DNA of 50,740 nt from Albidovulum sp. (GTDB lineage: Bacteria > Pseudomonadota > Alphaproteobacteria > Rhodobacterales > Rhodobacteraceae). The notes below the pieces were generated by a model that saw only the letters and a list, made by a program, of their open reading frames with translations, ran no database searches and was not told where the DNA came from. The first letter of the stretch is position 1, and each line of letters begins with the position of its first letter. This document shows, in pieces, positions 1 through 50,740 of this stretch. Position numbers and translations under genes: made by a program. The stretch is taken from NCBI RefSeq assembly GCF_008933605.1, contig NZ_WBUS01000007.1, positions 1 through 50,740 on the forward strand. Reading direction: 5' to 3'.

Positions 1-729
1 AGCTGGGCCCGACGGACTACGACTTCTTCGAGGACGGCGGCTTCGCCCTTCCCGGCATGCTGATCCGCGCCGACATCGACGCCGCGCAGACCCAGCGCGG
101 CAGGGCGCCGGCGATCGGCATCGTCGGCGACGCCAGCCTGACCGCTGGGGCGCTGGCGGCGGCGGTTGCCCCGCGCCCTCCGGGGCGACCTCCACCTGCT
201 GGAGACGATCCGCGACACCCTGCCCGAGGCGCTGATCGTCGGCGACTCGACGCAGCTCGTCTATGCCGGCAACACCGCTTTTGCCGCCGCGACCCCGGGC
301 AGCTACTTCAACTCGGCCACCGGGTTCGGAACGCTGGGCTACGGGCTCCCGGCCGCCGTGGGGGCGCGGCTGGCGGGCGACCGGCCGGTCGTGGCGCTGT
401 CGGGCGACGGCGGCCTCCAGTTCACGCTGGGAGAGCTTGCCAGCGCCGCCGAGGCGAGGGTGCCGGTCGTCCTCATGCTGCACGACAACAAGGGCTACGG
501 CGAGATCAAGTCCTGCATGATCGCCCAGAACGTCCCGCCCCTCGGCGTCGATATCCTGACCCCGGACCTCGGCACCATCGCTGCTGCCTGCGGCTGGCGG
601 GTGGAACCGCTGCGGTCGCTTGCCGAGCTTCCGGCCCTGCTGAGGCGCGGCGTGGGCGCGGATGGTCCGACGATGATCCTCTTCGGCGATGCCCTGCGCG
701 AGGAGGCGCAGTCCGCCGCCGGTCTTTGA
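1..729 (+). pseudogene. TPP-dependent decarboxylase, 3' part, frameshifted
   Basis: This is the C-terminal part of a thiamine-diphosphate enzyme of the acetolactate synthase/2-oxo acid decarboxylase superfamily; the 5' end lies outside the window. The first ~50 codons are read in frame 3 (LGPTDYDFFEDGGFALPG, then DIDAAQ), which looks like the central domain. From about position 166 the sense continues in frame 1 with GDSTQLVYAGN and the TPP-binding pattern GDGG...HDNKG. The change of frame comes with an apparent loss of some tens of residues of the usual interdomain linker, so the gene is probably broken unless this is a sequencing error. The wording of the motifs resembles 5-guanidino-2-oxopentanoate decarboxylases, but the substrate cannot be fixed. 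It converges with the binding-protein gene at 763-1815. Confidence 0.7.
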
Positions 730-738
730 CAAATCGGA

Positions 739-772
739 GCAGCCGCCCCGACCCCCGCCGGGTCAGGGCTGC
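739..772. terminator. Possible bidirectional hairpin between convergent genes
   Basis: GCAGCC at 739-744 can pair with GGCTGC at 767-772, and the inner bases (CCCGACCC with GGGTCAGG) extend the stem imperfectly. It lies between two convergent genes and overlaps the stop codon of the minus-strand binding protein. There is no clear T tract, so termination is only suggested by position and structure. Confidence 0.3.
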
Positions 773-1815
773 ACCATGGCCGCGGTCCATTCGCGCAGGA
801 AATCGTCCTTGCGGATCCGGTCGAGATTGGCGAGGAGGCCGGGGTCCAGGCGGATCGTGCGCGAGGCCCCGAGGCGGCCGGACGGGGCGCTCATCACCGA
901 TATCTGGCCCGGCACCACGTTGATGGCCGCGATGCCCGCGTCGGACAGCAGGAAATTCAGCATCCGCACGGCGGCGTCGGGATTTGCGGCCGATTGCGGC
1001 ACCAGCGCCGTGCGCAGCAGTTGCAGCGTGAAGTCGTCCGGCTCGATCACCAGAAGGCGCGGGTCCTCTGCGGCGCGGGCGCGGGAATAGCTGCCGACCA
1101 GGTTATAGGCCACCAGGAGCTTGCCGTCCGCCAGATCGTTGATCATCTCGCCGGAGCAGCAGTAAAGCCGGGCGTCGAGGCGCCCGATGACTTCTGCCAG
1201 CCGCCAGAAGGTGCTGCCGAAGGCCGCGTCCTGGCTGGCGAAGAGATAACCCGCCCCCGAGGTGGCCGGATCGTAGGTGCCGACCCTGCCGCGGAATCGC
1301 TCGGGATCCTCGCGCAGGCGGTCGATGAGTTCGCGCCGGGTATGGGGGACTTCATCCGCCGCGAAGGCATCGGAACGCGCCACGATGACAACCGGCTCGA
1401 CCGAGATGCCGACGATCAGGTCCCGCCAACGCGCCGTGCGGGGCACCGCGTCGAGTTCGGCCGAGTCCGGGATCGGCCGGGCATGGCCGTCGTTGGCCAG
1501 CTTCATCTGCAAGTCCATTGCCGAGGAGATCACGAGGTCGAAGGACAGCTTCTCGCGCGCAATCGCGTCGTAGGCCGAGATCGTCGACGCGACGGTGTAG
1601 CGGATCGGCACATCGGGGTTCGCGCCGTGGAAGGCTTCCAGGAACGGCCGTGCCGCCGAGACATCGGTGGTCGAGAGGATGCGGAGCGGAGATGCGGCGA
1701 CCCCCTGCCCCAGCACGAACTCCTCCTCGACATCGAGCGCAGCCGCAGGTCCGGCCAGCATCAGCGCGACACCGAGGATCAGCGCCCTGACCAGGACCGT
1801 GATCGGGCCTGCCAT
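763..1815 (-). CDS. Periplasmic substrate-binding protein of the two-component operon
   Basis: A 350-residue exported binding protein of the ABC ferric/2-aminoethylphosphonate-like solute-binding fold. The N-terminus (from MAGPITVLVRALILG) is a hydrophobic signal peptide ending near AAALDV. The start at 1815 overlaps the kinase stop (TGATG), so it is translationally coupled to the histidine kinase; a longer in-frame start at 1845 would lie inside the kinase gene. No ABC permease or ATPase is adjacent. Binding proteins of this type next to TctD/TctE pairs are plausibly periplasmic ligand sensors that present a carboxylate to the kinase. That role is inferred from context; the family assignment is more secure. 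Confidence 0.75.
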   Translation of the reverse strand: MAGPITVLVRALILGVALMLAGPAAALDVEEEFVLGQGVAASPLRILSTTDVSAARPFLEAFHGANPDVPIRYTVASTISAYDAIAREKLSFDLVISSAMDLQMKLANDGHARPIPDSAELDAVPRTARWRDLIVGISVEPVVIVARSDAFAADEVPHTRRELIDRLREDPERFRGRVGTYDPATSGAGYLFASQDAAFGSTFWRLAEVIGRLDARLYCCSGEMINDLADGKLLVAYNLVGSYSRARAAEDPRLLVIEPDDFTLQLLRTALVPQSAANPDAAVRMLNFLLSDAGIAAINVVPGQISVMSAPSGRLGASRTIRLDPGLLANLDRIRKDDFLREWTAAMVQP

Positions 1816-3239
1816 CAGGCGAGAGGAAGGCTGAAATGGGCGCAAGTGCCACCTCCTTCGCGCGGTTCCAGCCGGAACCGGCCGTCATGCGAGTCGCTGA
1901 CCTCGGTCACCATCGTCAGCCCGAGGCCCGAGCCGACGATGTCGCGGACATTCTCGCCCCTCTGGAACCGGGGGGCGAGGCTGGCGAGGTCGGCCTTGGC
2001 GATGCCCCGGCCGCGATCCAGCACGCTCACGCTCGCCTCTCGCCCGGACACCTCGAGCAGGAGGTCGATCGCATCGTCCGGATTGGAATATTTGATCGCA
2101 TTGTCGAGGATGTTGCGCAGCGCGGTCTCCAGCAGGAGCCTGTCACCGAGAACCACCACCGGCTCATCGGGCCGGCGCCACCGCAGGGACAGTTCGCGAA
2201 GGTCGGCGGTCGGCCGCATGCTGGCGATCAGTCCGTCGAGCAGGGCGCCAAGTTCGACCGGGCCGCGCACCTCGCGGTCGCTGCGCGACATGACGAGAGC
2301 ATGATCCATCAACTGGCTGGCCGACCGCGAACATTCCTCGGCCGAGCGGATCACCCGGCGCAGGCGGGTGCGGATATTGTCGTCCCCGGCCTCATGCAGG
2401 GCGACTTCCGCTTCGGCGCGGATCGCCGACAGGGGTGTGCGGATGTGATGGGCGGCTTCGGCGATGAAGGTTTCGGTCCTGGAATGGGCGAGCCTGAGGC
2501 GCCGGATGAACCCGTTCAGGGCCGCGATGAAGGGCGCGAGTTCGGGGGGGACGCGCTCGGCCACCGGGCGCAGGTCCTGGGGCCCGCGTCTTGACACGCC
2601 ATCGGCGACCTGACCGATGGGGCCGAGGATGGCGCGGGCCGCCAATAGGCTCATCGGCACGGCAAGGACAAAGAACCCGATGCCGAGAAATCCCGCCCTG
2701 CGGGCGATGGCATCGGCGATCGCGGCCTGGCCATGACGGGTCTGGGCCAGCGCGAACTGCACGTCCGTCTGCGCCCCGTCGAAAAGGATGGTGCGGGTCA
2801 GGCTGGCGGCCCGCACGGGCGTCCCGTTCAGCGAGGTCTTGTAGAAGACCGGCTCCCCGCCCGTCGGGATCGCCGCGGGGAGCGCGAGGTTCTCATAGCC
2901 GGTCACCGTCCGTCCCTGCAGGACGACCCGGTAGAAGACCTGATCCTCGCCCATCGCCGACAGCATCGAGAGGACCGTGGGCGGCAGGTCGAGGTCAAGC
3001 TCGTCGTCCTCGGCAAGAAGCCCCTCCGACAGGGCGAGGGTCGCGGCGGCAAGGACCGAATCCTGCGCGGCCTCGGCGGCGCGATCGGCGGTGACGCGGA
3101 TCGCCAGGAACAGCGTCACCGCGGCGAGGGCCGCGGCCGCGAGGAACTGCCAGATGAGCTTGCGCTGCAGCGATCCGCCAAGGCCGACCGCCGCAAGGCG
3201 GCGCGGCAGGGATCCGGGGCCGCGCGCCGGATCGGTCAT
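1815..3239 (-). CDS. tctE: TctE-like sensor histidine kinase
   Basis: A 474-residue inner-membrane histidine kinase. TM1 is at about residues 28-47 and TM2 at about 183-205, enclosing a ~135-residue periplasmic sensor domain of the TctE (2CSK_N) kind. The H-box (AEAAHHIRTPLSAIRAE) places the phospho-acceptor at about His264. It is followed by an N box (RNILDNAIKYS) and ATP-lid motifs (DRGRGI, GSGLGLTMV). The ATG at 3239 overlaps the response-regulator stop (ATGA), which excludes the longer open frame running to 3923. It probably senses a di- or tricarboxylate and phosphorylates the neighbouring regulator to control tctCBA. Confidence 0.88.
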   Translation of the reverse strand: MTDPARGPGSLPRRLAAVGLGGSLQRKLIWQFLAAAALAAVTLFLAIRVTADRAAEAAQDSVLAAATLALSEGLLAEDDELDLDLPPTVLSMLSAMGEDQVFYRVVLQGRTVTGYENLALPAAIPTGGEPVFYKTSLNGTPVRAASLTRTILFDGAQTDVQFALAQTRHGQAAIADAIARRAGFLGIGFFVLAVPMSLLAARAILGPIGQVADGVSRRGPQDLRPVAERVPPELAPFIAALNGFIRRLRLAHSRTETFIAEAAHHIRTPLSAIRAEAEVALHEAGDDNIRTRLRRVIRSAEECSRSASQLMDHALVMSRSDREVRGPVELGALLDGLIASMRPTADLRELSLRWRRPDEPVVVLGDRLLLETALRNILDNAIKYSNPDDAIDLLLEVSGREASVSVLDRGRGIAKADLASLAPRFQRGENVRDIVGSGLGLTMVTEVSDSHDGRFRLEPREGGGTCAHFSLPLA

Positions 3240-3901
3240 GGCAGCGTGAGGCGGTAGCCGAGGCCGCGCACCGTCTCTATGCGCACGCAGGAGCCTTCGA
3301 GCTTGCGGCGCAGGCGCGCGACGTAGACCTCGATCGCGTTTTCCGTCACGCTTTCGGCAAAGGAAAACAGCCGGTCGCAGAGTTGGTCCTTCGAGAAGAT
3401 GCAGTTGGGTGCGCCGATCAGCACCTCGAAGAGGCGCATCTCGCGGTTGCGCAGTTCGCGCGGGTCGCCGGCGACCGTCAGCGTCGCGGTCAAGGGGTCG
3501 AAGCTGAGGTCGGCGAGCTGGCGGGTCGAGCTTGCGGCACCCCCCCTGCGGCGCAGGACGGCACGCGCGCGCGCCTCCAGCTCGGCCGGGTCGAAGGGCT
3601 TGGTCAGATAGTCGTCGGCCCCGCCGTCGAGCGCATCTATCCGGTCCGACACGGCGCTGCGGGCGGTCATCATGATGACCGGCGTCGCATTGCCCTGCCG
3701 GCGCAGCTCGGAGAGAAACCGCCGCCCGTCGCCATCCGGCAGGGCAATGTCCAGCAGGATCAGGTCGTAGCTCGCCCCGCCGAGACAATCGCGGGCCTCG
3801 GCAAGGCTTGCAGACCAGTCGACCGCATGGCCGCCAAGGCGCAGAAGGTCCTTGACAGACTCTGCCAGTTCCACAGCGTCTTCGACGAGAAGGTACCGCA
3901 T
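3236..3901 (-). CDS. tctD: TctD-like OmpR-family response regulator
   Basis: A 221-residue two-domain regulator. The receiver domain has acidic residues near the N-terminus (VEDAVE), phospho-acceptor Asp51 in LILLDIALPDGDG and the conserved Lys in YLTKPFDP. The C-terminal winged-helix DNA-binding domain ends with VRGLGYRLTLP, typical of OmpR/PhoB proteins. It is transcribed away from tctC across a 132-bp intergenic region containing paired GTGTCAG repeats, its likely operator. It heads an operon with the kinase and the binding protein. Confidence 0.9.
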   Translation of the reverse strand: MRYLLVEDAVELAESVKDLLRLGGHAVDWSASLAEARDCLGGASYDLILLDIALPDGDGRRFLSELRRQGNATPVIMMTARSAVSDRIDALDGGADDYLTKPFDPAELEARARAVLRRRGGAASSTRQLADLSFDPLTATLTVAGDPRELRNREMRLFEVLIGAPNCIFSKDQLCDRLFSFAESVTENAIEVYVARLRRKLEGSCVRIETVRGLGYRLTLP

Positions 3902-3935
3902 GCCTTCGGGAGTTCCGACCCAATCGACTGTTGTG

Positions 3936-3953
3936 GTGTCAGGTTCGTGTCAG
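3936..3953 (+). promoter_or_regulatory. Direct-repeat operator candidate for the TctD-like regulator
   Basis: GTGTCAG occurs at 3936-3942 and again at 3947-3953, an 11-bp period that matches one helical turn and the tandem half-sites bound by OmpR/PhoB-family dimers. It sits 80 bp before the tctC start and 35 bp before the regulator start, so it could control both divergent promoters. Confidence 0.45.
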
Positions 3954-4033
3954 CTTTCCGCATAATCGTCACTGCCGCAAGGGGCAGGCCAAGCGAAAAT
4001 GACCTGCCTTCGCAAGCAAGAGGGAGAACCTGG

Positions 4034-5002
4034 ATGAACAAGACTTCGATCCGCACCGCCCTGGGCGGCGCCGTGCTGGCCATGACGCTGGGCGGCAATG
4101 CCTATGCGACCGAATGCATCGCGCCGGCGGACGCCGGGGGCGGCTGGGATTTCACCTGCCGCCAGATCGGCAAGCTGCTTTATGACCTCAAGCTGGTCGA
4201 CCAGCCGGTGCAGGTGACCAACATGGCCGGGGCCGGCGGCGGTGTCGCCTATACCCATGTCGTGACCAAGCGTAATGAGGATGCCGACCTCATCGTCGCC
4301 GCCTCGTCCGCGACCACCACGCGACTGGCGCAGAATGCCTATGCCGGCATGACGGCCGACCAGGTCCGTTTCGTGGGCGCCATCGGCGGTGATCCCGGCG
4401 TGATCGTCGTGGCCAAGGACAGCCCGTTCCAGACGCTCGGCGACCTCGTCGAGGCGATCAAGGCCGATCCGGCCTCGGTGACCTTCGCCGGCGGTTCGGC
4501 GGCGGGCGGCTTCGACCACCTCAAGCCGCTGATGGTGCTTAAGGCCGCGGGTTTCACCGACTTCGCATCGGTCAAGTACATCGGCCTTGACGGCGGCGCC
4601 GAGGCGATCACCCAGACCATCGGCGGTTTCACCCAGGCGATGACCGGCGACATGTCGGAAATCTCGGGCTTCATCAAGTCGGGCGACGTGCGCGCGCTGG
4701 CGGTGCTGACGGCCGAGCCGGTGCCCGGTTTCGAGGAGATCCCGACCGCCAAGTCGCAGGGCTTCGACGTCGAGGTGGTCAACTGGCGCGGCCTCTACGT
4801 GCCCAAGGGCATCTCGGACGAGGCTTTCAATGGCTGGGCCGAGAAGCTGCAGACCGTGGCCGACAGCGCCGAGTGGAAGCAGATCATGGCCGACAACGGC
4901 CTCGCCCCCTTCACCAAGGTCGGCGGCGACTTCCAGGGCTGGATCGACGGCGTCGTCGCCGACACGACGCAGCTGTCGAAGGACATCGGGGTCATCCAGT
5001 GA
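4034..5002 (+). CDS. tctC: Tripartite tricarboxylate transporter, periplasmic binding protein
   Basis: A 322-residue periplasmic solute-binding protein of the TctC family. The N-terminus MNKTSIRTALGGAVLAMTLG is a signal peptide, cleaved near AYATEC. Family features include the early GGGWDFTCRQIGKLL and AGAGGGVAYTHV segments, which correspond to the ligand-binding loops of TctC-type proteins. The ATG at 4034 is preceded by AGGGAGAACCTGG, a good ribosome-binding site; the longer open frame runs over the divergent regulator and is not used. It captures a carboxylate for TctAB. Its stop overlaps the tctB start (TGATG). Confidence 0.92.
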   Translation: MNKTSIRTALGGAVLAMTLGGNAYATECIAPADAGGGWDFTCRQIGKLLYDLKLVDQPVQVTNMAGAGGGVAYTHVVTKRNEDADLIVAASSATTTRLAQNAYAGMTADQVRFVGAIGGDPGVIVVAKDSPFQTLGDLVEAIKADPASVTFAGGSAAGGFDHLKPLMVLKAAGFTDFASVKYIGLDGGAEAITQTIGGFTQAMTGDMSEISGFIKSGDVRALAVLTAEPVPGFEEIPTAKSQGFDVEVVNWRGLYVPKGISDEAFNGWAEKLQTVADSAEWKQIMADNGLAPFTKVGGDFQGWIDGVVADTTQLSKDIGVIQ

Positions 5003-5442
5003 TGGCCAGCGACCGGATCTTCGGTCTGGTCGTGGTGATCGGGGCGCTCGCGTTCTTCGCGGGCGCCCTCCAGATCCAGACCAGCTTTCTCAGCGATCCG
5101 CTCGGGCCCCGCGTCTTCCCGATCCTGATCTCCGGGGCCTCGCTTCTTTGCGGCCTCTCCATTCTCGCCCGGCCTGACCCGGAACCGCACTGGCCGGCCC
5201 GCGCCGCCTGGGTTGCGATGGGCGCAGCACTCGTGGTCCTCGTGGCCTATGCCTATGCGGTCGTGCCCCTCGGCTTTCTCATTCCGACGGCACTCGCCTC
5301 GGCCGCCATCGGCTACCTGATCGATCCGAAGCCGGTGCAGAGCGTGATCATGGGGGCCGCTCTCTCGGCGGTTCTGTACGTCATCTTCAAGTTCGGCCTC
5401 GGCCTGGGGCTCGCCGCCCTTCCCCGGGCGCTGATGGGCTGA
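5002..5442 (+). CDS. tctB: Tripartite tricarboxylate transporter, small membrane subunit
   Basis: A 146-residue membrane protein with about four hydrophobic helices (for example IFGLVVVIGALAFFAGALQI and AWVAMGAALVVLVAYAYAVV). Size and place between tctC and tctA fit TctB, the small integral-membrane subunit. The PLGPRVFPILI segment near residue 35 is characteristic of the family. The ATG at 5002 overlaps the tctC stop by one base, indicating coupling. Confidence 0.88.
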   Translation: MASDRIFGLVVVIGALAFFAGALQIQTSFLSDPLGPRVFPILISGASLLCGLSILARPDPEPHWPARAAWVAMGAALVVLVAYAYAVVPLGFLIPTALASAAIGYLIDPKPVQSVIMGAALSAVLYVIFKFGLGLGLAALPRALMG

Positions 5443-5455
5443 GGGAGCGCGTCGC

Positions 5456-6982
5456 ATGGAAACACTTGCCAACCTCTCGATGGGATTCGGGGTCGCCCTG
5501 ACGCCGTTCACCCTGTTCCTTGCCGTCGCGGGCGCGTTCCTCGGGACGATCATCGGCGCGCTGCCGGGCCTCGGCCCGTCGAACGGCGTGGCGATCCTCA
5601 TTCCCCTGGCCTTCGCGCTGGGGCTCGACGCGACCCAGTCGCTGGTCCTGCTGACGTCGGTCTACTACGGCTGCATGTACGGCGGGCGGATTTCCTCGAT
5701 CCTCCTCAACATTCCCGGCGACGAACCGGCGATGATGACGACGCTCGATGGCTATCCCATGGCCCGCCAGGGCCGCGCCGGCGACGCGCTCGTCATTTCG
5801 GGCGTCGCGTCGTTCATGGGCTCGTTCCTGTCGACCGTGGGCCTCGTCGTAATCGCCCCGGTGCTCGCCTCGATCGCCTATCTCTTCGGCCCGGCGGAGT
5901 ACTTCGCGCTCTACGCGCTTGCCTTCGCGACCCTCGGCGGCATGACCTCGTCGAACCAGGCCAAATCCGCCTTCGCGGCCTGCCTCGGCCTCGGCCTCGC
6001 GGTGATCGGGCTCGACAACGCCACCGGCCTGCCGCGGTTCACCGGCGGCAACCTGCACCTCATGGACGGGATCGACTTCCTCGTCGCCATCGTCGGCCTC
6101 TTCGCCATCTCGGAGATCTTCATCTTCATCGAAAGCCACGGCCGCAGCAGCGCCATCGGCGTGACGCTGGGCAAGCTGACGATTCCCTGGGCCGACCTGA
6201 AGGCGACCTTCGCCACCATGCTGCGCAGCACCGGCCTCGGCTTCATCGCCGGCATCCTGCCCGGAGCCGGCGCCTCGCTCGGTTCCTTCATGGCCTACAT
6301 GGCCGAGAAAAGCTGGGTCGGCTCCTCCGGCCGCTTCGGCAAGGGCGATCCGCGCGGTGTCGCCGCGCCCGAAGCCGGCAACAACGCGGCAGCAGGCGGC
6401 GCGATGATCCCGATGCTGACCCTCGGCGTTCCCGGGTCGGGCACCACGGCGGTCATGCTCGCGCTCCTGATGACGCTCGACATCACGCCGGGACCGCTCC
6501 TCTTCAAGGAACAGCCAGAGGTCGTCTGGGGCCTGATCGCCAGCCTCTTCATCGCCAACGTGGTGCTCCTGGTGATAAACGTGCCGATGGTGAAGCTCTT
6601 CGTGAAGATCCTGATGGTGCCGCCGTGGATCCTGATGCCGATGGTCACGATGGTCAGCTTCGTCGGCATCTTCTCGCTGTCGGGCAGCTACTTCGACATG
6701 CTCGTGATGATCGCCTTCGGGGTGCTCGGCTACGTCCTGCGCAAGCTCGAGGTGCCGACCGTACCGGTGATCCTCGGCATCCTTCTGGGGAGTGCGATGG
6801 AGGACGCGCTGCGCCGCGCGATGGTGATTTCGGACGGCGACTGGACCTACCTCTTCTCGACACCGATCGCGCTCGGGCTCTGGCTCTTCGCGGCCGGCGG
6901 CTTCCTCGCGCCGATGTTCCTGCGCCGGCTGGTGAAACGGCCGCCGATCCCGCCCAGCGACATGCCGCTGGACGCCGACTGA
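5456..6982 (+). CDS. tctA: Tripartite tricarboxylate transporter, large permease subunit
   Basis: A 508-residue polytopic permease of the TctA family. The signature GALPGLGPSNGVAILIP lies in the first quarter, and the second half repeats the glycine-rich pattern as GILPGAGASLGSFMAY, the internal duplication expected of TctA. Further family segments are YGCMYGGRISSILLN and LTLGVPGSGTTAVML. GAGGGAGCG just before the ATG serves as ribosome-binding site, 13 bp after tctB. It forms the ion-coupled translocation pathway. Confidence 0.93.
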   Translation: METLANLSMGFGVALTPFTLFLAVAGAFLGTIIGALPGLGPSNGVAILIPLAFALGLDATQSLVLLTSVYYGCMYGGRISSILLNIPGDEPAMMTTLDGYPMARQGRAGDALVISGVASFMGSFLSTVGLVVIAPVLASIAYLFGPAEYFALYALAFATLGGMTSSNQAKSAFAACLGLGLAVIGLDNATGLPRFTGGNLHLMDGIDFLVAIVGLFAISEIFIFIESHGRSSAIGVTLGKLTIPWADLKATFATMLRSTGLGFIAGILPGAGASLGSFMAYMAEKSWVGSSGRFGKGDPRGVAAPEAGNNAAAGGAMIPMLTLGVPGSGTTAVMLALLMTLDITPGPLLFKEQPEVVWGLIASLFIANVVLLVINVPMVKLFVKILMVPPWILMPMVTMVSFVGIFSLSGSYFDMLVMIAFGVLGYVLRKLEVPTVPVILGILLGSAMEDALRRAMVISDGDWTYLFSTPIALGLWLFAAGGFLAPMFLRRLVKRPPIPPSDMPLDAD

Positions 6983-6992
6983 GGAGACGACG

Positions 6993-8360
6993 ATGCCGAC
7001 CCGTGTGCTGGTGCCTTCCGGGGTTCTGGGCCTTGGCTTCGACCGCAAGGCGCTGGCGCGCGGGGTGGCGATGCGCCCCGACATCATCGCCATCGACGGG
7101 GGGTCCACCGACAGCGGGCCCTACTCTCTGGGCGCGGGGCAGTCGAAATACTCGCGCGCGGCGACCAGGGCCGAATGGCGGGAGCTGATGCTGGCGCGGG
7201 CCGAGGCCGGGGTCCCGCTGGTGATCGGCACCGCCGGCACCTGCGGCGCCGACGCGACGGTGGACTGGATGTTCGACATCACCGCCGAACTGGCGGCGGA
7301 ACTCGGTCAGTCGGCCCGCGTCGCCCGGCTCTACTCCGGTCAACCGGCCGAGCGGGTGATCACCGCCCTGCGCGAGGGCCGCATCGCGCCTCTGACCCCT
7401 GCCCCCGAGATCACCGAGGCCGGCCTCTCCGCCATGACCAACATCGTCGCCCTGGCGGGGGCCGAGCAGGTCCAGGCGGCGCTGGCCACCGGGGCCGAGA
7501 TCGTGATCTGCGGCCGCACCACCGACACCGCGCTGATCGCGGCCCTACCGCTCGCGCGGGGTGACCACGCCGGCGCCGCCTGGCATGGCGCCAAGATCGC
7601 CGAATGCGGCGCGCTGTGCTCGACCCACCCGATGACCGGCACCATCATGGTGGAGTTCGACGCGGCGGGCTTCACCGTCGAGCCCATGGCCGAGGCGGCG
7701 GCCTGCACGCCCTTCTCCGTCTCGGCCCACATGCTCTATGAAAATTCCGATCCGTTTCGACTGTACGAGCCGGGCGGCCACCTCGATGTGACCGCCGCGC
7801 GCTACGCGGCGCTCGACGGCCGGCGGGTGCGGGTCGAGGGTTCGCGCTGGGTTCCGGGCCCCTACACCGTAAAGCTGGAAGGCGCACGGGCGGCGGGATA
7901 CCAGACCACGATCCTCGCCATCCTGCGCGACCCGCGCTATGTCGCGAAGGCCCGCGACTGGGTCGCCGGCCTGCAGGCCTTCCTCGCCGCCGAAATTTCC
8001 CGCCGCATGGGACTCGAACCACTGGCCTATTCGCTGGAGTTCCGCCTGATCGGCCAGGACGGCGCGCTCGGGGCGATGGAGACACGGCGGGGACAGCCGG
8101 TCGAGATCGGCGTCCTCGGCATCGTCACGGCCGCGTCGCAGGCCCTGGCCAGCGAGATCGGCAAGCTGATCAATCCCTTCGTTCTGCACCATCCGCTGAC
8201 GCCCGACGAGGAACTGCCGACCTTCGCCTTTCCCTATTCCCCGGCTACGACCGACCGTGGCGCGCTCTATGAATTCGCACTGAACCACGTGATGCGGCTC
8301 GATGCGCCGATGGACGCTTTCCGTCTGACAGTGACGGAGGTTGGCCATGCGCGTCGCTGA
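6993..8360 (+). CDS. AtuA-like (DUF1446) protein
   Basis: A 455-residue cytoplasmic protein of the acyclic terpene utilization AtuA/DUF1446 family, recognised by the N-terminal IIAIDGGSTDSGPYSLG, LVIGTAGTCGADATVDWM and EIVICGRTTDTALIAALP segments. The biochemical reaction of the family is poorly defined. The gene follows tctA by 10 bp with a GAGGAGACGACG leader, so it belongs to the transporter operon and probably acts on the imported acid or its CoA ester. The next gene overlaps it by 14 bp. The family is reasonably sure; the substrate is unknown. Confidence 0.8.
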   Translation: MPTRVLVPSGVLGLGFDRKALARGVAMRPDIIAIDGGSTDSGPYSLGAGQSKYSRAATRAEWRELMLARAEAGVPLVIGTAGTCGADATVDWMFDITAELAAELGQSARVARLYSGQPAERVITALREGRIAPLTPAPEITEAGLSAMTNIVALAGAEQVQAALATGAEIVICGRTTDTALIAALPLARGDHAGAAWHGAKIAECGALCSTHPMTGTIMVEFDAAGFTVEPMAEAAACTPFSVSAHMLYENSDPFRLYEPGGHLDVTAARYAALDGRRVRVEGSRWVPGPYTVKLEGARAAGYQTTILAILRDPRYVAKARDWVAGLQAFLAAEISRRMGLEPLAYSLEFRLIGQDGALGAMETRRGQPVEIGVLGIVTAASQALASEIGKLINPFVLHHPLTPDEELPTFAFPYSPATTDRGALYEFALNHVMRLDAPMDAFRLTVTEVGHARR

Positions 8361-8646
8361 CATCGCGCTGAAGGTCCGGTCGAAGAATGCCGGCCCCTTC
8401 TGGGTGACGGTCGACATCTTCTGCGGCAGCGCGGTGGCATTCGCCCGGCTTTCGCGCCTGCCCACCGCCGCCATCGCGCGGGTCTATGGCCAGCCGGAGC
8501 AGCTTCTCAAGCGGTTCGACATCGCCGAGCTGAACGTGATCAAGATTTCCTTTCCTCGCCCCGTCGTCCAGGGCAGCCGCGAGGACCGCGACATGCACGG
8601 CGCCCAGTGGGCGCATCTTCTGGCCGAGATGGAACTTGGCGACTGA
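8347..8646 (+). CDS. DUF4387 family protein
   Basis: A 99-residue small protein with the DUF4387 pattern (VADIALKVRSKNAGPFWVTV near the start, LNVIKISFPRPVVQGS in the middle, DMHGAQWAHLL near the end). DUF4387 proteins typically accompany AtuA-like proteins as a second subunit or fused domain, as here. I choose the ATG at 8347 because GGAGG at 8336-8340 lies six bases before it; an in-frame TTG at 8341 would be too close to that site. It overlaps the AtuA-like gene by 14 bp, suggesting coupled synthesis of a complex. Confidence 0.8.
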   Translation: MRVADIALKVRSKNAGPFWVTVDIFCGSAVAFARLSRLPTAAIARVYGQPEQLLKRFDIAELNVIKISFPRPVVQGSREDRDMHGAQWAHLLAEMELGD

Positions 8647-8739
8647 CGACGGCCAGACGTGCGATTGCCCGTTCTAAGCGCAAAACGGATTTGATATCGT
8701 TCCGCGTCCCTTCGCCGGAAAGGGATGGGGAGGCCTGCC

Positions 8740-9321
8740 GTGTGGACACGTCGCAAACGGACGCAGCCGCTGCTCGGCGGCCTTGTGTTGATGGCCGGGC
8801 CGCTGGTGCTGGTCCTGGTGCTGGTCGTTGGCTGGTTCGTCGGCTTCGGCAAGTTCGACGACAGACAGGCAGTGGCGCCACAACCGCCCACTGGCAACCC
8901 GATACCGGAGTTTTCGCTGCCTCCGCTGACGACAGGCGATCCGGGCCTGGCCGCCAGAGACCTGCGAGGCAAGGTCGCCGTCGTGAACTTCTGGGCCTCG
9001 TGGTGCGTGCCCTGCCGCGAGGAAATGCCGCTCCTGCGGGACCTGGCGGCAACGCCGGGTGTCGTCGTTTACGGCATCAACTCCGATGACCGTCTGCCGG
9101 CGGCGCAGCGGTTTCTGACCGCCGTCGGCGATCCGTTCGACCGGATCGGGGTCGATGCAGACGGCACCGTGGCACGAGCCTGGGGCGCCTACGGATTGCC
9201 CGCAACCTTCGTGATCACTGCCGAGGGGCGCGTTGCGCATGCGCTCGTCGGCCCGCTCGATCGGCGTGTCGTGGAGGACGAGATCCTGCCGCTGATCGCG
9301 GAGCTCTCGCAAGAGCCCTGA
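8740..9321 (+). CDS. CcmG/DsbE-type membrane-anchored thioredoxin
   Basis: A 193-residue thiol-disulfide oxidoreductase. An N-terminal anchor (residues 11-36, rich in Leu/Val) is followed by a periplasmic thioredoxin fold with the active site WASWCVPCREEM (Cys89, Cys92) and the cis-Pro region YGLPATFVI. It resembles CcmG/DsbE proteins that reduce apocytochrome c, or TlpA-type copper-site reductases. The GTG at 8740 is preferred because GGGGAGG ends seven bases upstream; an ATG at 8725 would be five codons longer but lacks a site. It converges on the hemerythrin/NO-reductase operon, so reduction of that enzyme's CuA site is a possible role (inference). Confidence 0.82.
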   Translation: MWTRRKRTQPLLGGLVLMAGPLVLVLVLVVGWFVGFGKFDDRQAVAPQPPTGNPIPEFSLPPLTTGDPGLAARDLRGKVAVVNFWASWCVPCREEMPLLRDLAATPGVVVYGINSDDRLPAAQRFLTAVGDPFDRIGVDADGTVARAWGAYGLPATFVITAEGRVAHALVGPLDRRVVEDEILPLIAELSQEP

Positions 9322-9335
9322 TACGGCGGCCGGGG

Positions 9336-9740
9336 TCAGTGATCGTGCGGACCGAGCCGGCGATGCAGCCGCGCATCATGGGTGCGGAAGTGGTCGGTGA
9401 ACCAGGCCTCCAGCACCGCGGTCAACCGCTCCGCCGTCGGCGCCTCGCCCGCCGCCGTCCCGTCCATGATGTCGCGCAGCGCGTCGAGGAGCCGCTCGTG
9501 GTCGCCCTTGTGGGGCGTCAGCTGATCATAGCCGGCGCGGGTCATCTGGCGTTCCTCATGGGCGAAATGCGCCGAGATCGCCCGGTAGAGATCGCCGAGA
9601 CAGCGGTCCACGTCCGCATCCGGACGGCCGTCGAGAATGGCGCCCGCGGCGGCGTTCACCAGCTCGACAAGCTCGCGGTGTTCGTGGTCGACGGCGGGAT
9701 CGCCGACGCTGAACTCCGGCTTCCATGCGATGGGGGCCAT
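9336..9740 (-). CDS. Bacteriohemerythrin
   Basis: A 134-residue single-domain hemerythrin. The di-iron ligands are recognisable: His in DPAVDHEHRELVELV, the HFAHEERQM motif (His and Glu), HKGDHERLL, and the terminal HFRTHDARL (His and Asp). Such proteins bind O2, and some bind NO, at a non-heme di-iron centre. It is the last gene of the heme-copper operon, 18 bp after the anchored unknown protein and with a GGAGGACC leader. An O2/NO buffering or delivery role is inferred from this position. Confidence 0.9.
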   Translation of the reverse strand: MAPIAWKPEFSVGDPAVDHEHRELVELVNAAAGAILDGRPDADVDRCLGDLYRAISAHFAHEERQMTRAGYDQLTPHKGDHERLLDALRDIMDGTAAGEAPTAERLTAVLEAWFTDHFRTHDARLHRRLGPHDH

Positions 9741-9758
9741 TTGGGTCCTCCGTGGCGG

Positions 9759-10277
9759 TCAGTGCAGGAAGAACCGGCCGGTCGTCGCGTCGAAATCGAC
9801 GGCAAGGCTTTCGGCCGGGGACAGGTCAATGTCGAAAGCGGCTTCCTGGGTGAAGCCCGCAACCGAGGGATCGTCGCGCATCCTGAGGGTGAGATGGTAG
9901 CTGCCCGCCGGTAGTTCAACCCGTCGGTAGATGCGCGAGGGGCCGCTGCCGGCCAGCCCGCTGGGCGGCAGGTCGGCGGCGATGACGGTTTGCCCGTCGA
10001 CGTCCATCTCGACCCGCACCGGCGCGCGGCGACGGTCGCAGATCTGGCTGTTGCGCATGTTGGGCGGCAGTTTCGCCAGTTCCTCCTCGGTGCGGTCGCG
10101 GCAGTTGCGGACGCCGCTGTGGGTGAAGCTCAGCCGCAGCAGTGCGGTGTCGGGCGGCAGGCTCTGCCATGCGGGCCAGGCCGAGAGCGCGGCCGCCGCC
10201 AGTACCACGACCAGCGACAGCGCGCCGCCCAGGGCGAGATGGCGGCCGCGGCCGCGCCAATCCGTTCGCGCGGTCAC
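9759..10277 (-). CDS. Membrane-anchored periplasmic protein of unknown function
   Basis: I do not recognise this 172-residue protein. After basic residues (RGRGRH) it has one hydrophobic segment (about residues 14-36), then a beta-rich periplasmic domain with two cysteines (GVRNCRDR and NSQICDRR) and a predicted extracellular sandwich-like C-terminus (ELPAGSYHLTLRMRDDP). The GTG start overlaps the stop of the cytochrome b fusion (GTGA), so it is co-translated with it. A role as assembly factor or accessory subunit of the oxidoreductase is possible but unproven. Confidence 0.65.
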   Translation of the reverse strand: MTARTDWRGRGRHLALGGALSLVVVLAAAALSAWPAWQSLPPDTALLRLSFTHSGVRNCRDRTEEELAKLPPNMRNSQICDRRRAPVRVEMDVDGQTVIAADLPPSGLAGSGPSRIYRRVELPAGSYHLTLRMRDDPSVAGFTQEAAFDIDLSPAESLAVDFDATTGRFFLH

Positions 10278-11848
10278 TTCGCCGCCTCCGTCTCGGCCGG
10301 GGCGGTTTCCTCGGCGTCGAGGGACCGTGCCCCGGCAAAGGCCGGCATGGCGCCCAGCCGAGATGTGAAGGAACCGAGTTCCTTCTGCAGGCGCACGGTT
10401 TCCGTGGGGCCGGCCCAGACCGTCAGCACCCGTTCGCGCGGCACACGCTGGCGCAGGTAGGGGTCGCGGCTGCGCTCGAAGCGGGCGCGGGTCCAGGCGA
10501 CGCCGAAGCGGTTGAAGCAGTCGCGCTCGGCGCAGCCGGCGACGGCCACGCCGTCGGCCAGGTCGCGGCTGATGATGAAGTCGATCAGCGAGGGCGGGGC
10601 CATCGCGACACAGGGCAGGACGACACGGCCCGGTGCGGCCTCCGCCGCCGCGCCATGCGCGCAGGCGAGCGTCATCACCCGCCCCGGCATTCCCTCCAGC
10701 GCCGCGGCGGCCTCGATCACCTCGGCCCGGACCTCTGCAAGCGGACGGTCGGGCAGGTCGATGCCGGTGATCAGCGGGCCCGAGCGGCGGAAGGGCGTGG
10801 AGGACGGGCAGGACCCCATGCAGATGCCGCAGGACACGCAGCGGTCGGCATTGACCTCCACCTCGTGGGTGAAGGGCAGGCCGTCGCTGCGCGGGACCAG
10901 CGTGATGGCGGCATAGGGGCAGTCGGCGACGCAGCGCGAGCAGCCGTTGCAGTGGTCAAGGAACACCTCAGCCGCCGCGCCCTCGCGGCGGCGCGGCAGC
11001 CAGGGCAGGCCCGCCAGCAGGAGGGTAAACACAAGGACACCGGCCCAGATCGCGCCCGCCGGGACGGATTCGATCACCGGATAGAGCGAGAGCAGGAACC
11101 AGTCGATGCCGAGGCTTTGCGGCAGGCTGGCGAGGTCGGCCGGCCCCTGCGAGGTGGCGGGCAGGATCAGCGACCCTGCGACCAGCGACCCCAGCGTGAT
11201 CGCCGCAAGCCCGCGCGGCGGCTTGGTGCGCGCCTCGGTGATGCGCTGGATGTGGATCCACATCAGCAGGAGCAGCAGTAACGGGATGGCGATGTGCAGG
11301 AACACCATCAGCGTGAAGAAGCGGCTGGAAAGGCTCTGCGGCGACAGGAAGTTGCGCGCGATCGGCTCGGCGAAGATGCCGAGCGTGTCGAGCAGCTCGG
11401 TCGTGATCATGGCGACGTATTGCGCCAGCCTGTCCCAGACGAGCCAGTAGCCGGTGATGCCCGAGAGGTAGACGAACCATATGACGAAGACGCCCGTCAG
11501 CCACGAGAACCAGCGCTTGCCGCGGTAACGGTCCATCGCCCATTCGCGGGCGAGGTGCAGGAACATCACCACGACCATCAGGTCGGAGGCATAGCGGTGC
11601 AGGCTGCGGGCGATGCCGGCATGCCACCAGTGGTCCTTCGTCAGCCATTCGATCGAGGCATAGGCCTGGGTCACGCCGGTGTCGAAGAAGATGAAGAGGT
11701 AGATGCCGGAGACGGCGACGGTCCAGAACAGGAACCAGCCAATCGGGCCAAGCTGCGCGAGCGGATTCCAGTCCGGCCCGAAGGCGCGGTCGAGGACGCG
11801 TTCGGCACGGTCGAAACCGTTGCGGACCCAGGCGCGGAGTGCGGTCAT
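10274..11848 (-). CDS. Cytochrome b / 2[4Fe-4S] ferredoxin / MvhD fusion
   Basis: A 524-residue fusion. Residues ~1-215 are a cytochrome b6-like membrane domain with two His-x13-His pairs (HRYASDLMVVVMFLH and HIAIPLLLLLLMWIH) that would hold two b hemes. After further helices comes a bacterial ferredoxin module with CNGCSRCVADCP and CVSCGICMGSCP, two [4Fe-4S] clusters. The C-terminus resembles MvhD, the delta subunit of heterodisulfide reductase-linked hydrogenases (LACAHGAAAE, LPCVAMAPPS, GCAERDCFNRFG). The ATG at 11848 overlaps the SCO stop (ATGA). It probably moves electrons between quinone, an iron-sulfur donor and the heme-copper enzyme encoded upstream; the direction is not known. Confidence 0.8.
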   Translation of the reverse strand: MTALRAWVRNGFDRAERVLDRAFGPDWNPLAQLGPIGWFLFWTVAVSGIYLFIFFDTGVTQAYASIEWLTKDHWWHAGIARSLHRYASDLMVVVMFLHLAREWAMDRYRGKRWFSWLTGVFVIWFVYLSGITGYWLVWDRLAQYVAMITTELLDTLGIFAEPIARNFLSPQSLSSRFFTLMVFLHIAIPLLLLLLMWIHIQRITEARTKPPRGLAAITLGSLVAGSLILPATSQGPADLASLPQSLGIDWFLLSLYPVIESVPAGAIWAGVLVFTLLLAGLPWLPRRREGAAAEVFLDHCNGCSRCVADCPYAAITLVPRSDGLPFTHEVEVNADRCVSCGICMGSCPSSTPFRRSGPLITGIDLPDRPLAEVRAEVIEAAAALEGMPGRVMTLACAHGAAAEAAPGRVVLPCVAMAPPSLIDFIISRDLADGVAVAGCAERDCFNRFGVAWTRARFERSRDPYLRQRVPRERVLTVWAGPTETVRLQKELGSFTSRLGAMPAFAGARSLDAEETAPAETEAAK

Positions 11849-12669
11849 GACGCGGCCCGGTCCCGTCTCGGCAACGCCCTGAGCGCGCGCCGCCGTTCCA
11901 GCCAGAGCCGCAGAACGACGATGCCGGTCAGGATGAGCGACACGCCGCCGAAGAAGATGCCGAAGAAGATGCCGTAGTCGAACCGGTAGGCGCCGGTCAG
12001 CGGGTTGTAGACGGTGCAGAGGAAGTTGATCCGGTTCCAGAGGTCCTGCGGCGCGACCGAGCGGGTCTGCCGCCCGAGCACCAGGTCCTTCAATGGCTCG
12101 ATCAGTACCTGCGGCGGGAAAGCCTCGCCATAGACCTGGCGGTAGACGACACCGCCGGCATCGAGGATCGTCGTCTGCGTCACGTGGTCGAAGCTGCCGG
12201 CGACCGCGCGGTAGGAGAAGCCAAGCTCCTCGATGAAGGCCGCCGTGGTCTCGGCGTCGGCGCTGGCGATATGCCAGCCGTCGATGTCGGTCAGGTTGTG
12301 GGTGCCGGCAAAGGCGGCAAGCTGCGCCGGACGGTCGCCGCTTGCGTCGAACCCGAAGGTGAGGATGTTGAAACTGTCCTCTCCCAGCGCGTTCCGCGCC
12401 TTCTCCACCTGGTCGCGCAGATAGCTCGTGGTCAGGGGGCAGACGGTTGAACAACTGGTGAAGACCAGCGAGACCAGAAGCGGCTTGCCACGCAATTGCG
12501 CCAGCTCAAGCGGCTGGCCGGTGTGATCGACCAGCCCATGGTCCGACGTCTGGCGCCCGATCGCCGCCTGGCTCGCCTCATAGGCGGTCTCGACGTCCAG
12601 ATCGGCAGTCTCGGCCCAGGCGGGAAAGGCAAGGAGGCAGGCCAGAAGTGCCGACTTCAGAGTGCCCAT
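11845..12669 (-). CDS. SCO-family copper chaperone
   Basis: A 274-residue SCO/SenC protein. A signal peptide (MGTLKSALLACLLAFPAWAE) precedes a thioredoxin-like domain with the copper-binding FTSCSTVCP motif (Cys73, Cys77) and the partner His162 in FDHVTQTT. Unusually for SCO it also has a C-terminal membrane helix (about residues 229-258), so it is anchored at the end rather than the beginning. It would load copper into the CuA site of subunit II. The ATG at 12669 overlaps the heme O synthase gene by 13 bp; the longer upstream frame lies inside that gene and is discounted. Confidence 0.85.
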   Translation of the reverse strand: MGTLKSALLACLLAFPAWAETADLDVETAYEASQAAIGRQTSDHGLVDHTGQPLELAQLRGKPLLVSLVFTSCSTVCPLTTSYLRDQVEKARNALGEDSFNILTFGFDASGDRPAQLAAFAGTHNLTDIDGWHIASADAETTAAFIEELGFSYRAVAGSFDHVTQTTILDAGGVVYRQVYGEAFPPQVLIEPLKDLVLGRQTRSVAPQDLWNRINFLCTVYNPLTGAYRFDYGIFFGIFFGGVSLILTGIVVLRLWLERRRALRALPRRDRAAS

Positions 12670-13538
12670 GCCAGACCCCGGTCGAGCACGACCCCCAGTG
12701 ACAGCAGGGCGAAATGCCCGAGCGAAGCGAGGAAGGTCGCGCGCGACCGCTGCTTCGACGGCTCCCGCATCAGTTGCCAGCTCGTGACCAGGAACCAGAT
12801 ACCCGCGATGGCGGCGCAGATCCCGTAGACCGGGCCGAGACCGAAGAAGAGCGGCCCGAGCGACAGCGCGACGAGGGCCACGACATGGACGAAGATCACC
12901 TTGCCCCATGTCTCGTGCCCGGACACCACGGGCAGCATCGGGACATTGGCGCGGCGGTAGTCCTCGGCCCTGAGCGCGGCGAGCGCCCAGAAATGCGGCG
13001 GGGTCCAGAGAAAGAGGACGGCGGCCAGCAAGATCGGCACGGGTCCGAGTGCGGGTCCGAAGGGATCGGCCGCCGCGGCCGCGCCGGCGAGGAGTGCGAA
13101 ACTGCCGGCCGCGCCACCGATCACGACGTTCCAGACGGTGCGCTTCTTCAGCCAGAGCGTGTAGACCACGCCGTAGGTGAAGGCGCCGAGAAAGATCAGC
13201 ACGGCGGCGAGCGAGCCGCCCACCGACCAGCCCATCAGGATCGAGGCCATGAGCAGGAGGGTGAAGGTGACGGGCCAGATCGGCCCTGCCTTCAGCGTGC
13301 CGCTGGCGAAGGGCCGGCCGAAGGTGCGCGCCATCAGCCGGTCGGTGTCGCGTTCGAAGTACTGGTTGAAGGCCCCCGCCGCGCCGGAGGCGCCCAGCAC
13401 GGCGAGGGTGAAGACAGCCGCCTCGATCCAGCCCAGCCGACCGCCGCCGGTGAGGATCCCGACCAGCGCGGCCAGCGCGATGAAAGAACCGATCCGCAGT
13501 TTCAGGATCGAGACGGTCATCGTCAGGGCGGTTTGCAT
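12657..13538 (-). CDS. ctaB: Protoheme IX farnesyltransferase (heme O synthase)
   Basis: A 293-residue polytopic prenyltransferase of the UbiA superfamily. The prenyl-diphosphate/Mg site is NQYFERDTDRLMART (residues ~58-72); the following SGTLKAG and the DYRRANVPMLPVV loop are typical of CtaB/CyoE. It converts heme B to heme O by adding a farnesyl group. Its place between subunit I and the SCO gene suggests that the heme-copper enzyme uses an O- or A-type heme, although heme A synthase (ctaA) is not in the window. Confidence 0.9.
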   Translation of the reverse strand: MQTALTMTVSILKLRIGSFIALAALVGILTGGGRLGWIEAAVFTLAVLGASGAAGAFNQYFERDTDRLMARTFGRPFASGTLKAGPIWPVTFTLLLMASILMGWSVGGSLAAVLIFLGAFTYGVVYTLWLKKRTVWNVVIGGAAGSFALLAGAAAAADPFGPALGPVPILLAAVLFLWTPPHFWALAALRAEDYRRANVPMLPVVSGHETWGKVIFVHVVALVALSLGPLFFGLGPVYGICAAIAGIWFLVTSWQLMREPSKQRSRATFLASLGHFALLSLGVVLDRGLAWAL

Positions 13539-13560
13539 GTCCTGGCTCCTTCCTGTCAGG

Positions 13561-15291
13561 TCAGTTGAACAGCCACAGTTCCGACAGGTACTTCCAGTTC
13601 ACGAAGTAGTAGAGCACGAAGCAGGCGAAGAAGATACCGACCAGGATCAGCGTCCCCGGCAGCTTCAGCGTCCCGTGGCTGCCGTATTCGGACACGGATT
13701 CGCGGCTCTTGTCATGCAGCGGGAAGGTGAGCTTCGCGCCCGGCCGGTCAAGCCGCGGCCCGGCCAGGATCGAGCCGACCACGATCACGATGAACATCAC
13801 CCCGCCGAGCGCGGCCATGATCGCCGAGATGCCGTTCAGCCCCATCATCAGGTAGGCGGCTGCCGGAAACTCGTAGGCGTGCGCCGCGTCGGTCAGCGAC
13901 ATGTCCCAGTGCCGCCGCGCAACGCCCAGCGTGCCCGCGCCCATCATGAAGAGCGAGATGCCGCCCGCACCGATGCCGAAGACGAAGGGCTGCAATTTCG
14001 CCAGACCCGGCCAGAGGATGTCGCGCTGGAAGATCAGCGGCACCACGAGATAGGTCATCGCCATGAAGGCCAGCGTCGTCCCCGCCACCACCGTGCCGTG
14101 GAAGTGGCCCGGCACATAGATGGTGTTGTGCATCAGCACGTTCAGCTGCTCGGTCCCGAGCACGACGCCCGAGATGCCGCCGATGAAGCCGAACATCACG
14201 AGGCTCAGGAACATGCCCGCGAAGGCCGGGTTGCCCCAGGGCGCCTTGGTCAGCCACTCGAAGGCGCCGCGGGTGAAGCCGTTGCGCCGTTGGGCCGCCT
14301 CGATCGCGCCGGGAACCGTCAGGCCGTGGATCATCGACCCCATGACCGCGAGGTACATCATGTAGGAGGTGTTGACGATCTTCCAGCTCGACGACATGCC
14401 CGGCTCCGCCAGGATGTGGTGCGCCGAGGCCAACTGCAGGAACAGGATGTACATGAAGAAGGCGGTGCGGCTGACCTTCTCGGAGAGGGGCTTGGCGCCC
14501 ACCACCATGGCCCCGATCGCATACCAGATCGAGACATGGGCCGAGACGTTGATCTGCTGGCTGGAATGGCCCATGCCCCACCAGACGACCTTGTACATCA
14601 GCGTGTCGATGTTGGTGATCAGCCCGAGGGACCAGAACCAGGTCGGGATCAGGATGATCGCGCCCGAGGCCAGGGTGAAGACCGCGATGATGCCCGCGGT
14701 GATCGCCCCGAAGGTCACCAGCGGCACCGATCCGTCATAGGTCTGCTCGTTCTTGGCGACGACCAGCGTGCCGAAGAAGATGAACGTGGCGATCAGCGCG
14801 CCGACCGCGAAGATGATCAGCGAGAGGTAAAACCACTGCGAGGCCTGCATCGGCGGGTAGGAGGTGAACATCACCGTCGAATCGCCGCGAAGCACCGCGT
14901 AGTTCGCCATCACCGCGCCAACCACCATGAGGACGAAGGCGAACCAGGCCACCTTCGGCGCCGCCAGCCGCGACCCGAGGATCACGGCGGAGGCGAAGTA
15001 GAGCACGGCGATCTCGAAGAAGATGATCCAGAACAGGAGCACGTTCGCGCCGTGCCCTGTCAGGACCAGATAGAACCACTCGGCAGGCAGAAGCTGCATC
15101 GCCGGCCAGCGGGTCAGGGCCACCATCAGCCCCATCAGCCCGCCAAGCGCCAGGAAGATCACGGCCGCCACCGCGTTCACCTTGATCAGCGCCTCGGCGT
15201 TGGCCTCGATCTTCAGCCCCGAGAATCGGCAGGTCCGCCACGAGGTTCGGGCGCCTGTCCCTGTCAGCGCGCCTTGGTCAATGCTGGTCAT
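13561..15291 (-). CDS. Heme-copper oxidoreductase subunit I, eNOR-like (no active-site Tyr)
   Basis: A 576-residue, ~12-helix catalytic subunit. All six metal-ligand histidines are visible: His80 (TGHGANVLLFW) and His398 for the low-spin heme, His242, His291 and His292 (SAHHILAEPG) for CuB, and His396 (VPGHFHGT) for the high-spin heme. In oxygen reductases helix VI reads HPEVY, whose Tyr is cross-linked to His; here it reads HSSQQ, so Gln246 replaces that Tyr. Loss of the Tyr argues against a four-electron O2 reductase and fits the eNOR group of NO reductases, which are oxygen-reductase-derived and keep a CuA subunit. The NO-reductase function is inference from this residue and the operon. 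Confidence 0.85.
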   Translation of the reverse strand: MTSIDQGALTGTGARTSWRTCRFSGLKIEANAEALIKVNAVAAVIFLALGGLMGLMVALTRWPAMQLLPAEWFYLVLTGHGANVLLFWIIFFEIAVLYFASAVILGSRLAAPKVAWFAFVLMVVGAVMANYAVLRGDSTVMFTSYPPMQASQWFYLSLIIFAVGALIATFIFFGTLVVAKNEQTYDGSVPLVTFGAITAGIIAVFTLASGAIILIPTWFWSLGLITNIDTLMYKVVWWGMGHSSQQINVSAHVSIWYAIGAMVVGAKPLSEKVSRTAFFMYILFLQLASAHHILAEPGMSSSWKIVNTSYMMYLAVMGSMIHGLTVPGAIEAAQRRNGFTRGAFEWLTKAPWGNPAFAGMFLSLVMFGFIGGISGVVLGTEQLNVLMHNTIYVPGHFHGTVVAGTTLAFMAMTYLVVPLIFQRDILWPGLAKLQPFVFGIGAGGISLFMMGAGTLGVARRHWDMSLTDAAHAYEFPAAAYLMMGLNGISAIMAALGGVMFIVIVVGSILAGPRLDRPGAKLTFPLHDKSRESVSEYGSHGTLKLPGTLILVGIFFACFVLYYFVNWKYLSELWLFN

Positions 15292-15303
15292 TGCTGTTCC
15301 CCC

Positions 15304-15858
15304 TTAGTCCACGACCCGGATGCGCCCGGTCATCGTGTGATGGCCGATCCCGCAGAATTCGTTGCAGACGATTCCGAACGTGCCGCTTTCCGTGGGAGTC
15401 AGGGTGATGATGTGCTCGTATCCCGGATGGACCGAGATGTTGATGTTGGTGGGCTGCAACGAGAAGCCGTGCTGCCAGTCGGCCGACGAAAGGTGGATGC
15501 GGTAGCTTTCGCCTTTCTTCAGTTCGAGGATCGGCCAGAACTCCCACAGCCGCGCCAGGATGTAGGCGTCGCCGCCGACGGGGGGCCGGACCACCGGCAC
15601 GCCGTCCTCCTCGAGGGGCGCGCCATCATCGCCGGTGGCCTGGAACTCGGCCGCAAAGGCCTCGACCCGCTCGGCGTAGGCTTCGGGTTTGACCTTGTAG
15701 GTCTCGTTGGACAGGTTCTGTTGCCCGATGAAGTGCCAGGCGATCATGAAGAAGAACATGAACAGCCCCCAGAGGAAGGCGATCACGATCCAGGCCAGTT
15801 CGATGCCGTGGATCGGTTCCTTCCACCAGAGCCGGTTTGAGGGCGGGTGTATTGCCAT
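15304..15858 (-). CDS. CuA-containing subunit II of the heme-copper enzyme
   Basis: A 184-residue subunit with one N-terminal membrane helix (about residues 20-43) and a periplasmic cupredoxin domain. The dinuclear CuA ligands are all present: His130 (WQHGF), then CNEFCGIGHHTM giving Cys165, Cys169, His173 and Met176. It is much shorter than classical CoxB, having a single helix. It accepts electrons from a periplasmic donor and passes them to subunit I, whose gene starts 13 bp downstream. Confidence 0.88.
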   Translation of the reverse strand: MAIHPPSNRLWWKEPIHGIELAWIVIAFLWGLFMFFFMIAWHFIGQQNLSNETYKVKPEAYAERVEAFAAEFQATGDDGAPLEEDGVPVVRPPVGGDAYILARLWEFWPILELKKGESYRIHLSSADWQHGFSLQPTNINISVHPGYEHIITLTPTESGTFGIVCNEFCGIGHHTMTGRIRVVD

Positions 15859-15870
15859 GGCCGCACCTGC

Positions 15871-16050
15871 TCAGTTGGCGACGGGGATGGAGGCTATTTC
15901 CATCACCCCCCAGACTATGTAGAGCACCGTCGGGATGGTGATCCCGAGGAACAGCAGCAGGAACGGATTGTCCAGCACCTGCTGCATGAAAGGCACTTGC
16001 TGCGGTAGTTCGCCATCTTTCCGGATGGCGGTGTCCGTCTGGTCAGTCAT
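15871..16050 (-). CDS. Small single-helix subunit at the head of the operon
   Basis: A 59-residue open frame beginning MTDQTDTAIRKDG and ending IASIPVAN. Residues ~29-50 (from NPFLLLFLGITIPTVLYIVW) form one hydrophobic helix. A strong ribosome-binding site (GGGGAGGG) lies seven bases before the ATG, and the stop is 12 bp before subunit II. Size, helix and position match the tiny accessory subunits of heme-copper enzymes. I do not recognise the family; the gene is short enough to be missed by routine calling. Confidence 0.7.
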   Translation of the reverse strand: MTDQTDTAIRKDGELPQQVPFMQQVLDNPFLLLFLGITIPTVLYIVWGVMEIASIPVAN

Positions 16051-16286
16051 TGCTGTCCCTCCCCGTGATTGTCGGGCACGGCGTCATGTTTGAAGAGCGC
16101 AAGGCCTTCCTCTTCCACGACGCCACCGCCTGGATTGTTGACACTTGAACAGTTCTCTCGCAGTCACCGCACCCCCTTGGGGGGCGGAGACAGCAGCGGT
16201 GCAGGTAATCCCTGCGACTTCCGCGCGTTACGGCGCAACGATCACCCTTGTGGCACAAAGTAACGCACGGATTTGTGCTGCGTAAC

Positions 16287-16300
16287 TTGACATATATCAA
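16287..16300 (-). promoter_or_regulatory. FNR/NnrR/DNR-type binding box
   Basis: TTGACATATATCAA is a near-perfect TTGAY-N4-RTCAA palindrome, the site bound by CRP/FNR-family anaerobic and nitric-oxide regulators. It lies 237 bp before the first ATG of the heme-copper operon, implying a leader of roughly 200 bases if it acts near position -41. Control by low oxygen or NO would fit an NO reductase. Confidence 0.6.
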
Positions 16301-16619
16301 GGTAATGGCCGCGGCGGGCGGAGCTGCCACAGATAATGTGGTCGTTCTCGAGCGAGCGATCGGACCTGACCATCGTGCTTCCCACAGGCGCCGGCAATCA
16401 CCTCGGCATTGAAGCGAGGGCGATCTGATCCCCTGCCTCTGGTCCCCCGACGCCCATTCGGCCGAAGCCGTCGGCGGCGGGTCACTTGTGCCTTCTCGCG
16501 CTGTGGGAGCAATGGGCGCACAGTGGGCCGTTCCCGCCTCGAGCACCGGTCGCCCGGTGCCGGAGTTAGACCAGAACGCCAGTCTCCGAGACTTGGATGA
16601 CCTCGCCAGACCCCTCTGA

Positions 16620-16631
16620 AAAACAAGGGAT
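16620..16631 (+). repeat. Left arm of a 12-bp inverted repeat
   Basis: AAAACAAGGGAT here is the exact reverse complement of 16719-16730. The arms are 87 bp apart, too far for a terminator, and the right arm is the last codons of the secreted-protein gene. It could be the trace of an inverted duplication or an element end at the island border. Confidence 0.5.
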
Positions 16632-16715
16632 AGGCTGTTCATGGACCTTATCTCGGGTCTGCAAGTGGCGGAGGGAACGGGTCTGACGCCCAACCTTCTC
16701 CACCTGAACGACGTC

Positions 16716-17246
16716 CTAATCCCTTGTTTTCATTTCAAATCTAAAGGGGATTCCGCCGCTGTCTGAGATGCATTCGACGAGGATGGGCGGCTGCATCGCC
16801 ATGTCTTCGGCCTCAACTTGGGAACGGTCGAGCAACGCTATGTCGGTTAGGGCACCAGCGGCGACGTCGATGAATGCAAAGTCAGAACCGCGAAAGGCGT
16901 AGGTATCCAAGATCCGCACGACTTGTGGCCAATCGTGGCGCCAAGGGTAATCGACGGTCAGAAGAATAACCGAGGCACCGCAAATGTTGCGCTGCTCGAA
17001 TTGGAATGGCACCGGCATTTCGGGAACAGGAGCTTCGAATTCATGCCGGGCTTCAAAGCCAGTTTCGTTGTCAAGCAGCGCCACCGAAAAGCGAATGTCG
17101 TTATCCGCCGTTTCAAGTTGGATAGTGAGAGTTCGGGTCCTAACGCTGCTTTCATCGTATAAAGCCTGAAAATTGTTCAACTCTTGCGCCAGAGCGGTTT
17201 GGGCCAACAAAAGCAGAAGCGGCGAAAGAGCCAGTCGCCCACTCAT
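16716..17246 (-). CDS. Secreted protein, candidate periplasmic immunity protein
   Basis: A 176-residue protein I do not recognise. It has a clear signal peptide (MSGRLALSPLLLLLAQTALA, cleavage before QELNNF) and a mature domain of ~155 residues with two cysteines (RNICGAS, LVECISD). Its ATG overlaps the stop of the MuF-GH19 gene (ATGA), so the two are co-translated. A periplasmic partner directly downstream of a peptidoglycan- or chitin-cleaving domain is the arrangement expected of an immunity protein. That role is inferred from the pairing, not from homology. The last codons form one arm of a 12-bp inverted repeat. Confidence 0.6.
   Translation of the reverse strand: MSGRLALSPLLLLLAQTALAQELNNFQALYDESSVRTRTLTIQLETADNDIRFSVALLDNETGFEARHEFEAPVPEMPVPFQFEQRNICGASVILLTVDYPWRHDWPQVVRILDTYAFRGSDFAFIDVAAGALTDIALLDRSQVEAEDMAMQPPILVECISDSGGIPFRFEMKTRD
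16719..16730 (-). repeat. Right arm of a 12-bp inverted repeat
   Basis: ATCCCTTGTTTT pairs perfectly with 16620-16631. On the minus strand it encodes the K-T-R-D end of the candidate immunity protein just before its TAG stop. Confidence 0.5.
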
Positions 17247-18517
17247 TCCACGTCCTCAAATCGCGGGCGAGCGACCGAGAATCGACAAATACCGTCGAAC
17301 TGCCCGCCTTCTCGGATAGCTCGCATTATTTCCCGGCGTTCTTCATATGTCCTAGTATGAAGATTAATTCGTCGTGTGATTGCATCCGTGGCCGCATCGG
17401 CCAGCCCTCCGTCTGCGAGGCTAGGCAAGCCATGATCCAGCCAAAAGAAGACAGCCGATCTGACGGCGTACACCGGTTCCGCTGCTCGATCAGGCTCGGC
17501 TTCAAAATCGATGCCCTCGCGAAAGACCTCTTCATGCCACACCGTGAACGCCCGATAGTTTGCGCGGCCCGTCAGTTGAAACAGGCCCCGACCGCGAAAT
17601 GTCCAGCCGTCTCCGCTTGCTGGGTCTCCGTTGCCGTTACGATTGGCGTAAGCTAGGTTCGCAATTGAAACGTGATCAGCGGGATGTTCATCAGTGCGAC
17701 CGTAGCGCTCGGCGTCGTCGGGGTTGTCTCTGAAATAGCTGAAAGTGTTCCTCAATCCCCTAGGATTGTAGTTGAGGCTCTCTTCGAGGCGAGCATTGCT
17801 GCCCGCTTCCATGCGCATCTGCGCAAAGAAGTGGATCAGACGTTCCCGACTGTCCAAGCTTCCGGATGCGATCCGAAGGTCAAGCTCGCGCGCGATCGCG
17901 GCAAGCCTGTCGGAGGGCGCGTCCGGAAAAACCGCAGCAAGGCGATCCCCTGTCAGGATGTCGCAGACCGCATTCTCGGGAATGCTGTCGGGATCAATGA
18001 TCGGTTCGGCCGTGCATCGGCAGTTCCAGGCCTCGCCGGGATGGCCGCCCGCAGGAGGATTCGCCCACGCGAAGACCCGATCATCGTTCTCGGCATGTGC
18101 CGCGCGAACACGGGCGTCGTCCTGACTGCGCCAGATGTAGGTTTCGAGTTGCAGCGCATCTCTTTGAAAGTGGCCGTTCAGCGCCTCGGCATATCGCGCG
18201 AGGATCGCGTTGACGACCGGATCGTTGGGATTCACCGGCACACCCGTTTCGTTCAGGCGACCCGCAACCGAGCTGCGAAGTTGATCCCTGATCGTGGTCA
18301 GGTCGACCGACGTGACGTCAATGCTGACACCTTCGGAGAGAAAGCCATTCAGCCGGGCAACGCCAGCGGCCAGCGCATCGTCGATGATGCTGTCCTGCAG
18401 TCGGTCTGGGACCACCGAGAACTTGACTTCCGGTTCCTGAACCGGACCAAGCGGCAAGACGAAGACACTGTTGCCGCCTGACCTGATCCAGCCCGCAAAC
18501 TTGCTTTCGTGCCGCAT
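17243..18517 (-). CDS. MuF-like / GH19 glycoside hydrolase fusion
   Basis: A 424-residue two-domain protein. Residues ~105-172 carry the phage Mu F/SPP1 gp7 head-morphogenesis signature (YIWRSQDDARVRAAHAEN and PGEAWNCRCTAEPI). Residues ~205-415 are a GH19 chitinase/endolysin-like lysozyme domain (HFFAQMRMEAGS, LEESLNYNPRGL, RGRGLFQLTGRANYRAF), with Glu237 the likely catalytic acid. The usual His before that Glu is Met here. No signal peptide is present and no phage structural genes adjoin. MuF domains are known carriers of C-terminal toxin domains in temperate phages, so a peptidoglycan-degrading polymorphic toxin is likely; a prophage remnant is the alternative. GGAGGA precedes the ATG. Confidence 0.75.
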   Translation of the reverse strand: MRHESKFAGWIRSGGNSVFVLPLGPVQEPEVKFSVVPDRLQDSIIDDALAAGVARLNGFLSEGVSIDVTSVDLTTIRDQLRSSVAGRLNETGVPVNPNDPVVNAILARYAEALNGHFQRDALQLETYIWRSQDDARVRAAHAENDDRVFAWANPPAGGHPGEAWNCRCTAEPIIDPDSIPENAVCDILTGDRLAAVFPDAPSDRLAAIARELDLRIASGSLDSRERLIHFFAQMRMEAGSNARLEESLNYNPRGLRNTFSYFRDNPDDAERYGRTDEHPADHVSIANLAYANRNGNGDPASGDGWTFRGRGLFQLTGRANYRAFTVWHEEVFREGIDFEAEPDRAAEPVYAVRSAVFFWLDHGLPSLADGGLADAATDAITRRINLHTRTYEERREIMRAIREGGQFDGICRFSVARPRFEDVE

Positions 18518-18636
18518 CGGTTCCTCCGCGTCGCTCCCCGAAAGCGGTAGCAGGTTGGAGTTAGGTTTGCACTAACCCTCCGGCCGCGCCGTCGCGCCTG
18601 GCAGAAACGGTTGGATTTCGGGCGCTTTCGGGTGGC

Positions 18637-19454
18637 GGAGCTGTCAGACGGATTCGAACCAGTCTCCGAATGGACAGTGAGCTTGCCCCTTATGCGGCGC
18701 CGAGTTGACGCCACTCGGCGAGAGCGGCGGCGCGGTTCTTCTTGAAATTTGCCCTCGAGTAGAAGCTACGCTCCGAGTTGAGATGGTTGAAGACTGAGGC
18801 GTGGACGGCAGCGAAGATCTGCAGACTTTGCATGCGCCGGAAGCGCTGCATCGCCCTTTCTCGTCGTCGGAATGGCAGGTGCGAATTCTCAGCCCGATTG
18901 TTGAGCCAGCGGCCCGTTTCCTGCCGGTCCGCCGCGCCGACCTCCCGGAGCGCGGCACCGTAGGACCGGAGCTTGTCCGGTACCAAGATGTGCGGCCGAC
19001 CATAGCGCTTCATTGTTTTCTTGAGGAATTTCAATGCAGCTTTCTTGTCCCGCGTTTTCGTCACGAAGCTTTCGAGGACCTCGCCTTCCTGGTCGATGGC
19101 CCGCCACAAGTAGTGTCGCTCACCGTTGATCTTCACGAACATCTCGTCGAGGTGCCATTGCCACTGCGGCCCGGAACGAAGCCGCTCCGCCCGTTTCTTG
19201 CGTATCTCGGCGGCGAACATCGGGCCGAAACGCTGCCACCAGAACCGCACCGACTCGTGGCTGATCTCGATCCCGCGCTCGTGAAGCAGGTCCTCGACGT
19301 TCCGAAGCGACAGCGGGAACCGGACATAGAGCATCACTGCAAGGCGGATGATCTCCGGGCTGCTGTGGAAATACTTGAAAGGGTCGCGTTTCGTCATGGC
19401 CGGAGGCTACGAGGCCGTCCTGCCCGTCTCAACCAGATTCATTCTGACAGCGCC
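18637..19454 (-). mobile_element. IS6-family insertion sequence, copy 1
   Basis: An 818-bp element bounded by imperfect terminal inverted repeats: GGAGCTGTCAGACGG at 18637 and, read inward on the other strand from 19454, GGCGCTGTCAGAATG. It contains one transposase gene. The flanking octamers (cgggtggc and ggtcctcg) do not match, so no target duplication is visible, as expected after IS6-type cointegrate formation or recombination between copies. Its right end cuts the 5' part off a BrxL-like gene. Confidence 0.75.
18690..19397 (-). CDS. IS6-family transposase
   Basis: A 235-residue DDE transposase. The N-terminal helix-turn-helix region includes VEDLLHERGIEISHESVRFW; catalytic residues lie in WHLDEMFVKI (Asp), LVPDKLRSYG (Asp) and NNRAENSHLPFRRRE (Glu). 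Full length for the family. It is similar throughout to the second copy at 23524-24228, but with many substitutions. Confidence 0.93.
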   Translation of the reverse strand: MTKRDPFKYFHSSPEIIRLAVMLYVRFPLSLRNVEDLLHERGIEISHESVRFWWQRFGPMFAAEIRKKRAERLRSGPQWQWHLDEMFVKINGERHYLWRAIDQEGEVLESFVTKTRDKKAALKFLKKTMKRYGRPHILVPDKLRSYGAALREVGAADRQETGRWLNNRAENSHLPFRRRERAMQRFRRMQSLQIFAAVHASVFNHLNSERSFYSRANFKKNRAAALAEWRQLGAA

Positions 19455-20401
19455 GGTCCTCGGACTACCGGAATCTGTTTACGCTAGACGCTTCCATCTC
19501 GACTCGAGACCGGGACGGGGTGCAGAAGACCTTCTCCGGCCTGGTGAAGCTCCTCTTCCCGGACGGGGGTGCGACCCCGGAGGAAATCCGGGAGCTGCTA
19601 ACCCTCGCGATAGAGGGGCGAAAACGCGTCAAGGACCAGTTGATGCGGATCGACAGCACCTACCCGGAGGTCGAGTTCAGCTTCGCCGACAGGTCGGGCC
19701 GAGTGACGAAGGTGCAGACCCTCGAGGAGCGGGAGCACCCGCGCTGGTATCACCGCCGGAATGTCGAGGAGGTGGGCGAGGCAGTGATCGAGCTGGACCC
19801 GCCCCACCTGGATCGGGGCGCGCCCGCTTCCGCGCCGATACGGGGCGCCCCGGAGAGCCGCGACCCGCCCGCCTCGACTACGCCCGACGTCCCGCGCGGA
19901 CCCGCGCCCGGTCACGTCACATTCGTGGAGAACCAAGAGGGAGTCAGCTTCGACGCGCTTCTCGGCCCATGGCTCGACAAGGCGGCTGTGATCACGCTCA
20001 CGGACCCCTACATCCGAGTCTATCACCAGATGCGCAACCTAATGGAACTTCTCGAGGTCGTGGCGCTGCGCAAGCCGGACGGGGAGGACGTCCAGTTCCA
20101 GCTCATCACCGCCCCTGACCCGGACGACATCGAGCGCCAGACGGGCTATCTTGAGCAGATCCGGAACGGGATCGCACCTTTGGGCGTGGAGTTTAGCTGG
20201 GCCTTTGACGGGACGAGCACGATCCACGCCCGGCACCTTGTGACAGACACTGGCTGGAAGATCCTGCTCGACCGGGGCCTCGACGTGTTCCAGAGGGCAG
20301 ACCTGAACAACGGGTTTAGCCCGGCCAACAGGCATCAACGATTCCGGCAAGTGAAGGCTTTTGAGGTGACCTACCTGCAAGAAGGAGCGGCAGCCCTGTG
20401 A
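19455..20401 (+). pseudogene. BrxL-like (Lon-related BREX) C-terminal fragment with MIT_C-like domain
   Basis: The frame is open from the IS end. Readable codons before the GTG at 19520 encode SDYRNLFTLDASISTRDRDG, which continues into TFSGLVKLLFPDGG and the EGRKRVKDQLMRIDSTYPEVEF segment typical of the C-terminal part of BrxL-like BREX proteins. The AAA+ portion is missing, so the IS6 element truncated the gene. After a Pro-rich linker, residues from HVTFVENQEGVSFDALLG onward (TLTDPYIRVYHQMRNL, HARHLVTDTGWKILLDRGLD) resemble the phospholipase D-like MIT_C domain. A 293-residue product from GTG 19520 is possible but would lack ATPase function. Confidence 0.65.
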
Positions 20402-20426
20402 TCGTATTCGCTTTTCAACGGCTTTG

Positions 20427-20630
20427 ATGAAACCGCGCTCGATCAATATCTTCCTTCTCGACGGCGATCCGAACGGTATTCGGGTGGCGCAGATCTCGAT
20501 GTCGACGATCCAGGCGATCGCCTTCCCGCGCAATCCGCTTCGACGGGTTCGCGAAGCTTTCCCCGAGATCGAACGGCCAGGAGTCTACATCCTGATCGGG
20601 GCCGACGAAGACGCGCAGGACCGGGAATAG
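20427..20630 (+). pseudogene. Truncated GIY-YIG nuclease-like N-terminus
   Basis: A 67-codon frame with MKPRSINIFLLDGDPNGI and ERPGVYILIGADED, the lead-in seen in larger GIY-YIG family proteins. It stops at DAQDRE, just where the nuclease motif would begin. One extra A in the gaatagcg context would let the frame run on, so a frameshift is possible, but the following sequence does not show an obvious GIY-YIG core. Probably a decayed remnant; the family call is tentative. Confidence 0.45.
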
Positions 20631-20744
20631 CGCCGGCCGAGATCAACAAGGATTTTCTTATGATTGCGGCGATTTGCGATCCCGAACTATCCTGCTTGCA
20701 GGAAGGGGCCCCTACTGATCCTTGGCCTCCAAGTTGGGAATCTG

Positions 20745-22550
20745 ATGACGATCACTGCGGACACGATTCTGTCTGCTCTTGAAAACGAGCGAACAGCGGC
20801 GCAGCGTGGTCTGCCCTTCAAGGTCTTGTCGTCACGGCGACAAGCAAATCTCGTCATTCTGGCCGTCGAGCCGATGCGCGATGGACGCTCCAGCGTGGCA
20901 CTTGATGAGAGCCTCGAGGGGTCACGCGCTGTGTGGTACGGCGAGACGAGCGGTCGGGGGGAGGTCGTGGTCGTCGATCCAGACAAAGGCGAGTTTACCC
21001 TCCGCTTTGTCCAAGGCCCGCCGCCCGAAGCAAATGAACGCGTCACTCTTTATCCCCCGGACTTCATCACGCCACTCATTGAATTATGGCAACGAGAACC
21101 ATCAAGGAAGACAGCTACTGCGACTCTTCGTCGGACCGAAAAAGAGCCTGCCGCAAAAGCAAAGGCACTTCCTCCCGAATTTGACATGCTCCGCGCCCGG
21201 CAGGCGCAGGCGGTATCACTGCCGCTAAACCGCGTGGGGTTGCTTCATGGGCCGCCTGGCACGGGCAAGACCTTCACGATTGGCGGCATGATCGCGTACC
21301 TGCTTATCCGGTTCAGGAATGCGAAGATCCTCGTCAGCGGCCCAACAAACACGGCGGTCGACTCGGCACTCATTTCAGCGGACGATTGGCTCAGCCGTAT
21401 TGGGCGCGATGACCTCCGTCGCTCCATGAAGCGGATCGGCTCCCGTTTCGACGCGCAGAAGTTCCATGGGCGTGACCATTTGCTGGCACAGGGCATCTAC
21501 GAGGCATCTCTGGAAATCAGCATGCTGGAACTCGAGGAGCCGTCGAAGAACGACATCGAACGGTACGTCGCCTGGAAAGAGAAACTGGAAGCGGCACGAG
21601 CCAAGCTGAAGACGGACGTCGCCTTCATTTCGGCATCTTCACGCGTTGTCGCGATCACTACCAATTCCCTGTTCCGTCACTTCGATAGTATCGCGCAGCC
21701 GGGCGGCGGGGTTTGGCATTTTGCAATCGCTGACGAAGCCAGCCAGATCATGTTGCCCGCGGCGCTGATGGTCGCCAGCATCGCGAAATGCGCCACGTTC
21801 GCAGGTGATCCGCAACAGCTGGCTCCTATCGTCCAAAGCGACGAAACCTCAACTCAATCAATTCTCGGCAGGACAGCATTTGACGTCTTAAAGAATGCAC
21901 CCAGCGTGTTCCTCAACGAGCAATCAAGAACGTGCCAGGGCGCCTGCGATATTGTCTCGCACACTTTCTATGGCGACGAGCTCGTCGTATGCCGGAAAGC
22001 AGCGCGTGACCCGGAATGGAAGCGAACTCGCTCTCCCTGGTTCCTCGATGGTCGAGAGATCCCGCGTGTGCTCATAGATGATCGTGCTGGCGATGCAAAC
22101 TGGTCAAAGAAATACAATGGCAAGATCCGTTTCGCATCCGCCGAGATCATTGCCGCTTTGGTCCACGAACTGCTGGGGTTATACGTCGAGGCGGATGACA
22201 TCCTGGTCCTCACGCCGTTTCGCGCTCAGCGTGCTCTCATCAAGTCGATGCTGGGACGGCAAGGGCAGAAGGAAGTTCGCGTCAGCACGGTTCACCGAGC
22301 TCAGGGTAGCGAGCGGAAGATCGTGATCTTTGATCCTGTGGATGCAGGGAGCCCATTCCTGAACAGCGAGACTGGGCGCCGGCTGATCAACGTCGCCGCG
22401 TCGCGCGCCCAAGCACATTTGATCATCCTCGCTGGCGACACCGATCTTCGGAACCCGTTCCTGGCCGCGATAGCCGGGCGTGCTCGACGGCTCTGGGACC
22501 GCAAAGGAAACTACGCCAACCCGCTTCGAGTCCGCCTCCGCCAGGCCTAG
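20745..22550 (+). CDS. Superfamily 1 (UPF1/DNA2-like) helicase
   Basis: A 601-residue SF1 helicase. Walker A GPPGTGKT is at residues ~169-176, the motif II DEAS at ~330-333, motif III GDPQQLAP at ~355, motif V region STVHRAQGSE near 514-523 and motif VI NVAASRAQ near 549. The N-terminal ~150 residues form an accessory domain. The ATG at 20745 is preferred over an in-frame TTG at 20664. The gene is less GC-rich than the flanking chromosome and lies beside BREX-like debris between two IS6 elements, so a defence-island origin is likely. Confidence 0.85.
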   Translation: MTITADTILSALENERTAAQRGLPFKVLSSRRQANLVILAVEPMRDGRSSVALDESLEGSRAVWYGETSGRGEVVVVDPDKGEFTLRFVQGPPPEANERVTLYPPDFITPLIELWQREPSRKTATATLRRTEKEPAAKAKALPPEFDMLRARQAQAVSLPLNRVGLLHGPPGTGKTFTIGGMIAYLLIRFRNAKILVSGPTNTAVDSALISADDWLSRIGRDDLRRSMKRIGSRFDAQKFHGRDHLLAQGIYEASLEISMLELEEPSKNDIERYVAWKEKLEAARAKLKTDVAFISASSRVVAITTNSLFRHFDSIAQPGGGVWHFAIADEASQIMLPAALMVASIAKCATFAGDPQQLAPIVQSDETSTQSILGRTAFDVLKNAPSVFLNEQSRTCQGACDIVSHTFYGDELVVCRKAARDPEWKRTRSPWFLDGREIPRVLIDDRAGDANWSKKYNGKIRFASAEIIAALVHELLGLYVEADDILVLTPFRAQRALIKSMLGRQGQKEVRVSTVHRAQGSERKIVIFDPVDAGSPFLNSETGRRLINVAASRAQAHLIILAGDTDLRNPFLAAIAGRARRLWDRKGNYANPLRVRLRQA

Positions 22551-22612
22551 GACTCGTCCCCACCGCCACCGCCACGCGCCATTCGGCCAGGTGTGTTTCT
22601 CCATGTCACCCG

Positions 22613-23176
22613 CTACTCCGGAAGCTCCGTCCACCATTCTGGCCAGTTGACCTTGCGGGGCGTGCGGGTCGCCTGGACGACCGTGCGCTGCTGTTCGCGG
22701 GAGAGGCGCCGTCCACCAAGCCGTGCGAGCGCGGCTTCGACGATCCAGGGCTCGAGGGCCATGCGCGCCGTCGGGCGATACCGGTCGAGCTTGCAGGCCA
22801 TGCGCAGGGATTCGAGGGCGCCAGTCACGCTTCCCGGCGAGACATAAACCGTGACGAATGTCAGTGGCTCAACGTCATCGCCTATAAGACGCTTCGCCCG
22901 AGCTTCCTCGATCGACGCCAGAGCCTGGCGCACGGCGGCGCCATCGCCCTCCAGCCCTTTCTTGGCGAGTTGCAGCAGGAACGCCTCCGCCGCGGTGACG
23001 CGGCGGTCACGCCCGCCCTCCCTGATCGTCACCATCTGGCCCAGGACGGCGTCGTAGGGGATGCTCGTCTTTCGCCCTCTGGGCCGACCACGGGGGTTCC
23101 CGCTCTGTCCTTTCCCGAATCGCGTCGAGCGCGGCGGCCGTTTGTAGCCGATGTCTTCTTCCCGCCCGTCGGTCAT
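22613..23176 (-). CDS. DUF5681-type protein
   Basis: A 187-residue protein with the N-terminal YKRPPRSTRFGKGQSGNPRG pattern of DUF5681, often found near phage or transposon genes. The C-terminal ~50 residues (LEPWIVEAALARLGGRRLS, then ATRTPRKVNWPEW) resemble the C-terminus of the upstream small protein. The ATG at 23176 overlaps that gene's stop (ATGA), so I use it instead of the longer frame from 23197. Function unknown; possibly a nucleic-acid-binding protein given its basic N-terminus. Confidence 0.7.
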   Translation of the reverse strand: MTDGREEDIGYKRPPRSTRFGKGQSGNPRGRPRGRKTSIPYDAVLGQMVTIREGGRDRRVTAAEAFLLQLAKKGLEGDGAAVRQALASIEEARAKRLIGDDVEPLTFVTVYVSPGSVTGALESLRMACKLDRYRPTARMALEPWIVEAALARLGGRRLSREQQRTVVQATRTPRKVNWPEWWTELPE

Positions 23177-23433
23177 TCGCGCGTACCTCTCGGCCACCGC
23201 AGATTATCGGAGGCCCGCGTGCAACGGCGGATCTCGCCGATCTCCTTGTCGGTCAGCTTCGCGCCACCGCGTCGTCGGCTCAGGGCAGCCTGCACCGCCC
23301 ACGGCTCGAGCAGGAGGCGCTGGTATTTATTGTTCGACCCGTAGTCTCGGGGGTCCTCGCAGGCGATCCCGAGGATCAGCAAGGCTTCACTGGCATTGTC
23401 CGGATCCGGCTCGGTCCGGAAGCCGATCTTCAT
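23173..23433 (-). CDS. Small protein paired with the DUF5681 gene
   Basis: An 86-residue protein beginning MKIGFRTEPDPDNASEALLI. Its C-terminal half (LLLEPWAVQAALSRRRGGAKL, TRASDNLRWP) is a shorter version of the C-terminal module of the next gene. The open frame extends upstream to 23505 into the IS6 inverted repeat, but the ATG at 23433 is the first start outside the element. Promoter sequences may have been replaced by the IS end. Function unknown. Confidence 0.55.
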   Translation of the reverse strand: MKIGFRTEPDPDNASEALLILGIACEDPRDYGSNNKYQRLLLEPWAVQAALSRRRGGAKLTDKEIGEIRRCTRASDNLRWPRGTRE

Positions 23434-23470
23434 CGCAGGTCTCGGAGACTTCTTCACGAGCGCCTGCTCG

Positions 23471-24285
23471 GGTGCTGGCAGACGAATGCGAACCAGTCTC
23501 CACAAGGACAGGATGGCTGTCCCTTATGCGGCGCAGAGAGCGCGCCACTCGGCGAGAGCGACGGCTCGTTTGGCCTTGAAGTCGGATCTGCTGGAGAGGC
23601 TGCGTTCTGTGTTGAAGAGGTTGGTGACGGAGGCGTGGACGGAGGCGAACTTCTGGAGCGTTCGCATCCGCCGGAACCGAAGCATCGCCCGCTCCCGTCT
23701 TCGAAATGGCTGGTGCGAGTTCTCCGCTCGGTTGTTCATCCACCGGCCGGTTTGCTGGCGGTCGCGAATGCCGAGTTCGCCGAGCGCGGCGCCATAAGTG
23801 CGCAGCCGGTCAGTCACGAATTCACCGGCGCCGCCGTGTCGCTTCAGCGATTTCTTAAGGAATTTCAGCGCTGCTTTCTTGTCACGCTTCTTGGTGACGA
23901 AGCTCTCGAGCACCTCACCTTCATGATCGACCGCTCGCCACAGGTAATGAAGGTCGCCGTTGATCTTCACGAAAACCTCGTCGAGATGCCAACGCCATCG
24001 GCTCGAGCGCATGCCCTGGACGCGCCGCTTGCGGATCTCCCTGGCGAACATCGTCCCGAACCGATGCCACCAGAACCGCACTGCCTCGTGGCTGATGTCG
24101 ATGCCGCGCTCGTGCAGCAGGTCCTCGACATTCCGCAGCGAGAGCGGAAAGCGGATGTACATCATCACCGCCAGGCGGATGATCTCGGGCGACGTCTTGA
24201 AGTAGCGGAATGGAGAACGCTGGGCCATGGCTGGAGGCTAGCCGCCCGCCTGCCCCGCCTCAAGCCAGGTTCTTCTGACAACGCC
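23471..24285 (-). mobile_element. IS6-family insertion sequence, copy 2
   Basis: An 815-bp element with ends GGTGCTGGCAGACGA (from 23471) and, on the other strand from 24285, GGCGTTGTCAGAAGA. It is in the same orientation as the copy at 18637-19454 and related but clearly diverged, so the pair is not a recent duplication. No matching 8-bp target duplication is visible (cctgctcg and aacgggac). Together the two copies bracket a ~4-kb defence-like segment. Confidence 0.75.
23524..24228 (-). CDS. IS6-family transposase
   Basis: A 234-residue DDE transposase with the same layout as the first copy: VEDLLHERGIDISHEAVRFW in the DNA-binding part and catalytic Asp/Asp/Glu in WHLDEVFVKI, VTDRLRTYG and NNRAENSHQPFRRRE. 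It appears intact and full length. Confidence 0.93.
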   Translation of the reverse strand: MAQRSPFRYFKTSPEIIRLAVMMYIRFPLSLRNVEDLLHERGIDISHEAVRFWWHRFGTMFAREIRKRRVQGMRSSRWRWHLDEVFVKINGDLHYLWRAVDHEGEVLESFVTKKRDKKAALKFLKKSLKRHGGAGEFVTDRLRTYGAALGELGIRDRQQTGRWMNNRAENSHQPFRRRERAMLRFRRMRTLQKFASVHASVTNLFNTERSLSSRSDFKAKRAVALAEWRALCAA

Positions 24286-24538
24286 AACGGGACCGCTGCC
24301 GAGACACCCCGAGGTGCTGTCAGGGCGTCAAAGCTCGATGGTCTGATTGGGACCTGACATGCGGACTTCATGAGGGCCAGCGGTCAGAAGCACCGCGCAC
24401 AAAGGCCGGACACATGACCGCATCCCGCAAAAGATCATTCTCAGATCAAATCAACCCTTGCGCAACCGGAGCCGTCCACACATGAAAGTGCTTTGATCCG
24501 GGCTGCGGCGCATCGGCCCGCCGCCGCCCGTCTCGCCG
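24286..24538. other. Intergenic stretch between IS6 copy 2 and the thiolase gene
   Basis: No gene is seen. GGTCTGATTGGGACC at 24340-24354 resembles a shortened version of the 17-bp palindrome near the GntR gene, but its spacing is two bases smaller and it lies downstream of the operon, so it may be chance or a remnant. Confidence 0.4.
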
Positions 24539-25705
24539 TCACTTCAGCCGCTCGAGGACCGAGACGTAGTTGGCCACGGCCACTCCGCCCATGTTGAAGA
24601 TGCCGGCGAGCGTCGCGTTCGGCACCCCAATGGCTCCGGCCTCGCCCGCAAGCTGCATGGCCGAAAGCACATGCATGGAAACGCCGGTGGCTCCGACCGG
24701 GTGGCCCTTGGCTTTCAGCCCGCCCGAAGGGTTGACCGGCAGCCGGCCGCCCATCTCGGTCTGGCCTTCCAGCGCTATCCTCGCGCCCTCTCCCGGGCGG
24801 GCGAGCCCCATCGCCTCGTATTCGATCAGTTCGGCGATGGTGAAGCAGTCGTGCGTTTCCACGAAGGACAGATCGTCCAGCCGCAGTCGCGCCGCTACCA
24901 GCGCCCGCGCCCAGGCCTCGGCGCAGCCCTCGAACCGCAGCACGTCGCGCTTCGACATCGGCAGGAAGTCCTGCACCTGTTCGTTGGCGCGGAAAGCCAC
25001 CGCCCGGCGCATCCCCAGCGCGGTCGCGGTCTCGGCGAGCACCATGGCCGCGGCACCGTCGGAGACCAGCGAGCAATCGGTGCGTTTCAGCGGGCCGGCA
25101 ACGATGGGGTTCTTCTCGCTTTCGGCGCGGCAGAAGTCGTAGCCGAGATTCTTGCGGATCTGTGCCAGCGGGTTGCCGACGCCGTTGCGATGGTTCTTGG
25201 CCGCGATCCGTGCCAGCGCGTCAGCCTGGTCGCCGTGGCGCTGGAAATAGGCGTCCGCGATGCGGCCGAAGACACCGGCGAAGCCGCCCGGTGTCTCGCC
25301 CTCCTCCGCCAGGTAGGAGGCACGGAGCAGGTTCCGCCCGACGTCAGGTCCGGCGGTGTCGGTCATCTTCTCGACGCCCACGACCAGAACGACCCGCGCG
25401 GCCTTCGCCTCGATGGCGCGGATGCCTTGCCGTACGGCGGCCGAACCGGTGGCGCAGGCGTTTTCCACACGTGTCGTCGGCGTGAAGCGCAACCGGTCGT
25501 CGGCCTGAAGCACGAGGCTTGCCGTGAAGTCCTGGGCCGAAAACCCAGCGTTGAAATGGCCAAGAACGATTTCGTCGACATCCTCGGGACCCATGCCGGC
25601 GTGATCCATCGCTTGCCGGGCGACGGTCGTGATCAGGCTTTCCACCGTCTCGCCCTGAAGCTTGCCGAAGGGCGTGTGCGCCCAGCCCACGATACAGACG
25701 GTCAT
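24539..25705 (-). CDS. Thiolase-family acyltransferase
   Basis: A 388-residue thiolase of the SCP2-thiolase-like (acetyl-CoA acetyltransferase) group. The nucleophile is Cys84 in RVENACATGSAA. The active-site histidines lie in FVETHDCFTIAE and GLKAKGHPVGATG. The C-terminal Cys-Gly of biosynthetic thiolases is not evident (NMGGVAVANY), as in SCP2-like members. It is the last gene of the branched-chain-type ABC operon, 26 bp after the glutamine-synthetase-like gene, and probably cleaves or condenses an acyl-CoA produced from the imported compound. Confidence 0.85.
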   Translation of the reverse strand: MTVCIVGWAHTPFGKLQGETVESLITTVARQAMDHAGMGPEDVDEIVLGHFNAGFSAQDFTASLVLQADDRLRFTPTTRVENACATGSAAVRQGIRAIEAKAARVVLVVGVEKMTDTAGPDVGRNLLRASYLAEEGETPGGFAGVFGRIADAYFQRHGDQADALARIAAKNHRNGVGNPLAQIRKNLGYDFCRAESEKNPIVAGPLKRTDCSLVSDGAAAMVLAETATALGMRRAVAFRANEQVQDFLPMSKRDVLRFEGCAEAWARALVAARLRLDDLSFVETHDCFTIAELIEYEAMGLARPGEGARIALEGQTEMGGRLPVNPSGGLKAKGHPVGATGVSMHVLSAMQLAGEAGAIGVPNATLAGIFNMGGVAVANYVSVLERLK

Positions 25706-25731
25706 GTCGCCTTCTCCTTTCAGCGCGCGGG

Positions 25732-27114
25732 TCAGCTCGTCTCGAAATGCCGGATCAGCTCGTGGCTGGTCACCTGGCTGGCGAGCCAGTCGTTCCAGTA
25801 CTGAAGCTCGACCCGGCGCGAGGCGGCAAAATGTTCGACGAAGTCGTCTCCGAAATAGTCGCGGGCGAAGGCTGACCGCTCGAACACCTCCGTCGCCTCG
25901 CCCAGCGTGCCGGCGAGCCTTTGCGCATCCGGGGCCTTCAGCGCATTGCCGGCAACCGCAGCCGACGGCACCAGACCGTTGGCGATGCCGTGGTGGCCGC
26001 CCGCGAGCATCGCGGCGATCGACAGGTAGGGATTGGCGTCGGCGCCGGGCACGCGGTGCTCGATCCGGTAGGCTTTCGGCTCGGGATAGGCGATCACGCG
26101 CAGCGCGGCGCTGCGGTTGTCATAGCCCCAGGACACGTTCTCCGGGCTCCAGGCCGATACATTGAAGCGGCGGAAGGAGTTGACATAGGGGCGGAAGATT
26201 ACGCCGCAGTCCGAGAGCCCCGCCAGCATCCCAGCAAGGTAGCGGTGCCCGACCTCGGACAGTTTGCCAGTCCCTGCGTCGTAAAAGACATTCACGCCGT
26301 TCTTCCAGATGCTCTGGTGGATGTGGGCGCCGCAGCCGGAATCACCCACGCGCCATTTCGCCATGAAGCTCGCGGTCAGGCCCCTTTCGGCGCAAAGCTC
26401 GCGGAAATAGGTCTTGGCGCGTATGGCGTTGTCGGCCGCCTCTATCGCCCCGGCAGGCGCCATCGCGAATTCGACCGCTCCAAGTCCAAGTTCGGTGTGA
26501 AACACCTCGACGGTGATGCCGATGCCGCGCATCCGGCGGATGAACTCGGCGCCAAGCTCGCGCGCCTCGTCGGCCTGCGTCAGCCGGTAGGCATTGGCCA
26601 TCCGGCCGATCGAGGTCAGATCATGGTGGCGGCCCGCCTGCATCATCTCGCGGTTGGCGTGCAAGACGAAGGCCTCGTATTCGACGCCGAACATCGGGGC
26701 GTATCCGGTTGCGGCGAATCGGTCGGCCACGCGGCGCAGCACATTGCGCGGCGCCAGCGGAAAGGGCGATCCGTCGGGGTAGACCACGTCGTAGAGGACC
26801 GCTCCCATGCCCTGCCGCCACGGCAGCGCGATGGCCGTGGAAAGATCGGGCACGCCCAGCACGTCGGGAAAGCCGTTGTCATAGGAACTGTGGCGCGATT
26901 CCCAGACGTCGTCGACCGGCGTCATCTGGTAGAGCACGGTGCAGATCGCGCTCCTGCCGCCGCCGGCGACCTTCTTCGCGGCGGCAAACTTTCCGCGGAG
27001 CGCCCCATTGAGGTCGGGTATCTCCATCTGCACCAGGTCGATCTCGCCTGCCAACATCGCCTTGACGGCCCGGTCTGCCAGTGCGCCCCTCGCCGCTGCA
27101 TCCGCCATCGCCAT
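25732..27114 (-). CDS. Glutamine synthetase-family gamma-glutamylamide ligase
   Basis: A 460-residue member of the glutamine synthetase superfamily closest in style to PuuA/IpuC-type enzymes that join glutamate to an amine. The metal and ATP motifs are present (FGVEYEAFVLH, GCGAHIHQS, PYVNSFRRFNV, YRIEHRVPGADANPY). AGGAGG at 27125-27130 lies 10 bases before the ATG at 27114; the longer open frame runs into the upstream gene. In an amine-uptake operon, glutamylation of an imported amine is a good hypothesis. True glutamine synthetase is unlikely given the context. Confidence 0.82.
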   Translation of the reverse strand: MAMADAAARGALADRAVKAMLAGEIDLVQMEIPDLNGALRGKFAAAKKVAGGGRSAICTVLYQMTPVDDVWESRHSSYDNGFPDVLGVPDLSTAIALPWRQGMGAVLYDVVYPDGSPFPLAPRNVLRRVADRFAATGYAPMFGVEYEAFVLHANREMMQAGRHHDLTSIGRMANAYRLTQADEARELGAEFIRRMRGIGITVEVFHTELGLGAVEFAMAPAGAIEAADNAIRAKTYFRELCAERGLTASFMAKWRVGDSGCGAHIHQSIWKNGVNVFYDAGTGKLSEVGHRYLAGMLAGLSDCGVIFRPYVNSFRRFNVSAWSPENVSWGYDNRSAALRVIAYPEPKAYRIEHRVPGADANPYLSIAAMLAGGHHGIANGLVPSAAVAGNALKAPDAQRLAGTLGEATEVFERSAFARDYFGDDFVEHFAASRRVELQYWNDWLASQVTSHELIRHFETS

Positions 27115-27128
27115 CCGTCCCGTCCCTC

Positions 27129-28208
27129 CTAAGTCTTGCCGCGCTGGGCCCTGCCGCCGAGGTGCCGTGGCTTCACCGCACCCACCCGGCGATAGACCTC
27201 CTCCGGCACCAGCGCGGGATCCTTGTAGATGTACCAGGTGCATTTCCCACCTCCGCGCGCGTCGGGCCAGACCGGCGGCTCGACCACACGGGTGGGATAG
27301 CCGAAGCGGCGCATCGGCATCCGTTCGTTGAGCTGGCAGCAATGGACGCAGTAGAGGCAGATGCCGGCCTTGTTCCACGACCAGTCGTGCGGCTTCGTCG
27401 TCACCCCGAGGTTCCAGGGCGGCCCGATCCGCGGGCCGGTGCCGCTGTCGGGGTCGTCGCGCAGCGTCCGGCCGCCGGACCCGCAGGGGTCGAAGCGCAG
27501 CGCCCAGCAGTCCGTCTCCTCGATCACCTCGACCGAGCCCGTGCGGCCCGGCCCGCTCAGATGGCCGCGCAGCCCCTCCAGCGCGTAGTGCATGAGCAGG
27601 TCGAAGCTGCGTGCCCAGGGGTGAAGGTCGGTGTCGTAGCGGATGTAGTAGTCATACATCGGCTGCATCAGCACGTCCCAAAGCTCGCCGGTGATCTCCT
27701 CGCCGAGGTGCCGGGCGGCCGCGTCCACCCAGAAATAGACCCCGTCGCAGAGCCGGTCATGGGTGTCGCGCCACACCGCACGCGCCTGTTCCAGAAGCGC
27801 GGGATCGCCCCTCGCCGCCTCGGCGCCGGCGGCGTAATCCTCGATCAGCCCGCGGTAGCGCGCCCAGCCCGCGTCGCCGTCGAAGGCCGACCCGTCCGGC
27901 CCGGCCCGAAGCGACGCCAGCCTCGCCGCATCAGCCGCGATCACGGCGGCCGCAACCCCGCGCGCGGCGAGGAAGTCGGGAATTTCACGGCACCAGGCGG
28001 TGAAAAGCTCGTAGGCTTCCAGCGCCTCCTGCACGGTATAGCGCGCGAGGTCGGCTGCATCCGCACCCCGCCCTTCGCGCAGGGCCACCCGGGCCAGGTC
28101 ATAGCTCGAGGCGGCATGATCGGCATAGCTGCCGGCGCGAACCTTCGCGCCCATCACCGGGTGTTCGACGAGAGGCGCCCCGGAAGCGGCCCTGGGGCCT
28201 TGTGCCAT
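27129..28208 (-). CDS. Cys-rich protein of unknown function in the ABC operon
   Basis: I do not recognise this 359-residue protein. The N-terminal two thirds look helical and Ala-rich; the C-terminal third has clustered cysteines and aromatics (ETDCWALRFDPCGSGGRT, AGICLYCVHCCQLNE, GGGKCTWYIYKDP) suggesting a metal or iron-sulfur site. No signal peptide or membrane segment is visible. It starts at an ATG overlapping the permease stop (TGATG; a GTG three bases earlier is equally placed) and ends 14 bp before the ligase start, so it is an integral part of the operon. Confidence 0.65.
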   Translation of the reverse strand: MAQGPRAASGAPLVEHPVMGAKVRAGSYADHAASSYDLARVALREGRGADAADLARYTVQEALEAYELFTAWCREIPDFLAARGVAAAVIAADAARLASLRAGPDGSAFDGDAGWARYRGLIEDYAAGAEAARGDPALLEQARAVWRDTHDRLCDGVYFWVDAAARHLGEEITGELWDVLMQPMYDYYIRYDTDLHPWARSFDLLMHYALEGLRGHLSGPGRTGSVEVIEETDCWALRFDPCGSGGRTLRDDPDSGTGPRIGPPWNLGVTTKPHDWSWNKAGICLYCVHCCQLNERMPMRRFGYPTRVVEPPVWPDARGGGKCTWYIYKDPALVPEEVYRRVGAVKPRHLGGRAQRGKT

Positions 28209-29251
28209 CACGACACCTCGACGCCGGCCTTGCGCAGGCGACGACGGTGCCAGATGTCGTCGATTTCATCCGAGCCGAGCAGGCCCGAGGGCCGAAAGGC
28301 CATCGACAGCACGATGACAAGGCCGAGGAAGAAGCCGGTCAGGCCGAACATCTCGGGCAGCTTCGCCCCGGCAAATACGGGGCCGCTTTCCAGGAACCGC
28401 ATCGTCTCCACCCCGGCGGTGACGATGACGCAGCCCACCACCGCGCCGGTGACGCTGTGCATCCCGCCCAGGATCAGCATGGCAATGGTGAGGAAGGTCA
28501 GGTCGAAATAGAAGCTCTTCGGGCTGATCGTGCCGACGAAGAGTGTGAAGAGCGCCCCTGCCACCGCCATGATGAAGGCGCTGAGCATCCAGGCCGCAAA
28601 GCGCAGCTTGCGGATCGGCACGCCCACCGCGCTCGCCGCCGCCACGTCCTCGGAAGAAGCGCGCAGTTGCAGCCCCCATCTCGAGTCGCGGAACGCGCGA
28701 GCCAGGACGATCGCGCCGAACGCGGTCGCCACCGCCCAGCCGATGGTCGCCTTGGGCGGGATACCGTAGAAGGCGCGGGGCCCGCGGGTCAGGTCGACCC
28801 AGTTCATCACCACGACATGCACGATGACGAGGAAGGCGACCGTCGCGATCGTGGCGGCGATACCCGCCTGCCGCACCATCATCAGCCCGACGAGAAAGGC
28901 CACGGCCAGCGTGATCAGGATCGCGAAGAGTACGGCGACGAGGGGGGAAAGCTCGAACGTGTTCACACCGAAGGGTGCGGTCGCGAGCGCCGAACGCTTC
29001 ACGGCGACGGGGGTGGCGAGGATCGCGGTGACATAGGCCGATATTCCCATGAAGCCGACGTGGCCGAAATGGGTGATGTCGGAATTGCCCATGAACACCT
29101 GGAGGCCCACCACGGCGATCAGATTCACGAGGAAGGTGAAGAACAGCCGCTGGTGGTAGGGGGCGGCGAAGCCCCAGACCAGAAGCCCCGCGACCGCGAT
29201 GCACAGCCCCAGCACCACCGCACCGACTAGCGCGCGTCTTTCGATCATCAT
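28208..29251 (-). CDS. livM: Branched-chain-type ABC transporter permease (LivM family)
   Basis: A 347-residue polytopic permease with the LivM hallmark regions (LQVFMGNSDITHFGHVGFMG, GPRAFYGIPP, FLILGG-like MHSVTGAVVG). The family name is used in the broad sense: this subclass carries amino acids, amides or short amines. The ATG overlaps the livH stop (ATGA). Confidence 0.9.
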   Translation of the reverse strand: MMIERRALVGAVVLGLCIAVAGLLVWGFAAPYHQRLFFTFLVNLIAVVGLQVFMGNSDITHFGHVGFMGISAYVTAILATPVAVKRSALATAPFGVNTFELSPLVAVLFAILITLAVAFLVGLMMVRQAGIAATIATVAFLVIVHVVVMNWVDLTRGPRAFYGIPPKATIGWAVATAFGAIVLARAFRDSRWGLQLRASSEDVAAASAVGVPIRKLRFAAWMLSAFIMAVAGALFTLFVGTISPKSFYFDLTFLTIAMLILGGMHSVTGAVVGCVIVTAGVETMRFLESGPVFAGAKLPEMFGLTGFFLGLVIVLSMAFRPSGLLGSDEIDDIWHRRRLRKAGVEVS

Positions 29252-30147
29252 GATTTCTCTCCGAAGTCGGGGCGTTCGCCGAGGATGCCCTGCGGGCGGA
29301 CCAGCAGGAGGACGCCGACTGCTGTGAAGATGAAGGCGTCGCGGAACCCCGCCATGCTTTCGGGCAGCACCACCTGCATCATCACTTCGGCCACGCCGAG
29401 GACGAGCCCGCCGATCACCGCGCCGGGCAGACTGCCGAAGCCGCCGATCACCGCCGCGACGAAGGCCTTCAGCACCGGCGTGAAGCCCATGAACGGGTCC
29501 ACCGCTCCGCGCCGTGCCAGCACGAAGACGGTCGCGAGCCCCGCAAGGAAGCCCGAGATGGCGAAGGCGGTCGCGATGACGCGGTCGGCGCGCACGCCCA
29601 TCAGACGCACTGTGCTCACGTCCCTGGCGGCCGCGCGCATTGCCATGCCGATCGTCGTGCGCCGCAGGAAGACGACGAGAAGCGCGATGGCGATCACCGT
29701 GACCGCGGTTTCAAGGATCTGCACGACAGGGATGCGGACCGAGCCGATGGTCACGTTCGAGATAAGGAAATCCATCGTCGGCACCGATTTCGCCCGGGTG
29801 CCGACGAAGATCAGCGCCACGTTCTGGATCAGGATCGAAACGCCGAAGGCCGTGAGCATTCCCGTTGTCGGAGGTGCCCCGCGGACCGGCTTGAACGCCA
29901 CCTTTTCAAGGAACATGGCGAAAAGCACCACAGAAAGAACCCCCACCGGCAGAAGAAGCGCCGGATTGGCGATGCCCATCCCGGCGGCGACGAGGAACAT
30001 CGCATAGCCGCCGAAGGTGATCATGTCGCCATGCGCGAAGTTCACCAGCCCCATGACCGAGAAGACGATTGCGAGACCCAGCGCCAGAAGCGCGTATTCG
30101 CCGCCGAGGCTGAGCGCGTTCATGGATTGCTGAAGCAGATACTCCAT
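29248..30147 (-). CDS. livH: Branched-chain-type ABC transporter permease (LivH family)
   Basis: A 299-residue inner-membrane permease starting MEYLLQQSMNALSLGGEYAL, with the family segments VFSVMGLVNFAHGDM, RAAARDVSTVRLMGV and GGFGSLPGAVIGG. It pairs with LivM to form the channel. Only two bases separate it from the livF stop. Confidence 0.92.
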   Translation of the reverse strand: MEYLLQQSMNALSLGGEYALLALGLAIVFSVMGLVNFAHGDMITFGGYAMFLVAAGMGIANPALLLPVGVLSVVLFAMFLEKVAFKPVRGAPPTTGMLTAFGVSILIQNVALIFVGTRAKSVPTMDFLISNVTIGSVRIPVVQILETAVTVIAIALLVVFLRRTTIGMAMRAAARDVSTVRLMGVRADRVIATAFAISGFLAGLATVFVLARRGAVDPFMGFTPVLKAFVAAVIGGFGSLPGAVIGGLVLGVAEVMMQVVLPESMAGFRDAFIFTAVGVLLLVRPQGILGERPDFGEKS

Positions 30148-30149
30148 GC

Positions 30150-30863
30150 TTAGTGCCCTTCCAGCCCGAGATACATTTCCATCACGCCACCGCTTTGACG
30201 CAGATCCTCGGCCGTGCCCGAGAACTGCATCGCGCCGCTGGCGAGCACATAGGCACGGTCGGCGAATTCCAGCACCTCGCCGGCGTTCTGCTCGACCACG
30301 AGCATGGTCACGCCCCAGGTGCGGAGCTGGATGAGGAATTCGAAGATCTGATCGACGATGCGGGGGGCAAGGCCCAGCGAGGGCTCGTCCAGCATCAGGA
30401 ACCTGGGCCGCGACATCAGCGAGCGCGAAATCGCCAACATCTGCTGTTCGCCGCCCGACAGGTATTTCGCCGCCGAATGGAAGCGCCTGCGCAGGATCGG
30501 GAACATCTCGAGGAACTTCTCAGTATCCTCGGCGATCCCGTCAGGATCGCCGCGGGTCGCCGCGCCGAGGCGAAGGTTTTCCGCCACGGTCAGCTCGGCG
30601 AAGACCCGGCGGCCCTCGGGCGTCACGGTCATGCCGCGGCACACAAGGGCCTCGGTGCCAAGGACGGTCACATCCTCGTCCCGGAAGGCGATCCGCCCGC
30701 CGGTCTTCGGCACGAGGCCGATGATGGCCGAGATCAGGCTGGACTTGCCCGCCCCGTTCGGACCGAGGAGGGTGACGATCTCACCCTCCCCGACCGTGAG
30801 GCTCACGTCCCGCACGGCCCGGATCGGGCCATACGAAACCGATACGTTCTCGGCCTTGAACAT
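30150..30863 (-). CDS. livF: ABC transporter ATPase (LivF family)
   Basis: A 237-residue nucleotide-binding subunit. Walker A is LLGPNGAGKSSLI, the signature is KYLSGGEQQMLAI and Walker B is RPRFLMLDEPSLGLAP. The start is the ATG at 30863, overlapping the binding-protein stop (TGATG). Confidence 0.92.
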   Translation of the reverse strand: MFKAENVSVSYGPIRAVRDVSLTVGEGEIVTLLGPNGAGKSSLISAIIGLVPKTGGRIAFRDEDVTVLGTEALVCRGMTVTPEGRRVFAELTVAENLRLGAATRGDPDGIAEDTEKFLEMFPILRRRFHSAAKYLSGGEQQMLAISRSLMSRPRFLMLDEPSLGLAPRIVDQIFEFLIQLRTWGVTMLVVEQNAGEVLEFADRAYVLASGAMQFSGTAEDLRQSGGVMEMYLGLEGH

Positions 30864-32017
30864 CACGGGGCGGGCACCCAGGCCGGCGTCGGCCGCGCCA
30901 CCTCGACGAAGGCGCCGTCCTTGATCTGGAGCGCAACCATCTCCTTCAGCGGCGTGCCGTTCTGGTCCTTGTAGGTGATGGAGCCCGAGGCGATGCCCTT
31001 CATCCCCTGGATTTCCCGGATCGCCGCGTTGATCGCCGCGGGCTCGAAGGAGCCGGCCGCCTCGACCGCGGTCTTGACCACGTCGACCGCCTCGCCGCCG
31101 AGGCCGAAGAAGATGTTCTGGACGTTGAAGCCGCGCGCCGCGCAGTCCTCGTAGAACGCCTTCAGCGCGCTTCCTTCGGAGGGGAAGCCGTGGGTGATGA
31201 AGGTCGCCAACTTGCCGCCCTCGCCCGACACCGGGATGAGGCTCGGGTCGTCGAACCCGTCGGTGCCGTAGACCGGGATGTTGACGTCGGCACTGGCCAG
31301 CGTGCGCAGGAAGACCCCGGCATCGGGCACCAGGATGGCACCGAAGATCACGTCGGGCTTCTCGGCCATGTTGCTGATCTCGGTCACCTGCGGCGTGTAG
31401 TCGGCAAGCCCGTGGTGATAGGCGACACGGCCGACGATCTTGCCGCCGAGCTTCTCGAAGGCCTGGGCGAAGTATTCCGGCGTCACCAGCGAATAGGCGC
31501 CCACGTCATGCGCGATCATCAGCGCCGCCTTGCGGTGGCCGGCGGCATAGGCGAGTTCGGCCGCCGCCGCGCCCGAGGCGTTGTCGCCGTAAGGCACCAG
31601 GTAGCCGTTCTCCGGCGAGGCCTGCGGGAACGCAGGCTGGGTCGAGCCGACCGAGAGCACCGCCATCCCCTGTCCCAGCGCGAGCCCGGCCATCGGGATC
31701 AGCCCGTCGTCGGTCGGCGGCCCGAAGAGCACGTCGGCGCCGGCGTCGATCAGCTCCTGAGCGATGTTCGCGGCGGTCACCGGATCGCTTTTGGTATCGC
31801 GGGTGAGCAGCGTCACCGGCTTGCCGAGGATGCCGCCCGCATCGTTAATCTGCGCGACGCGGCAGGCAACCCCGTCGGGTCCGTCATAGGGCGCAAGCAA
31901 CCCGGTGACGGCGGCGGCATGGCCGATGACCAGACCATCCTCCTGGGCCGCGGCGGGTAGCGTCAGGGCAACACCCGCCAGAAGCGCCGCGAGCGTGCGT
32001 TTATGCGTGCTGTTCAT
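30863..32017 (-). CDS. ABC transporter substrate-binding protein (LivK/AmiC type)
   Basis: A 384-residue type I periplasmic binding protein. The signal peptide is MNSTHKRTLAALLAGVALTL ending near AAAQED. The mature start GLVIGHAAAVTGLLAPYDG and INDAGGILGKPVTLLTRDTK are classic for branched-chain/amide-binding proteins. The ATG at 32017 overlaps the livG gene by 17 bp and has AGGAGAGGAAAG ahead of it. The ligand is likely a small amine, amide or amino acid; it cannot be fixed from sequence. Confidence 0.9.
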   Translation of the reverse strand: MNSTHKRTLAALLAGVALTLPAAAQEDGLVIGHAAAVTGLLAPYDGPDGVACRVAQINDAGGILGKPVTLLTRDTKSDPVTAANIAQELIDAGADVLFGPPTDDGLIPMAGLALGQGMAVLSVGSTQPAFPQASPENGYLVPYGDNASGAAAAELAYAAGHRKAALMIAHDVGAYSLVTPEYFAQAFEKLGGKIVGRVAYHHGLADYTPQVTEISNMAEKPDVIFGAILVPDAGVFLRTLASADVNIPVYGTDGFDDPSLIPVSGEGGKLATFITHGFPSEGSALKAFYEDCAARGFNVQNIFFGLGGEAVDVVKTAVEAAGSFEPAAINAAIREIQGMKGIASGSITYKDQNGTPLKEMVALQIKDGAFVEVARPTPAWVPAP

Positions 32018-32786
32018 CTTTCCTCTCCTCCGTTGATGCGGTCTTCCCTTTCCGGGAATGGCCAATGTAGACCTCGATGACCCTGGGGTTCCTCGTCACC
32101 TCGTCGGGTGTGCCGGAGGCGATGATCCTTCCGGCATCGAGCACGAAGATGCGGCTGCAGAGCGTCATGATGAAGCGCAGGTCGTGGTCGATCACGATGA
32201 CGCCGCAGCGGAAGTCGTCCGAGGCGCGACGGACGGCCGCGATCAGGGCCGTGGTCTCGCCGGCGTTCATCCCGGCCGCGGGCTCGTCTAGAAGCAGGAA
32301 GTCGGGCGCCAGCGCGAGGGCCCGCACGATCTCCAGCCGCCGCTGGCTGCCGTAGGGCAGTGCTCCCGCTTTCCAGTCGGCAAAGCGGGTCAGGTCGAAC
32401 TGGTCCAGAAGTGCGGCCACGTCGACGCGGCGGCTCAGGTCAGGGCGGTCGCGCTGCCCCGAGGTGAAGGCGACCTCGACGTTCTGGCGCACGGTCAGGC
32501 GGGTGAAGAGACGGATGTTCTGGAACGTGCGGCCGAGCCCGGAAGCGGCGCAGAACTGCGGCGAGGTGTTGGAGACGCGCACGCCTCCCAGCCGCACCTC
32601 GCCCGACGAAACCGGCATCAGCGAGGTGATCGCGTTGATCAGCGTCGACTTGCCCGCGCCGTTCGGCCCGATCAGGCCGACGATCTCGCCCGGCCGGCAA
32701 TCGAGCGACACGTCGTGAAGAACCTCGAGCCCGCCGAAGCTCTTGCACACGCCCGAAACGACCAGCGGACCGCCATGCCTTTCCAT
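32001..32786 (-). CDS. livG: ABC transporter ATPase (LivG family)
   Basis: A 261-residue ATP-binding subunit heading the operon. Walker A GLIGPNGAGKSTLI, the degenerate signature LPYGSQRRLEIV and Walker B FLLLDEPAAGMN are present; the C-terminus GTPDEVTRNPRVIEVYIGHS is typical of LivG. I start at the ATG at 32786 after a G-rich leader; a GTG at 32825 with GGAGAA upstream is an alternative adding 13 residues. Confidence 0.9.
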   Translation of the reverse strand: MERHGGPLVVSGVCKSFGGLEVLHDVSLDCRPGEIVGLIGPNGAGKSTLINAITSLMPVSSGEVRLGGVRVSNTSPQFCAASGLGRTFQNIRLFTRLTVRQNVEVAFTSGQRDRPDLSRRVDVAALLDQFDLTRFADWKAGALPYGSQRRLEIVRALALAPDFLLLDEPAAGMNAGETTALIAAVRRASDDFRCGVIVIDHDLRFIMTLCSRIFVLDAGRIIASGTPDEVTRNPRVIEVYIGHSRKGKTASTEERKDEQHA

Positions 32787-33164
32787 TGGGGGACCCCCCC
32801 CTTGTGCTACGCTACCCTGAGGCACGATCTTCTCCCATGTCAGGAAGTGCCGCCGTTTTCCGGCTGTTCTTTGGTCTAGTAATCAGACCTTCATAACGCA
32901 AGTCAACCGATAAATTCCGCCTTGCCGGCGCGCCGGGCGGGCCTCGGATGCCCCTGCAGCGAGAGGATCGAAAATTCCATTGTTCTATTATCAGACCATT
33001 CATATACTTGCGCCAATGGCGACCTGGCACAAGGCGCCGGCGGACCGATCGCGAACGGGGCCGGCGTGCCACCGCGCCACGGAGCGGCCGGGTGGAGCCG
33101 GGACAGAAACAAGGCGTCTCGTCGTGGAGAGTCCCGAATCGACGCGCCCACAAGTGAGGTAACG
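32787..33164. promoter_or_regulatory. Divergent promoter region between livG and the GntR gene
   Basis: This 378-bp region separates two divergent starts. It holds the palindrome GGTCTAGTAATCAGACC (32873-32889) and a weaker copy TGTTCTATTATCAGACC (32981-32997). It is visibly more AT-rich around these sites than the flanking genes. Both are good operator candidates for the GntR-family regulator. Confidence 0.5.
32873..32889. promoter_or_regulatory. 17-bp palindromic operator candidate, site A
   Basis: GGTCT-N7-AGACC. The same 17-bp layout recurs at 49530-49546 and 49649-49665. FCD-type GntR regulators bind short palindromes of about this size. Confidence 0.5.
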
Positions 33165-34043
33165 ATGGCCCGGAAACCGGCTGGGGATGATGCGCCGAAC
33201 CCAACGGACGACGACATGACACGCGCTGACGGCCTCGTGCTCGGGGCGATCAACAGCATCCGCCCGGTGGCGACCTATGAACTGGTCGTCGAACAGGTCA
33301 AGCGGGCTATCTTCCTTGGCCGCTTCGTTCCCGGTGACAAGCTTCCGCCGGAGCGTGACCTTGCCGCGCAGATGCTGGTGTCGCGGACGACGATCCGGGA
33401 AGCCATGCGTGTGCTCGAGGGCGAAGGTCTGATCCAGGTGAAGCGCGGCGCCACCGGCGGGCTAGTGGTGAAGGCACAAAGCGGCCTGCGCCCGCACGAG
33501 ATCGAATCCTACATGGAAGCGCAGCGCGAGATGCTGGACGCGATCTACGAATACCGCATCGCCAACGAATGCATGGCCGCGCGGCTTGCCGCGACGCGTC
33601 GCAGCAAGGACCAGTTGCGGCGCATGGCGTCGGCGCTGAAGGCGATGGGGCAGTTGTGCGAGACGCCGGAGCTTCGGGCGACGTTGGCCAACATCGCGCG
33701 GTTTCGTGCGCTCGATTCCGAGTTCCATCTTGTCGTGGCCGAAGCGTCGGGCAACCGCCTCATCCAGCAGGCCGTCGAGGATGCGCGCACGGCCATGTTC
33801 CTGCCGATCGGCAAGGTATTCAAGCGGCTGGAGGACAGCGCCAACGAACACCACGAGGAGATTTTCGCCGCGATCAGTGACGGTGACCCCGATCGCGCGG
33901 CCGAGGCGATGCGCCGCCACATCGTCACGACGCGCGAAAGCCTCGAAAACCTGATGCCGCAGAAGGCCCCGCCGAAGCGGGGCGCCGCCCGTTCTGGCCG
34001 CAAGGGCGCGGCGCGAGCGGGAACGCCTGCTTCCGCGGGATGA
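33165..34043 (+). CDS. GntR-family regulator, FCD (FadR) type
   Basis: A 292-residue regulator. The winged-helix DNA-binding domain spans ~35-105 (PGDKLPPERDLAAQMLVSR, TTIREAMRVLEGEGLI), followed by an all-helical FCD ligand domain with the expected His/Asp-containing helices (FRALDSEFHLVVAEASGNRL, NEHHEEIFAAISDGD). A basic tail follows. The ATG at 33165 has GAGGT upstream; the open frame extends further 5' but lacks a start with a ribosome site. It most likely represses the Liv operon and, by shared palindromes, the RidA and kinase genes until an amine-derived effector binds. Confidence 0.87.
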   Translation: MARKPAGDDAPNPTDDDMTRADGLVLGAINSIRPVATYELVVEQVKRAIFLGRFVPGDKLPPERDLAAQMLVSRTTIREAMRVLEGEGLIQVKRGATGGLVVKAQSGLRPHEIESYMEAQREMLDAIYEYRIANECMAARLAATRRSKDQLRRMASALKAMGQLCETPELRATLANIARFRALDSEFHLVVAEASGNRLIQQAVEDARTAMFLPIGKVFKRLEDSANEHHEEIFAAISDGDPDRAAEAMRRHIVTTRESLENLMPQKAPPKRGAARSGRKGAARAGTPASAG

Positions 34044-34094
34044 TCTGCGCGCGCAATCCGCCGAACGTCGCGGCCTGACCACGGCATCCGACCG

Positions 34095-35099
34095 TCAGCG
34101 AAACCGCGCGAGGTAGTCTCTCGCCAGTTTCGCCGTGTTCCGCGCGAAATGGGGGCCCATCGCCTGCGGCTCGGGCGCCTCGATGTGGCTGCCGATCCAG
34201 GCCAACAACGCCATGCGCCGCAGCATCACGAAGGTGTCGATCTCGGACTCTTCCTCGTCCGAGAGCGGGCGGACGGAGCGATAGCCCTTCACCCACGCGC
34301 GCCTCAGCGCCGGCACCTGGGGGTGATCCTCCATGAAGCTGATGCCGGTGGCGAAGTCGTAGAGGAACCAGCCGAGGCCACAATCGTCGAAGTCGATCAG
34401 AGTCGTCGCATCGCCCTCGATCAGCAGGTTCGCCAGCCGCATGTCGGCATGGACAAGCCCGTATCGCTCGGGCCCCTTGCCGAAGGCGGCGAGCCTGCGG
34501 CAGACCAGCGCCTCGCAAGCTTCCAGCACATCGCGGATCTCGGGCGTGACGTTGGGCGCATCGCGCCAGTTGCCCCAGTTGGCCTTCGGGCCGAAAACGG
34601 CGTCGGCGTCCCAGACCAGACGTTCCAGGGGGTCGGGCTTCGCCCAGGTCTGCGAATGCAGGTGCGTCCGCGCGGCGATCGCGCCGAGCCGCTCGAAGGG
34701 CGCGGTGAGGTCCTCGTTCTCGTCGGGCTGGCGGCCGTGGGCGAAGGCAAACATCACCATGAAGCGCGGCTCGGGTAGGCCGGGGGCATGGCCCTCCTGC
34801 ACCAGTTCGCCGTTCACACCCGAGATCGGCGGCGGGGTCTGCACCATACCATCGGCGGCCAGCGCCTGCGACCATGCAAGTTCCTGCCCGATACCGCGCC
34901 GGGTATGATAAGCTGGCCGGTGGATGCGCAGGATCGAGCGGAACCCTTCCGCCTCGACCAGGTAGGTGGCATTCTCCGACACGTTGATCAGCCGCGCCCT
35001 CGCCCCCGCCGGCACCGGCCAGAGCGGCAGCGAGGCGTTCGCCAGCTGCTCGAGGTGCTCGAGCAGTTCTTTCAGCGGCATCGTCGTCCCGTCAGCCAT
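34095..35099 (-). CDS. APH-family kinase, probable amino alcohol kinase
   Basis: A 334-residue phosphotransferase of the aminoglycoside/choline kinase (APH) fold. The catalytic loop is LVHADMRLANLLIEGD and the metal-binding DFG-equivalent is LIDFDDCGLGW. The ATG at 35099 lies 17 bp after the dehydrogenase stop. In the mycobacterial aminoacetone microcompartment locus an APH-type enzyme phosphorylates (S)-1-amino-2-propanol; the SDR-kinase pairing and nearby shell genes suggest the same role here. It shares the HxDxRLANLL...IDFDDCG pattern with the second kinase at 49738-50736. Confidence 0.8.
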   Translation of the reverse strand: MADGTTMPLKELLEHLEQLANASLPLWPVPAGARARLINVSENATYLVEAEGFRSILRIHRPAYHTRRGIGQELAWSQALAADGMVQTPPPISGVNGELVQEGHAPGLPEPRFMVMFAFAHGRQPDENEDLTAPFERLGAIAARTHLHSQTWAKPDPLERLVWDADAVFGPKANWGNWRDAPNVTPEIRDVLEACEALVCRRLAAFGKGPERYGLVHADMRLANLLIEGDATTLIDFDDCGLGWFLYDFATGISFMEDHPQVPALRRAWVKGYRSVRPLSDEEESEIDTFVMLRRMALLAWIGSHIEAPEPQAMGPHFARNTAKLARDYLARFR

Positions 35100-35116
35100 C
35101 GCCTGCCCCCGCCCGC

Positions 35117-35896
35117 TCAGATCGATGCCAGCGCTTCGAGCGATTCCGGCAGGATCTGCCCGCCGTCCACCACGATCTGCTGCCCGGTGATGTAGCCCGC
35201 CTCGTCTGAGGCGAAGAAGAGAGCGGCATTGCCGATGTCCTCGACATCGCCGAGCCGCTTCAGCGGGATCGAGGCAGCCATCGTCTTCAGATAGTCCTCG
35301 CCCAGGCCCTGCAACCCCTCGGTCACGATGTTGCCCGGCATCACCGCGTTGATCGTGGTGTTGTAGCGCGCCAGTTCCATCGCCGCGGTCTTGATGAAGC
35401 CGAGCTGCCCGGCCTTCGAGGCGCCATAATGCGCCCAGCCGGGATAGCCCGTCACCGGCCCGGTGATCGAGGAGGTGACGACGACGCGGCCCTTTCCGCG
35501 CTTCTCGAAATGCGGGATCGCCGCCTTCACGGAGAAGAAGGTGGACCTCAGGTTGGTGGCCATGACGTGATCCCAGTCGGCCGCGCTCATCTCGACCATC
35601 TTCACCTGCGGGAAGATGCCGGCATTGGCGCAAAGCACGTCGAGCCCGCCCTGCGCTGCGGCCGCCTCGTCCACCATGCGCTGCACGCTTTCCATGTCGG
35701 TCACATCGCAGACCGCGCCGCGCGCGGTCGCTCCGGCGGCGGCCATCTCCGCCACCGCCGCGTCGATCTCGGCCCGGTTTCGGGCGGCGATGGTCAGCCT
35801 CACTCCCTCGCGGGCGAAGACCCGGGCGATGCCGCGCCCGATCCCCTTCGATCCGCCGGTGACGATGACGCTGCGGCCCTTGAGCGATTTCGGCAT
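35117..35896 (-). CDS. SDR-family dehydrogenase, possible aminopropanol dehydrogenase
   Basis: A 259-residue short-chain dehydrogenase. The NAD(P)-binding motif is VTGGSKGIGRGIA, NAG is in LCANAGIF, and the catalytic Ser-Tyr-Lys are in VVTSSITG and HYGASKAGQLG. In a microcompartment operon of this type it would interconvert aminoacetone and 1-amino-2-propanol; this specificity is inferred from neighbours. FabG-like reduction is the generic alternative. Confidence 0.83.
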   Translation of the reverse strand: MPKSLKGRSVIVTGGSKGIGRGIARVFAREGVRLTIAARNRAEIDAAVAEMAAAGATARGAVCDVTDMESVQRMVDEAAAAQGGLDVLCANAGIFPQVKMVEMSAADWDHVMATNLRSTFFSVKAAIPHFEKRGKGRVVVTSSITGPVTGYPGWAHYGASKAGQLGFIKTAAMELARYNTTINAVMPGNIVTEGLQGLGEDYLKTMAASIPLKRLGDVEDIGNAALFFASDEAGYITGQQIVVDGGQILPESLEALASI

Positions 35897-35923
35897 GTTG
35901 TCCTCCCTAGACGTTTCTTTATT

Positions 35924-36718
35924 TCAGGTCCGCCGGCGCAGCCAGCGCACCAGGATCAGGCCGGCCAGCACCAGCACGGTCGAGCCCGCCACCGACATCA
36001 CCCCGAGTGCCGGAATCTGCGGAGTGAAGCCCGATACCATCCGCGAATAGAGCCACTTGGGCAGCGTCGCATCCACGCCCGAGGTGAAGAGCGACAGCGG
36101 GAAGTTGCCCCAGGACAGCAGGAAGGCGAAGAGCCCTGCCGAGACGATCCCCGGCATCAGCAAGGGCAGCGTCACCTCGCGCATCACCGTCAGCGTCGAG
36201 GCGCCCATGTCGCGCGCCGCTTCCTCCAGCGCGGGATCGAAGCCATAGGCGCGGATGGCGATGATCAGCGTGGTGATCGGCGAGATCCAGACCAGATGCG
36301 CCACCACGGCGGTCTTCCAGCTCGGCGTGACGCCGATCGCCGAGAACCAGATCAGGAGCGCAAGGCCCAGCACCGTCTGCGGGAAGAAGATCGGCAGAAG
36401 GATCGCCTTCTGGAAGAGGCCGCGGAAACGCCACTGGAACCGGGCGAAGGCGAGCGCGCCGAAGAAGCCGAGGATGACCGAAATCACCGTCACCGTGACC
36501 GCGATCTTGAGCGAGGTCAGCACGATCTGGTGCACCGTAGGACTGGTGACCGCCTCCGCCATCCAGCCGCCGGTATAGCGCTTGACCGGGAAGCTCAGGT
36601 AGCGCGCTTTCGAGACCGACGCGAAGCCCACCGCGACGAGCGGCAGGTAGAGCACGACGAGGATCAGGGCGCCGTAGAGATAGAGCGCAGCGCGGGTGGG
36701 GCGGGAGACGGCGGTCAT
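35924..36718 (-). CDS. potC: Polyamine-type ABC transporter permease (PotC family)
   Basis: A 264-residue permease with about six helices and the cytoplasmic EAA loop (EEAARDMGASTLTVMREVTL). The ATG at 36718 overlaps the potB stop (ATGA). The importer probably supplies the amine or amino alcohol consumed by the microcompartment. Confidence 0.9.
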   Translation of the reverse strand: MTAVSRPTRAALYLYGALILVVLYLPLVAVGFASVSKARYLSFPVKRYTGGWMAEAVTSPTVHQIVLTSLKIAVTVTVISVILGFFGALAFARFQWRFRGLFQKAILLPIFFPQTVLGLALLIWFSAIGVTPSWKTAVVAHLVWISPITTLIIAIRAYGFDPALEEAARDMGASTLTVMREVTLPLLMPGIVSAGLFAFLLSWGNFPLSLFTSGVDATLPKWLYSRMVSGFTPQIPALGVMSVAGSTVLVLAGLILVRWLRRRT

Positions 36719-37569
36719 TTGCGCCGCCCCATGATCGCGTCGAGGTCGATCCGGCTGATCGGCACCAGCGCGATCAGCGCGACGATGACGATCAGCATCA
36801 GCGACAGCGCCGAACCGAGCGGCCAGTTCTGCGCGTAGGTGAAGGCGCTTTCCACGTCGTCGGTCAGCACCACGACCGAACGGCCGCCAAGGAGCTTGGC
36901 CTCGGCCACCGCGCCGGCCGAGAGCACGAAGGTCAGAAGGCAGCCGACCACGATGCCCGGCGCGGCAAGCGGCATCTCGATCTCGAACAGGATGCGCCAG
37001 GGGCCGGCGCCCATGTCCATCGCCGCGAGCCGGGCGTCGTCGGGCACCAGCGCGATCCCCTGCGCCAGCGGAAACAGCATGAAGGGGAAGTAGACGTAAC
37101 ACATGCCGAAGACGATCGCCGGCCAGGTGTAAAGCGGCGTCTCGAAGCTCAGCCCCGTCCAGGCGCGCAGGTGCCCCTCGATCAGCCCCCCCTTCATCAG
37201 CGTCAGGTTCCAGCCGAAGAGCCGGATGTTCTCCGACACGAAGAGGAGGAGCACCACCAGCACGGTGATCACCAGGGTGAAGCGGCCGAAGACCTTGGCC
37301 ATGCCGTAGGCCAAGGGCCAGCAGACCACGAAGAGGATCGCCGTGGTCAGGAAGGCAAGGCCGAGCGAGCGCAGCAGGGATTTGTAGTAGCCCTGTTCCC
37401 AGATCACCGCGAAGGACGAGAAATCCGGCATGTGCGCCAGTTCGAAGACCTTCTGCGGCATGATTGCGAAGCCCGCGATGACCACCATCGGCATGATGAA
37501 GCTGACCATCAGCAGAAGCCCGATCGGCAGCGCCGCGAGCAGACCCATGCGACGCTCAAGCCGCTCCAT
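36715..37569 (-). CDS. potB: Polyamine-type ABC transporter permease (PotB family)
   Basis: A 284-residue permease of the spermidine/putrescine class with the EAA-type loop (ARLAAMDMGAGPWRILFEIE) and a conserved SENIRLFGWN segment. I start at the ATG at 37569, overlapping the end of potA by 14 bp; the longer frame is inside potA. Confidence 0.88.
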   Translation of the reverse strand: MERLERRMGLLAALPIGLLLMVSFIMPMVVIAGFAIMPQKVFELAHMPDFSSFAVIWEQGYYKSLLRSLGLAFLTTAILFVVCWPLAYGMAKVFGRFTLVITVLVVLLLFVSENIRLFGWNLTLMKGGLIEGHLRAWTGLSFETPLYTWPAIVFGMCYVYFPFMLFPLAQGIALVPDDARLAAMDMGAGPWRILFEIEMPLAAPGIVVGCLLTFVLSAGAVAEAKLLGGRSVVVLTDDVESAFTYAQNWPLGSALSLMLIVIVALIALVPISRIDLDAIMGRRK

Positions 37570-38650
37570 CGCCCGCTCCTTCCGCGATGAGATGCACCGA
37601 GCCGCGGTCCCAGCCGAGCCGCACCGGGCTGCCGACCGGGGCCTCCAGCCGCGCCTCGAACGGGCGCTCAACGGTCACCTCGGTGCCCGCGTCGGTCGTG
37701 ATCGCATACTGGACGCGCGAGCCCAGCGCGTATTCGGCGGCTAGCCGGCCCGACAGGGTGAACTCGGCGCCACCCTTCCCTCCGTCGACGAAATGGATCA
37801 GTTCCGGCCGGACCATCGCCGTGCCGTTCCAGCCGGGGACTAGCGACAGCGCGCCGGGCGCGGCCGTGATCCCGCTGTCCTGCCAGCGGGGTGCGCCATC
37901 GGCCCCGGAGCCGAGCGCGAAGAGGTTCACCTCGCCCATGAAGCTCGCCACGAAGCGGCTGACCGGGCGGGAATAGATTTCTTCGGCGGTGGCGATCTGC
38001 TCGAACCGGCCGGCGCGCATGATGGCGATGCGGTCCGACATCACCATCGCCTCTTCGAGCGAATGGGTGATGTAGATGAAGGTCTTGCGGGTGCGCCCGT
38101 GAAGGTCCTTCAGCTCCTTCTCCAGCGTCTTGCGCAACCGGTAGTCGAGCGCAGAGAGCGGTTCGTCGAAGACGATGATCTGCGGGTCGAAGGCGAGCGC
38201 GCGAGCCAGCGCCACCCGCTGCCGCTCGCCGCCCGAACATTGCGAGATGCGCTTGCCGTAGTAGTCCGCCGGCAGGCGCAGGAGCGCCAGAAGCTCCAGC
38301 GCCCGCGCCCTCCTCGCCTCGGGCGCGAGCTTGCGCACCTTCAGCGGGAACTCGATATTCTGACCCACCGTCATGTGCGGGAAAAGCGCGAGCGACTGGA
38401 ACACCATGCAGGTCGGCCGCTTGTCGGCGGGCATTTCGTCGATCCGCGCGCCGTTCAGGCTGATCGTGCCCTCGGTCACCTCGTCGATGCCGACCAAAAG
38501 GCGGATCAGCGTCGACTTGCCGCTGCCCGAGGGGCCGACGATGGTCAGGAACTCGCCTTCCGCGATGTCAAGGCTGATCCGGTCCACCGCGGTGAACCGG
38601 CCGAACCGCTTGGTCACGTTCTCTATCCGCAGGAAAGGCTGCCCCACCAT
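37556..38650 (-). CDS. potA: Polyamine-type ABC transporter ATPase (PotA family)
   Basis: A 364-residue ATPase: Walker A VGPSGSGKSTLIRLL, signature QCSGGERQRVALAR, Walker B IIVFDEPLSALD, H-loop YITHSLEEAM, then a C-terminal TOBE-type domain. The ATG at 38650 with AAGGGACG ahead is preferred to the upstream 38674. Confidence 0.9.
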   Translation of the reverse strand: MVGQPFLRIENVTKRFGRFTAVDRISLDIAEGEFLTIVGPSGSGKSTLIRLLVGIDEVTEGTISLNGARIDEMPADKRPTCMVFQSLALFPHMTVGQNIEFPLKVRKLAPEARRARALELLALLRLPADYYGKRISQCSGGERQRVALARALAFDPQIIVFDEPLSALDYRLRKTLEKELKDLHGRTRKTFIYITHSLEEAMVMSDRIAIMRAGRFEQIATAEEIYSRPVSRFVASFMGEVNLFALGSGADGAPRWQDSGITAAPGALSLVPGWNGTAMVRPELIHFVDGGKGGAEFTLSGRLAAEYALGSRVQYAITTDAGTEVTVERPFEARLEAPVGSPVRLGWDRGSVHLIAEGAGDGAA

Positions 38651-38730
38651 CGTCCCTTCATCCCGTGTCCGCAAGGAAGGCCCGGCGGGGCATGAGGCCC
38701 CCGCCGGACGGTCCCGGTTCAGCCGCCAAC

Positions 38731-39867
38731 TCAGCCGCGGCGGGCTTCGACGTAGATCGCCAGGAGCTGGTCGTAGGACGGCACCTCCTCGAACTCGATG
38801 CAGCGCGCCAGCTCCTCGGCCAGCGTGTCGACCTGCATCGCGTCAAGCTGGTCCTCGTCGAAGAGCGCCATCACCTCCGGGTTGCCCATCTGGGTGATCG
38901 GGTTCAGCGTGCCGCCGCCGGAGGCGACCAGCTTGGCAATCTCGGGCTCCTGCACGTATTCGAGGAAGTCCTCGGCCAGCGACGAGGGATCGGGGTTGTT
39001 TACCGCCGAGGTGATCTCCACCCAGACGATGCCGCCCTTGCCGTCGACCGGGCCCGACCGCGGCGTGATGCCGCGGATGTTGGTCATCCCGTCATAGCGC
39101 GCGCCGGAACAGCTGAAGACGCCGCCGGTGAAGTAGCAGTCGACCTCGCCGTTGATCAACGCGGTGTTCATCGCCACCAGGTCGTCGGTCATCAGGCGGG
39201 CGTTGCCCATGATCTGCTTCGCGACCTCGGTATACTTGCCGACGTTTTCCTCGCTCACCGGCTGGAACGGGTCGAATCCGGCAGTCATGCACAGGTGCAT
39301 CACGTTCCAGTTGTCATAGGTCAGCACGCCGTATCGGCCCTTTAGCCCCTCGTCGAGGAACAGGTTCCAGCCCTGGTCCTCGGCCATGTCCAGGCTGATC
39401 TTGTCGGTGTTGACGACGAAGTTGAACGCACCATAGCGCTGCGGCATCCCCATAAGGTCGGTGCCGTCCGGAGAGAACGCCATCGCATAGGGCGGGTTGG
39501 CGAATTCCGGCGACATCTTCTCGAAATAGGGCAGGAAGCGCTCCTTGTTCAGCGGCTTGATCAGTTGCTCCTTGAACATCACGCCGCGGGCCCAGGCCTG
39601 GTTAACGTTGATCAGATCCCACTGGCCAAGCCCGCCCGCGCGCAGGCGATTGATCATTTCCGGGTCCGAGGTGCCACTCTCGGCGCGCACCGTCGCGCCG
39701 GAGTGCCGTTCGCGGAACGGATTGAGCACGTCGTCGGAGTTGTAGCCCTCCCAGCACAGTATGTTGAGCTGGTCGTTGCGCGCGGCAAGGCTCCGGCCCG
39801 GCAGCGCGAGGGCGGAAAGGCCGGCAAGGCCCGCGGCTCCGAGCGAGAACTGGCGTCTGGTGATCAT
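38731..39867 (-). CDS. Periplasmic substrate-binding protein (PotD/PotF type), Tat signal
   Basis: A 378-residue binding protein. The N-terminus ITRRQFSLGAAGLAGLSALA is a twin-arginine signal. The mature start NILCWEGYNSDDVLNPF is typical of PotD/PotF proteins, and the W-E-G-Y motif is part of the amine pocket. An unusual CYFTGGVFSCSGARY segment carries two cysteines. GGGAGGAAGAC precedes the ATG. It would capture an amine for PotABC. Confidence 0.88.
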   Translation of the reverse strand: MITRRQFSLGAAGLAGLSALALPGRSLAARNDQLNILCWEGYNSDDVLNPFRERHSGATVRAESGTSDPEMINRLRAGGLGQWDLINVNQAWARGVMFKEQLIKPLNKERFLPYFEKMSPEFANPPYAMAFSPDGTDLMGMPQRYGAFNFVVNTDKISLDMAEDQGWNLFLDEGLKGRYGVLTYDNWNVMHLCMTAGFDPFQPVSEENVGKYTEVAKQIMGNARLMTDDLVAMNTALINGEVDCYFTGGVFSCSGARYDGMTNIRGITPRSGPVDGKGGIVWVEITSAVNNPDPSSLAEDFLEYVQEPEIAKLVASGGGTLNPITQMGNPEVMALFDEDQLDAMQVDTLAEELARCIEFEEVPSYDQLLAIYVEARRG

Positions 39868-39963
39868 GTCTTCCTCCCTTGTTGATGTGTCGCGTCAGGG
39901 CGGTGTGTCCGCCGATTTTGACGTGGTCATGCGGCCCCGGCCGACTGCCGGGTGCCGCGGGTG

Positions 39964-40587
39964 CTAACGTCCGCGGATTGCCTCCAATCTGGCGGTAATC
40001 GTGTCGCGCGCAAGGCGCATGTCCTCGAGCCGGCCCGAGATGAACAGCCGCCCCGTCGCGCCCATCATCTGCACGTCGTTGATGACGCAGCCGGGCGCGG
40101 CCTTCTCGGCCTCGTTCGCGGCGACGCAGGCAAAGAGCGCCGGCGCCATCTCGTAGATTAGAAGCGCCTGGCCGGGCACAAGGATCGAGGCATCGCGCGA
40201 GCGGTTGAGAATGATCGCGTGCTGGTCCGACAGATCCTCGATGATGTCGTGATAGAGGATCTGGGGCCGCATCTGGTCCTCGGGCTTGGAGCCGATGCCC
40301 TTGAGGATCGCTTCGCCTGCCGCCTGAAGATTCTCCATGCGGTCGGAATGCAGTTCGAGAAGCCCGAACTGGCGCTCGGTGTAGAGGATGCCCGGCTCCA
40401 TATCCGGCGCGGACTTCAGCGCAAGGTCGGTGATCCGGTGGATCGCCAGGGCTGGCGCCACCTCGATGATCAGCGAATGCTGTCCCGCGAAGGGCGGATA
40501 CCCCCTCGCCCGCGTGGGCGAGGAAAGATACGCCGCAAACTGGGGCTGAAGATCCTCTATGGGAAGATAGACGCGAAGCTCTGTCAT
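39964..40587 (-). CDS. BMC-T (tandem-domain) microcompartment shell protein 1
   Basis: A 207-residue shell protein with two BMC folds forming pseudohexameric trimers. Diagnostic segments are VAPALAIHRITDLALKS and EPGILYTERQFGLLELHS in the first domain, and MAPALFACVAANEAEKAAPG in the second. It resembles the BMC-T proteins of the Rhodococcus/Mycobacterium (RMM) type. It shares the overall pattern with the second BMC-T at 41688. Confidence 0.9.
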   Translation of the reverse strand: MTELRVYLPIEDLQPQFAAYLSSPTRARGYPPFAGQHSLIIEVAPALAIHRITDLALKSAPDMEPGILYTERQFGLLELHSDRMENLQAAGEAILKGIGSKPEDQMRPQILYHDIIEDLSDQHAIILNRSRDASILVPGQALLIYEMAPALFACVAANEAEKAAPGCVINDVQMMGATGRLFISGRLEDMRLARDTITARLEAIRGR

Positions 40588-40651
40588 GCCTCAGTCCTTG
40601 GTTTCGGGCCGTGGTCGCCGGATTCGGGGCGCGCTTGCGCTCGCAGGGCAC

Positions 40652-40933
40652 TCAGCCCTTCACCGCCTCGAAATGCTTGGCCAAGTCGGGATGCGGGCGC
40701 GGGATGACATGGACCGCCGTCACCTCGCCCACCTGCGCGGCTGCCTCGGCGCCCGCTTCCGTCGCGGCCTTGACCGCGCCCACGTCGCCGCGAACCACGA
40801 CCGAGACCAGTCCGCCGCCCACTTCGTTGCGGGCGATAATCTCGACGTTGGCCGCCTTGACCATCGCATCGGCCGCCGACAGCGCCGGCACGTAGCCCTT
40901 GGTTTCGATCATTCCGATTGCAAGATTAGCCAT
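40652..40933 (-). CDS. BMC-H hexameric microcompartment shell protein
   Basis: A 93-residue single-domain shell protein ([20 protein letters not shown], then [20 protein letters not shown]). Length and the glycine-rich pore loop (VGGG) are standard for PduA/CcmK-like hexamer tiles. It is the only BMC-H in the window. Confidence 0.95.
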
Positions 40934-40948
40934 TTCTCTGGGACTCCC

Positions 40949-41218
40949 TTACTTGCGTTTTGCTGCCGGTTTCCCGGTGGATTCTTCGTCGATCGAGCCG
41001 ATGATGAGGGCGTCGATCGGGGCCGACCTGTCCTGGAACCACGAGGCCGCCACCGAACCTTGCGTGACCAGCACCGCCTCGCCGTCGGCGCAGCCGAGCG
41101 GGTCGAAGGCAATCAGTCTCGCACCGGTTTCGGTTTCCACCTCGAGAAGCGCGCCGGTGGGCAGCGTTCCGATGTGGCGCGTGGACCAGAGCCTGCCGCT
41201 GACGCGTGCCCGTATCAT
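40949..41218 (-). CDS. BMC-P pentameric vertex protein (EutN/CcmL family)
   Basis: An 89-residue vertex protein (MIRARVSGRLWSTRHIG, LIAFDPLGCADGEAVLVTQG, DALIIGSID). Members form the pentamers that cap shell corners. The ATG at 41218 overlaps the stop of the preceding gene (ATGA); the longer open frame is not coding. Confidence 0.92.
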   Translation of the reverse strand: MIRARVSGRLWSTRHIGTLPTGALLEVETETGARLIAFDPLGCADGEAVLVTQGSVAASWFQDRSAPIDALIIGSIDEESTGKPAAKRK

Positions 41219-41691
41219 GCCAGTGTCCTTTCGATCCTGAGGCCGCGGCGGCGTGCCTCGTCGCCCGCAAGCGGGGTCAGCCGCGCGGATTTGGTGATTC
41301 TCAGCCGGGCCTCGCCCTCGGCGACGGCGGCGATGTCGCGTTCGGTGATCAGGCCCTTGCGCAGTTCGGGAACCGGGGCGGGCATGGTCGTCACAAGCGT
41401 GATCGGCTGGGCGGGTGCTGCGGCGGCGGGTTGCGGCATCGGCGGTGCATAGGCGGGCGCGGGTATGGCCTGCACCGGATATTCCGGTGCAAATCGGATG
41501 CGCCCCTCGCGCAGCGCGGCGGCAAACCCCGCATCCTGCGCGCGGGCCAGCACCGACAGGGCGAAGTCGGTCAACTCCGCCTCGGTGCCCGCGCGCACCC
41601 GCTCCACCTTCGGCCTGCCGGGGCTTTCCGATCGCAGTGCCGCGATCTCCTCGGCCAGGATCTGGCGGATGAGTGATCTCAACTCGCTCAT
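41215..41691 (-). CDS. Microcompartment-associated protein with encapsulation-like helix
   Basis: A 158-residue protein. The N-terminus MSELRSLIRQILAEEIAALR is an amphipathic helix like known cargo-targeting peptides. A Pro/Ala-rich linker follows (about residues 74-106), then a small C-terminal module (GLITERDIAAVAEGEARLRI, SARLTPLAGDEARRRGL) resembling a segment found at the edge of several microcompartment enzymes. A scaffold or cargo adaptor is plausible. Genes of similar size occur between shell genes in RMM loci. The ATG overlaps the BMC-T stop (ATGA). Confidence 0.7.
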   Translation of the reverse strand: MSELRSLIRQILAEEIAALRSESPGRPKVERVRAGTEAELTDFALSVLARAQDAGFAAALREGRIRFAPEYPVQAIPAPAYAPPMPQPAAAAPAQPITLVTTMPAPVPELRKGLITERDIAAVAEGEARLRITKSARLTPLAGDEARRRGLRIERTLA

Positions 41692-42302
41692 CCGGCCGCT
41701 CCCGCCTCGCGCAGCACGCGCTCGGCCGCATCGCGCGCATTCCTGACATCCGCCTCGGTTCCGGCGAGGTAGAGCCGCCCGTTCGCGCCGAACATGCGCA
41801 TGTCGATGACCTTGATGTCGGCCGCCTTTTCCGCCTCATTGCAGGCGAGGATCGCATAGGCCGCGGGCTGGCATTCCAGGAGGTAGACGCTTTCACCGCC
41901 CAGGACCATCGAGCCGGTCTTGTTGCGGTTCATGAGGAAAGCGTGCTGGTCGTCCACGCGCGTGACGATCTTCGAGGCCATGATCTTCGGCCGCTCCGCC
42001 TGCTCGCGCCGCTTTCCCATTGCGGCAAGCGCGGCGTCGGCGCCAGCCCGCACCTCGGCGGTGGAAAAGGCGTGGAACAGCAGCGTGCCGAACTGCCGCT
42101 CGACGACGAGTGATCCGGCCCGCACCTCGGCGCTTTTCAGGACCGTGTCGGTCAGCGCCTCGATGTCGAGCCCCGGCGCGATCTCGATGATCTGAGCGGC
42201 CATTCGCGCGCGCGGCAGCGTCCCGCGCATCCAGGTCGCGGTATAGGCAAGCGTCTGGGGCTGCAACTGGTCGATGAAGATGAACGCGCGAAGATCTGTC
42301 AC
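41688..42302 (-). CDS. BMC-T (tandem-domain) microcompartment shell protein 2
   Basis: A 204-residue tandem BMC protein (QIIEIAPGLDIEALTDTVLK, SLVVERQFGTLLFHAF, then AAYAILACNEAEKAADIKV). It aligns with the 39964 gene through both domains, with divergent loops, so the two could form different pores or the two layers of a stacked trimer. The GTG start overlaps the aldehyde dehydrogenase stop (GTGA). Confidence 0.9.
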   Translation of the reverse strand: MTDLRAFIFIDQLQPQTLAYTATWMRGTLPRARMAAQIIEIAPGLDIEALTDTVLKSAEVRAGSLVVERQFGTLLFHAFSTAEVRAGADAALAAMGKRREQAERPKIMASKIVTRVDDQHAFLMNRNKTGSMVLGGESVYLLECQPAAYAILACNEAEKAADIKVIDMRMFGANGRLYLAGTEADVRNARDAAERVLREAGAAG

Positions 42303-43858
42303 GACTGGCCTCGGGTCAGTTCACGAAGTTCCTGAAGGATGAGCTGGCGCAGAAGGTCGCGGTCCATGCCCCCGCCATCCGCAACGGCGGGAACGGCGAC
42401 GGGTCGCGGCCTCGGGGCGGCAGATGCGCGTGTGCCGGCGGCCGACCCGTCGAAGGGCGCGCGCACGCCGCTCATGTCGGGCATGGCGACTGAGGCGTCG
42501 GAGTTCCACGCGAGCCGCGTCCAGTGCACCAGATGCTGCGGCCCGATGTTTTCGCCGACCGAGGATCGCCCGAAATAGCCGGTGCCGATCATGAACGAGG
42601 GGGGCAGATGCGTGGCGAACCCGGCCGCCCCTTGCGAGCAGGGTGCATTCACAACCACCCGGTAGACCGACAGTGCCGCCGCAAAGTCCATCGCCTTTTG
42701 CGGATCCTCGCCGTGGAACGCGGCCGAGTGGCCCGCGCCGACCATCCTGAGGATCATCTGCGCCATGCCGGTTGCGCGCTCGAAGCTTTCGGCGGTAGCC
42801 CAAGCGAGCACGGGCGAGAGCTTCTCTCGCGTGAGCGGCTCGTCAAGCCCAACCTGTTCGATCGGTGCGACCAGAATCCGGATCGAGGGCACGACGCGGA
42901 AACCCGCCTTCTCGGCGATCCAGGACGCACTCTTGCCGACGGCTGCCGTGTTCAGGTGGCCCTCGGGAAAGAGCCAGGCGCGGAGCCTGACAACCTCGGC
43001 TTCGGTGCACACATGCGCCCCTGCGGCGCGCAATGCGCGCTCCAGTTTGCCGCGGTTCTCCTCGATCGAGATCAGCACGCTTTCATGCGTGCAAAGTACC
43101 GAATTGTCGAAGGATTTCGACTCGATGATGCGGCGGGCGGCGGCATTCTGATCGGCGCCCGGATCGACATAGACCGGCGCGTTTCCCGGTCCCACCCCGA
43201 TCGCGGGCGTGCCTGACGAATAGGCCGCGCGCACCATCGGCCCGCCGCCTGTGGCGAGGATCACCTGCACCTTCGGCGAGGCCATCAAGGCCTGCACGAG
43301 AGGCACGGAGGGTTCTTCGACGCACTGGATCAACCCGGCCGGCGCGCCTGCGGCCACGGCGGCCGCCTCGAGCCGCGCCGCGGCGTCGTTGCAGCAGGTC
43401 TTCGCCAATGGATGCGGGCTGAAGATCACCGCGTTGCGGCTGAGAAGCGCGAGCATGGTCTTGTAGTAAAGCGTCGAAATCGGGTTGGTGGCGGGCGTCA
43501 GCGCAAAGATGACGCCGGCCGGCTTGGGAATCTCCACCATCTTGCGCGCGGGATCGACCCGCGGGCTCACAAGGTCCATGTCCTCGTAGAAGTCCACCAG
43601 CGGATGGGCGGAGAGTTCATTCTTCAGCTGCTTGTGTTTGACCACGCCCATGCCGGTCTCGCGGACCGCCCATTCGGCGTAATGTCCTGCCGCCTGATGC
43701 GCGGCCTCGGCCACCGCACGGACGATCCGCATCACCGCGGCGCGGTCGTAGCGGGCATAGGCGCGCACCGCCCATCCCGCCCGGTCGATCTTCATCCGGG
43801 CGGTCGTCTCCGCCCGGTCGGGGACCTGGAGCCGTGGCGCGTCGTTGTGGACCGGCAT
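42299..43858 (-). CDS. CoA-acylating aldehyde dehydrogenase, microcompartment type
   Basis: A 519-residue PduP/EutE-like dehydrogenase that would oxidise an aldehyde to acyl-CoA. Landmarks are GVIFALTPATNPIST (residues ~115-129), the glycine-rich LATGGGPMVRAAYSSG, and catalytic Cys256 in FDNSVLCTHESV. After residue ~475 there is a Pro/Ala-rich linker and a final amphipathic helix (LLRQLILQELRELTRGQS), a C-terminal encapsulation-peptide candidate. The ATG at 43858 follows the aminotransferase-family gene by 16 bp; upstream open frame is shadow. Propionaldehyde is the expected substrate by analogy with the RMM pathway. Confidence 0.88.
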   Translation of the reverse strand: MPVHNDAPRLQVPDRAETTARMKIDRAGWAVRAYARYDRAAVMRIVRAVAEAAHQAAGHYAEWAVRETGMGVVKHKQLKNELSAHPLVDFYEDMDLVSPRVDPARKMVEIPKPAGVIFALTPATNPISTLYYKTMLALLSRNAVIFSPHPLAKTCCNDAAARLEAAAVAAGAPAGLIQCVEEPSVPLVQALMASPKVQVILATGGGPMVRAAYSSGTPAIGVGPGNAPVYVDPGADQNAAARRIIESKSFDNSVLCTHESVLISIEENRGKLERALRAAGAHVCTEAEVVRLRAWLFPEGHLNTAAVGKSASWIAEKAGFRVVPSIRILVAPIEQVGLDEPLTREKLSPVLAWATAESFERATGMAQMILRMVGAGHSAAFHGEDPQKAMDFAAALSVYRVVVNAPCSQGAAGFATHLPPSFMIGTGYFGRSSVGENIGPQHLVHWTRLAWNSDASVAMPDMSGVRAPFDGSAAGTRASAAPRPRPVAVPAVADGGGMDRDLLRQLILQELRELTRGQS

Positions 43859-43874
43859 CTTCCGCCCTCCCCCC

Positions 43875-45155
43875 TCAGGCCGCCCGGCGCGGGTTGCGCA
43901 GGAGCGCTCGCGCCCGCGGCATCGCCGCTTCCATCCGGTCGACGATCTCCTGGCAGGTCGCGGCGTCCAGCAGCACGCCCGGCTTGAACTGCAACACCCG
44001 CTTGTCGAGCGAGGAGAAGATCGCCCAGACCCCGTTCTCGTAAAGAGCACGCGACACGGCGACCGCGCCTTCCGGATGATCGAATTCGAGCCCGAGGATG
44101 ACGCCGCGCTGGCGGACGCCGACGAAGATGTCGCTGTGGGCGGCCATCATCTCGGCCAGGCTGCGCTGGAAGAACTCGGCCACATACTGCACGTTGGCGA
44201 TCACCTCGGGACGCTGAAGCATCTCGATGACCTGATGGCCGATGATGCACCCCAGTTCGGAGCCGCCGGAGGTCGAGATATGCGCCGCGCCATCTTCTAG
44301 CTGCCAGGCGCCGCATTTCTCGGTCACCACGCAGGCCGAGATCGGATAGATGCCGCCGCCCAGCCCCTTGGCAGTCACGAACATGTCGGGGTCTAGGCCA
44401 TAGGACTGCCATCCCCACATGGCACCGGTGCGCATCAGTCCCGTCTGCACTTCGTCGGCGATGTAGAGCGTGCCGCAGCGGCGGCAGATGTCCTGACAGG
44501 CCTTCAGATAACCTTCCTCCGGCATCGGAAAGCCGTAGGTCGCGGGGATCGTCTCGATGATGAAGGCCGCCACGTCGCGATTCTTCAGCGCGCGCTCGAG
44601 CGCCTCCGCGTCGTTGAAGGGGACATGGACGAATTCCTCCGGACGGTCGGCTAGGAAGATCTTGGAAAAGCGCTCGTCGCCGGTGGCCACCGACAGGCCG
44701 GAGTGGCCGTGATAGCCCTTGATGATCGACGCGATCTTGCGGCGCTTTGTGGCATATCGGGCAGTTTTCAGGGCGATTTCCACGGCTTCGGCCCCGCCAG
44801 CCCCGAAAATCGCGTACTTCATGCCGGGCGCCGACTTCACCAGCTTCTCGGCAAAGGCCGCGCGCGCGACCGAGGGGAACCAGTGGTTGCCCATGTCGAA
44901 ATAATCAAGCGCGGATTTCAGGGTGGCCACCAGTTCGGGGTTCCGGTGGCCAAAATTGTAAGTCCCGCCATTGAGATGCAGGTCGATTAGGCGGCGACCA
45001 GACATGTCGTAGAGGAAGTAACCCTCGCGGCGATCGATCACCAGGTCGATCCCTGCGTCCTGCCAGAACTTCGTCTTGCCGGGGTTCCAGTATTCAATCG
45101 CCTTGGCAAGCAGCTCGTCCTTCGAGTCGAAACTGAAGAATCCGTAGTTGTACAC
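43875..45155 (-). CDS. Class III PLP enzyme, probable amino alcohol phosphate phospho-lyase
   Basis: A 426-residue PLP-dependent enzyme of the class III aminotransferase family. The cofactor-binding Asp234 (ADEVQTGLMR) and Lys263 (TAKGLGGGIYP) are present, and YHGHSG lies where YHG usually stacks on PLP. In RMM loci a class III enzyme eliminates phosphate and ammonia from 1-amino-2-propanol phosphate to give propionaldehyde; position first in the shell operon supports that over transamination. The GTG start has GGAGGTG eight bases upstream. Confidence 0.82.
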   Translation of the reverse strand: MYNYGFFSFDSKDELLAKAIEYWNPGKTKFWQDAGIDLVIDRREGYFLYDMSGRRLIDLHLNGGTYNFGHRNPELVATLKSALDYFDMGNHWFPSVARAAFAEKLVKSAPGMKYAIFGAGGAEAVEIALKTARYATKRRKIASIIKGYHGHSGLSVATGDERFSKIFLADRPEEFVHVPFNDAEALERALKNRDVAAFIIETIPATYGFPMPEEGYLKACQDICRRCGTLYIADEVQTGLMRTGAMWGWQSYGLDPDMFVTAKGLGGGIYPISACVVTEKCGAWQLEDGAAHISTSGGSELGCIIGHQVIEMLQRPEVIANVQYVAEFFQRSLAEMMAAHSDIFVGVRQRGVILGLEFDHPEGAVAVSRALYENGVWAIFSSLDKRVLQFKPGVLLDAATCQEIVDRMEAAMPRARALLRNPRRAA

Positions 45156-45300
45156 GAGCGCACCTCCGTTTGACTGAAGTCTGTCACTTTATTCGGCATT
45201 AGACAACATAGAAATGTTGCTAGTCGGGCAAAATTGCTGTTGACCGCCCCGCCCCCACCTGCTTCTTTCGGCCAAGGCGTGGCAATTCTGGTGCTTTCCC
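45156..45300. promoter_or_regulatory. Divergent promoter region of the microcompartment operon and DeoR gene
   Basis: A 145-bp region, AT-richer than its neighbours, between the first shell-operon gene and the DeoR-type regulator. It contains the palindrome CAACATAGAAATGTTG at 45204-45219 and a looser GTCT...AGAC pair at 45179-45204. Confidence 0.5.
45204..45219. promoter_or_regulatory. Operator candidate for the DeoR-type regulator
   Basis: CAACAT-AGAA-ATGTTG has perfect 6-bp arms and a 4-bp centre. It is 49 bp before the shell-operon start and 82 bp before the regulator start, a position suited to coupled repression and autoregulation. Confidence 0.45.
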
Positions 45301-46083
45301 GTGGCAAGGACGCAATCGCGCAAGGAACTGCGGCAGGGCAGAATCCTCGCCGCTCTGGAAGCCAACCCCTCGCTCAGGGTGAACCAGCTCGCCGAGGAGC
45401 TCGATGTCTCCACCGAAACAATTCGCCGCGACCTTTCGGAGCTGGACCAGATCGGGCGGCTGAGCCGCACCTTCGGCGGCGCCGTGAGTACCGGCAATCG
45501 GTTCGAACCCGCGCTGAACGAACGGCTGCGACTTTTCGTCCCCGAACGCAGGGCGATCGCCCGCGCCGCCGTCGCGCGGTACGAAAGCGCCGAGACGCTG
45601 GTACTTGGCGGCGGGGCGACCATGTTCACCTTCGCGCGGGTGTTGCGCGAAACCCGTCATCGCATCACCGTCATCACCCCCGCCTATCCGATCGCGGTGG
45701 AGCTCGCGTCCAGTCCGCTGATCGAGGTCATGCTGCTTCCTGGCACGTTCGAGCCGCAGGAACGGATGGTCTTCGGCCCAGAGACGATCCGGGCGCTTGA
45801 ACGCTATCGCGCCGAGGTCGCCATCATCGGCGCCTCGGGGCTCGATCCGTCCGGGGTCAGCGAGGCGATGCTGCGCGCGGGCGAGGTCTATGCCGCCATG
45901 CTCGCCCATGCCAACCTTGGGGTGGTCCTGGCCGATCATTCCAAGTTCGGGAAACGCGCGCTGGTGCATCTGCGCGGCTGGTCCGCTGCGCTGACGCTGA
46001 TCACCGACGAGCAGCCCCCCGACACACTCGCCACCGCGATCCGCGACGGCGGCAGCGCATGCGTCGTGGCGGCGGCGGAGTGA
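45301..46083 (+). CDS. DeoR/GlpR-family transcriptional regulator
   Basis: A 260-residue repressor. The N-terminal helix-turn-helix (VNQLAEELDVSTETIRRDLS) is followed by FGGAVSTGN and a sugar-phosphate-isomerase-like effector domain (VLGGGATMFTFARVL, IIGASGLDPSGVSEAM, LADHSKFGKRALV). Such domains usually bind a phosphorylated metabolite; 1-amino-2-propanol phosphate is a candidate here. It is divergent from the shell operon. The GTG at 45301 has no clear ribosome site, so the exact start is uncertain. Confidence 0.83.
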   Translation: MARTQSRKELRQGRILAALEANPSLRVNQLAEELDVSTETIRRDLSELDQIGRLSRTFGGAVSTGNRFEPALNERLRLFVPERRAIARAAVARYESAETLVLGGGATMFTFARVLRETRHRITVITPAYPIAVELASSPLIEVMLLPGTFEPQERMVFGPETIRALERYRAEVAIIGASGLDPSGVSEAMLRAGEVYAAMLAHANLGVVLADHSKFGKRALVHLRGWSAALTLITDEQPPDTLATAIRDGGSACVVAAAE

Positions 46084-46113
46084 GAAGTCCGGCCGGCTGC
46101 CGAGCCGCCCACA

Positions 46114-47619
46114 TCAGCCGCCGGAGAGACTGGCCTTCACCTCGCGGCGGACGATCTTGCCATACGCGTTCTTCGGCAGAAACTCTACGAAGGCGATGCG
46201 TTTCGGCTTCTTGAAGCTTGCGATGTGCTGGCGGCAGAACTCCTGCAAGTCCTCGGCCGCCACCGGCCCCGAGGCGACGACGGCGGCGGTAACCGATTCC
46301 CCCCATTTCCCGTCGGGTTCGCCAAAGACGCAGACCTCTCGCACGGCGGGATGCAGCATCAGCACATCCTCAATCTCGCGCGGGTAGATGTTGCTTCCGC
46401 CTGAAATGATCACGTCATTCATCCGCGACAAAAGGTAGAGATAGCCGTCCTCGAACCGGCCGACATCGCCGGTGTGAAGCCAGCCATCCTTGAGCGCCTT
46501 CGCGTCGGCCGCGGCGTCGTTCCAGTAGCCGCGCATCACCACATCACCCCGCACGCAGATCTCGCCTTCCGCGCCGTCGACCACGGGCTGGCCGGACTCG
46601 TCGACAAGACGCACCTCGACATCGGTTCGTACCGTGCCGGCCGAAAAGAGCACCCTTCCGTGGTGGTCCCGAGGCCGGAGCGCGCTGATCGTCATGGGCG
46701 ATTCGCCCTGGCCATAAAGCTGGGCGAAGATCGGACCGAAACGGGCCATTGCGGCTTCGGCGAGGCCGGGGTCGATCGGGGCGCCGCCGTAGGGAACGCG
46801 CCGCAGCGTCGGCACCTTCAAGGCGGGGTTGGTCTCCAGAAGCATGTGGATCATGGTTGGCGCGACGAAGGCAAGGATCGTCACCCTTTCGCGCGCGATC
46901 GTCGCCAGCACGTCGGCGGCATCGAACGAGCCGCCCGCATAGATCAGATTGGTAGCCCCGCGCGCGATCGAGGGCAGGGCATAGAGGCCCGAGCCGTGAG
47001 ACAGGGGTGCCACATGCAGCACCACGTCCTCGGGCTGGAAGTCGCAGACATCGGCAAGCGCGTTCATAGTCATGGCGCAGAGGTTGCGGTGGGTCAGCAT
47101 GGCCCCCTTCGGCCGCCCCGTCGTTCCCGATGTGTAGAAGATCCAGGCAAGGTCGTCTGGCGCCACCTCGGCGTCCTCGGCGCGATGATCCAAGCCGTCG
47201 TCGACGATTGCCTGGAAGGAGTCCGCGCCCTCGGAGTCGGTGTCGATCAGGTCGATGCCGGACATGCCGGCCAGCGCCTCCTCCACCACCGCCCGGGATT
47301 TCCGCGAACAGACAACGCCGCGCGCGCCGCAATGGCCGGCGATGAAGCCAAGTTCGGACGTATGAAGCTTGGCATTCGCCGGCACCGCCACAAGGCCGCC
47401 CTTGAAGAGGGCGAAGAGCGCCACGATATAGTCTGCCCGGTTCGGCATGAACAGGACGACCCGGTCGCCTGCCGCATAGCCGCGCCGGCGCAGGCCTGCC
47501 GCGAAGGCGGCGGAGCGGGCGTTCATCTCGTCGTATCGAAGCGTCATTCCGCTATCGACCAGGGCAATTTTCGACGGATTGAAGCGCGCGGCCTTGGTCA
47601 AGAAAGTTCCGGTATTCAC
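46114..47619 (-). CDS. AMP-forming acyl-CoA synthetase
   Basis: A 501-residue member of the ANL superfamily. The P-loop is FYTSGTTGRPKGAMLTH; the hinge region DGWLHTGDVGRFEDGYLYLL and the C-terminal YGKIVRREV catalytic Lys are intact. It activates a carboxylic acid to its CoA ester, perhaps propionate or another acid escaping the shell pathway. The GTG start is 24 bp after the neighbouring class III PLP gene. Confidence 0.87.
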   Translation of the reverse strand: MNTGTFLTKAARFNPSKIALVDSGMTLRYDEMNARSAAFAAGLRRRGYAAGDRVVLFMPNRADYIVALFALFKGGLVAVPANAKLHTSELGFIAGHCGARGVVCSRKSRAVVEEALAGMSGIDLIDTDSEGADSFQAIVDDGLDHRAEDAEVAPDDLAWIFYTSGTTGRPKGAMLTHRNLCAMTMNALADVCDFQPEDVVLHVAPLSHGSGLYALPSIARGATNLIYAGGSFDAADVLATIARERVTILAFVAPTMIHMLLETNPALKVPTLRRVPYGGAPIDPGLAEAAMARFGPIFAQLYGQGESPMTISALRPRDHHGRVLFSAGTVRTDVEVRLVDESGQPVVDGAEGEICVRGDVVMRGYWNDAAADAKALKDGWLHTGDVGRFEDGYLYLLSRMNDVIISGGSNIYPREIEDVLMLHPAVREVCVFGEPDGKWGESVTAAVVASGPVAAEDLQEFCRQHIASFKKPKRIAFVEFLPKNAYGKIVRREVKASLSGG

Positions 47620-47643
47620 GGCGCGGGCCTCCGGTCGGGCACG

Positions 47644-49005
47644 TCAGGCAAGCTTGCTCAAAAGGGCATCCAGCCGGTCGATCACCTCGGCCGCATCCTC
47701 GACCGTCAGGCAGAGCGGCGGCACCAGCCGGAACACGTTGGCATTGGCGCCGGCCTTGGTGACGATCACCGAATCGGCGATCTGGTCGGCGATCTTCGCC
47801 ACGAGTTCAGAGGCAGGCGCCTTGGTATCGCGATCCTTCACCAGTTCGACGCCTATCATCATGCCCGATCCCCGGATGTCGCCGATCACTTCGTGCCGTG
47901 TCTGCAACTCGCGGAACATCTTCAACGCCTCTTCGCCGACGATGCGCGCGTTTTCCTGCAAGCCGCCAGGGCCGAGTGCCGCCATCACGCCCCGCGCCGC
48001 CGCGCAGCAGGTCGGGTTGGAGCCGTAGGTGCTCATGAAAGATCGCGAGGTCATCGCCTCGGCGATGTCGCGGCGCACCACGACGGCCGAGATCGGGAAG
48101 CCGTTGCCGAGCCCCTTCGCCATCACCACCATGTCGGGGACGATGCCGTGTTCCATGAAGCCGTAGAAATGCTTGCCGGTGCGGCCGATCGCGGTCTGGA
48201 TCTCGTCGCAGATCACCACGCCGCCCATCGACCGGGCGATCTCCATCGTCTGCTTGATGTATTCGGTCGGCAGCGGGATCACGCCGCCGTAGCCCTGGAT
48301 CGGCTCGAAGATATAGGCGGCCAGCTCGCCGTTGGTCGATGCCCCCATGAGAGCGCGGAACTCTGCGACGTATGGCTCCACCCCGGCGCCGTGGATGCCG
48401 CGATACTGGTCGGGGTTGGTCGCGTGCAGGATGCCCGACGCCCCCGTGACCTTGTGGTGGAAGCGGCTGATCGAGGTCAGGGCATTGGCTACGGCTCCGA
48501 CGCCACCGTGGTAGGCAGAGCGCAGGCCGACAACCGTATGCCGCCCGGTGTAGTTGCGCGCCATTGTCACCGCGAGGTCGACGGCCTCGGTGCCGCTCGA
48601 CAGGAAATGGACCACCCAGTCGCCCGCAGGCATCTTGTCGACCAGCGACTTGGCGAGCGACGCGGGCCCGGGGTGCATCCACATCGTAGAACAATGCTGC
48701 ATGCTGTCCAGCTGCTGCTTCACCGCCGTCATGACGTAGGGGCTGCGGTAGCCGGCGCTGATCGCCTGGTTCATCGCCACGGTGTCGATGAACCGGTTGC
48801 CCGCGGCATCCCAAAGATACTGCCCAAGGCCGCTGCGCAGCAGGATCGGCCTTGTCGTGGCCTGGAACGTCTTGAGGACCGGAGAAAGGTATCTTTCGCG
48901 GTTCTCCACCGCAGTGTCGTAGTCCCATTCGAGGGGCGGAAGCTGGTCAAGGATTTCGGCCTCGCTCAGGTCGCTGCCGTGCCAGTTGGGAAGCGTGTGG
49001 TTCAT
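47644..49005 (-). CDS. Class III aminotransferase-family PLP enzyme
   Basis: A 453-residue PLP enzyme related to AGXT2 and its phospho-lyase relatives. Asp267 is in ICDEIQTAIGRTG, Lys297 in VMAKGLGNGFPIS. A long N-terminal extension (MNHTLPNWHGSDLSEAEIL) precedes the core. Two functions fit: omega-aminotransferase or amino-alcohol-phosphate lyase. Its pairing with RidA and a second kinase favours a lyase in a parallel branch, but this is inference. CAGGAG lies before the ATG at 49005. Confidence 0.82.
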   Translation of the reverse strand: MNHTLPNWHGSDLSEAEILDQLPPLEWDYDTAVENRERYLSPVLKTFQATTRPILLRSGLGQYLWDAAGNRFIDTVAMNQAISAGYRSPYVMTAVKQQLDSMQHCSTMWMHPGPASLAKSLVDKMPAGDWVVHFLSSGTEAVDLAVTMARNYTGRHTVVGLRSAYHGGVGAVANALTSISRFHHKVTGASGILHATNPDQYRGIHGAGVEPYVAEFRALMGASTNGELAAYIFEPIQGYGGVIPLPTEYIKQTMEIARSMGGVVICDEIQTAIGRTGKHFYGFMEHGIVPDMVVMAKGLGNGFPISAVVVRRDIAEAMTSRSFMSTYGSNPTCCAAARGVMAALGPGGLQENARIVGEEALKMFRELQTRHEVIGDIRGSGMMIGVELVKDRDTKAPASELVAKIADQIADSVIVTKAGANANVFRLVPPLCLTVEDAAEVIDRLDALLSKLA

Positions 49006-49069
49006 CGGATTCTCCTGTTGCGTCGCGGCCGCGTCCTTGTGGCCTGACCGTGTGGCGTTCAGCGCCGGT

Positions 49070-49486
49070 TCAGCGCCCCTGTCTGCGCAGGAACGCGACC
49101 GCCTCGATCTCGATCTGGGCGCCGAGCGCGAGGGCGGGGGTGCCGACGGTCGAGCGGGTCGGGAATGGTGCCGAGAAGAATTCCTGATAGACGCGGTTGT
49201 AGTCGGCATAGCCGGCGAAATCGGTCAGGAATATCCGCGTCTGGGCGACGTCGGCCAGGGTCGCGCCATAGCTGGCGAGGATCTCGCGGATGTTCTCGAG
49301 ACATTTGCGGGTTTGGCCGCCGATCCCGCCGGGCACCACGGCGCCGGTCTCGTCGATGCCGATCTGGCCGGAAATATAGATGACATCGCCGACGCGGACG
49401 GCATTGCTGATCGGCGCCTTGGCCAGAAAGCCCTCGGGGGCCCTGTAGTCCCGGTCCTCTCCGGTTGACCGCGGTTCCGCAGACAT
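49070..49486 (-). CDS. RidA-family enamine/imine deaminase
   Basis: A 138-residue protein of the YjgF/YER057c/UK114 family (VGDVIYISGQIGIDETG, FPTRSTVGTPALALGAQIE), which includes the conserved Arg that binds the carboxylate of 2-aminoacrylate-like substrates. It would hydrolyse the reactive enamine or imine released by the PLP-dependent lyases. The ATG at 49486 with GAGCGAAG ahead is chosen over longer frames; site C (49530-49546) is 43 bp upstream. Confidence 0.88.
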   Translation of the reverse strand: MSAEPRSTGEDRDYRAPEGFLAKAPISNAVRVGDVIYISGQIGIDETGAVVPGGIGGQTRKCLENIREILASYGATLADVAQTRIFLTDFAGYADYNRVYQEFFSAPFPTRSTVGTPALALGAQIEIEAVAFLRRQGR

Positions 49487-49529
49487 CGCTTCGCTCCCCG
49501 TTGCTGGCAGACATGGGTCCGGCCCCAAA

Positions 49530-49546
49530 TGTCTAATTCGCAGACC
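49530..49546. promoter_or_regulatory. 17-bp palindromic operator candidate, site C
   Basis: TGTCTAATTCGCAGACC repeats the KGTCT-N7-AGACC layout of site A beside the GntR gene. It lies in the divergent region 43 bp before the RidA start. Confidence 0.5.
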
Positions 49547-49648
49547 AATCTACCATATGAGCTTCCGGGCGCAAGGCAAGAGTATGGTTGCGTCCGCTCG
49601 AAAAAACCGCTCCGGGATATTGACAACGGGACGTTTCGCTGGAACTAA

Positions 49649-49665
49649 TGTCTATTAGTTGGACC
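49649..49665. promoter_or_regulatory. 17-bp palindromic operator candidate, site D
   Basis: TGTCTATTAGTTGGACC matches the same layout with one substitution in the right arm (GGACC). It sits 72 bp before the preferred ATG of the kinase, which supports the shorter kinase start over 49648. Confidence 0.4.
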
Positions 49666-49737
49666 ATTGGGCCAGATGGGACTTGGTCGTTCGCCGATGG
49701 CGCGTCCGGCGGAGCATGGCCGGCGAAGGGGGACCGG

Positions 49738-50736
49738 ATGATAGGAGGAGACGCCATCGCCGAATCGCTCGACAGGGCCGTGAAATCCGTTTTGGCAGAT
49801 TATGACTTTTCCCCTGATCTGGTCTTCAGCCTTGTCAACGTCTCGGAAAACTGGACCTACCGTGTCGACGACCCGGCCACGGGACGATCCGCGGCGCTGC
49901 GGGTTCACCGCCCCAACTACCATTCGCGCGAGGAGATCGAGTCCGAACTCATGTGGATCGATGCGCTGCGCCGCGCGCGCGTCGTTGACGCGCCCACCCC
50001 CATCGAGGCGCGCGACGGCGGCCGGGTGCGCACCGTGGCGGTCGAAAACGGCCCCGCCCGCCATGTCACTCTGTTTGACTGGCTGCCCGGCGCCGCCCCG
50101 TCGGCCGACGCCGACCTGATCCGAGGTTTCGGTCGGCTTGGCGATCTTGCGGCGAGAATGCATCTTTTCGGCATGGGCTGGCGGCGGCCGGCCGTCTTCC
50201 GACGCTTCACCTATGACGACACCGCCGTGCTGGAAAAGGCACTCTGGGGGCGCTGGCAGGATGCGCCCGGCGCCGGCGCCGAGGAGCAGGACATCCTTTC
50301 CCGTGCCACCGCAGAAATCCGCCGACGGCTGGCGGACTACGGGCGCGCGCCCAACAGGTTCGGTCTGTGTCACAACGACCTGCGTCTTGCGAACCTTCTG
50401 ATCGACGGCGATCGGCTTTCGGTCATCGACTTCGACGACTGCGGATACTCCTGGTACCTGAACGATTTCGCCACGGCCGTCAGCTTCATGGAGGACGACG
50501 CCCGCGTCGCCGACTGGATGGAGGCCTGGCTAGGCGGCTACACCGGTAACCGGCCACTGTCGCGCACCGACCGCGACATACTTCCGACGCTGATCATGCT
50601 CAGGCGCATGCTGCTCGTCGGCTGGGTCGGCTTCCATTACGAACATGCCGTCGAGGCGCGGCAGCTCGGCGCAGCCTATGCGACGGGCGCCTGCCGGATC
50701 GCTGAAGACTATCTCTCGGGCCATTTTCTCAAGTGA
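49738..50736 (+). CDS. APH-family kinase, second amino alcohol kinase candidate
   Basis: A 332-residue phosphotransferase of the APH fold. The catalytic loop is LCHNDLRLANLLIDGD and the metal motif is VIDFDDCGYSW. It is clearly related to the kinase at 34095-35099. The ATG at 49738 has AAGGGGGACC upstream; the open frame from 49648 would overlap operator site D. Divergent from RidA and the second class III PLP enzyme, it may form a second kinase-lyase branch for a different amino alcohol. Confidence 0.8.
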   Translation: MIGGDAIAESLDRAVKSVLADYDFSPDLVFSLVNVSENWTYRVDDPATGRSAALRVHRPNYHSREEIESELMWIDALRRARVVDAPTPIEARDGGRVRTVAVENGPARHVTLFDWLPGAAPSADADLIRGFGRLGDLAARMHLFGMGWRRPAVFRRFTYDDTAVLEKALWGRWQDAPGAGAEEQDILSRATAEIRRRLADYGRAPNRFGLCHNDLRLANLLIDGDRLSVIDFDDCGYSWYLNDFATAVSFMEDDARVADWMEAWLGGYTGNRPLSRTDRDILPTLIMLRRMLLVGWVGFHYEHAVEARQLGAAYATGACRIAEDYLSGHFLK

Positions 50737-50740
50737 CGCC

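Follow-up and report, generated by a model that had tools for sequence, protein, structure and literature searches.

The 50,740-nucleotide stretch of Albidovulum sp. DNA analysed here (the window) carries a locus whose sequence supports its assignment to the RMM-type bacterial microcompartments, and the compartment probably degrades 1-amino-2-propanol. Compartments of this type have been described in mycobacteria and rhodococci; what appears to be different here, judged from the genes, is an importer belonging to the locus and a pyridoxal phosphate (PLP) enzyme of another clade, termed PLP-X. On balance, we favor a metabolosome of the RMM/Aaum type that acts on 1-amino-2-propanol or aminoacetone and in which PLP-X would be the lyase that makes propionaldehyde. 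The sequences themselves show RMM-like shell, kinase and SDR proteins, the layout of the operon, encapsulation-like peptides, and a PLP enzyme exchanged for one of another clade. The choice of substrate would follow from the gene content.

The operon and its shell

Thirteen minus-strand genes form one tight operon (34095-45155), in the order PLP-X, CoA-acylating aldehyde dehydrogenase (AldDH), BMC-T, a 158-aa protein, BMC-P, BMC-H, BMC-T, PotDABC, SDR, and APH kinase (Table 1). Every gene named in a preliminary description of this DNA (two BMC-T, BMC-H, BMC-P, PLP enzyme, AldDH, SDR, APH kinase, and a PotABCD-type importer) lies where it had been placed. The intergenic gaps range from -14 to +96 nt and include four 4-nt overlaps, which makes the single transcription unit that had been proposed plausible. 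A promoter scan of the operon found no sigma-70-like site, and terminator-like sites occurred at chance level. PF00936 is found nowhere else in the assembly (3.66 Mb, 98.3% complete, 299 contigs).

Table 1. Features of the locus, with positions in the window
Feature	Position	Strand	Matches and remarks
GntR/FCD gene	about 33165-34043	+	single weak match (44 bits) in 88 related loci
APH-family kinase, aminopropanol-kinase-like	34095-35099	-	PF01636; PDB 6ef6 252 bits, next 57 (query 34095-35138)
SDR, aminopropanol-dehydrogenase-like	35117-35896	-	PDB 6ci8/6ci9 313/312 bits, 3pk0 288, 3rih 277, others <=168
PotC-like permease	35924-36718	-	PF00528
PotB-like permease	36715-37569	-	PF00528; PotB NCBIfam 1.4e-34, below cut-off
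PotA-like ATPase	37556-38650	-	PF00005, TOBE_2
PotD-like solute-binding protein	38731-39867	-	PF13416 3e-14; PotD NCBIfam 2.3e-8, below cut-off
Second BMC-T (MSM0271-like)	39964-40587	-	PDB 5suh 3.2e-87, 295 bits, next 151
BMC-H (MSM0272-like)	40652-40933	-	PF00936 1.4e-26; PDB 5l38 122 bits (top among single-domain chains), next 109
BMC-P vertex protein (MSM0273-like)	40949-41218	-	PF03319 1.1e-18; PDB 5l37 97 bits, next 27
158-aa protein, N-terminal encapsulation-like helix	41215-41691	-	weak PF15953 (PDU_like), E 0.028, 14.8 bits, cut-off 27
BMC-T (MSM0275-like)	41688-42302	-	PF00936 3.5e-9; PDB 5l39 9.3e-80, 270 bits, next 162
CoA-acylating AldDH	42299-43858	-	PF00171; AdhE/EutE-type NCBIfam matches below cut-off
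PLP-X, class III (Aminotran_3) PLP enzyme, putative amino-alcohol-phosphate lyase	43875-45155	-	PF00202 4.8e-71; GTG start
DeoR-family regulator, divergent from operon	45301-46083	+	PF00455/PF08220; match in 35/88 related loci

The shell proteins are of RMM type. Mycobacterium smegmatis RMM proteins are the top PDB matches of both BMC-T and of BMC-P, and the top single-domain chain for BMC-H, where the lead is small and a tandem BMC-H fusion scores higher (182 bits) but across two stretches. In a tree, both BMC-T paralogues cluster with their counterparts from Rhodococcus jostii RMM2, with support of 86/84 and 91/85. The second BMC-T gives no Pfam match at 1e-3, nor at a threshold of 5.

The remainder of the core also resembles RMM2 of R. 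jostii RHA1 (pRHL2), which shares the order AldDH-T-small protein-P-H-T. Identities to it are 48% over 496 residues for AldDH, as for an RMM-type enzyme, 63% and 65% for BMC-T, 74% for BMC-H, 49% for BMC-P, and 40% for the kinase. AldDH bears a C-terminal encapsulation-like peptide, and the C-terminal helix is present in the 15 loci listed. In 73 of 88 related loci, the 158-aa protein, whose gene is placed between BMC-T and BMC-P, is matched at the tblastn threshold. Diol dehydratase, ethanolamine ammonia-lyase and PduL, which would be expected of a PDU or EUT compartment, are absent among the proteins of the operon.

The 88 related loci are 95 minus seven (L128, L107, L113, L100, L090, L114, L045) that either repeat a contig or are a second contig of one genome. 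Eighty of the 95 represent the best 80 of 353 confirmed relatives, which biases the sample toward loci close to that of the window.

Importer and flanking genes

Published accounts report actinobacterial RMM loci, the group to which M. smegmatis RMM1/Aaum (Aut) belongs, with an amino-acid-type permease. The operon contains no such (GabP/Eat) permease, and PotDABC occupies its place. The replacement of a permease by an importer, as previously described, is right in comparison with the reported actinobacterial loci. It is no oddity, however, and an importer peculiar to this genome was rejected, since PotD is found in 58 of the 88 related proteobacterial loci, among which the importer is usual. 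The PotD-like protein has no match in the PDB at E 0.01.

Two regulators had been described as flanking the operon. The DeoR gene travels with the locus. The GntR gene was rejected as a member on its one weak match; on its far side lies an ABC operon of branched-chain-amino-acid type, transcribed divergently from it. The genes past DeoR (PLP 47644-about 48900, kinase 49648-50736, RidA, and AMP-binding) were likewise rejected. RidA is matched in one of the 88 loci and AMP-binding in three, and matches to PLPb (at most 135 bits) and to the second kinase (at most 258 bits) are attributed to cross-matching with PLP-X and with the kinase of the operon, respectively.

Kinase and dehydrogenase

For the kinase, the best PDB match is 6ef6, which we take to be the aminopropanol kinase of M. 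smegmatis RMM; for the SDR, the best matches are 6ci8/6ci9, presumably the corresponding aminopropanol dehydrogenase. Both enzymes are thus RMM-like, although the lead of 6ci8/6ci9 over 3pk0 (about 312 vs 288 bits) is narrower than that of the kinase. The kinase is present in 70 of the 88 proteobacterial loci, and it accompanies PLP-X in 70 of the 81 loci that have PLP-X; three more have a PF01633 kinase alone. Among the eight PLP-X loci with neither kinase, four are short or break off within the operon, L041 ends immediately past PLP-X, and L130 has its kinase elsewhere on the same contig. For L080 and L129 (whose PLP-X is fragmented), no kinase is in view and the genomes give only a 26% match, and the genome of L060 has a PF01633 kinase and no APH-type kinase. 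These three cases weigh against the favored reading.

The limited guidance that the kinase gives by itself also weighs against that reading: the shell-less stretches L133 and L194-L196 have kinases 61-71% identical to that of the window, yet they show no PLP-X and no close phospholyase-type gene. Fourteen genomes of the family have the kinase at 1e-70 and lack an RMM-like BMC-T. Around the kinase in nine of these, a phospholyase-type gene adjoins in four (L198, L199, L200, L209) and not in five (L194-L197, L201).

A PLP enzyme of another clade

The preliminary description had matched the gene content to the mycobacterial RMM locus. This likeness extends to shell, kinase and SDR, but a simple match to the known type of locus is not supported. 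PLP-X was compared with the R. jostii RMM2 enzyme, to which it is 25% identical and which is in a different class III clade and of phospholyase type (PDB 5g4i 320 bits, human ETNPPL 298, next 168). In a tree, the PLP-X clade is separate from the ETNPPL/A1RDF1-type phospholyases with support of 100/100. PLP-X is present in 81 of the 88 related loci and a phospholyase-type enzyme in none, the best score being 139 bits against 384-474 in L198-L200.

PLP-X is confined to the surroundings of RMM-like shells in both genome samples. At E 1e-60, it was found in 8 of 385 genomes of the class and 5 of 149 of the family, each time separated by a single gene step from an RMM-like BMC-T, although the class searches scored only part of the candidates per genome (for PLP-X, for example, 4 of 16) and may have overlooked a second, weaker copy. 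In the family, PLP-X and the RMM-like BMC-T occur in the same five genomes.

Phospholyase-type enzymes are found with similar neighbors where the shell is missing. The shell-less cluster of Agrobacterium fabrum C58 (pAt) has Pot genes 49-57%, an SDR 61%, a kinase 44% and a DeoR regulator 41% identical to those of the window, and in L200 and L209 these values are 61-76% for Pot and SDR and 42-43% for the kinase. In the stretches read, the C58 cluster and its alphaproteobacterial relatives lack a shell and any match to AldDH, and a phospholyase-type enzyme replaces PLP-X; all four shell-less Pot-SDR-kinase clusters read (L132, L200, L209, L214) have this type. Related importers, SDRs and kinases are paired with two PLP clades, one of which is seen only with a shell in the samples searched. 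One collection of literature yielded no paper joining a microcompartment with a phospholyase, and none joining microcompartment, Rhodobacteraceae and aldehyde dehydrogenase; papers retrieved by PDB code were all unrelated.

PLP-X as a lyase or an aminotransferase

Since the kinase is common to the PLP-X loci, and since PLP-X stands where the phospholyase-type enzyme of the shell-less clusters and of R. jostii RMM2 is missing, PLP-X may be read as a lyase. It would then have arisen, within class III, independently of the ETNPPL/A1RDF1 phospholyases (6tor, 5g4i), which form another clade of the same class and have the same proposed reaction type. A basic residue stands in the Q-F-K-P motif of PLP-X, invariant in 77 sequences, and in the K-x-[RK]-P of the phospholyases; it is missing from all nine of the genome's other class III proteins in which this position is occupied. 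A further argument, that Gln for Arg in R-x-x-P marks PLP-X as a non-transaminase, was dropped; the Arg is kept only by PLPb and two of eight other non-phospholyase-type class III proteins of the genome.

The structural neighbors of PLP-X point the other way. Both sequence comparison and Foldseek place it closest to solved aminotransferase structures (PigE, putrescine and acetylornithine aminotransferases). No phospholyase is in the Foldseek/PDB top 50, which counts against a lyase, and ETNPPL 6tor and A1RDF1 5g4i are not among the 40 PDB matches below 1e-30. No biochemistry of PLP-X was found, which also counts against a lyase. An aminotransferase would convert 1-amino-2-propanol to lactaldehyde (or aminoacetone to methylglyoxal), AldDH would form the CoA thioester, and the kinase would act at a later step or in another process. 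Such models have been published for RMM/Aut loci (Axen 2014; Ravcheev 2019); in the parts consulted, the kinase is placed late or left open. We hold an aminotransferase to be rather unlikely here, as it leaves the common kinase with no role ahead of the PLP step, and both the Rhodococcus version and the shell-less clusters have a phospholyase-type enzyme.

The lyase step could also fall to a phospholyase-type homologue on contig C152 of the window genome, 55% identical to the C58 protein, with PLP-X as an accessory. The existence of this unlinked gene counts against PLP-X as the lyase. However, it is cut by the contig end, the 8961-base contig has no match to the window Pot, SDR, kinase or shell proteins, and PLP-X keeps to the same five family genomes as the RMM-like BMC-T, all of which makes this division of labor very improbable.

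Proposed pathway and its possible variants

With PLP-X as the lyase, PotDABC may import the amine, the SDR would interconvert aminoacetone and 1-amino-2-propanol, and the APH kinase would phosphorylate the latter to 1-amino-2-propanol O-phosphate. PLP-X would then release propionaldehyde, phosphate and ammonia, and the peptide-tagged AldDH would convert propionaldehyde to propionyl-CoA within a shell built from two BMC-T proteins and one each of BMC-H and BMC-P. PLP-X may be encapsulated too, although no encapsulation peptide is recognised on it, whereas the R. jostii enzyme has one at its C-terminus; this weighs against the proposal. Propionyl-CoA could exit via the methylmalonyl-CoA route, in favor of which the window genome has two methylmalonyl-CoA-mutase-family matches. 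The genome has no PduL (PF06130), which leaves CoA recycling unexplained and also weighs against the pathway. The RMM pathway is not settled, and comparing the shelled, shell-less and Rhodococcus versions is a direct test.

The substrate may vary among the related loci. L054, L058 and L108 have the same core with a PF01633 kinase, an amidase and a ribose-type ABC importer, and L060 has it with a PF01633 kinase alone (Pfam was run on the proteins of L054 and L108, the others being assigned by similarity). Together with an annotated ethanolamine permease near the R. jostii RMM2 locus, which has no Pot or SDR match within the 30 kb compared, this would suit ethanolamine or another short amino alcohol, taken by kinase, lyase and AldDH to acetyl-CoA with the SDR in another step. 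For the window itself such a substrate seems distinctly unlikely, as its kinase is of aminopropanol type, its SDR is closest to 6ci8/6ci9, and its operon has no PF01633 kinase.

The four loci with choline/ethanolamine-kinase-family kinases on the same core hint at exchangeable front ends. In one locus (L168/L108), both importer-plus-kinase modules lie next to a single core. We tentatively suggest, with somewhat more doubt than confidence, that proteobacterial RMM-type loci have a separately evolved PLP lyase limited to shelled loci, and that lyase, AldDH and shell form a general B12-independent core. This core would be fed by exchangeable importer-plus-kinase modules, one with the APH kinase for aminopropanol and one with the choline/ethanolamine-kinase-family kinase and amidase for ethanolamine-like substrates. 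If true, this would account for the use of a single shell type for several amino alcohols with no need for cobalamin.

A different type of locus is seen in L048-L050, which have shell and AldDH without PLP-X; in L050, the one analysed with Pfam, the neighbors include a TauD-like gene, an AraC/DJ-1 regulator and TRAP genes.

Operon layout and compartment type

The operon under study comprises 13 closely packed genes with intergenic gaps of −14 to +96 nt. A DeoR-family gene is divergent from it, with 145 nt between DeoR and the PLP gene. The window is a single contig of a 3.66 Mb assembly (299 contigs), in which no further PF00936 domain was found; two methylmalonyl-CoA-mutase-family matches occur in this genome.

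Coordinates of features in the window and in two compared loci
Stretch	Feature	Coordinates	Strand
Window	Operon, in gene order: PLP enzyme, AldDH, BMC-T, 158-aa protein, BMC-P, BMC-H, BMC-T, PotD, PotA, PotB, PotC, SDR, APH kinase	45155–34095	minus
Window	Genes for a thiolase, a glutamine-synthetase-like protein and a branched-chain-amino-acid-type ABC importer; divergent GntR/FCD gene	24539–34043	
Window	Past DeoR: AMP-binding protein, second class III PLP enzyme (PLPb), RidA; APH kinase on the opposite strand	46114–50736	
Window	BrxL-like/MIT_C protein	19520–20401	
Window	IS240-type transposase	23524–24228	
L054	Ribose-type ABC importer, amidase, choline/ethanolamine-kinase-family (PF01633) kinases	12386–19288	
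L129 (Olavius algarvensis Gamma 3 endosymbiont)	PLP-X, apparently in separate pieces	5924–8426	

Shell proteins, kinase and SDR were assigned to type by comparison with PDB chain sequences. For the first BMC-T the best match is MSM0275 (270 bits; next 162), for the second MSM0271 (295 bits; next 151) and for BMC-P MSM0273 (97 bits; next 27), all of them RMM proteins of M. smegmatis. For BMC-H, MSM0272 of the same set narrowly leads the single-domain chains (122 versus 109 bits), and a BMC-H tandem fusion scores 182 bits over two stretches. In a BMC-T tree of 23 rows, each window paralogue groups with its counterpart from the RMM2 locus of Rhodococcus jostii RHA1 pRHL2 (support 86/84 and 91/85), and five other BMC-T of the family stand apart from the RMM-like ones (100/100). 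That locus has the same shell gene order, with identities of 49–74% for the shell, 48% for AldDH and 40% for the kinase. The operon kinase best matches 6ef6 (252 bits; next 57), which we take to be the M. smegmatis aminopropanol kinase. The SDR best matches 6ci8 and 6ci9 (313 and 312 bits), presumably the aminopropanol dehydrogenase of the same species, with 3pk0 (288) and 3rih (277) close and the remainder at or below 168. These shell matches, the tree and the kinase and SDR matches bear out the RMM-type microcompartment claimed in the preliminary description.

The GntR/FCD gene more likely belongs to the branched-chain-amino-acid-type importer side of the window. The genes past DeoR are possibly a second amine pathway; their kinase is 44% identical to the operon kinase, and PLPb groups with the phospholyase-type (ETNPPL/A1RDF1-like) clade (96/94).

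A PLP enzyme of a different clade

The PLP enzyme of the operon (termed PLP-X) is 25% identical to the R. jostii RMM2 enzyme. The latter matches the PDB phospholyase 5g4i at 320 bits and human ETNPPL at 298 (next 168), as does the enzyme of a shell-less cluster on pAt of Agrobacterium fabrum C58 (358 and 325 bits; next 192), while 5g4i is absent from the 40 PDB matches of PLP-X below 1e-30. In a PLP tree of 24 rows, the ten PLP-X sequences fall into a single group and the four of phospholyase type into a second, both supported at 100/100. The best structural matches of an AlphaFold2 model of PLP-X (77 sequences, pLDDT 86.6) are PigE and putrescine aminotransferase, with no phospholyases among the top 50. 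Judged by these comparisons, the compartment is an RMM-type variant with a PLP enzyme of a different clade.

Distribution of related loci

Scanning named genomes with a profile confirmed 353 BMC-T relatives; the best 80 of these and 15 further stretches, less 7 dropped, gave 88 loci. Gene presence was scored by tblastn at fixed thresholds, and some misses are contig ends. Both BMC-T were found in all 88 loci, BMC-H and BMC-P in 87 each, AldDH in 88, PLP-X in 81, the kinase in 70, the SDR in 69, the small protein in 73 and DeoR in 35. PotD and PotA occur in 58 each, PotB in 65 and PotC in 66, so that the ABC importer is the usual companion in this alpha- and gammaproteobacterial sample and not a special trait of the window.

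Of 149 family genomes, 5 carry RMM-like BMC-T (at least 55% identity), as do 11 of the 385 class genomes; the window's genome is counted in both sets. PLP-X at 1e-60 occurs in 5 and 8, respectively, always one gene away from an RMM-like BMC-T. The three class genomes with RMM-like BMC-T and no PLP-X (G503, G426, G332; loci L048–L050) are another type. These loci carry an RMM-like shell and AldDH (43–45%), near an AraC/DJ-1 regulator, a TRAP transporter and a TauD-like dioxygenase (Pfam on L050 only).

In the portions consulted, Sutter 2021 names two phylum outliers of RMM2 (PMC8217296); our guess is that L110 and L112, compared loci from MAGs of Ca. Neomarinimicrobiota and of Sulfurimonas, may be these. 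Excerpts of other papers record RMM2 in Paracoccus yeei (PMC8156839) and an Aut locus without kinase in two proteobacterial genomes, Verminephrobacter being named (Ravcheev 2019, PMC6620236).

Targeting and cofactors

Judged by eye in 15 loci chosen from the 88, the AldDH of all 15 carries a C-terminal encapsulation-like helix behind a linker, and the small protein starts with such a helix in all 14 where it was found. No such peptide was recognised in PLP-X, SDR or kinase of these loci. PduL (PF06130) is absent from the window's genome, which leaves CoA recycling open, as it is for RMM in the part of Axen 2014 consulted (PMC4207490). If the substrate were aminoacetone, NAD(P)H could be balanced through the SDR.

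Shell-less clusters and the role of PLP-X

PotD homologues were searched in the same family and class genomes. Sixteen genomes have a PotD match but lack an RMM-like BMC-T; all 17 of their PotD loci were read, some of them ending at contig ends. Three (L200, L209, L214) carry an SDR (62–76%), a kinase (42–46%) and a phospholyase-type enzyme (56–59%), and the C58 cluster is a fourth of this kind. PLP-X was found in none of the four (best 22–29%). In the stretches read of the other 14, no match to the kinase or to the phospholyase type was seen; two of these (L217, L220) have class III genes nearest to PLPb.

Among 14 shell-less family genomes with the kinase, its surroundings were read in nine. 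The phospholyase type adjoins a 42–46% kinase in L198, L199 (with an SDR at 76%), L200 and L209, and no such gene lies beside the kinase in L194–L197 and L201. The kinases of L194–L196 are 61–64% identical to that of the window, and one on a Pseudorhodobacter turbinis plasmid (L133) is 71% identical, near a class III gene at 30–31% to either PLP type. In the stretches read of these four loci, Pot and shell matches are missing, as are PLP-X and a close phospholyase-type gene.

In the 88 shelled loci, the phospholyase type reaches at best 139 bits, the level of cross-hits, compared to 384–474 bits for true ones (L198–L200). The kinase (39–84% identity) is in view in 70 of the 81 PLP-X loci, and three more (L054, L060, L108) have only a PF01633 kinase in view, the APH-type kinase of L108 lying upstream in L168. 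Neither type is in view in the remaining eight: L130 has a kinase further along the same contig; L061, L071, L082 and L098 are cut; L041 ends just past PLP-X, and a kinase fragment of 40 residues lies on a separate contig; the genome of L080 has no kinase; and the only match in the genome of L129 is at 26%. From this co-occurrence with the kinase and the phospholyase-type counterpart in shell-less clusters, our best guess is that PLP-X is a lyase.

Possible exchangeable front ends

In L054 and L058, a ribose-type ABC importer, an amidase and two PF01633-type kinases follow the shell genes. In L108, taken together with the stretch upstream of it (L168), a single core of PLP-X, AldDH and shell genes is accompanied by this set as well as by PotDABC-SDR-kinase; L060 has one PF01633-type kinase. 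Assignments rest on Pfam for L054 and L108 proteins and on similarity for L058 and L060. These alternative front ends, although in only four loci and with a putative function for the PF01633 set, suggest that one core serves several phosphorylated amino alcohols.
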